DNA from: Apteryx mantelli
Taxonomy: Eukaryota; Chordata; Aves; Apterygiformes; Apterygidae
DNA length: 64,000 nucleotides
Assembly: GCF_036417845.1 (NCBI RefSeq)
Contig: NC_089981.1
Coordinates: 61,442,768-61,506,767 of the forward strand
Direction of reading: 5' to 3'
This document shows positions 1-64,000 of this stretch, one piece after another; position 1 is the stretch's first letter; every line of letters starts with the position of its first letter. The notes below the pieces were generated by a model. It was not told the DNA's origin and ran no database searches. It saw nothing but the letters and a program-made list of their open reading frames with translations. Made by a program: the position numbers and the translations under genes.

Positions 1-2965
1 TCATTCAGCACAATTTGTACCTCTATCATGATGCTGGCACAGTAAAAAGTGTGCAAGGAGCATCGTGCCAGAAGGTGAGGAAAAAAAGCTATAGAAGAGC
101 TATCTAAGTGAAAATGTTTAAAAGTCAAAGCGAGGGCACATGTTTGACTTCACAAAAGAAAATGCCGGTTTCTGTTGCAATGTTGGTTACACAATCACAT
201 AAGGTTTTATTTTTAAAAGCAAGTAAAAAATTATAGTGCATCAGCTCCTCAACTGGTGTAAATCAACATAGTTTTATTGACTTTGATGGAGCTATGTCGA
301 TTTATACCAGATGAGGATTTGGCCCACTGTATGGAGATATTTTTATTTCTCTTCTCACTCTATCAGTTAAGGAAAGGGTAATAATCAGCAAGCTGGAAGC
401 AATTATGTGTGTGTGAGGAGGGGGTAGTTTCATAATAGCTAACTTGATATTATTTCCTGTAAAATGCATCAGGAGAATAGAGCCTGGAGCCTGCTGACCA
501 GTTTGTTTTGTAAAGAAATATTTGTTCAAATCTGTTTATAATAATTTGTCAAACGATGGCAGACTCAGCTCAAGCACTTGACTTCATCTGACACCAGGGG
601 CAGCAGCTCTGGCGCTGACCAGGGCAGTGAGTGGTGGCTCATTAGGAAAGACCCAAGCAAAATCTGGCTTTCTTCTACATCCATGTAAATCTGCAGTAAT
701 TCTACCCAAAGCAGTAGAAATAGTCCTTATTTACAACAGTGTGCTTAAAAGCAAAATTTGGCTGAGTTTTCAACTAAGCATTTATAAGCTGTTTCTGGCA
801 GCAAATAAGAAAGGGGGAGGGGAAGATTATTCATTGCAGATGCTTTGTAAGATTAACAGAGGCTTTCTGGTGACAATAAAGTCTACTAACATAGTCACTT
901 TTGGAAAATGCTTTTTAAAATGTGATTTGAGGGAGTTTGCTGTCATGTTTTAATTCTTAGTGCTTTTTGTGGCAGTAAAAAGTGCTAACCAAGACCTCAA
1001 GTGAAACAGCCTAAGCTTTTCTCTTCACCCTGGCTAGGCAGATCAGTCCTGACCTGCAATACCGAGTGGGCTAAAGCAATTTATGGAATCTAAGAATTCT
1101 AATAAATCATTTTGGATAAATGTATTTGGTAAAGTTCAGTTTTAATTATTGTAAAGCAGCCACACATTGACAAGAGGGCCAAAGAAACAGCTGAAGACAT
1201 AAATACCACTATAGTAAATTGAAAGGTTTAACAAATTATTTTTAAGTTATAATGCAGATTATTTTAAAGTACCAATACTAACACTGTTATCACTAAAGTC
1301 TTGCAGCAAGCGTTGTGATATAGCTTATTCATCTGTAATCTTATCTCTTAGGGATGCTTTTAAACATATTTTTGTAATGTTTTAAACTTACAGATATCAT
1401 TAAGGTCCTGCACTCCCTGTAAGAGCGGGTGCAGTTGAACTAGTCTGAAGGCAGTTCTGTTGTTACAGCTCGTTTCCATATGGCTACCGCGTTCTGAACT
1501 GATCTACAGTTACATTGATCCAAAAAGTGGTATGTAGGTGAACCCTTAAGCACTAGCAGATAACTCATAAAAGACTGGAGAACACTTGGTCAAGAAATTA
1601 CTCTGGAAAGATTCATAAATGCAGATCTTGCCCAAACTGCGGAGAGCTCCATGAAGCAATGCGGCTCTTCCCCGCGCAGGCCCTCTCGAGCACGCTCTGC
1701 TATCTTTTCCTGGGAAAGGTCAGGTAGCCTATTAATCACACTGTTGTCTTTGATTTGTGGTATATATATGCCCACTGCTTCCTGGATCCTTTTGAAGCAT
1801 GGAACAATAAGCAGCTTTCCAAGGAAAGAGTAATATGCTTGTTTTGGATTTCTTTTTTTTTTTCAGTAGCTCAAACACAATCTCTTTAAAACCAACATAA
1901 CATGAGGCACTATTTCAACTAGGATAAATGACAGTGTTCTGACATTATATTTAAAACCGTTTTCTCATAGTGAATATATAACTTGCAGTATAAGCTGCTA
2001 GTTTGGTATTTTGTATCTTTTACAAGTTTCTTTAATCACTTTTCCAACTATTCATGGAAATTCATGGGTTGCTTTTTCCCAGTATGTTTCACACTTATAT
2101 GCTCTTCTGTACTGGAAAAGGCATCTGCAGGTTCATTAGCATCCTTTCTAGTGACAACATAGAATTGAAAAGCAAATGCAGTATTGTAACCAGTACTACC
2201 TCCTGACTGACTGAATTTCTACCATTGTATGCATTGTATTGAAAAAATATTCTATATTTTTATAAATACATGCACCCAAATCCTTTTTGCTATTTAATAT
2301 ATTGCATGAAACATAACTGCTTACAAACAGTATTCCTAGAATCAATACCGCAAAATCAGTTCAGCCTAAGAATAATTTTAAAAGAACAAGAAAACTTTGA
2401 GTATGACACATCAGTGAAATGAAGGTAGGCTCTTTTCATTACTTTTCTGCTTAGGTTTTAAATCTTTACAGAAAAAAAATGATAAAAAGATCATCTTCAA
2501 ATCTGCTGTATACCGTGAAGATGATGTCCCAGCTAACTGTGATGTGAACAGAGATTATGACTGAAGTCAGGAATACACAGAAGATTAAATCCTGAACCAT
2601 AACCCTGTTTTCACAGAAACGTATTAAGGAAACAAAATAGAATGACATACCTAAGCCAAAGCATTTCTAAATAAGGCATCTGTCAGATTTTTCCATGAGG
2701 TGTAGGCAGTTCAAGATTTGCTTTGACAGAATTTGATATTGTTGCATTTTTGTTTTGCTCAGCCTTCAGGGTAAAGGTGGCTCAAAATCTGAAGATGAAT
2801 TTCAGGGACAAGCTGAGCAGTAGCTAGAAAAAAAGAATATTATAGTAATTACAACTTCATAAGTGTCAGCTTATCTTTAACTTGAGGCAACACAGGATGA
2901 GATCGCCATTAAACTAAGCAAAGCTTAAATGTATGAATGAATTGGAGTTTGGTGTCAAACTATGT

Positions 2966-3000
2966 ACAGGATCAGATATTGCTGCAATATCTGATCCTGT
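2966..3000. repeat. Perfect 17-bp inverted repeat with 1-nt spacer
   Basis: The left arm ACAGGATCAGATATTGC is followed by one T and then its exact reverse complement. This makes a 35-bp perfect palindrome able to form a cruciform or a hairpin with almost no loop. The bases just outside (T at 2965, G at 3001) do not pair. No target-site duplication or known element was recognised around it. Confidence 0.9.
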
Positions 3001-3587
3001 GCGTATTGCCAGAGTTAGTGCTCAGCGCAGCAGGGCTGCAAGCCATAGGCACAGTTCCTCATAGGGAACATCTGTGGGATGCAGTTCATCATTGGTTGGT
3101 CTTGATCAAGGACCGAGATAATCCCATCCCCGAGCAGAAGTGAACTCTGCCGGGTGATCTCCGAAAGGCAGCTCGCAGGGTTCTGCCGGGCCCAGCGCTG
3201 ATCACTCTCAGTTCTCGTCCCTCGCTCCCACCGAGGCGTTGGGGCAGGGACCAGGCACCCGCTTTGCCCCAGCTGTACCCATTGGCAGATGACCCCTGGC
3301 CAGGTAGGACTAAGGTAAAAAACTGGCAAACTGTGACAAGTTGCCTCCAACTCATCTAGCCTGATCTGAGAGGAAATATTAATCATGTCTCTACTGTTGA
3401 AAATGAAGCTCGGCTTTTCTGAGGTATATATTTAGGGTCCTGGAGGCTTGCCTCCTAAGGTTACTATTTTTTTAACTATACATGCAGTTAATCAGTTCAC
3501 CAGTTGGAAATAAATCTTTGGAAGCAAGAGGCACCCACCTCTTTTTGATTATCACTTTCCCATCATTTTTATGACTACTGGAAAAAA

Positions 3588-3720
3588 GAGGGCTGGAAGG
3601 GATCTCTGAAGGTCATCTATTCCACCTTCTATCCTAAGGCAGGCTAAAACAGTAAAGATCAAATTGCTGGCATATCTTCACTCACACTATCTATTTCTAG
3701 TGTGCAGCCTGTATCTGACT
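3588..3720 (-). mobile_element. Old CR1 LINE 3'-end fragment
   Basis: The stretch 'ggctggaagggatctctgaa' and the following 'ggtcatctattccacc' match, with many changes, the reverse complement of the CR1 3' region also seen at 28747-28960 and 49998-50222. The similarity fades after about 3660. It reads as a decayed, 5'-truncated insertion in minus orientation. The edges are approximate. Confidence 0.65.
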
Positions 3721-6700
3721 GCTGCGAGGTTTTACGAAAAGAATTAGCGTAGCACTTACAGCTCCTCAGGGAAGAAATGCAAACAAGAATGGAAGCAATA
3801 GAATGACTTTTAAAATGCTGTTACTCAGCTTGGCCTCTGATTTAGTATCAGTTTAGTAGAACTGTTAATTAAAAAACTTAATTTGATTACTCTGGTTAGT
3901 CCGGAAATTTAAGCAGCTAGTGTCAAGGCCCACAGAGCCTGAGACCAGATACAGTCTAATTACCAGACTGGAATTTTTTAATTACTACAGATAAGAGTAT
4001 TGGGGGAAAATTGTCATGATTCAGAATTCAGAAACCACATCCTCCCTGTTTTCTAGCCATCCCACTCAGCCTCTGAGAGGGAGTGTTGAGTTCAGAGTGC
4101 TGCAAGTGGAGGCAGATAACCACATCCCCAATGTGCTGTCATCCCCAGACAGCAGAATTTCCGACGTGCCTCTGTTTAACAAAGGGAAGTGATGAAAACA
4201 AAGAGGATGTAGTAACCTCACTCGTTAGCAGGTGCCTTCACGATAATTACTCATAGTTGTCCTGGGCCTACAGGCGAAATTTCCATTGACTTTTTGGCAA
4301 ACTTCTGCCATGTCTTCACTTAGAAAATTTAAGATGGATCAGCTAAAGGCATGAAGACAACACAAACAATTTAAGGCATCTTAAACCCTATATAGAGGCC
4401 TTCACTTGGGAGCAAAGTGTGTATAGAGCTCTAACAGATATCCCCTGTTGAATGTCAGCTTTGCTGAAAATGATTTAAATGGAAACCTCCACCTTGGGGT
4501 TGAACACATTTTAAGGACTCCAACCGATGGGCTCTGTTGGACCAAACAGCAGCAATCTTTAGCACAGCACCTCCCTCAGCGGCTGCCGTGGCCCTGTCCC
4601 GGTGCTGCCTGTCCCAAGAGCAGGGAACGGGGAGCGGATGCTGGTGAGGGCAGTTTCACCTCGGATCCCGGCCTGGGCACTGCGCTGCCTGCAGCAGCAA
4701 GCCTCTGCTTTCGCCACCGCTGCTGCAGAGACAACGACCTCTGGCAGTACGATGGAGGAGAGGACAGGAAGGTAACATTTAACTGTCATTGCTAAATCTG
4801 ACAGAGTCCAACCCTGATGTCTCACACTCAATCGATTTGCCAAAATCTTCTGCAGTGTCCTCATACAGACAACTTCTTCACATGCATAATAATTTAACCA
4901 CAGTGAAAGTTTTGCTCAAAGCAAAGCATAAGAGAGTGCAGATGCGGTGCAAGCAGAAAGCATAAAAGATTTAACAGCCCTTTTATAGCTTTGATCTGGG
5001 GCTGCCCAGGGTAATTTTCTGGGTTACAGTAAACCCATTCCCCCTGCCAGCAGCAATGCCTACAGCAAAATGAACACGGGCCCTGTCTCCTCCCACTCAC
5101 AACACACCACCCCTTGCATCTGGGCATATCTGCCAAGTTTTGTGCATCTCTCTGTCTGGCACCTATGCAAATTAAGCAAGCTATATGTAATTTATATGTG
5201 GCCATAAGTACTACTTCTGAAAACAGTGGCTTTAGGGGTGGTTAAAAGTGTTAGGCTGAGCTGAGGCTTCCCACAAAGGGTTCCTTCAAGTAGCAGGCAA
5301 GCATGTAAAAGCATCAGGGAGATGGCAACAAGGTCTTCTTGCTAGCCAATCTCAAATGAGACCTGTATTTTTGTGAGACACACAGGTAACAGGTGAAGAC
5401 CAATAAGCACAAGGGAGTGGAAAGATAATGTGGAAGCTGAGCAGGAAGAAACTTAAAAGAGGGTTGTTACAAGTGGAAAGAGAACTAATAGCGACCATCC
5501 CATGTTGTTTCCAAGTAAGGTTCTGCCTGTCTCTGAAAGCCCTCTGTTAGCAAAGTACTTCTCCTGTCCACCACTCCTTTTCCTCCCCTTCTCCCTAATC
5601 CACTTCTTCCTCTGCATTGCATTCCTTGTGCTTTAAAACTGCTCTGGAAATAGAGAGCACCCTGAAAAGGAAGAGGAGGCTGTCTGCCAGCTGTGCATCA
5701 CCCCAGCTCCTGGTGACAGAAGCAGAAACCACAGCCTACAGTAGCTCACTTGCCCAAAGCAGTTTTTCTTAATTGTTTCGGAACAAGTCTTGCTGCTCCT
5801 GCTTTTCTTTCTCACCTTCCTGCTCTCCCATCTCACATGGAGGCTGGCTAGGAACCAGCTGCACAGAGGGAGCTGCCACGCACATATCCAGGGGAACCAG
5901 TTTGGGCAGGAAGCAGTTCCAGAGTCTGTTGACCTCTGTACTCCTGCTCCTGCACTGAGATGAGGCGTGATGGGACAGCCCGGGTGGATTTCCCAAAGCG
6001 TTGTAGGGAGAGTAAAGGGGAGAACAGAGTTGGGAGAGGTGGGATGGTTCTGCCAGGCAGAAGAGAGAAAACTGGCCAGGTCACACAAGAAACAAAGTGG
6101 GAGGCTGATCTGTGGGGAGACTTGGCAAACCCAGAGGCCGCAGCAGCACAGGGTTGGGCTCTTCAGGGCTGAAAGAAGATGGAAAGGCCACGGTGCCAAA
6201 ACTGAGCAGGACTCATCTGTAGGCTCAGCTCATGATTGGGGTGTTAGGCTTTTCCTCTTCTCTGTAAAGCCTTGTGCTGTACATTGCCGCTTTTCTCACC
6301 AGACAAATACCAGTGTTTACTTCTCTGGGATGCCAAGAAGTTTGCTCCCGGTTTTTCATGTGCTGTGATCACAGTGGTGAGATGAGCCTCATGGGCTGGG
6401 AATACCTGCTTTACAGCCTAGACAGCTCTGCCAGTTAATCTAGGTTGTGAGCATGGATGGCATCCACACATACAAGATGCAGGTCTGCACTCCTCTATGC
6501 CAGGACTCATCGCTATTACATTAAGGCCTGCACAGGGGGGATTATTTTCTGACCAGCTGTGTGTCTTTTCCACTTCCTTCACGCTCTTGTAGCCACTTAC
6601 ACGAAGGACAAAGGAAAAATCCAGAGTCAAATACTGTAAGGCAGTAGTTTCTACAGAACAGTGAAAAACAGTCTGTGCTACTGCAAGGCTAGTAGTTTAC

Positions 6701-9400
6701 AGGTTAAATAGTCTGGTTACAAGCCTCAGGAAAATACCCTTAGTTACTAAATAAAAACTTGTCCCTGTTATTTGTGTGAGCTGAACCATATGTACAGTTA
6801 TGATGAAATGTGGGTGCTGCAATTAACTTCTGCTAATTCAGAGCGTGAATATCAACTCAAACTGATGAGTGGTAAGAAGAAAAAATAGTAAAACATGTAA
6901 GAACATCCTTCTGTTACCAGAGAGTGTTCAGGGTGGCATCAACTGCTCTGAATATACAGTCTGGGCAAAATAGTTGCCCCCACTCCCATATCCCCCCCAA
7001 AAAACAGCAGCAAAAGACAAAGAGCAAGACAGGCAGACCACAGCAGCTCAGACAAAAAGGAGTGCAGTGTTGGATTGTCATATACGTACTGTAAAAGAGG
7101 ATCAATTTGAAAAGGATTAGAAAATTTCACAGAAGCCACCCTGCCATCTATATAAGCAAAAATTAATCTAATTCTCATGCAGTGCTTATTTGTGCTGTTC
7201 CTGCATGCAAAGCCCTCTCAGAACTAAACAACCACTCATTTTTGGATTCCTCTTACCTACAGGAAAGCCTGAGGAGTGTGGGAGGGAAGAAAATAGTAGC
7301 CCTAAAAGCTGTCCTTGGCCTCCTAGACCTTAGCTTGTAGAAGAGACCTTTGGGATAACTACTAGCCAGCACAAATTTGGCTATTCTGCAAGTTAAAGTA
7401 TTTTTCATTAGAGCAACAAAATAATGCAGATATGGAGGAACTTCAAAGGTAGCTTAAAGCCATTTTTGTACTTTCTCCCTCAGCCCACACCTTTGGCTGT
7501 AGCTCAGGATCTGAAATCTGTGCATAAATAGGTTTAAAGATTTATCTTTTGAAGTCCCAATGCCCTGAGTTAAAGGTGGAGAGCTGATAAGAACTGAAAG
7601 AAATTCACTGAAGTCTTACACACATGGAGTTTCACCAGTGGGCATCTGAACCAGCACACTCCCCGTTACTTTTATCTAACCATTTCCTTTCTCAGCACTT
7701 TCGGATAGGTCACGACCGCTGCTGTAAGGTGAACTCTTATACTGTGCAGGCCTCTGTTTCAGAGGTGCTGATGCTCAGGTACCTGCCAAGGATGGATGAG
7801 TGGCGTGTGGAAACCTCTGTGCCGGTGCCAGACTTCTTCTGGCACTAGAACCAACAGGTCTCCAGTTCCTGTGCACGCCTCCAAGGCACTGCTTCCCTGG
7901 AACCGATGGAGCATGCTTCACTCTGGAGCCACACCAGTGTCAGAGTGGAGGCATGGAGCAGCACACAAGCTAGAAAGCTCTGCCGGGCCCGAGTTTAGGC
8001 TCCTTTCCAAAACTGGCACTCATCAGGAAGCAATAAGCAAGAGCCCAAGGAGCAGAGGTTAGGGGAGCAGAGGTTAGGGAACAGCACTGCAGAGAGACAG
8101 GACACAGCAGAGCTGGCAGGGGTTGAGGATGGGCCAAAGAGGCAGGATCAAGCCGGTGGGCAAGAAATGCCAAGAGGATAACAGCAAAGAGCCAGGATGG
8201 TGAGGCAGCAGCAGGAGGTGGCCCAAAAGCAGGAACTGGAAGACAGTACTCCAAGCCTATCCGAACAAAAAAGGAAATACATCTGAAAGGTAGGTCTCTG
8301 GCTACATGCTACAACTGTGCATGCACAAGTAATGCGGCATAGGTAGCACTACCAGAAAGCTGGAATAACACCAACACAGCTAAATGTCAGTAGTAGCCTA
8401 GAGAGGGAACTTCACTCTGAAAAATGCATAGCTGTGAAATCCATACACAAAACTAATGTCTGCTTCTATTAGTACCAAAACAGCAGTTTGACCTAAATAG
8501 CAATTTGTTTGGCTTTGCAAAACAGACAGCAATAAGGTCCAAAATATGAGTCATTAAAAAATAAAAAAAGCCCAACAACGTGTACTGTACTCCACAATCA
8601 GCCCCTTCCTGAAAGGAGGCCAAAAGCTGTACATATTTTGGAGTCTTCTCTTCCATAGCAAATCTTAGTGCCACTGCAGAATTTTTGGCTGACACCTTCA
8701 TGACACTGAAATAGAGAGAATCAGTCTACGAAATGCAGATTTTAACTAGGCAGTGGAGTTCCTTACTAATTCCAGTAAGTGCGTAAGAATTACAGACTCA
8801 GACTATTGCAACACCGCATGTTGTACATACATGTGCACTATTTTTGATTATAAAATCCTTGAATTCCCACTATGACCTAGTCATTGTCTGGCTGTATTTG
8901 GGATTTTTGATGATGACCTTCTAGTTGCGGGGTTTTTGCCCTGGCAGGATCAGAGCTCTGACAATGACCTACTAGTCATTGATCCAGTCTTTCTAAATGT
9001 CCAAGTGGGAGAGGATCCGTGAGAAGTTCTGAGGCACTACTAAAAGGTTATTATCAGCGCGGACTTCTGAAAGAGATGCCTCTGCTACGTATACATAGCA
9101 CAGCATGCTGGTAAGTTCAGGTAGTCTTTTTCCTAGCCTGTGGTAGTTCATAACTGAATATATTTCCTGTTCAAAATGCTTTCAAAATTCCCCAGAAAAT
9201 TTATGAGCTTATGCAGACCATCTACTTGCACACCTTAAGTAGGATTGAAATAAAATATACAGGCATCTATTAGCTCTAGTACAGAATACTGCTCCTCAAT
9301 ATCTAGCCCTGTTTATTGGGCAAGCACTTGTGCAACATCCTGCTTTGTTTTATTTTACTTTCTAGCCACTAAGCCTCATGTTTTGTTAGTTTTCCATTTA

Positions 9401-9440
9401 ACTTATTACAAAAATTGTTAACTTATTACAAAAATTGTTA
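9401..9440. repeat. Exact 20-bp tandem duplication
   Basis: The 20-mer ACTTATTACAAAAATTGTTA occurs twice in direct succession without a mismatch. The absence of divergence suggests a recent slippage or duplication event. It lies in non-coding DNA. Confidence 0.95.
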
Positions 9441-11046
9441 ATTTTTCCTTTATTTGTTTCTTTGTTCAAGCACTTGGAAGTAAAGCTGGCAGCTCCACCC
9501 AAATTACTCTTTTCATTTCTCCAATGTCTTTGCTTCTTTCATCTGTGGTATCAGTTTGGTGTCTTAAACATTTTGCCAGGAACCTGCCAGTGATGTTCCT
9601 CTCCCTTCCTCCCTCCATTGTGTACTATTCATCTTCTTAATGACATTTTAAAAATAGAAACTATTCCTTTTAACAGCTATGTGTGCATATTTCCATGCTC
9701 ACAATTATAAGCTCAGTTTATGTATCGACCACAAAAAGTGCACTCACCAATAATACAGCAGGCCATGTGTATGCAACTACCTCATTTACACAATCACAAT
9801 AACAACACATAATTCAATGTCCCATCTGTAAGATAGGAAATAATATTTCCTTTCTTCTACCTCTATGTGCATAATACACTCTTGAGGATAAGCAGAGTCT
9901 CATTTTGTATATGGCTATGCATACACATACACAATACACACTCTGCAAACAATCAGAGCCCGATTTCAGTTGGGGTCTTTAGCAGCCCTAGTGAAAATAC
10001 TCAGCTTCAAATTTTTGCATGAAATCTCTTGCCGACTTTCCCCTTTCATGCTATTTCTAGCCCAGGCTGACAGTTTTGGCTGGCTGCCTTCCACACTCCC
10101 ATAAACCTGGGAAAAACAGTTAAGCAGAAATGCTACAGGAGAGAGGCAGAGCCTTCCCTCTCCCCCACTTGCCCTCAGGGCCTTTGGTGGGTTTTGGAGC
10201 AGGTAATGAAAGAGGGAGCTTCCAGAACCATTTTCATTCAAAAAAAGGGCAAATCAGGAAGAGCCCAGAGCTTAGGACTCTGTTGCGCCCTGTGACCAAA
10301 AAAAAAAAAGAAAAAGAAAAAAAAGTGTGTTCCTCTCTTCTTTCAGTCCCAAAAAGAGAAAGGAGAGGGACCTCATCAGAAGAATGAATCTGAAAATCCC
10401 TCAGAAATAGGGCCTAGAGGTAAAAGTACCACCACAGGTGCAGGAGGAGAAGGGATGTAGCACAGGTCATGCAGCAGAAATGGAGGCAGGGGAGATGCAA
10501 AATGCTTAGTTGAAAAAAACCTTTCAACTAATATAGAACTTCTGGGTTTGAGTTTAAGATTTATTTGTTTATCTTTATTTTGGGGATTGGCATTCCTGAA
10601 GGAGATAAATGGTGAAAGAGTCCCAAGTGCATTAACGTAGGGGATCTGCTATGGGATACTCCTGACACAATCAGCTCTAACCCTTCAGAATACTGCTAAG
10701 TCATTCCCGTCAGAAAAGACTTGGCCCTAGGAAGTCACACAAATATTTCATTTTTTTTTTAAATGCTTCAAGCTGCAGAGTTGAAGGAATTAAAAAATTA
10801 TTTAAGCATCATGCTTAAAAAAAAACACCAAACCTCTTCCTTCCCCAAAACACTGTGCCACATTGATCTGTTCTCAAATGAGTACAAGTATAGACATTTC
10901 CAGAAAGAGCATTTAACATGCATTTATTGGCCAAACAGCATTGCCTCCTTCTCCACTGATTTCCTCAAACACATGCCCCTCTACTGCATAGGGTTTGTGA
11001 CAGCCCAAGGGCAAATTTGGAGAGGCCATTTGTTAAAATCCTGGCA

Positions 11047-11175
11047 ATGAGCGGCGGCATTGTCTACGCCGAGCTCCGGCTTCACTGCGGAGGGGGAGCC
11101 GCAGCCTGCCTCCCTGCAACTGGGGCCGTCGCTCTCACGGCGATGAGACAGAGCTGGGTCTGCCCGTCGCTTTGA
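11047..11175 (+). other. Small GC-rich ORF starting with an ITIM-like motif (speculative)
   Basis: An ATG opens a 42-residue frame beginning MSGGIVYAELRLH and ending at a TGA. IVYAEL fits the ITIM pattern (I/V/L)xYxx(L/V). A tyrosine motif this close to the N-terminus recalls cytoplasmic tails of type II lectin-like receptors such as CD72 or KLR proteins. The GC-rich patch stands out from its AT-rich surroundings. I see no good splice donor, membrane segment or lectin exon nearby, so it may be chance, a fragment of a moved gene copy, or a leftover first exon. No function is assigned. Confidence 0.15.
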
Positions 11176-14100
11176 GGGCCTGAACAGGAATTCCTGGAGA
11201 GCGCAAAGTAGCCCTTTAAAAATGTTTCCATCATTATTTCAGTCAGCATTGACCCTTAAAAGTTCCTCAGCTAAAGTTACTGGCTACATTCACTATTATT
11301 GTTGTCTTCCAGTAACAGATATGTAGGCAAGAGCCACGCTCAGACTGAGCTTCTGCTTGCCTCCTCCAGCACCACAGGCCTGGCCTGCCACTGAGAGAGG
11401 GGAGAAAGAAAACAGCTGAAAAGAAACAAGAGACAGAAGAAACCTAAGAAAGGCAAAAGGAGAGAGGAACATAGATGATGAGGAACGAAGGGGCTGCATT
11501 TGTTTTTTTTCCAGCTTGCCCCACTGTCGAGCCTTCCCGAGCATGGGTCATTAGCTCTTTCCGATACTGTTTGCGGGGCAGAAGCATACACAAAAAGTGA
11601 CTCACTTTGACAGCCAGGCTGCCCATATCAGACATTTGATGTTTTTCTAAAAAGACCTTATCTCAAATGATAATATTTGCAATGTTTTCTGTTTGCAAAG
11701 TTAATCTATCATTTTAACAGCTTGGAGTTCTTGCTCTGTTCTAGTGGATCCAAAAAGTCTTCCTTGATTTACTGCAGTAGTTCTTGATGGGTTTAAATTT
11801 CAGATAGTTGTGTTCTGCAAAAGCCAGAGTACTACATGGAAAGTTATGCTGCTAGGGAAGGGCAGAGTTGTTTTCACGCATGCCAGAAAATCCTGGTGAT
11901 TACAAAACACACTACAGATGCACAACTCCCTCTGATTTAATTCAAGCCTACAAATGTGAAGTTTCATGATTTGCGAGTTGCTCATGACCACAGGGTTTTG
12001 GTGTCATGGCTGGGGTTATCTCCTCTGTCAGGTCACACACAGAGCTGTCTGTCACAGGAGGATGTAGCACTGGCTGCATAGCCTACAAGCTGTTTAGGGC
12101 AGCAAGCAGCTAATGGGCTGGCAGCTTGCAACAGCCACAGTGCCATCTGTGGTAGCTGTAACACAACTGCCCAGTACACAAAAACAGAAATCTGGATACC
12201 AACCGGGTTTTGTTTCTCTGCCTTCCCCTCCTCCCCAATCCAGTGGCCATCTAACTGCAAGGAGATTGTAAAAGTTGGGGGCATTAGAAAAGAATTATTT
12301 GAGCATTTTTAACACTGAAGTGTCATTTATATAGGCTTCCTTTCAATCCTGTCTTGTAAGAAAAGGGCTAGAAAGTTACCTTTGAGAAGTACTGATATTA
12401 CATTTTGCCTTTCAGGTTTCTTAAATTAGGTCAGTTTTACAAAGAATCGCTTGGCTGTTTAGCATTTTTATATGACAATCTCAAAGCAATTGATATTCAA
12501 TTAATTCACAACCTTGCTTTGATTTTGGATTTGTTATTCCCATTTTCACTATATACACCGAGGCGGAGAAAAGTTCAATGGCCTGCCAGACACCACGCAA
12601 TACCGCAGTCACAGAACTGAGAACAAGGACTCAGCATGCTGCATGTACCCTTGGCAGCTTCCGAGAGCCAAACAAGCCAAACCTGAGCCGATGCAACACA
12701 CACATCCACAGGAGAATTTGAGCAGACATCCTGGGCCTTTTAAGTGTGTACAGCAAGGACAGACTTGCCCACTTACCACACAGGGTTTTGCAAGCCTTCT
12801 TGCATTTTACCTTCTTTTTTGCATAGGATAACGGAGAGAATCTATAATGGGACTAGACAGAGCCAGATAACAAAAATTAAAGTTGGAGAAGGGACAAATT
12901 CAATTAACTCCTTCTTTCACGCACTAATTGTTTCTAGCTCTTCAGTATACAAATTAAGCAACTCATACATCCTTAAGAAACGCTCAGGCACTATAAAGCC
13001 AATTTAAGAAGAGATGCATAAAAGGACAGAAAAATTGTATTTCTGAGCATCAGTTTTAACAAAAACAAACAATCACCACCACCTTTTCTCTGTAAACTCT
13101 TAGGTGTGTGGGTTTAAATGAAGGACGTATTAAGGGCAGGAGAGGAACACAGAAGTTTCAGCAGCTTGAACTCACCACCAACTTTCTCCTGATGTCTAAA
13201 AAAGACAGGGGGAGCTTCCCCTGTACCCTCTGCTGCATATGAGCTCCAGATGCACGCATGCTATTTCCAGAGTCAGGGGATACAGATGTCATTAAATATG
13301 CTGGTGATCTGCTCCAGTCTATTGAATTTTTTTTTTTTTAATCTGAGATCAACACTAAAAAGGTATTTGAAGACTCAGCATGAAGAGGGGAAACAACAGC
13401 AATGAAAGCTGTAGCTCCCTTATTACCAAAACAAGGTTCAGGTCACAGATTATACCCAGTAATGAGAGACAGAAGTCCTGACAATTGATTAAGGAGAAAT
13501 CTTGCAGGACCTCTGAAACAACTAAGCAAAATTCCACTTTGGTGTTTTCTTTTCACATGATATTAGGCTTATGAAGTAGCTTTTTAAGAACCAGTCAGTC
13601 TTCCTTTTATAGGATCCTGTCTATACACTCCAAATTCGGTCACAGCTTCCACTGGACTGTACTGATTACTATAGTGCTCATTTCCTCATTCTGAATTGCA
13701 CATGCATTTCTTTTCTCATTTCTTATTCTCTCCTTGTCAGATCTATCAGCCTTGTATTACCTTGTATTACTCTGTTGCTTAACCTCTTCTAGGTTCCCTT
13801 TCTAGTGCATTTGCTTCATTGAGAACTAAGTAATCAAAGGCTTAGTTATTCTACTTTAATAAAAAAAACATTTAAAGAAAAGTTTCCATCTCTGTTATTT
13901 TTAAATGCATGAAGAATAGATTCAACACAGTATTTGGGCAGTGGTTCAACATCACTCAAGTTAAAACTTCCTCCTCCACTCCAAACAAACCACTAAAAAT
14001 ATGACTGTTTAAAACTCAATATACTTTATACAGTACCATTTACCAATTAATTTCCTGAGTGCCTAATAGCCACTGCTCCTTTTTGCCTACAGTATATTTA

Positions 14101-15071
14101 CAAAGTTCACTGACCTGGAAATCATTTGAAGACTGAAATCCAATTTCAAGTTTTTCCATTTGCACTAGACATAAGTTGTGCAGCAAACTTTTAGACACTA
14201 ACATTGCTTCTAAATTGAGAATGCACTTAGTCCCAAACTCCTGAAGTTAATGTTTTTGCACTTGATTGTCAATGTTTTCTAAAAGCTGAAACATTCTTCA
14301 GCCGACTAAAAGCTTTATATCCTTAGAATATAAAATCTAAATATAAATGTGGTGGGCGTATGTAGATCTTTTCGCTCTGAGGAGGCTCTGTTACGAATTT
14401 CCAATGTTTTACGCCACCACCAAGCCTGCATTAAGCTGTGACACCTGTTCAAAATTTTCAGCTTCTTAACCCCTTATTATACTTTCTAGAATCCTCATCA
14501 AAAATCCAGGACGTGGAACAGAATTTTGTCATCCTGGACTTGCAGCATTAATTCTGAATGACTCTTAGGTGCAAGTATTTTACATTACCAGCCAGCTTAA
14601 GGATTAGTAACTGAACGGAAGAACTCATTTTTTCTTTTAACTAAAACCAGCAGATTCTCTTGTTATCAAGCAAGCCATGAAAAAAAAAAAAAATAGAAAT
14701 TCCATAGGAGGAACAGTAAAGATAATATGGCAAAATGGTCTATACCAAAACAAAACAGCAAACTCTAATATACTACAGCTTTTAAGTAAAATTATGTTAA
14801 ATGTATTGCTATCATTCACCTTATTAGGGATGCACTATTCTTAGATTTGATATATTTAACAAACATTAGCAGTGTGCAATGCTAGTGCACAAAAACATTC
14901 TTTTAGCATAAGTAGACATTCTTTCAAACATTTTTGCACAAAATGAAACCATAAGGATATCTCCGTTGAGACAGAACACCTTCACAAGAAATCCTGTTTC
15001 AAAAGACCCTTTTTCATTACAAAACACAGCTATGACTTCCGAGATTAGTCACAATAAGATTTTTCAGCTGA

Positions 15072-15077
15072 TTTATT
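15072..15077 (-). terminator. Polyadenylation signal of the methyltransferase-like gene
   Basis: On the minus strand AATAAA lies 78 nt beyond the TAG stop at 15158-15156. It is the nearest canonical signal and would give a very short 3' UTR. Other signals further downstream may also be used. Confidence 0.55.
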
Positions 15078-15155
15078 CAGACAAATCAATTGGAGTCCTT
15101 TTTAGACTCAAAATATATATGATTTTACAAGAATATTAGTAAATTTGTGCAGGTA

Positions 15156-18100
15156 CTAGAGAATCTTGTATAAATGTATTTGTTCAAGTGCTTCTCTGTC
15201 CACCTCCTTTTCCAGGTACACATCATAGTTTAGCTGTATCTCTTCTACCCATTGGCTGAGCTGTATATCCGTCTGAAACAATGAAAACAGGTCCTTAAAT
15301 TAACACAATTCCAAGAAACATAACAGGAGTTTCAAGGTCAGTACAACATTAAGAAGGCAAGACATAATAAGAGAGATTAGTCATTCCAAATCATGCAGTA
15401 CTGATAATTCATTTCTGGAAATGTCATTTAACCTAGATAGGAGAAAATTAAAGATAACTTTTTAAAATTATCTCAGTCAGTAGTTTAGATATTTTGCTAG
15501 CATGTTACAACTGCCTTCCATTTGTATTTGCATAAGCCTCAAGCATCCTGATCAGAAGGCAACATTTGGATAGAAGTGGTGAGGGAGCAGCTAACTGTAG
15601 CAGGGAAGAATCACAGGTACTTTCTTGTTTTACACCCATAGGGTATTGTATTAAGACTGCAAAGGGCTTCTCAGCTGTTGTATAACTACTGCCTGCTCCA
15701 AGAAAAGGTCAAATGACACTGCTGCTGCTCCTGGGGCTGAGAATGTATTTCACCCACCAGCATAAAAGTAACGAGTGGTTCAATTTCTCTAAAGCAGACT
15801 ACTGTGGCCAGCAAGCCACTTTATAAATAGCTTTGTCGTGTATTATCAGTGTTTTGTTTCCCAACCAAAGCCAGCCCACATAATTTCCCTAGGCATCATA
15901 CACACAGCAACTGTAACCTATAGAAAACCTATGGCAGAATGGACACAAAGCAGAGGTTGCCCCATCAGAAGCGGTTAGTACTCTTCAACACCACCACCAG
16001 CACAGGCTATTAAACACCTCTGAAAGTTGCACTGTCATTCTGTTTGTTTCCAAGAGCAATTTAAAGCTGTCACTGATCCAAGACACCCAATGGTAATCAC
16101 TTGGTTATGGAGATCACATCTCTCCCTAATCTGTACTTCTAACAGCTCATATTGGCATATTATGAATAATTTTCTATGCGAACAGCAGGTCAGAAGACTG
16201 GATATCTGCAGGGTACAGTTCTTTATTACAATTCTTTCTCCCTCTGTACTGGCAAAACAGTTTGTCATGTTTCAAGGCAACGTGCAAGTGCAGAGTTGAA
16301 CAGAGAAAATATTTCAAGGTTTTGTTTTTAACTAGAGGTTTATAAATACATCTATGCTTCTAAGGCTCTATAGGTTCTCTATACCTGGAAGTAGTCTGAA
16401 AGGAGTGGATATAATTATCACATAACTTACTAACATCATAATACAGCTTTGCTAATAATATTATATTCTTAACCTCACAACTAAGGTATTGTTAATAATA
16501 TATATAATAATACAATAATTCATGCAGCCTATTGAAATAGATTGGGGTTTCCATTTGACAGCTGGAGACAATCAAAGCAGAGGAAGATTAGCTGGTGGTC
16601 AACCCAGAAACAGAATCCAGAGAGTACTACATCTTCTACAGTACACACAAGATCACGTACCTGCCCTCATGACAATACTAGCAAACAGCTAACCTCAACT
16701 ACAGAACTGCCACTTTCAGAGAAAGCAACAAAACATGTTGGCTAAAACTGGCTGAGAGAACTTACCTGGAGCTTTGAGAGAGATTCTTTAAGGCTTGGAA
16801 CTGTTATTAGTAACAACCCTCTTTTCCTTACATTACAAGCAATAAATTCCCAAGCTCTGAAACACATTTTAAAAGTAGGTCACCAGTTTTTAGGAAAAGA
16901 AACATGTTTGATATAGAATAAATTTAACACTTCTAAAATTTAATGACCTAAAAATAGACTAAGCTTAAAAGACTTGCTATACATATTTATCAGTTAATAC
17001 TGATTTATCTGTTTATCTGTTAATACCTCAAATACCTTTGTATGAACAAAAATCAAGTGGCGTATGAAAAAACAGGGAATACATCATCTTAAAATGTTAA
17101 TATTTGAAACACTTCTATTTCACTCTGACACATGCCTGCATGCCATTTTGCATTGTCAACACCTTCACTCTGGACTAGGATTAAACATTGGTACTTTGTC
17201 CCTATAAATTTTTAGTTTTGAAGAACAAAATCCAGTCCCCAATTCCACTGTTTCATTAACAAGTTGCTCTTTACATGCTTATGTTGCAGTTGTGACAAAA
17301 TGCTTCACATAAGATATTAGCAATGGCAGTATTTAAAGATAGCTGCCAGCATTCCTTTTTTTCTAATTTTGCAAGTCAGATCATTTCTCATAGCATGGCA
17401 ATTCAGACTAAAAAGAATTTAATTTCTAGTATTCTTTAGACATCATTTGTCTTCAAGGTACTGCGCAACGTTAAACCACTACCCCTGAGCTCTTCAGGAA
17501 TCGGATGAATTCTCACTCATGTACCTGGAAACAAATCTCCTGGCAATTTGAAATACCCACTACCCTTCACGCATGCATTCTGCCTCTCTGCTCAACATTA
17601 ACTGCTTGATATCAAGGGCAGTGGGACAAGCCTTAGCTTAAACTGCTAGCAAATGTCAGACTGTTGGTTGGGCTGAGACACAGGCATCCATTCCTTTTGG
17701 CTGCCTGTGCTAAAGGCACGGTAATGTCATCAAGTAAAAGTTATTTACATCTTAAATGAACTCAGCTAGATCGGCAAAAGCTCATCTGTGAGTGTCTTGT
17801 ATCAGAAAAAGGACAGTGACAACCTTAATGACGTATCTGTTTGTTATTACTTACTTATGACCATATTAGAAATACCATTAACTGTATTTTGCAATACATA
17901 TATATTAAAGCTCAGATATCCAAAAGTCAGAGCAACCTGTTCTCTTTCTGAAGATTAACCTAAAGTTATAGTAAAGGCATGCTGGCATAGTAATTTCAAA
18001 CCATTTAATGGTTAGATGCTATTTTAACCGTTCAGCGCAAAGATTAAAGGAAAGGTCTGGATAAGCAAAGGAAGAGTGTTTAGTGGGTTTAACAACAAAC

Positions 18101-21100
18101 TACTGCCATGACAACTTAACAGTTAAGTATAACAATTAAATGCAGGCAGTTTAAAACAATTTCCTTATATAATTTATGTATGTGACTTCAGAAAGCACAA
18201 CCTTAAGGTTTTCCATAGCTCACAAGGTTACACGCTCATTGCCAAAGAAATAGATTACTTGTTTGGACACATAGCTTACCTGGCCTGTTCCAGTCTGTCA
18301 AGAAAATATTCAAAGACATTATTCATTACAACAACATCAGCCTTCTGAAGAAGTGAAGCCTGAGTACAGATGTCTGCATGAACCACCTGAAGGAGAGAAA
18401 TTTCACAAGGCATAAATTATTTTAAGAGACAAACACACACTTCAAGTAGACAAGAAGCCTGTCAACATAATACAGCACCTGCTACCACCATTTTGAACCA
18501 GTCATAAAAAGGGATATTTCACTGACTTTGTAGTAGATAAAAACATAAGTAAAATAACCAGAGTAAGTTTTTTAAAAAAATCTCCTAATTAAAATACTCA
18601 ATTCGTTATGTTATGTGAAATGCTGTATCTGACTTTTGATCTAGAACGCTGTGTACCATAGAAAAGGAGCTGATGTATGTGATGTCTGTTACCTTTCACT
18701 TACCTATGTTTTAATCACAAATGTTTACTGTTTTCAGTAAAGGACTTAAGCCAGCCAAAGCTTTTATGAGGCTATCAAAAGGCATCTCACAGGCACAGTG
18801 GGTTACTACGGGATCACAGCTAGAAAAGACTTGACAGACCCAGGCTTGACAACTGAATTCTTGTTACCTATACTGGCACTAGGAATGCTGGAAAGGCAGC
18901 ATGCTCTATGGCACTGGAGGACAGAAAGTGCTTTATCTTACTCAACAACTACTTCTCCAGTCAGCACAGGTGCTGATTTGAATTTCAGAGTCCTTCATCT
19001 ACCTTCATCTACCAAAAAGGATATTAGCACATCATATCATTTTCAAACAGGTGATATTATAGTGGAGGGAGAATATGGATGCTCATTAAGACTCTGACAA
19101 GATGCTTCTGATTTGCTCTTAAACAGGGAGAAATACATCAAATCCTAAATCTGAAGAGAAACATAAATAGGAATATCTTTTGAGTGAATGAGGGAGAGAA
19201 TGCTGATCTGAATGTTACTTGCATTCCCCCCAGTTTTTTGAAAGTACATCCCTATATGTTGAAAATGGTCAGGAAAGCTGAACAACTTCTTGCATTTCCA
19301 GTGTTACCTATTACTGGGTTGTGCTGAGAAGAGACTAACTGGATAGATGCAAAACTCCTCGTTTTGTCAGTTTCTTCCAACACTGGATGGATGTAAAAGA
19401 GAAATCACGATTCTGGCAGGAAAGCTGAATCTTTGTACAGAAGACAAGACACTTTATCTGCTGAAAAAGCATATTTTGCCCACTTGACAATATACCGATA
19501 CTTGTAGAGCACACAAAAGCATGCTGTTCTTATTGCCAGCGGAAACAGATACTACCCATGCAGCTTGCAGGAGTTCAAGTGGGGAAAAAGGCAATGAGTG
19601 GCTGCAGTTTGTAACTCCAGAATGCACTATAGCAAGTTTAGCCAAGTATTTCAATATTAGCTATAACAGAAACAAAACTACTGCTTGTAAAAATTAGACA
19701 TCACAGCATTTCATCTTTGGGAACTATATTGCATGGGTTCTCTGTGAGGGCTCCGACTCAGTAAAACAAACAGCTTTACTTCATTAAACACATTACCATG
19801 CTGAGTTGTCCACCACTGTTTGTAGTGAGAGGAAAGAAAGCAACTGTGTCTTGTACCTCACCCAGAACTGACAGGTTAGTGTTTGAAGGCTCTATCTCAT
19901 TGAGGAATAGGGACAGTTTAGCTGACAGAATGACTGGTCAAATTACTATTTTCACCTCTAGTGTGCGGACATCTGAACTATTTATCTATTAGTTCCTGAA
20001 ATTTAGAGCTTTTTTTAAGACAACTAAAATAGGTGATAATTTATCTTAAGACACTGCAGTGTAAACTGTAGCAGTACAGGAGCTGAGTAATGAACAGCTC
20101 AAACATCCAGGCAGCACAGAAACACGACAGACAGCTCAGGCTGGTATCACCACTGGCAATCCTAAATAAGGTAGGCCCTGCTTGTCAACTGAAGTCCTCC
20201 ACGTAAAGCCACTGCTAGCTGTAGATGTAATGACACACTATAAACTGGGGTAGTAGAGGTGTGGATTTAGGTTTGATGCTGCTGTCCCAGTGCACAGACA
20301 GCAGCCTCCTGCAGAGGGGCAGGACAGACAGCTACAGGCAAAACATGCCACAGCTACCTCTGCCAGAACTCATTTATCAGAACCCTGATTTATTCCATAA
20401 TTTTGAGTGCACCTAAACTGTAAGTGATACTCAAATCGCAGTTTCCAAGGTTAAGGAGATGTTCTACTTTATTCCCTTCTTTTCAAGGGACTAAAATAAC
20501 AGCAGCACTGAATTTCTGTACAAAAAACAGACAGTAATCCTTTACCACAAACACAAATGACTGATGGACCATTCTAACAGGGATTTGTAAAATGGCAACT
20601 TGAGGGAGGAGAAGGTCATCCATCTATAAGCAGCACAAGAAGTCATGGTTAGCACTAAGTTTTCTTAATGCCCTTCTAATGGCATTCCTAACATTTTAGG
20701 CCTCAATTCAGAAAGACACTTTAACACCTGGGAAATTTTGAGTTGTATAGAGTTGTTGAAGTTTTCTTGACTTTTCAACACTGAAACCTTAACTTAAAAT
20801 TAGACTGTAGTTATAGAGTAGGTGTCTGTACTGATTAAACTGATCTAAGCACCCCATTCTCCCCAAACACATACCCATTCCCATTGCTGCATCATTCCCT
20901 CTGTTGGGACAGCACAAATGTGTGTGGCTGCATCATGAGCTAGACCCAGATCCTGCTCCAGCTGAAACACCCCTTTCCTGCTGGCTTCTTTTTCAGCTGG
21001 ATCAGTTCCCTGACCTGTTTGGCTATGTGCTCGCACAAAGGATTGTGCTGGCACGACAGAAGGGGCAGCAACCGATTAAAACAGCCCTGTTGCCAGCAGG

Positions 21101-24100
21101 AATGCACACTGAGCCCTGATGAATACAGGCAACTTCTGAATTGAGGTCTGAAGTTTCTCAAGATCTGTTCAACTGTGTAACTCTTCTCCCAGCATCTAAG
21201 CGTTTGCCCAAATGGCAAACAACACAGAGCAATTTTTATGTACTTTAACAAATCAAATGTTGACCAAAGGAACACAAGAATCACTCATAAAAATTTAGTC
21301 ATTACAGCTATCATTTCACCTGTTGTCCTTCAGGAATAATATTCTAATAAAAATTCAGAATACCTGAAAAATCAATGGTTATTTAAGAAGGGTCTCTTCA
21401 AAGTTTTTCAATTTTGAGACACAGATTATTAACAGTAACTGGATTCTGACTATTTTCCAAGCCAGTGCGTATCTCTGGAGAGGATTAATTTGGGGGCGAA
21501 ATAAAAATCTAAGAACGAAATGTTCAAAGCAATGTGATAACAGGAGTCACATGACTAAACATCTAATGAGACTCAAATAGTAAAGTCCTCAGGCACTACT
21601 TTGAAAGTGTATTATCTTCTTATCTTTACTCTGAAATGAATATTTCATCATAATTACAAGGTGTGAAGGAAGAACAAAAAAGTCTTACAGTAAAGAACAC
21701 ACAAGGCTGAAAAGCATGTACATACATCTCCAGCTCCACTGAATTAACTTGACAGAGTTCTTGTCTGCACCTTCAGTCCCATCACAAGGTGATGCACGTA
21801 TGAACACAAAACATTTGCAAAAAACAAGGTTATGGATAAAAATGGCAGCAGCTGGGATTAAACTGGGCAACCCAGTGATGCTGCTTAACTAGGTGTTAAA
21901 TATTTTAATATTTATTATTTCTTTCCAGCTTTTTATTGGTTATTTTAATTCTCAAGAAATTACTGCACTCAACAGTTTGTGTGAATCCATTCAAAAGCAT
22001 ATGAACATAACACAGGATTAAAGCCAGTACTTCACTGAACATATTCTGCCCACCACCTTTTGCTGGTATTAAAACTAATTGTATCCCACCAAAAGGAAAA
22101 AAAACAAAAAAAACCCCCAAAACCCCAAACATTTTTCTCATTAAAATAGTTGCAGTTATTCCCATAATGGGAGTAGGGGAATGGTTCCCATAATATCAGA
22201 CTGTTTGAAACCCATCTTGTTTTTTAATGTTCTGAGAAAACATACACCAATAGCCTGAAGTCCTTTAGGTGTTTGCAAATCCTACAAAAATCTTTCTGTT
22301 AGTATTAACAAAACACAGAGATTCTATTAATGAACACAGATGCCATCTGTTTTTGTTATTCAAGATACAAACTTTTTATACAGTCAGTTTCGCAGAAGTT
22401 AGTGGCAAACCGGTCATTGATTTCACTGGGAGAATAAGCTAGGATGTAGCTGTTTTGCATGAGCCACCAGGTAAGTCCATCCAGGAAAAAGGCGAAGCAA
22501 TTCAACACGTTATCATATTTTGATAATTGCTGTCTTTCTCTGCTTTGAGAATTTTCTTTTTTCAACAAAAAGCCTTTTTTAAGACCAAAACAAGCAAAGG
22601 CAGAGACTTCTTTTCAGAATGCTGATTTACCAGTCACTCCAATAAACAGGATACCTACTGCATGGTTGGTTAAAAATACACACTGAACCATATATTTAGT
22701 TACCTTTATTCTGTCAATGAACTGGTATTTGGTAATTGTCATTTCTTGCAACTGGCAAAAGTCTGCATTCATTTCTACTCCATACAGTTGGGATGCTGAG
22801 CTATAAAGATAACCCTACATCAGGAAAAGGAAATTTAGTAACTGTGATGCCTTTAAAGTGACTTCAAACATTTCAATTGAAATGGAAAAATAAAACAAAA
22901 GATTAAGAAAGCATTTAAAACAGGAAGTTGAGAAATGTCTTATAGTGGATGCTACATGTTTTTCAGAGCTAAGCCCCTGTTTTGGCAATTATCACTGATT
23001 TCTCATGAATTTTAATAAGAGATCCAAGCTGACAGATCAAATAATAGAAAGAAAAGGAGAGCTGCAACTTTACTTCAATTGCAAAACATGTAAACTGGCC
23101 AAAGAAGAAAAAAAACACTACAAACTAAATTATAAAAATACTGTGAAAGGCAAAGAAGCTCAGTCTTTAAACACTCTGTACCTTTTTTTTCCTTGTAAGA
23201 ATGGAAGAGGAAAATAGCAAGAGCAAAAAAAAAAAAAAAAATCCAGGATTTTACACACTCAAGTCAGTGAAAATGGCTAACAATGTACCCATAATATAAG
23301 GCTATATTTCAGGACAGAATCTTTGTCAGCACCTCTAAGCACTGTATTACTACTATTTTCAAGTGCTTAAATAGGTACATAAGGGGAAAAAAAGATATAT
23401 TATTCCTCAGTAATAAAACCCAAATGCTTAAATAGTTCAGTTTTGGACTGAGATTATGGAAATTTGTTGGAGATTAAAAAAAATAAAAAAATAAAAAAAA
23501 AGAGAAACGGACAAGCACTCCAGTCTATGGGGCTAATGGGGATATTGCTTTAACTTTAACTACAGTTCTGTCTCCAATGAACACCATAATTACAGTTTGC
23601 TAATAATGGGAAAGACAAACTAACAATGTTAAATGTATAGAATGTCAGAGATATCTCCATTTGCAACCTAATTATTGAAGTTTTCTGAAAGCATTCAACT
23701 CTGAGGGTAGAAAAGCAACCTGTGAAGGTAAAGTCACCACTTCTCCAATAGAAGCCAAGAATATGATGAAAAGCAGAACTCTTTCTTTTTTAAAAACTTT
23801 GTTGCTGCTGCATCTTGAGACTATCTTCTGCTATAACAATACAAGCATTTAAGTACTTCAAAACAAATATAATAGCTGGCAACAGTGTTACCATTTAAGG
23901 ATCTGATGCTGCAAATATTTACAAATGGGAGTAACCTTCCTCATTTGAGTAGTCCCAAAATTAGATTATTCAGATGAGTAAAATTACATGCTCAAGTGTT
24001 TCCAAGGCTGAGCCCTAAACAGCCATTGACTTTTGTACGAAAGTTGTAACGTGTGTTTTGCGTTGCTGTTGGCCATATGTTACACCAGCCATGCCAAAAG

Positions 24101-27100
24101 CAATCAAAATTGCACTCAAGTTTCTCAATGAAGTATTTTATATGCATTTTAAAACCCAGAGCAGGACAATATGTTTTAGGAGACAAATTCATATCAAAGT
24201 CTTCCTTCGTATAATTTAACAGTTTGTCAGCTTCATAAAGGAATTTAACATAACTGATCTATATATAGACATGGTCAAGACATAAAGGCCAAGCTTACTT
24301 ATGAAGAAGAGATACAGCAATAATTAGCAAAAGAGCAGCATGTGTGACGGTAATATGCTACCCTGTCGGACAACAGACTTTTCCTCTCCACAAGCAAGAT
24401 CATGTGGAGTTCCTTTTGTGGGGAACAGAACAAGAACTGAAATCACTAGTAAACAGCCCCTTATACTGTTCAGTCAGGCTAGAGATGCCTCTCAGAATGA
24501 CCTGTTCAAGATGGAGTAATGAGAGTAGGCAGTCAGAGAAGAGGGAAAATGTATGTCACAGTAATAAAATACGAATTCCTGTGCTGGAAGTTACCGCAAA
24601 TAGCACTGCACCAAGCCTGGAGCCAACGTCAACCACTACCTTTCCTGTCAGGTCAGGCAGTACATGTTGATAAAGAAACTTCAGTTCCATGAGGGAAAAG
24701 GAATGCGAAATAAACTCTGGGAAATAAGAACAAAACAAAGGTGTTGGGTGGGCAGTACTAACTAACGCGTTATTAATCAATGAAATATAAATCTGAAGAG
24801 CTATCCTCTCTGAAAATCTGTCTGGTTTCTTAACTAAACTAGTATTGGGGACCTTGGAAAACCAGGGTTTGCAGATCTGAGGCAGTCTGCCAAGACGACT
24901 GTCCTGAGGCTGGGTATTCATTCCCTTACATGGAGAATTTTGAAATCCTTCATGAAACTGAATTACCTTTGTCTGCACAGTGACATATATTAAAGAATAG
25001 AAGATACAGTAACTTGGAATCATTTAAGTAAACGTAGAAACATAGTACCTAAAGCTCAACACAATTCATGCAAACTTTTTCATGGGCAGACATATTAATG
25101 GCTTAAATTTCAACTCCAAGATTTTACAGAACTGAACGTTCTTAAAATAAACTACTTCTTCTTCAATGCCTGTGCTATATTGGTGACAGCACTGATCTGT
25201 ACCACACCACACACAAGCTTTAACATGGTATTTCCTACTGCTTTTCAATGTGCAAGAGGAGACTGAGGCTACTGCATGGTTTGCTATGGTACTGTCTTCC
25301 TTTTGCATCTTCCTCTTCAGTGGTACACAGCCCTGACTCTTCCCTGCCCATTTTTTGCGAGCAACTAGTGTCACTCATACACTGCAAATTATTTTGGCTT
25401 ATGTGTCAAGGAGTCTCCTTCCATTGGTTATGGGAAATAGTTCTGGCCTGTGTGCTGCACCAGTCTGAACAAGGTCCTCCATCAGCTGGATGTTCTGTTG
25501 TCCAGCTGAGTGACTGCACACACCAATTTAGTAAAACAGAATTTGTTTCTCATGTTCCCAGATAAGCACTTACCTAAAGATGCAGTCTTGTATGAGCCAC
25601 ACTCTGTGCAGTAGTTCCTACTCATTTTCCCTTCCTCACACAATGAATCAACAAAATCATCATCATAAAGGAATGCATCAACATGAATCATGGGCAGTGG
25701 ATGCTGGTGTATCTGAGAAAAGGAACAAAACCTAAGAAAGGGATAACGAAGTCTCCTAATTTCACTTATACTATTACACAGGTAATCTGACCACCATCTT
25801 ACCTTTCCTCAAATCCCCGACATTCAAGTTTTCCCCCTAGTCAAAAATTACACATCAGAACTCTGGGAATTGTGTGGTAGTAGTTCCTCCTCATCAGTAG
25901 TCTTTCCAAGTCCAATATTAATTGTATAGATTATTTATTTTAGTTATATTTAAATTCAATGTATTTCACAGTTCTGCAGAAGGCATGGCTGGTCTGATCA
26001 AAGTTGGCACTAATTATTCTCAAGCCAGTTTAAGAAACCGTCCAAACAAGTTTTCTATAGATTAACTATGCTGATTAAGAATTAACGGAGTTAAACCATA
26101 GAATCCCTACATGTAAACTAGATCAAATTCCACTGAAATTACCAGTAAGTGAAAGTTGACAATGGAAAGAAAGCTGAAGGTTTGGATAGCTGAGCAGGAG
26201 ACCTGCTGTGAATTCTGTCTCCCTAGAGCTGGCTTTGGTATAGAGGAGGCAATACAGAGCTTTGGTACACAGGAATGGAAGCTTTTTCTTTTCAACTTTC
26301 ATGAGGAGAGGGTAACTTAAATTTAGGAGAAAGGGCAATTTTGCTTCTTAACTTCAGCTGTCTAAAGATTGTCATTTTTGTTTTATGCCTCAATCTAGAA
26401 ACACCCCTGATTAATGAATGTATCATTTTCAGTCAAAAGAATACTACTTGGGATGTTTGCCTTCTCATTTCAAGGGGTATAATCTTCATCCTCCCACTCC
26501 TCTTTCCTCCCTCTCCCAGGATTGTTGCATGTGGCCAATCCTCTATTACATTTAAGAGCCACATACCACTTTTCTGGGGAATGTGTTGACTTTCCACCTA
26601 TACTGGCAGCTCAAGTAGAAAAGGTGCCCTCCCCTCCCACAGGGCTCACAGCCCACCTCTTTCTGAGCCATCGGAATCTGAAAAGAAATGAAAATCGTTT
26701 CTGTGCTGCCCACATTATGGCAACAGCAAAACACTGGTCCTATTAAGGGGGCTGTCAGATTCTGTCATGGAGTTAGTGCTAAAGAAGCACTGTGACAAGT
26801 GTCATACCACACAGAATGAAAGCTATGCCAAATAACTTACGATATAAGTATTAAGAAGTGTGAAACAACTTGTCTGGGGTCACACAACTATGCAGCAACA
26901 GATCTGGGAGCCAAACAGATTTCCTGTATCTCAACCCAGTGCTCATCCTCTATTATTATGTATCTACTAGTAAAACCGAAATAACTGAAATCAGCATAGT
27001 GCCCAAATAAATGATGTGGTTCAGCAATGGAGCCCATAACAATTCGCTTACTTTCTGAATAGCTAGATGTTCTGAATTAAACATTGCCTCAATGGGTAAG

Positions 27101-30100
27101 CGATTCCGCAAATCTTCAGCAATATTTTTGAGCACAACATCATTGTTATTCACCACAAGGTCATCAAAGTCATCTATAAATCAAAACAAACAAAAAACCC
27201 TGAACAATCATATGTAGATCATGTGGACTAAGTGATGACCAGTACAATATAGTTGCAATAAATAAACAATACCAGATGGATAGGGATTTTATTTGAAATG
27301 CATTTTTCAGTCTTTGTTATTTTTTTCCAGCCAATGACAGATTTAGATTGTAATAACTTTGCCACTTAAAATAAATATAGCACTTTGAATCTCAAATTAT
27401 TTTCATATTTATAAATTTATAACTCACATACAATGGTCTGGGCTGCCACCGAAGTGATACTGTTTCAGCTTAAGATATAAAAACATCAAAGATGTTTTTG
27501 AACTATTGGAGAAATTACAAAACCCACAGTTGCCTGAATGTACATAGGTTTTTTTTTGTTTTTTTTGTAAAAGTTTCTTTTTATACATACCATCTTTCTA
27601 ATAAAGTGGTTACAAAACATCAGGGATAATGCACAGTTCAACAGTTCAACTTACAATACTTCTTAAACAACTGAAACTATCAAACTTTCCAATGTGAAAG
27701 AAAATAGGAATGGATGTAAAGCAGTACGTTTTTGCAAAGACACACTGTAAATTCTTGCTGTTTTCCCAGGATACCCCCTGCATTGCCTTAACACCCTTTT
27801 TCTTCTTTTTGATTTAGACATCTAGAAAGCAGACCTCCAAGGAAACTTGGGAGGTCACCAATCCTCTCTTCTTCCAAGGCAGAATCAATCCTAAGTGTCA
27901 CTACTTCTTCAGAGTATTCTTTAAAAATATTGTTAATGACAGACTCTACAACCTCCCTGGGCAATCTATTCCAGTGCTTAACTCACTATTAGAAAGCAGC
28001 ATTTTTCTTGATAAATGATCTAAATTTCCTTTGCCACAATTTAAACCCAATTTACTCCCTGTCCTACTCACAATGGAAATAGCAAACTTTGTTCCTCTCC
28101 TGTATATAGTAATTTTTTACTACTTTGAAGACTTGTGTCCCCTCAGTCATCTCTTCTCTAGACTAAACAAGACCCACTTATTCAGCCCTTTCTTGCATTT
28201 TTCCTAGAACTCTGCTGTCATCACTCCCCTCTAGATCTTATGGACTCTCTCATCCTTTCTGACCTGTAGCATTCAGAACCAGACATATTACTCCAACTAA
28301 AGGTTTTTCTGCACTAAACAGACTTTTCACATCTTGCAGGCAACCTTCCAGCTTCATGTTAGCCCTCTTCCCACAGCATGATGTGCCTAACTGATATTCA
28401 GCTTGAGATCTGCTGTATGGCACCCTGTTCCTTTCCCCTTACACCTTCTTCATAACCAAGGACTAGATGAAATTCCTCTTTTGTTTGGGTATCTCAGTTC
28501 TCTGAGGGCACTGAACTGCTTCTAAACAAAGGCACATCTCAGGTCAAAACTACATACTTGTAAAAGAAACAAAAACCACACAAAAAGCAACCACAAACGT
28601 TAACCCTGAAAAATGCCTCAACCCCATCTATTGATTCTTTTTTAAACATAGACATGTTCATCCTCTCTTCCCCACCCCGCTTCTAGTTTGTTTCTTGTTC
28701 TATTTTGACTGCCACCATGTTGGGCAGAGAGTTTTTTTTACATATTACAGAATCACAGAATGGTTGAGGTTGGAAGGGACCTCTGGAGATCATCTAGTCC
28801 AATCCCCCTGCTCAAGCAGGGTCACCTAGAGCACATTGCACAGGATTGCATCCAGGCGCGTTTTGAATATCTCCAGAGAAGGAGACTCCACAATCTCTCT
28901 GGGCAACCTGTTCCAGTGCTCTGTCACCCTCACAGTGAAGAAGTTTTTCCTCATGTTCAGATATACGTATATCACTTACCAAAAGAAGATCTTATGTCTT
29001 TTTTAGGTGTTTAAAAAACAAAAAGTTAATATTTGTTAGCATTGCTGTCCCAGGTGGGAACACTGGTATAGACAAGCCTGATTGGAAGTAGGTTCAAAAT
29101 AAATCTGTAAGACATGCCAGAGTTGTGTATGCTAGTACACTCAATCTTTCTATGATTTGTGGAGCACAAGCAATGCTAGGAAGAGTGAAAAGTTTTTGGT
29201 ATAGACGCAGAGACCAGCTAAACTATAATTTTAAATACAATATGCTTCTGAAGTGCTTTTTGCTTAAGCACTTCAGTGAGTATAATATGGTTAAATAAAC
29301 CATCATTCATTAGTGCAAGACACACTCTTCTTACAAGGTGTAAATGTAAATGGTTCTTCCAACAAGTCCCAAGACGGACACCAACAGATAATCCCGAATC
29401 CCCCACATTAAGCTGCACAAAGCTTATACTTGACCTTTAAATCAGTTGGACTCCCTTAATGTGTATTCAGTTTATTATTTATTAAATGTATTGCAGAAAT
29501 GCCCAAAGGCCCCAATTGGCACTGTAAACCGACTGGTAGTTGTTATAGTATTGGAAGGGAGCTCATAGTTAAGATCTCCAGAACCTCAGCTCCCAAAGAG
29601 GTGCAAGCTTTGCATAGGGATGGAGGAGGTAGCTGCAACAACAGCAGCATAAACAAAACAGCCGCAAAGCAACAGCTCCAGCTTCTCAGCATTTAAATTT
29701 GAAACCTCTAATGAGCACCCATGCTCTGTTAACCTCACAATCCATCCAACAACTTGCAGACTATTTATGAACGTCCCAGGAGCAGTGAAGTTGATGACTT
29801 TTTTGATTAGCTCGGGGAAGGTGAACAAACTGTTGCTCAAACCTGATGACATTAGGTTTAGGGAAACCTCAGTAAATAATGGGGGGGATCAGACCAGAAG
29901 GAGTATGACAGGTCTTTAGAGTGCAAAGGAGCCAGATCCTGCTGAGGTGGATAACATCTGAGGGAACAAGAGGGGGAAAAAATAGTGATATGGACAGAAC
30001 AACAGAGTAGAAAGATGATATTAGCAGCTGTACAGACTGGTGCCTGTGGGCAATAAGCCCCTACATCTGGCACATGCTTTAAAACAATACTATTACTATG

Positions 30101-33100
30101 TAATAGAGCTCATCCAGCTGTTATACTGCCTGTTAAGAGTATCAAATTCATATACAGAGTTTAATGAAATGCAGGAAGTGTTCACAGACCACCAGGCCAG
30201 CCACACCACATTGCAAATGCAGAACTTCAGCTCCCTTTCTCCCAAAGTTGTTGAGTTAACAGGATCTGTTCCCTCACTGCTTTAGTGACCTTTTCTGGCC
30301 AACAGCAGTGGTGAATGGCTCTACAGGCTATTAAATATTCCAGCTGTACACTAGAGAAATGGATACTTTCAGATATGGAGGACAGGTAGAACATCCAACT
30401 TCCTCAAGTCCAGAATACTCCTTTCCCACCTTGAAAGGAACACTTGTCACAACACTGTAATCCAAGCTACTCTTCTGAAACAACAAAGTATGACACAGAA
30501 AAATCTTTGTAGATACTCTGTACGAAACAGGTCATAACAAAAATCATCTTAAAACACATATAAGCAGCTCAAATGAAAAATTGCTGAAACACAGATACTG
30601 AAAAATAAGTGACCAATGAAGTGCTCCTTCCAACTATCATATTTTAAAGCATAAGCACGTAGGAAGAAAAAGAAAGAGAAAGGGGTTTGAACATATGACT
30701 ACCAAGATCACAAAATGGCAGCTTTAGCAGAAGCTGCATGTAGAATATTTGTATGTTTAGTCAATGACTAAACTCAGATTCTGAGAGTTACCTCACTCTT
30801 GTCAAAGCAAGAAATAGCAGCAGCTACCACAATAACTCATTTATTTTTGCAGTATGTAAATATTTATAGATTGCCATCAAGTATAGAATGCAGGTGCTAA
30901 ATATGAAAAAATATATATATATTTCTGCCTCAGAGTGGTACAGTTTCATCAACTCCACCCTTGTGTTTAACAAATTATTCACTCAGAAGAATCACAGTAT
31001 CACCTTACTATGGATCTTCAAAGAAGAAATAAAAAAAGAATACTATTTTTTACATCATTTTAGTGCCTGTTATATCTATGAAATAGAGAGTATGTAAGCC
31101 AAATTCTGTGTTCATAAAACACACAACTAATGAGGAAAGAACTGCACAGTTCATGAAATACTGCAGGATGAATCATAACCATTTGTTTATGAAGGAAGTT
31201 TGAGTGCATTACTGTTTGTATTTTACTTCAAAAACCGGTTCCACTGGATCTACTCAACGTGCATTTATAAAATTTAATTAACACACTGCAAAAAGCCTAA
31301 TTAACACCCTGGTGTAGCTCAGCCTTTCTACAGCAAATATAACACAAGCTAAGAAAACATCACAAAACCTCACACTGGACAGAAAGCACCGCTACACCAA
31401 CATCTAAACATCCTGGCACTATGAAATACATGACTGAAGAGAAGCAACACATGATTTCCAAATGAAAACATAAGATCACATGTCACAGGGAAAGAAGAGG
31501 ATTTAGCAAAGGTAACCATAACAGCAAAGATCATATGGTTTTCTAGACATAAATCCAGACTCACAGAATTAGAAGCAAATATTAGTATCCATGCTACTTA
31601 ATACAAAGCTAATTTAATCATTCACCTTATTCTAATCATACTGAACAAACAGGTCAAGGAGGAGGCCCCACATCTCTAAAACATTACTACCTTCTTTTTT
31701 GGCTAAACAAATTTAGGACTAATCTATGACCTCAGTATACCAAGTTCTTCAGGCACTCTAAATACATTCTCTACCCCTAAGATACTTAGCAACTGTTAGA
31801 AAGCAACCAGCTTTCCTGGCACATTTTCCAATACACATCATAGCATAGTTTATTAGTTCTTTAACTCTTTTACACTCAGAAATTGAAAGAAGCTTCACAG
31901 TTAAATTTGAAACTAGTTAAGTCACACACCTATCATTAGTTTTCCCCACCATTATTAAAGTTTCAATGACTAACAGCATAAATGCAGTTGTTATTCTTGA
32001 GACTTCCCTCTTGCAGCAGTATCATTTGTCTCAACTGAAAAGTAATTAGTGCCACTTCCTATAACTGGTGATTCATCAGACTACAGGTAACATTCCATTT
32101 TAGTTTATCAAACACCACAGCGTAGTGAAAAAGATTTTGGGTATGGCATCATTTTAACAAAGAAATACATTCCAGTTAACACAGCTCTTCAACAGTTTTG
32201 ATCTCTTCTGAAAGAGTATTCTACCTGGATAAAACACTTATACCAATTTAGATATGAAGCCTTAAACTAAACTACTTTTTTTCACAGAGCAAAGATTACA
32301 CCTGTACTTGTCACATCACAGAAACCCATGCTTTCATCCTTTTAAAGAGACTCACTCTGCTTTAGGTCCACATGTATGACAATAGTACCAAAAGGAAATA
32401 TTAAAGACCATTTCCTGTTAAAGAGTCATTTTTTTCTTTTTCCATACTATTTCATATTCTTGTGCTGTAAAAATCACCGCCTGACAATTTTTCCTAGTAG
32501 GTCTGGAAAAACAATAATGCCTAGGCCATAAAGTACATAATAGGAAAAGCTGGATAAACTTAGTCTGTTGCTAAGAGTACCACAAGAAAGAGTTTCTTCT
32601 CCATATGCAGAACACAGACCCAAAGCAGCATGCCCACCACGCTCTGTCAGAAAGCCTTCCCTCACCGCCTGTTAAGAGCCTGAGCTTAGAGCACTGACTG
32701 CCCTCAACTTCCAAGTCACAAGACCGAATCCTACATCACCTTCTTAAATAGCTGGCTTACTCCCAGCATAAGTCAATGGTCAAGAAAAAAGAAAACATAC
32801 TTAATTATGTGTTGTTTAGCCTTAACTTAGAGGATTTGTGATGGTTTATTATTCAATGATTGTTTTGAATTATATATCACTGTATGAACAATTGGCTATT
32901 CAGACCAGTGAATCACTTTAGCAACATTTAAATATAAAGCTAAGATTTCAGTGAAGTGTACAGAATGGAAAAAGCTTATAAGTTTTTTTTATTTTACTAA
33001 GTTACATGACTGGAAAAAAAAATAGAAGCTAGTATTAGAACAGCCAATTTTAGCCCTGCTGAAAAAGTAATTTTGTATCTTAGACCCTCTGGCAGACAAG

Positions 33101-36100
33101 ACAAATAATAAAGGGGGTTTTTTTAATCACCTTATCTGTACTTCACTGACATGAATCGAGAGATAGGTTTTTGTAATCTGCATTAATAGCTCTAAATACC
33201 GTAAAAATGTTCAGCAATTGCCAGTAAGTATAGTAGTTTGGTGACTTCAATATCAAATTTGAAATGAGGACTCCTGGAAGTTACAAATGTTTTCCTCCAA
33301 TTCCTTCCTGTATCTGTATAACAGACCATCTCTATATGTTAAAATTCTGCTTTCATTGCTTACCTTCTCCAGCATCCATTCTTACCAAATGTCACCTCTC
33401 TTGCTACTGAAGATTCTAGGAGTTTGGGTAGTGGAGGTAAGAGGAGCAGGGAAGAGGGATATGTGCATGCACACATTTATACAGAAGCTATACATCAAAT
33501 GCTGAGACCCAACTGAGTGGGATCTTCAGGGGGGTCTCCCCAAGTGGTTTGAATTAGCTCTTGGGCTTCACCCAAGTTTTCTTAGCCAGAACTTCTGGAG
33601 CATGGTTATTGCAAAAGGATATTAAAGCATTAATCATCCTATTATAGAAAAGTTAAGACACCAAAGGTTCCTGCCTGTTATTCCTTCCAACTCTTATCGT
33701 TTCATTTTCTTTGAGATCTAAGACTAACTCAAAAGAGAAGCTGGAATGCAAGTCACCGTGAAATGACGTACGTTTCACTGCAGTGTGTGGGAAGAGCTGG
33801 CTGATTGCGAAACAGCAAAGCAGCGCTGCTAAGCAGCTGCCTTAAAACTGTAATGTCTTCTTCCATCATACGTAAAGATCTGGAATTTCTAAAATTCACA
33901 AGACCAAAAAAAAAAAAAGACTGCCCATTTCATTCCGGACTTGGACAAAGAAGAAAAAGGATAGCATCTTGCATACACTTACATTCCTGTAAATACTAAG
34001 GAAGATTACTCACAGAAATTCTTAAGAGTGAGAACCTGTTCAATGTTGTCTTAGTTCCACGTCGTACAAAAGAGTCTTTACTTTAGATAAGATACCTTGC
34101 TTTACTAAAAAGTAAACTGGCTCTTCCATGGAAAGATTTTGGGATAACATTCCATGCATTCAGCATATGAGTCAGAAAACATTAAGTAAGCAAATAAATA
34201 ACACTGGGTTTGTGACAACAGAAGGGCAACTTAGTCTAAGGCCTACATAAGCTCCATGTATACTTTACTTGGGAGAGAGGGGGAAGAGAAGAAGAAAGTC
34301 TGACTATAGCTAACACTGGAATCATGCTCATTCCTCCTCAGCTGGAAGTAAAACTATAAGCTCAACATCTTGACAGAAACAGGAACAGGACAGCTGGGGG
34401 CCGGGGGGGGGGGGGATGCCACGATCCACACACCACAGAAAAACAACTCATCTGTGAGGATGCCATTTTGTTTCCATTTATCCTATCCTTGTTTACGTAC
34501 ACTGTTTTCTCATTCAGAATATTACTCCTCTGCCCCTACAATTTTGTTCTTTTCATCAGAGGTTGGTTTCTTTTCTCCATTTACATCAAAGACTGGGCTT
34601 TTAATTCTCTGTGTGGTACAGAGATCAGGTAACTTTTCAGCATGTCCTGTAAAACTGTTTTCTTGCTGCACAGAGAAACCCCAAATTCCCTAGCTGTATT
34701 CAGGGTACAGTAGTAGAAACCTCAATTCCCACTCCTCACCATCCTCTGTCCAACCAGTACTAATTACTACTGCAACATCCAGATATTACACTGAGAAGGA
34801 CAGTATAATTACTCAAACACAACAATTCCGTGGGGGGGGAACCCCACAATAAAAGTTACTGTTGGTATGCAGTCACAGAAGCAGCTCAGAGAAGCAGTAT
34901 GAAGAGAGGGATCAACAAGAGTGTTGTTTTGGGGACATTACCCAGAACATTTACAACTCTGGGGAAATTCCAAAAAGAATAAAGGAATGTGACCTGCTGG
35001 ATAAACACCTCTGCTTACTTACTGTTCAGCACTGCAGGAAAATAAAACCACTAAGAGAGAGAGATCTTTCTCTAGACCTGTGCTCACTTGGTGCAAAGAA
35101 AAAGAAAATGGAGATATACCAGAAAGACATAGCCATTCAGAAAAATACAAACAGGTTAGGTATAGGCTAAGGAACAGACTAATGACCTAATGAATCAATG
35201 AAATGTATCTTAATTGGATGGTAATGAGAAATTGTTACAGATCTGCACAAAATTTTCTAATCTCCTCTCCTCTACCGTATACCTATATGCACATGTATAT
35301 ACACATATGGGGGGGAGAGGGAGACACGGGACTGCAGCACCAAATGATAGCATAAAAATTGTGCAAATGTTAGTACTTTTGCTTGGACATCACAACCAAC
35401 AGGTTCAGAAACTACTAACTTCTACAGGCAGTAGCATGTGACCAAATTTTATAGGCTCTGAATTTCTCCACAAACCTGGCACTCTGGGAAATAAAGTTTG
35501 CCTAAGTCCCACATGCCCCAAACCACACATATAGGAACAAATACGGTTGCCTACTGCTTTTTACTGCATCAGCACTTGGCAAGATACTATCACAAACTTT
35601 AAAGAACTACAGATGCCCAAAGTGCAGCTTTATTTCTCAGAAAATAAATCAATAGCATCCAAACAGGACATTCAAGAAAAATATTTTTTTTCTGCAAAAG
35701 AGAAGGAAATGTAGTATAAATGAGATTAGATAAAGATTCAGATCTGGCCTATCAAGAAGGTGGCTACAGAGATTAAATTATACATATTACTTTAACTGCT
35801 TGATTCTTGTTGCCCTGTGTATCCAGTCTATTCTGTCCTCCAATCTGCAGCATATGATCTAAAAATCTATTGAATGGCAACTACAAAAAACACTATGTTA
35901 GTTTTAAGATGATTACCTATAGTGAAGCAATAGCAATTAGCACTGATACAGACTTAATACAAAAATAGAATGGCACAGATTGCCCAATACATCAAGTATT
36001 AAGTAATTCAAAGTTTGGAACCTGAACCACATTGTAGTTTGTATCTTAATTATAAAGAGTAAATATGAAGAAAGAATATATAGTTCCTTTCATTAAAAGA

Positions 36101-38952
36101 CTGGGCATGGATTTGTATCATTAAAATTCAGAGGAAAAAAAAATTTGCAGGCTCATAATCTGATACAGGCTAGGGACTGTGTCATACTCATCTTTCACTG
36201 AGGCTGTCTAGCTATGAGAATTTTTGGAAGCACAAAAAGAAAAATTAAAAAAATTACTGATTGAAAAAGGACTTCTGCAAGTCTACATAAACCATACCAC
36301 TGGCTAAAAATTACTCTGGTAGATAAAAGGTAAAGCTTGATGATAGGATCAAAGTGGATAAAATAGTAAGCACTCTTTTCCTTACTGAAACAGATCAGCA
36401 TTTTCAAGCTTTACTAGTAAATTCCCATGTGCTTTACTGTATCTATTAATGAGTCAAAGAACAGTAAGCTGCGAGACAGCCATATATGCACATGACAAAC
36501 TAATATGTTAGTCTAGAAAGACCTGTAACAGTTTACTTAGATGAACAAGCAATATGATTGCATATGAAATTCAATTATGCCTGTAAATTAGAGCATATTG
36601 GAAGGAAGAAAAATACTTCTAACACGATTATTTACAGTAACCCATGCACCATTTAGCAAGCACAGCATGCTACTGCATCCAGACAAAAACTCATAAAGGA
36701 AGGGATGAAATACTGTTTTGAGCACTTTGCTCTGCCATTATGTGTATACATATGTAGATACATATACATGTACACACAAACACACACAGATAACAAAAAT
36801 GTTTAGTTACAGCAGTTAACACTAACTAAACCCATTAAGCTTCAGCCTTCAAGTCTTAAGGAGTCCCATCACATGCTCTGTGAAGGCTGTCTCGTAGATG
36901 CTCTGAAACATCTGACAACGTCTGTCCTAAGAGATAACAGATCGGGGTGAGAGCTATGCAGCCATCCAAGGATGATCGATTCTGTGTTCCTAACTGGTTC
37001 TTTTCTTGTAAAGCCAGCAGAGGGAGCAACTCGATCACAAAAGGATCTTTCCCGACTCTCCATTTTAGTGGCTGGGGGAGCAAATAAACTATCTAAGTGC
37101 AAGCCACATGGAAAGTGACTTTACAGCCACAACCCTTCAGATGTGAATAGCTGCCACTTCCACGTGCCACAGCTGGCCTTTGTGTCCCCATATATTTGCT
37201 TATCGGTTTCCACAGTGTTTTACACTAAAGCTGAGGCGCTGCATACACCAGTTTTTTCAATTACTGGTATCAACACTGCTGGAACAAAAGAACTGAACAA
37301 TAACAATCCTAGCACATCAGAGCATGACTTGAGGACATAACACATCATATAATAATTTTTTCCACTAACAGCATCATCACCAGGGAGTGGGTTTACCATC
37401 CCAACAGGCAACGATTAATAAACAGGACATATACTCATAAGCTGCCTGAGACACTGACTGGATCAAAGCATTCAGGGGCTTTCAAGACCCCCATCTGCAA
37501 TGGCAAAAATTAAGTATAACCACAGACTAAGCAGCATTTTAGTCACTTTATTCAGCATAGCACTATATGCCTACAGCTTTAGTGCACTTTGTATATTCAT
37601 ATTTTCTATATCATCTTTTTATTTGTGCAGTTACAAAATTTAACAGCTTGTACACTGACCCACATTTCCTTCCTTCAGCTGTGTTGAGATGCTTGATTGC
37701 AGCATGTTGATGAAATTACACCGAGGCACATACAAGAAAATAGACAGAAAGCTATGTTAACTTAAAATGACATCAAATGGGGAAAGAAGTACTTGCAAAT
37801 TAGCTCAAACCACTATTTTCCAGCTGCTGAAAGATTGCTGTGAAGATGTGTGAAGCTGAACAAGACAAGACTAGTGTATAAAACTCTTTAGATATACCAG
37901 GAGCAGAGTGCCTCCATATAACCTCTGGCATTTCATTCTGGAAAGTTTAAGAGGTTATGGCCCCAGCTGTCTGTCCTGCTCTTCTGCTGTAAGTTACTGC
38001 CTCTGCAGCACTGCTGGCAAAACGAACAGGAGCCTGTACCTCAGCCACTATACTCATAACCCAAAGCATCCACTTATGCTACCATCATTTTCAGTCCACC
38101 AGATATGACAGTCCACCAACTATGGCAGCTGAGACACACATGCCTGCTTCAACTGACACTGCTACAGGTGTGATAACGTCTGGTTAGAGTTGGAGAGGAC
38201 AGGTAGCATCAGGAAGCCCTTTACTTGTCCCAGCAAACTGACAGAGTTCACCTGAGAAACCTACACTTACAACTCCAAATTGACCATACTAAGGGTGACG
38301 AAAACCAGCACCGGTGAGCACGAGTGCCCGGGCGGGACCCAGCCGACGGCCTAGCTACAAGCGGACTCCAAGCAAGGCCTGGAGGTGACCCCCCTCCTTC
38401 CCCGGGCCGGGCCCCGCCGCGCCCCGGGGAGCGGGGCGGCCGCCGGCGGCGAGGCACCCCGGCTCGGCCGGGCCTTCACCGCCGGCCGGGCCTTCAGCGC
38501 CGCCGAGGAGCCGCGCGCCACCGGCCCGCAAGGGGCGCGGGGGCGGCGGCCGCTCCCGCCCCGCCCGCCCCCGCGCCCCGGCACGGCACGGCACGGCCGA
38601 GCCCCTCCTGCGGCAAAGCGCGGGGTGGCGGGGGAGGCGGCGCGCGCCCGTTAAACGGGCGCGGACCCGGAGGCCGTGGCGGAGCGACACCGGCCAGCGC
38701 CAGGCCGCCGCCTCGCCTGCGGGGCTCTCCCCGAGCCCGCCGCTGGGCGGCCGGCGAGGACACCCCCGCTCCGCCCGCCGCGCTCACCGGGGCCTGCTCG
38801 AGGGGCCCCCGCGGAGCGGGGCCGAGCAGGGCCGGGCCGGCTGGGCCGCGCTTACTCGTGGTGCGCATCCAGTGCAGCAGGCGGGGCAGGTCCGCGGCGC
38901 GCGCGCCCCGCACGGCGGCCAGCACCGCGCCCCGCGCCGCCGCCAGCTCCAT
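15156..38952 (-). CDS. Eight-exon class I methyltransferase-like protein, 301 aa
   Basis: I do not recognise a named gene. Coding exons in transcript order are 38952-38856, 27173-27052, 25712-25574, 24716-24595, 22814-22704, 18386-18280, 16856-16766 and 15272-15156. They sum to 906 nt (301 codons plus TAG); all seven introns are GT-AG and every phase matches. The C-terminal two thirds carries class I SAM-methyltransferase signs: motif I VVVDVGSRLG (146-155), an acidic residue ending strand 2 (YGVEMN, E174), VVHAD (198-202), ADVVVMNNVFEYF (213-225) and strand RGLLLITVP (245-253). The VNN-like motif and YGVE recall the DOT1 fold, but the protein is far shorter than DOT1L and substrate is unknown. 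Residues 98-111 hold C98, C108 and C111 (CTEC), a possible partial metal site. Residues 34-119 are acidic and unassigned. The start MELAAARG has G at -3 and +4; the frame stays open upstream to 39228, so a longer N-terminus is possible. The fold is fairly sure, function is not. Confidence 0.85.
23226..23243 (+). repeat. Poly-A and A-rich tracts
   Basis: A long A run lies here, and a second A-rich tract with interspersed T (AAAAAAATAAAAAAATAAAA) is near 23475-23500. Both lie in an intron of the methyltransferase-like gene. Similar runs occur near 41954-41970 and 45239-45253 in SRP54 introns. Confidence 0.8.
27835..28500 (-). mobile_element. Decayed CR1 LINE fragment, longer 3' part
   Basis: Phrases such as 'ctctacaacctccctgggca', 'attccagtgctta', 'gtcatctcttctctagacta' and 'tattactccaactaaagg' follow in order the reverse complement of the CR1 3' region (end of ORF2 plus 3' UTR). 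They carry many substitutions and indels. It is older than the neighbouring copy at 28747. Both edges are approximate. Confidence 0.75.
28747..28960 (-). mobile_element. CR1 LINE 3'-end, well preserved
   Basis: It starts with ACAGAATCACAGAATGG, the reverse complement of the CR1 terminal octamer repeats. The familiar 'ggaagggacctctggagatc' and 'gggcaacctgttccagtgct' blocks follow, ending at 'cctcatgttcag'. It is a 5'-truncated insertion of about 210 bp in minus orientation, inside intron 1 of the methyltransferase-like gene. It lies 250 bp beyond the older copy in the same orientation. Confidence 0.95.
29248..29276. repeat. Hairpin with 11-bp perfect stem
   Basis: The arm CTGAAGTGCTT (29248-29258) is followed by a 7-nt loop and the exact complement AAGCACTTCAG (29266-29276). 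The stem does not extend further, which makes it too short for a normal pre-miRNA. Confidence 0.85.
34403..34415 (+). repeat. G13 homopolymer
   Basis: A run of 13 G follows GGGGGCC. It is likely polymorphic and prone to sequencing error. A shorter G-rich tract (GGGGGGCGGGGGGG) lies at 46135-46148. Confidence 0.9.
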
Positions 38953-39002
38953 CGCGCCGCGCCGCCGCGGGGGGGCGCCCCGCCCTCTCCCGCCGGGCCG
39001 GC

Positions 39003-39297
39003 GCGCATGCGCGCGGAGTCCGCACACCCGTGCCGGGCTGCCCGCGGCGGCACAGAGCCACGCCCTCCTCTGCGCGCGGGAAGCCCACCCGCTCCTTCGT
39101 GCGCATGCGGAGAGGGCGCCACGGCCTGGCGTCTCTGTGGAGATCTTGTGCGCATGCCTAGAAGTTAAGCGTTCTTCCCCCTCCGCGCTGGCCTTTAAAA
39201 GTCTTCTTTCTGCGCATGCCCAGATCATGTTTGCCCGATTGCATGTGCGTAGGCGGTGCAGCGCTTGAGCCTCGCCTCTCCCTTCGATTGCGCATGT
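39003..39297. promoter_or_regulatory. Cluster of five NRF-1-like sites
   Basis: Matches to the NRF-1 (alpha-PAL) consensus core GCGCATGC are at 39003-39012 (GCGCATGCGC, perfect palindrome), 39101-39110 (GCGCATGCGG), 39150-39159 and 39211-39220 (both TGCGCATGCC). A weaker TGCGCATGTC is near 39288-39298. They lie between the start codon of the minus gene and the probable SRP54 start region, a typical place for housekeeping promoters. Binding is inferred, not shown. Confidence 0.7.
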
Positions 39298-39399
39298 CCA
39301 TGGGGAAGTCCCGGCCGCAGGCAGTACTGGGCTGATGCGGCCCTGTTAAGGTGGCGCGCGGAGTGTCCCGGCGTTTTGCAGGGTTTCTCAGGGGGCGGA

Positions 39400-39636
39400 C
39401 ATGCGGTTTCGCGGAGACACCCTTAACGAGGAGCCTCGCGGATGTCCTGGAAGCGGAAGCGCGGCGGGGCCGTGGGGGTTAGGGCGAGTGGTGACGTTTC
39501 GCTGGCCGGCGGAGAGCGGGTCGCGGCGGCCCTTGGTGCCGCGGAGGTGCCGGGGGTGGCGGAGGCCGAGGAGCGTCGCGCGGCCCTTGCCGCGGCGGGC
39601 TGGAGGGCCGCGCGCAGGCCCCGCGCTGCGCGCCCG
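39400..39636 (+). other. SRP54: Probable non-coding first exon of SRP54
   Basis: The donor CCCG|GTGAGTG at 39637 is the best 5' splice site downstream of the NRF-1-like cluster within the CpG island. The first coding exon starts after an acceptor at 43251-43253 with 31 nt of 5' UTR, so an upstream non-coding exon is required; this matches the usual SRP54 gene structure. The transcription start is a guess. Confidence 0.55.
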
Positions 39637-40013
39637 GTGAGTGCCCGCGCCGCCGAGCGACCCGCGCGGGGTGGGAGCTCTCCCGACGGCGGCTTCCTGG
39701 GCCCGGCGGCGCTGCGGCGGGGCGGGCGGCCGCCGTCCTGCCGGGCCCTGCTGGCGGCGGGAAGCAGGCGGCGGGCTCCGCGCTGCGGCGGCTGGCTCCG
39801 GGCGGGGGCCTCCGTCTGCCTCGGGCTCCTGGGAGCCGCTGCCTGGCCGCCGCCCCGGCCCCGTGGGAGCGGAGCTCTGGGGCCCCGAGTGCGGCCCGGG
39901 TTGCCAGGACGGGTTCCTCCTGCCCGCGGCCCGCTCTGGATGCACGGGGAAAAGACGGTGAACCTGACAAGTACTTAAGGATGTTTTCTCAGTGTTTTTT
40001 TTTTTTTTTTCCC

Positions 40014-40034
40014 CCCGAAAGCGAGGCTTTCGGG
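40014..40034. repeat. GC-containing hairpin after a poly-T run
   Basis: CCCGAAAGC, loop GAG, then GCTTTCGGG makes a perfect 9-bp stem. It directly follows a run of T (39995-40010) and a run of C. It lies near the start of SRP54 intron 1, at the edge of the CpG island. Confidence 0.85.
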
Positions 40035-43000
40035 TCCTAAGCAGAATAGCCTCTCCGTGGTGCAGTTTTCATGCAGAAGAACGGTAGTCCAGGAGCTCAG
40101 TGCTGAGGTGTCCAGGCTGATTCTCAGAAGGTAGCTCGGATTGTGTAGCGTTCATTGCTTCACTCAGCGCTAGCCCTACGTGGCACAGGCAGGCTTATTT
40201 ACTGTGATGTAATGCCAGATCTAAACTTGTTCAGTGTGTTTGTGTAGTGCTGTATCAAAGCTGGAAAGCTCTCCCAAAACTGCAGGTGCTCTGAATGTCG
40301 TATATATGCATTCTGCAGTGCAGTTAGTGCTAATGCCCTTTTGGTTATCTCCCAACTCAAGTTGGCTACTTGCTAAGACAGCTTATGTATCTTCATCTGT
40401 AGCATGACTGACAACCTGGATGGACTGTACGTTGAAAAATGACATTAATTTCAGTAGTTGGCATCCCTTAGTAATTCTGATGCTTTATAAATCTTTAATA
40501 TGCTAGCAAAAGCAATTTGTATTAAAACGCCTAAACGAACTCATGCCTCTTAGTGTAGTATTTGCATTATTCTTATTTTAAGACTGCTAGAAGTAGCATG
40601 TTAAATTATTTTCTGTAGTTCTGCAGTGAAAACACTTATCTATCAGGCAGTAATCTAACTTTCTGTATTTGGAGATCTATAGGATTGTGGAAACTCATTT
40701 TAAATTTTGTGGGTGTTTACCTTGCCGTATGTTGGTCATCTCATTAAACTTCATAGCTTTCACACCCAAGTATACTGATAAATTTTGTCCATGGCTGTAG
40801 TTCTGTCTACTCAAAGCTTATTGAAGCACAGTGCTATTTTTATGCTAAGGAACTTCTCAATATTACTCTAAAAATATGCCCAGTAAGGAAAACTGAGTTT
40901 TCCCACTTCAGATGTCTTGTAGAAGTCCTCTTCCAACAAAGTAAGAAGGTGAATATCCCCATCAGAGCTGCAGATGATCTTATAGACCATTTATATATAA
41001 ATCTTTTTTAATGAATTTTCTACACTGTTTCTGTTGATAGGTAATGAGGTTCATGTTGTAAGGTTTACTTATCTCTAGTGTTGGCTGACTCACCAAATGG
41101 CTATAGAAGTTATACTGATCACTAGCTTGGTATTTTTCATGTGGTTCTTAGCATCCAAACTCACATATTTTTTCTTGTTTACTTACAAAATAGTTGGACC
41201 GTGCAGTCACAAAGTGCTTGAAAACATTCTGAACAGAGCTTTTAGACATCAGATGAGGAAAGGGCTGCGATAACTCTCCTGTCAAAAGTTCTCAGTAATT
41301 GGGGAAAATTAATAGTCCTGTTAATGATCTGCAAATATCTTGCAGGCAAAGCTCCTAATAAAGGATAGGCAATTTTTTTTTGATATTAGATATCAATAAT
41401 ATCTAATGATAATGTATGTCTCTTTTGAATCATTTGTACGTACAACATACATTAACTGTAAAGCATGTAAGTATATGTATTTGCATCACTTGCTACAACT
41501 GAGGCCAGTACTTAGGCTGAATTTATCCTACATCTTCTGAAGCTTCTGGGGGTTTGTTCTGCATTATAGCCTCCATATTGGAGGGATGGGATTGGCTGTC
41601 TCTTTTTGTTTTATTGGAGGTTTGTTTTGTTTGTTTGTTTTTAAACCTGATAACTCCATGTCAATATTAACTCTCAGCTAAGCAAAGCACCCAGGAGGCC
41701 AGCTTGCATGGAAGACTTGTTTTATTTAGTGTACTATATATCTTTTTGTTTATTTATAAATACCTGGTAAGCCTTGCTTTTTAGAGCTTGTAGTGCAGGT
41801 AGTAAATTTCTGTGAGTGTACATAAAGAGCTTTCTTCCATCCTATCTTGTTTGTAGCCTCCTTTCTTAAATTGATAAAAGTGTAGCTAATGATACATTCT
41901 TCTTACTAAATGCACCAGACTTTCTTGTCTGTTTTCATCCCTTACCCCTCTTAAAAAAAAAAAAAAAAAGAAAAGAAAAAAGAAAAATGTCAGCTACTTT
42001 GATTACATAAGCTTTAGTTATATTTGTAAGTTTGCTTTCAGTTCTGAAAGGAAGAACTTAAACCTGAATTCTGTTGTTTAGAAGGGAGTAGTTTCAGTTA
42101 GGTATGAGAAACCAACTGTGAAATTAAACAGAAGATAAGGAGACTCTGAAGTGCACTGTTTCAGCAGTAACTACTTCACTGCGACTTCTGTGCTCTGCAG
42201 ACAAATTTTGGCTTGCCCATTTTCAGAATTTTAGGTTGCTTTTCTGTCATGTGTTCTTCTGAGTATCTTGTCACCTTGCATAGGCTGTACCTCCATTTTT
42301 CTGCTCATTTTTTTCTGTCTCTGTTAATGACCCCCCGTCTTCTCTATCACTTAAGTCTAATTTAGGAATTACTCCATTTGCAGTCACTACTATGTTCTGT
42401 TTCTTTTGGATTTTCTTTAAAATGCATTTGTTCTTTTGTGTCTACAGATTAAGTTTTTATGTAGATAATTCATAATAGTATGTATTGGCTATTGCATCAT
42501 CTTTTTCTTGCTTCCCAATGAAACAGATATATGGCTGAAGGGAGGCTGAGTGGTTTCATGTGTTGACTAGATTATGCATGCCTTTCAGAAATTAGTTTTT
42601 TTGTTGTCATTTTTCTAACTATGAGTTGAGGCATACTTTAAGCTGGTATGGAAGATTTGTCTGCAATGAACAAAAACTGTCTGACTCCCTGTAAGAGTGA
42701 GTCCTAAGATAGCACATGAATTTTGACTATTAAAAATGCGAGCATGTTCATAGGGTTATTGAAATGAGAAATCCAGTTTGATTTGTAATAGGATAGATAT
42801 AGAACAGATCAATAATGTTCAACCTTGCTAGCAAATTGTATTGCTTCTGATCATATTGTCTGTGCAGGATGCAGAGCTTCTAGGCTATCCTGCTTGATTT
42901 CATTGTATCATGAAACATATTGCTGATAAGAAGATAAAAAGCAATTAGCATTCTGTCTGGAAGTCTGTCTGGACTGCTTTTTCATGGCGAACTGGGTGCA

Positions 43001-43263
43001 CGAGTATACCATACAGTGAAATGCTTCCTAGTTGCAGTATGTTATTTCTGTTTTTAAGTAGGCCATCAGGATAGCCTAAAATTAACTTCAGGCCAAGATT
43101 TGCTAAAAATAATTATTAAAAAAGTAAAACTTCTGTGCAGCCCTTGATAGGGATAGCAAAGCAGGTTTCTTAACCCAAAATATACTGGAATAATTCATTT
43201 GAGAAGGCATAGCTTAAACAATTTTTAAATTTGTTTTTTTAAATGTTTTCCAGATTCCTCTGA

Positions 43264-55331
<12,068 letters not shown>

Positions 55332-55340
55332 AGAAGCCTT

Positions 55341-55346
55341 AATAAA
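55341..55346 (+). terminator. SRP54: AATAAA just after the SRP54 stop codon
   Basis: The hexamer starts 10 nt after TAA. If used, it would leave one of the shortest possible 3' UTRs. Better-placed signals lie downstream, so it may be ignored by the cell. Confidence 0.35.
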
Positions 55347-55544
55347 AATGGACTTGGTTGACTGACAGTTTGTTGCAACTTCAGTGAAAGGATTTTCTTT
55401 CTTCCTTTTTACAGTGATGGGGGGAGTGGTGTTTTGAAATCTTATTCAGGCTTCTCAGTTTCTACATCTAATTTCTGAAAATTATTTTTGCTTACATTAG
55501 TTCCTCTCCACTAATACCTGATGGCACAAAGGGTAATTCAGTTT

Positions 55545-55688
55545 AATAAAACAAAATCATGATGTAAAATTTTAATATTTAGAGACATTTTAAAATTGTT
55601 TACATCAAATGGCAGCCATTATATTTGTAAACAACCCTGATCTTTGGTCATAGTAACATAAAATGTCACAAATATACTGTAAAATAAA
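55545..55688 (+). terminator. SRP54: Likely SRP54 polyadenylation signals
   Basis: AATAAA occurs at 55545-55550 and 55683-55688, giving 3' UTRs of roughly 230 and 370 nt. A further distal signal at 56960-56965 is followed by a GT-rich stretch (TTTTGTGTTTTGG), as expected of an active site, and could mark a long 3' UTR isoform. The choice cannot be made from sequence alone. Confidence 0.5.
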
Positions 55689-55699
55689 AGTGGTTATAA

Positions 55700-58600
55700 A
55701 TAAGGGAATAGCATTTTTTTCTTTAATTCTTTCATAGCTATCCTTTATTAGCATGTAATGAGACTATTTTCTTACTGAAAATGACTGCTGTTTGACTTGT
55801 TTCTAATTACTACTGTGACTAATGTTTGACGTAAATGCTATGGCAATAGTTCAGCACCTAAAACTTGGTGGTACTGCTGCTCAGATTTTCTCACTGGAGC
55901 ATTTTTAGAAGAAGGTGTATGTGTTACACTCAGTTTTGTGCAAAATTTTGTTCTGCAGAACTGTATCCTTCTTTCCTAATACATAAAGAATCAAGTTACT
56001 AAAATTATACAGGTACGCAGATATCTTTGGTATATGTGACAGCTTGATAATCTTCATACCAACTGCTAATTAAGCGGTTGTCTTGTTATAAAGATGACAG
56101 TCTGAAATACATAGTAGCTAGAATTCTGTTCCTTTATTGAACTTACATACTGAACAGCCATAGACAGCTGTATTTGACAGACTGTATTGCCCCCAGTTCA
56201 TGTAACAGCTGCAATCTGATCTTAAGTTCCTATAGAATTCGTTTGTGCTATTTCAGTCCACTGTGTTGGTCTGAAATAGGCAGAATCTGCAGGCAAATTT
56301 CAGAAAATAGGGAAAATAATTGAACCTTAAAATCTGACATAAGTATTAGGAAATACTGTAAGATGGTTCACCCTTATGTTAAGCAAAGAGGGTGTATCAC
56401 GAATTTTTTTAATATACTGCAAAATATTTGGGTTGTCAATGGACACCCATTTCTGTTGCTTAGATGAGATGATAATTAAATGCAGCAATTAAAATTAGCA
56501 TGTTCATCTGTTAATATCAGCCAGTTGTTTGAGGAGGTGGCAGCTAACACACCTGATAAGTGAATAGCTTATGTAGGTAGTTATGCTCTTGTGCTAATAA
56601 AACATAAGGCATACTGTAACTTACAGTTCATGACATGTTGAACTATTCTGCACTATTGATGGCATATATATTCTACACATAGAGGATGCTAACAAATCTT
56701 TAGGTATGCCATTCACTGCAACACTACATATCAGTCTGTAAAAGGCTCAATTAATTTGGATCTTTCTTAGTATTTTAAGTGTAACAGAAGATTGAACACT
56801 TGCATATCATGCGCTTGTAGGAGCTGTCCTCAGCTACTTGTCTGTTGTGTGTGTTTACTGACACTGCTTATTTTGTTTTTACTTTATAGTCTTTTAAGTT
56901 CTTTACGTGAGCAATAAAAAAACTGCTGCATTGCTTTGTATATTGCATTAAGAGTGGCAAATAAATTTTGTGTTTTGGAACACGGTAGGGGAGAGGGGAT
57001 AGTTAACTTGAATGCTCCGATGGAAATCAAACACAAAAAGAATAGGCATATTGAGGATGAACAGTGAAGCACTGTGCTTCTGTACAGGCTTGATCAGAGA
57101 CTGCCAAGTTATCAACAATTAACTCTTTTTCAATTCATTACACAATAATTTTTAGTGCTTAGTTTTAGTGTGTAGTTTTAGTATATGGCTGCTACCAGAC
57201 AGGAAGAGAGTTGTCACTAGCTGCCTGACTTGGTAAATGCAAGTTCAGAAGGCATTTCCTTGGAAATATAAGATGCATTAATTTTATTTCAAAGGTATAC
57301 CCTGAGATAAACAAATAGCAGTATATTGCTCACCAGTTCCGTGGAAGTGAGCTCTTACCTTGACATGCTTGATAGAGCAGACTTCAGAGCCTGTTTGGAA
57401 CAATTGTCTAAAGATCTGAATTGAAGTTGAAAAGTGGGTATAGGTTCGTATTGCAGGGGCTTCACAGAAGAGTTCAACTGTATAGGAGCTCCTATATAAT
57501 TCCCTCACAGCTTTATAGAAGAATAACATTTTTTAGGGAGTGTGGGAAATATTTTGTGATGTTTAGATCCTGCAGAGCACAGTCTATGGGAAGAAGAAAA
57601 CCCTAAAGCTCATGTGAGAGAACAGAAATTGTGATGTCCTATATGTTCTTTCAGTTTGGGATTCTGAATCAGAGACTTAATTGCATCAAGCTAGGAGAGG
57701 ATATGTAAAACTTACTATGCTAGGAAGCGTCATGAGTAACAACTCTTCTTCTTGTGCTGTTTGCATGTGTTAGGCCTATCCTCCACAGCATCCTGCCCTA
57801 TTTTGCAGAGAAGTTCTCTTTGGCGTACAAGAAACCTAAAATGCTGAGAGGCAAACAAACTTTACAGGAAAATGAAGAACTAGAAGATGGAGGTCTAGCT
57901 TTCCATGCAGGTCTTAGTGCATAGATGGCCAGATTTGAAATTGAAGAAGTAGCTGGGGGAGTGTGGCACTGAGAACACTCCATCTCTCTGCATGTATGCA
58001 GTGGCTATTTATTGCAGTATCTTCAATAAAGGTGACATGGTGGAAGTTTTGACCATCTTTTTTTCTGTTTTGATATCTGGACAAATGGCTAAATGTAAAG
58101 TTCATTGAGAATTTGAAATAAGCAATGAAGTGTTTAGTCAGGGAAAGCCACTAGAAGGAGCTAACATACAAAATAAGCTCGAGTCTTTTTGCTTTGCTAT
58201 TTTTTTTAAGTAGTTCTATTTTAGAATTGTATCCTTATTTCAAAATCAGTGATATCCTGTAGTCACCCTTTTTTCTTTGGTTACAGTATGTTAATAAACT
58301 TTGAAATAAGCATACGCTTATCAGTGCACACTAATACAGAAGTAGGTAACTGCTGCATGTTTATTCTCTGGAAGATGGTGGATATAAAATTTCTAAAAAA
58401 TAGGTGTTTGTTCTGTAAAAGTTCTAGTGGAAGACATTTGATCTTGCCAGCTGTGGAACAGATCCAACTCATGGATTGTTGGTGCATGCTTTTTCAATTT
58501 GCTGCCGCCTTATGCAAAATTATAGCCATCAAATGGCATAGGTGTGCTTTTGCCACAACACCGCATTAATTTGATGATAATGGTCTTTCTACCTTTCCTC

Positions 58601-59780
58601 AGGATTTTCAATATTGACACTTGATAAATCTGTTAAATTTGTCTAAGCTGCCAATGCTAATTGTTCTGTGAAAGATTAACCTCAGTATTACTGCACAGCT
58701 GCTATCACTGCAGTACAAGCAAGGAAGAACAATTTAGCTGGTGGCTGATTTAATATTGACTTCTAATAGATGTTAACATCTTTCAATCAGTACTTGCTAA
58801 GTAGGATTTAGACTTAACTAAGGATGAGATGTATTTATATGTCCTTATACTACACTAGTTTTTTCTTTGCAGTTTTAAGTAGTATTTCTTTAGCAGAGAT
58901 GCTTAGGCATGAAGTATCAAAAATAGTAATTTAATTATTGTCAGGTGTGTTTCTGTAATTATACATTTGATAGTATATTCTGTGAAATACTGTGGCAAAC
59001 AGATTCATAAGTCATTTTCATAAGGGGAATTGCTTTTCTGCCTTTACAAGTACAGTATAATTGTACAGGTGGTACATCTCTGTTGTGCTCTCTGTGGGAC
59101 CTTAATTTGTCATGTGATCTGGATAATGCTTTGATACAACTAAGAAATGGTTTAAGAGCCCACCTGTGCTACAAACTGTAATTCTTTGGAAGCTGTACTT
59201 AGTATAGGACTGAAGGACAGCTCTTCCTATTGCACATAATTGCATTGCATGTTACCGCCATTGCATCCTTACTTTTAAAAATAACAATTCGCTCTTCCAT
59301 TCCATAAAAAAGATGTTTTGAACACTTCCTTCTCCAACTGCCTTCTGTAGCAGTTAGGAGGTGGCTAATGCACCTTTTGCCTAGGTCAGCTCTGGCCACA
59401 GGTGCTCAGCAGTGGGGAGGCCTCAGCGCACATTTAGGGGAAAGAGGTCAGTGAGAAGGAAGCTTCTATCCACCGAGGTAAAATCCTGCTCTTCTGCATT
59501 CTGTCCAGGCAACAGACTGTATTTATCAAATAAAAGGAGCGGCTCAGGTGAACGTGGTGTAGGAGCATGAGGCCAGGGCGGCGGAGCCCCAGTGAGCAGC
59601 TCAGACTGGGGCCCGTGTGAAGGGGGCTTGCTCTGGCAGCTGGCCTCTTCCTTCGTGTCCAGGCGTCTTTCCTGGTTCAGATCAGCACTGTACTGTGGAG
59701 AGAGGATCAAAATGATCAAAATCCATAATAGTTCTGGCATTCTCCTTGCACAGCGCTGCATGACTGCTAGCAGTGGGTCC
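55700..59780. other. Gap between SRP54 and the next gene
   Basis: AT-rich non-coding sequence, the first part perhaps a long SRP54 3' UTR. No family-level coding match was found. A 56-codon open frame without an early ATG around 57766-57930 (plus) and a signal-peptide-like frame at 59740-59423 (minus) are noted among the findings. No repeat family was recognised. Confidence 0.6.
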
Positions 59781-60600
59781 CTGCCCTGCATGTGGCACTG
59801 AAAAACGGCATCGCGCGGGGCCTCGGTGCACCAGCAGCGCGGAGGGGACCGCCGCGGCCCGGCGGCTGCGGGGGGCATCCCGCCCTGCTCCCTCCGTGCC
59901 CTGGGCAGAGGGCCCGGCCGCGGCCCGGCGTGTGTGTGCGTGTGCGAGAGCGGGCGCGGCGGCGGCCCGCGCCGGCTGCCGGCGGAGCAGGCCCCGGCGG
60001 TCGCCTGGCAACGCCGCGCCCGCCGCGCCCCGCCGCGTGACGGGCGGCGCCGCCGCCTGCTCGCCTGCCTGGGCCGCGGCCGGGCCGCTGCCGCGCTGCC
60101 GCCCTCCCCCGGCGCCGCGGCGGGCGGGAGGGAGGATGGAGCAGGGCCTGTCCGCCATCACCCTGTACTGCGCGCCCCCCGCCGCCGCCGGGGCCGCTGC
60201 TGCCCCCTGCGCCATGGAGCCCGAGCAGGTGAGCGGGGCCGGAGCCGGCGGCGCGGCCTCTCCTCCGTCCCTGCCGGGCGGCGCCGCAGAAGAGCGGGCC
60301 TGGCGGGGAGGCCGCGGGGCCCGGAGGGGAGAGAGGGGCGCCCTCCAGGCTGCGGCGGCGGCGGCGGCGGCTCCGGCCTGCGCGGGGCCGGGGCCCGGGC
60401 GCGGGTTCGCGCTCCGCGAGCGGGAGGCGAGGCGGGGAGCCGGGCGGGCGCGGGCAGGGCCGGCACCGCCGGTGCGGCCGGTTCCCCGCTGTGGGCGGCC
60501 GTTGGCCGTTGAGGTGGCAGGGCGGCTGTCTGTCCGCGCGGCGCGCTGTAATTAACGTTCACCGCGGGCGGGCGCGGCTCGGGTGTCTTCGGCTTCCCCG
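59780..60600. promoter_or_regulatory. CpG island, promoter of the gene at 60136
   Basis: It is strongly GC- and CpG-rich, with a (GCG)n/(GGC)n microsatellite near 60351-60370. It starts abruptly after AT-rich sequence and surrounds the ATG at 60136. Many long open frames here on both strands are a by-product of base composition. Confidence 0.85.
60136..60228 (+). CDS. FAM177A1: First coding exon, probably FAM177A1 (partial, runs off the window)
   Basis: An ATG with A at -3 and G at +4 opens 31 codons, starting MEQGLSAITLYC, passing an alanine/proline-rich stretch and ending CAMEPEQ at a good donor CAG|GTGAGC (phase 0). In human the gene directly downstream of SRP54 on the same strand is FAM177A1, whose first exon also codes for a short alanine-rich, poorly conserved N-terminus; the conserved domain begins in exon 2. 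The conserved exons are not in the window, so the name rests on gene order and exon style. The inner ATG at 60214 (MEPEQ) could be an alternative start. Confidence 0.55.
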
Positions 60601-63600
60601 GGTAAATAATGCCTCTTACAAATGAGCCTGATAAATATTGGATTAAGTCAGGTTTCAGCTTCCGGTGAGTGCTGTTAAGCTAGCAGGTATGTTGGAGATC
60701 ACCTGCCTCGCATATAAGGGATGCTAGGCCTTAGGTAGCCTTAATCTGACAAGCTCTCCTGTCTTCTCTGCTAATGGCGCTTGAAACAGCTTGAGCTTTA
60801 TGCTTAAAAACTTTATGCGTTGCAACTTCACTGTTTATGATATCTTTTTAATGTTTGTAATTACTAGGATTTCTTTTCTTATAACCATCTTTTGGCTCAC
60901 TTACTTTTTTGTCTTCTGTTTCAGAAAAACTCTTGCTGTTTTAATTTTATTTGAAACACAAGCATAGAAAGCCAAGATATCTGGGGGGGGTGAGGACGAC
61001 GACACACAAAAACAAAAAACTCCAGCCAAACAAAGTAACAGAAATTAAATTAGTAAGGCAATCAAGATGGCAAGACTGGAAATATTTCTTGTTAAGCATT
61101 ACTGACCTAGTTTTTTTTTTTTTTTTTAAAAAAAAAAAACCACCGTCAGGTTGGTAGACTCATCTTTTTGGGTGGAAGTGGCCATCACTGACTTTCATGT
61201 TTGGATCATAAGCCTTCCTAACAATACCTGAGTCTGGCAGATTAAGAGATGACAAACCACATTGTCTGATCCCCTTATTACTTTTTGCTTTTCTTTTTCC
61301 TCTTTTTGACAAAACTGAACGTTATAGTGTTGGCTAATATTAGTTGTAAGAGCTCTACTAGCTTACTTGCAGGTGTCCTGGCACACCTCGTCCTTTATTG
61401 CCATTTATGGCATTTTGACTATGAAATTCCATTGTGCTGGGCATTGTACTAACACAGTCAAAATGGTCCCTGCTGTCTGTGTGTTTCTGGCCAAAGGGTG
61501 AGATGAGAGAATGGGTGAAAAATAGTAAATGATCAACAGCAATTTCAGCTTGCTGGTTCTCCCACAGCCAAGGTTTGTATGGATATCATAAAGCAAAGAA
61601 AAATTCCAAGGGGGCATTTGAAAAAAAGGGGGGAATAGCTGTATAATGTTCGCAGTGAGTTCCTTCAGAGTGTTAGGTAGCATGGCAGAAAGCACAAAGG
61701 GGATTGTCTTTCAGGTTGAATAAATGACAGAATAGAAACTGAAGTTAATACTTTTATAGTATGAGGTTATACAGGTCTTGAGAGGCCAAGTGTTCATCTT
61801 CATGTGTTAAAGAGGGACAAGCCTGTGGGGAAAAAAACAAGGTGGTAACCTGACCAAAGATGTAGACTAGAAGAATGATGTTTGCAACAGGTTTTTGAAT
61901 CGGAAAGAAAGATCAGATCTGTAAGGTCTCAAGCACCAGATACTGTAATATTTCAGCTATAAAGTGAGCCTAGATGATATTTGTATGGTAGAACCATATT
62001 TGGTGGTATAGATGCCACATTTTGGATAGATCATGTTGGCAAGACAAGTGAGATATTAACTGATGCTGGACTTTCTGCTTCAGCTGAGAGGATTGGCTGT
62101 CTGGCTGTCATTGATGTTGTGCATGTAAAAATTAAACCACAAATACCAGTGTTGACTAAAAACAGCATCCAGTTTCGTTGACAATGTAATAACTAAAGCA
62201 ACAACTAACCTGAATTATTTTATTTAATAATTTAAGACTCTGAACCAGATTACCAAAGGAAGCAGTGGATTCATCATTCCTTGCACTCCTTAAATCAAGG
62301 GATCTATAACTTTATCTGCTTATTTTCTTGAACTACTACATTTGTCTGAAACTTGGTACCAGTATCAGCCATGCTGGGTTTTTGTTATTGTAGGTAATAT
62401 GAATGTAGTGCTGGAAGGCTTGAAAAGTATACAGTTTCCACAACCAGGGAATTAAAGCCTACTTTTGAAACTTTTAATATTAAATATGTTTTTCCTAAGT
62501 TAAAACAGAATATATATGAAGCATTTGACTTAAATGAGCCAAAATCAGAAGAGACTATGCCTTTAGAGGAGCTTGTAGGACAGGCTCATGCTGCTTACTA
62601 TAATAATATTTGTGAGCTATGTCACAAGAAAGAGTGCCCTTCAGTACTATGACTAAACATGAAAAATGGAGTCATTGTACTAGGCCAAAAAAGGAATGTG
62701 AAATGTTCGTAAAAGGATGATTCTATGGTGCTCTTTGCTCCAAAAAATACATAACTGACATTCAGTATTTGCTCCCTGTACTTAGGTTGTCCAACTTTTT
62801 TCAACATTCATATTTTTGTAGTTTTGATATTCTACTACTGCTCTGTTTGCAAGACTGAGACTCAGTGGAAAGAATATTCTGAGCCCAGGATGGTCAGTTT
62901 TGTGTTTCTGTATGAAAATGTATTGCTGTTTCAGCTGAATTATACTATTGAAACTTGTTGCTTCTTTCTGCTCGGCTCTTCTAAGAAAGTGTACAAAGCG
63001 TGCCCATAGTAACTGAAGATACACTACATTAAGCTGTAATGACTTGCAATTTTCTGAAGCTGCTGTATTAGGATTGGGAAAGATGATGGAAGTGTGCTCC
63101 TTCTCCACGCTGTGGAGCTTGGCACATGATCTTTATTTACCTTCCCTCTTCTCTGTGGGCATGAGAAAAATCTGTTGCCTGACATGAAGAAAAACAGTGC
63201 AAGGTTCTGCTCTCCACAGCTTTCTCCTGTCCCAGGGGAAAATTTATGTAATGTAGCAAAAGTGACAGGAATGGCGGTACCACACTCATAATGATTAAGG
63301 GCTTTCTTATAACTGTGTAAAAAAAATGTGTTTTTATTAATAATTTTGGTTTATGATTTGTGAAGACTGTTATGGTTGCATAGACAAGAACTGAAAAATT
63401 GGAACATGACCATTTTATGCAACCTTAATTCTGTGCTTGCGCATGCACAAATCTTCTTGCATATGAACATTATGATATATTTTAAATTATGTAGTCTCAC
63501 CATTTTAAAAAACCTTTATGGCACATTAAAACCATGTGGTTAACGTTTCCTGATTTCCGTGTGCTTGTCTGTGTGACAGAAATGTTTTCAAAGCAGTTTT

Positions 63601-64000
63601 ATGTATTTGTTGCAGTAATATCTAAAAGCTCTGCCAAGACAAAAGCTCCATTTTGATAGATACAGTACAAATACTTTCTAAAACTCTCCAGCAACAGGAG
63701 TTGTTACCCTAAAGAATTGCTGATTGGCCTTTGAACTAGAACTGTATTTTTTTTCTGACATTTGTGACTCGAAGAATGCATTGCAGCATTCAGCAGCTGG
63801 AAGGAAAAAAACCCGAACATTTTACTTTTCTTTTTTCATATGTCCTTAGCCACAAAAGTAAGTGTTGTTCTTTGTAAGTGCAAGGGACCATACAACGTGA
63901 TTTCTGATGAAAGCCCACGGAGGCAGATTCCTTGGTGCATTTTTTTAAAGCTTGAGCCTGGCTGTGTGGTTATTCTTCATTCAGTTCTGTTTTGTAACTG
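60229..64000 (+). other. Probable first intron of FAM177A1
   Basis: It starts with the donor GTGAGC. I found no exon with FAM177 domain sequence up to the right edge. It contains a T17-A12 block at 61111-61139. Other open frames (such as 61981-62181) lack supporting features. Confidence 0.5.
61111..61139. repeat. T17-A12 block
   Basis: A run of 17 T is followed directly by 12 A. It is self-complementary with a 12-bp stem and likely unstable in length. It could be two joined poly-A tails of opposite retrocopies or simple slippage. Confidence 0.85.

What the first reader, a model, noticed from the sequence alone, without database searches (positions are those of the whole stretch)
15156..38952. 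Unnamed eight-exon methyltransferase-like gene divergent from SRP54
Eight small exons scattered over 24 kb join with matching phases and GT/AG ends into one 301-residue ORF with class I methyltransferase motifs (VVVDVGSRLG, YGVE, ADVVVMNNVFEYF). By chance seven junctions would very rarely all fit. I do not recognise it as a named vertebrate gene. The YGVE and NN-F motifs hint at a DOT1-like branch, which would make a small stand-alone enzyme of unknown substrate interesting.
Basis: partly seen in the sequence, partly recalled or inferred. Interest (0 to 1): 0.75.

Follow-up and report, generated by a model that had tools for sequence, protein, structure and literature searches.

The report
Ancient unnamed DOT1-fold methyltransferase
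The eight exons form a real bird gene for a methyltransferase-like protein whose relatives run from fungi to lemurs but which no paper we found has studied; its predicted shape is closest to the histone-modifying enzyme DOT1L, so it likely methylates another protein, and it appears to be missing in monkeys, apes and humans.

The parts
38856..38952 (-). exon 1 (start codon, residues 1-32), in the CpG island next to SRP54
   Evidence: N-terminus aligns with mammal, turtle and fish relatives
27052..27173 (-). exon 2, N-terminal helical part
25574..25712 (-). exon 3: HVDAFLYDDD segment and CxxCGS (C108, C111)
   Evidence: C108 and C111 each in 46 of 47 rows
24595..24716 (-). exon 4: FISHSFS segment (H124) and SAM motif I VVVDVGSRLG
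   Evidence: D149, G151, S152, R153, G155 in 47 of 47 rows
24595..24639 (-). 45-base stretch that an internal donor (AAG|GTAGTG at 24640/24639) would remove; equals the gap VVVDVGSRLGAVLFA of a bird protein form
   Evidence: gap with the same junction in 16 of 182 fetched proteins, each labelled with a different bird species; donor located; no reads seen
22704..22814 (-). exon 5: YGVE motif (E174)
   Evidence: E174 in 47 of 47 rows
18280..18386 (-). exon 6: strand 4 and NNVFEYF (N219, N220)
   Evidence: N220 in 47 of 47, N219 in 44 of 47 rows; strand 215-219 in the model
16766..16856 (-). exon 7
15156..15272 (-). exon 8 and stop codon
38250..39999 (.). CpG island, putative two-way promoter with SRP54
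   Evidence: GC 0.66-0.86, CpG observed/expected 0.83-1.08 in 250-base steps
43285..55328 (+). SRP54 coding exons, divergent neighbour
   Evidence: tblastn, 14 stretches

Best explanation
This is a real vertebrate gene (of the 2700097O09Rik group) whose 301-residue product has a predicted class I methyltransferase fold closest to DOT1L and is likely an active stand-alone protein methyltransferase, probably for lysine, of unknown substrate. Shown by sequence: exon structure, full-length relatives, invariant SAM-binding motifs, conservation from fungi to birds. Predicted: the fold and the position of the Asn pair at the end of strand 4. Inferred: SAM is bound between motif I (DVGSRLG) and E174; N219/N220 hold the substrate nitrogen next to the methyl group as Asn241 does in DOT1L; the conserved N-terminal segment (VDxFLY, CxxCGS, SHS), perhaps with a bound metal, forms a lid that selects the substrate. 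The acidic protein (pI 5.1) is unlikely to sit on nucleosomes as DOT1L does. In birds an in-frame splice form without motif I would lack SAM binding and could act as a dead partner.
Confidence: 0.45

Rival explanations
1. An RNA methyltransferase (tRNA or rRNA), with the Asn pair working like the catalytic motif IV of METTL5 or TrmR and the CxxC segment binding RNA.
Against: The NPPF/NPPY-type motif (recalled) is absent: NN, or HN in 3 of 47 rows, is followed by V/I/P/A and F; the protein is acidic in all 11 sequences computed (pI 4.5-5.9), unusual for an RNA binder; the best DOT1 and aKMT entries score higher.
Confidence: 0.22
2. A small-molecule or lipid methyltransferase.
For: Methyltransf_11 and _12 match all 46 members of the first alignment at E <= 1; FPP-methyltransferases, COMT and SgvM are among Foldseek's best.
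Confidence: 0.18
3. A SAM sensor without methyl transfer, like SAMTOR.
For: Helical N-terminal part plus a SAM-binding domain; a review names SAMTOR as a seven-strand SAM-binding protein without detected methyltransferase activity (PMC11514484, section 22); bird form without motif I.
Against: The presumed catalytic Asn and the lid residues are about as conserved as the SAM motifs over fungi to birds, more than sensing alone would seem to need.
Confidence: 0.13
4. A chance assembly of exon-like pieces, or a dead gene.
For: None found.
Against: Full-length relative at 94% identity and transcript-sized contigs; open frame and conserved motifs.
Confidence: 0.01

Closest known systems
Rodent 2700097O09Rik / fish zgc:109986 (names as given by the sources)
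   Same: Records with these names align over nearly the whole length: Nannospalax P0078 69%, Polyodon P0117 64% to this protein, Callorhinchus P0148 61% to its bird orthologue P0001. In mouse the gene lies on chromosome 12 near Eapp and Egln3 (PMC3633429, passage).
   Different: Nothing important seen. The house mouse record itself was not among the listed rows. No function is given in the papers found.
DOT1L and bacterial DOT1-like methyltransferase (PF08123)
   Different: 12-15% identity in the listed structural alignments; below the DOT1 cut-off in the bird protein; small and acidic; CxxC segment in front of motif I.
Archaeal lysine methyltransferase aKMT (5fa8)
   Different: 14% identity; 156 residues in the chain, so about the first 60 residues here have no counterpart.
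METTL5 / PH1948
   Same: Sequence-profile match E 0.001-0.003 to the SAM-binding core.
   Different: RNA substrate and NPPF-type motif (recalled); lower in the Foldseek list than DOT1.

Membership tests
Class I (seven-strand) SAM methyltransferase | seven-strand Rossmann-like fold | tested here: met
Class I (seven-strand) SAM methyltransferase | motif I glycine loop and acidic residue ending strand 2 | tested here: met
   D149, G151, S152, R153, G155 and E174 in 47 of 47 rows
Class I (seven-strand) SAM methyltransferase | SAM binding and methyl transfer | not testable with these tools
   needs purified protein
DOT1 (PF08123) | score above Pfam's cut-off of 23 bits | tested here: not met
   bird orthologue P0001 14.2 bits, window protein 13.1, so it is not filed as DOT1; one divergent member, P0170, reaches 24.2
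DOT1 (PF08123) | DOT1 catalytic-domain fold | tested here: met
DOT1 (PF08123) | Asn at the end of strand 4 (Asn241 in DOT1L) | tested here: met
   strand 215-219, N219 44 of 47 and N220 47 of 47; which of the two matches Asn241 was not settled
DOT1 (PF08123) | basic nucleosome-binding region | tested here: inconclusive
   whole protein acidic, pI 5.1; no local surface analysis done
DOT1 (PF08123) | H3K79 methylation | not testable with these tools
   needs an assay
Orthologue group of 2700097O09Rik | full-length similarity | tested here: met
Orthologue group of 2700097O09Rik | shared neighbours SRP54 and BAZ1A | tested here: inconclusive
   SRP54 confirmed; BAZ1A N-terminus not found in the window, but fish records P0151 and P0157 fuse this protein to a BAZ1A-type WAC domain and a cotton rat record is named after BAZ1A

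The most novel reading that the evidence does not exclude
A third lineage of protein lysine methyltransferases beside DOT1 and aKMT: an opisthokont-wide, metal-lidded DOT1-fold enzyme that haplorhine primates lost, so that one protein methylation mark made in mice and birds does not exist in humans; in birds a conserved splice switch removes the SAM site and turns the enzyme into a dead partner.
Probability: 0.2. Interest if true: 0.8.

Novelty: new member of a known kind. Interest (0 to 1): 0.5.

Why it matters
The inventory of seven-strand methyltransferases seen here is built on human genes (120 members, PMC11514484, passages; I did not see its full list). A family kept from fungi to rodents but apparently missing from humans would fall outside it and outside human-based screens. 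If it is a lysine methyltransferase, mice and birds carry a methylation mark that humans lack, which matters for mouse models. Homozygous deletion mice were made (PMC4739719, passages and abstract), so the substrate question can be tested directly.

Tried and rejected
Prokaryote and virus relatives: two scans of genome contigs (134 and 101 pattern matches) and two of viral contigs (33 and 74) gave no confirmed relative; the patterns were narrow, so absence is not shown. No Rfam family at the gathering threshold in the window. NCBIfam gave only hits far below its cut-offs (two proteins). Filing it as DOT1 was rejected because the Pfam cut-off is not met. A chance exon chain was rejected. A metal site is left as conjecture: C108, C111 and H124 are kept in 46 of 47 rows and one row, P0172, lacks both cysteines together, but C98 (37 of 47) and H83 (38 of 47) vary, so four ligands were not identified. 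Loss in haplorhines rests on the labels of 120 listed rows of 788, 120 of 695 and all 54 of a length-restricted search; clusters at 90% identity can hide members, and no haplorhine genome was searched. That the sources use no human-derived name fits, but this is an inference. The human lncRNA SRP54-AS1 at this place is recalled; the four papers listed for it were not opened.

Papers: six hold 2700097O09Rik; passages read in four: a gene list, a QTL table, an SNP table and an expression table; two seen as listings only. One search listed three of the same six. Searches for zgc 109986, zgc109986 and two LOC names found none; the LOC423317 symbol was a guess. Searches on gene loss listed 2 and 0 papers, not opened; some searches were used as listings, apart from PMC10238732 (passages) and PMC11514484 (passages; section 22). 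The library holds open-licence papers only, so 'unstudied' means unstudied there. No shuffled control for the exon chain and no profile-profile test against DOT1 were run.

Full report
Observation. On the minus strand eight exons run from 38952 to 15156, every intron begins GT and ends AG, phases agree, and the join gives 301 residues and a stop. SRP54 lies on the plus strand at 43285-55328, and the CpG island between the genes (about 38250-39999) holds exon 1, so the pair may share a promoter.

It is very likely spliced. A protein search returned 695 relatives at E <= 0.001 (120 listed); the best, from the California condor, is 94% identical over all 301 residues. Proteins from unnamed short contigs (P0011 on 1021 nt, P0081 on 1043, P0096 on 1482, P0101 on 1221) hold the same continuous order of residues that spans 24 kb here; spliced transcripts explain them best. 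P0025 from Apteryx rowi differs from the window protein by one residue besides a 15-residue gap over exons 2-8, so the window is probably from a kiwi.

What it is called. Source names include RIKEN cDNA 2700097O09 gene (rodents) and zgc:109986 (paddlefish, elephant shark); most others listed are 'uncharacterized protein', 'hypothetical protein' or 'methyltransferase type 11 domain-containing'. Of six papers with the mouse name, I read passages in four: a QTL table, an SNP table, an expression table, and a transcriptome study of 44 homozygous mouse mutants that includes a deletion of this gene (abstract). Homozygous animals therefore lived long enough for tissue collection.

Who has it. With a query set up to show longer relatives, 54 hits came back, among them a hemichordate, a sea cucumber, an amphipod, bees and parasitoid wasps, nematodes (Gnathostoma, Caenorhabditis) and the fungi Cunninghamella (Mucoromycota) and Bifiguratus. 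No confirmed relative came from prokaryote or virus collections (narrow patterns). In a search with the mouse lemur protein the labelled primates among the 120 listed of 788 hits are Microcebus, Propithecus, Nycticebus and Otolemur, all strepsirrhines (Nycticebus checked, the rest recalled); no monkey, ape, tarsier or human label appears in the rows listed. Together with the absence of a human-derived gene name this suggests loss in haplorhines. Clusters can hide members, so this is likely but not shown.

Neighbourhood. Two fish records (P0151, P0157) continue from this protein into a WAC domain as in BAZ1A, and a cotton rat record of this protein is named after BAZ1A. These look like merged neighbours and suggest that same-strand adjacency to BAZ1A is old. 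BAZ1A's N-terminus was not found in this window.

Mechanism. In 47 aligned sequences motif I (D149, G151, S152, R153, G155), E174 and N220 never change; N219 is kept in 44, C108, C111 and H124 in 46. Strand 4 ends at N219. A review describes an Asn/Asp at the end of strand 4 as the key residue that faces the target lysine in DOT1L and PrmA (PMC10238732, passages). I infer protein lysine methylation as the likeliest activity. The segment before motif I (VDxFLY, CxxCGS, SHS) is nearly as conserved as the SAM site; that it is a lid and holds a metal is untested. The protein is acidic in all 11 sequences computed, which argues against DOT1L-like nucleosome binding.

Bird form. Sixteen of 182 fetched proteins, each labelled with a different bird species (kiwi, emu, guineafowl, quail, parrot, woodpecker, sparrow and others), lack exactly VVVDVGSRLGAVLFA or its counterpart, joined TGK|G[YC]LY. 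Four further proteins of the 182 lack the motif otherwise: P0082 (bird, changed letters), P0113 (bird, larger gap), P0160 and P0165 (a lizard and a fish, not examined). In the window this equals use of an in-frame donor AAG|GTAGTG at 24640/24639 in exon 4, 45 bases before the donor GCG|GTAACT of the full form; by a recalled frequency table these two score lowest (4.6 and 5.9; the other six donors 6.2-12.6). The short form would lose strand 1 and the SAM loop. These are annotation models; I saw no reads, and in how many birds the full form is also made was not counted.

Verdict. A correct and useful observation, on a gene already present in databases but, as far as these searches show, unstudied. 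The DOT1 hint stands for fold. Interest is moderate: an ancient enzyme family apparently missing in humans, with a mouse line at hand.

Noticed in passing
window 24595-24640: In-frame internal donor in exon 4 would remove exactly the SAM motif I; proteins with that gap are recorded for 16 bird species.
   Followed up: partly
P0171 (unnamed contig of 3988 nt), residues 121-206: A CobW C-terminal domain (PF07683, E 8.7e-7) lies in front of the methyltransferase in one protein; CobW proteins are zinc chaperones (recalled), which would fit a metal-bearing CxxC segment.
   Followed up: partly
P0151 and P0157 (fish): The methyltransferase runs into a BAZ1A-type WAC domain, probably merged neighbouring genes or read-through.
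   Followed up: partly
hit lists: Only strepsirrhine primates carry labelled orthologues in the rows listed; loss in haplorhines is likely but not shown.
   Followed up: partly
window 59001-61000: A second CpG-rich stretch (GC 0.54-0.65, CpG observed/expected 0.62-1.03) beyond SRP54, probably the promoter of the next gene.
   Followed up: no
P0025, P0027, P0029: Several bird models start with other first exons than exon 1 here, hinting at alternative promoters.
   Followed up: no
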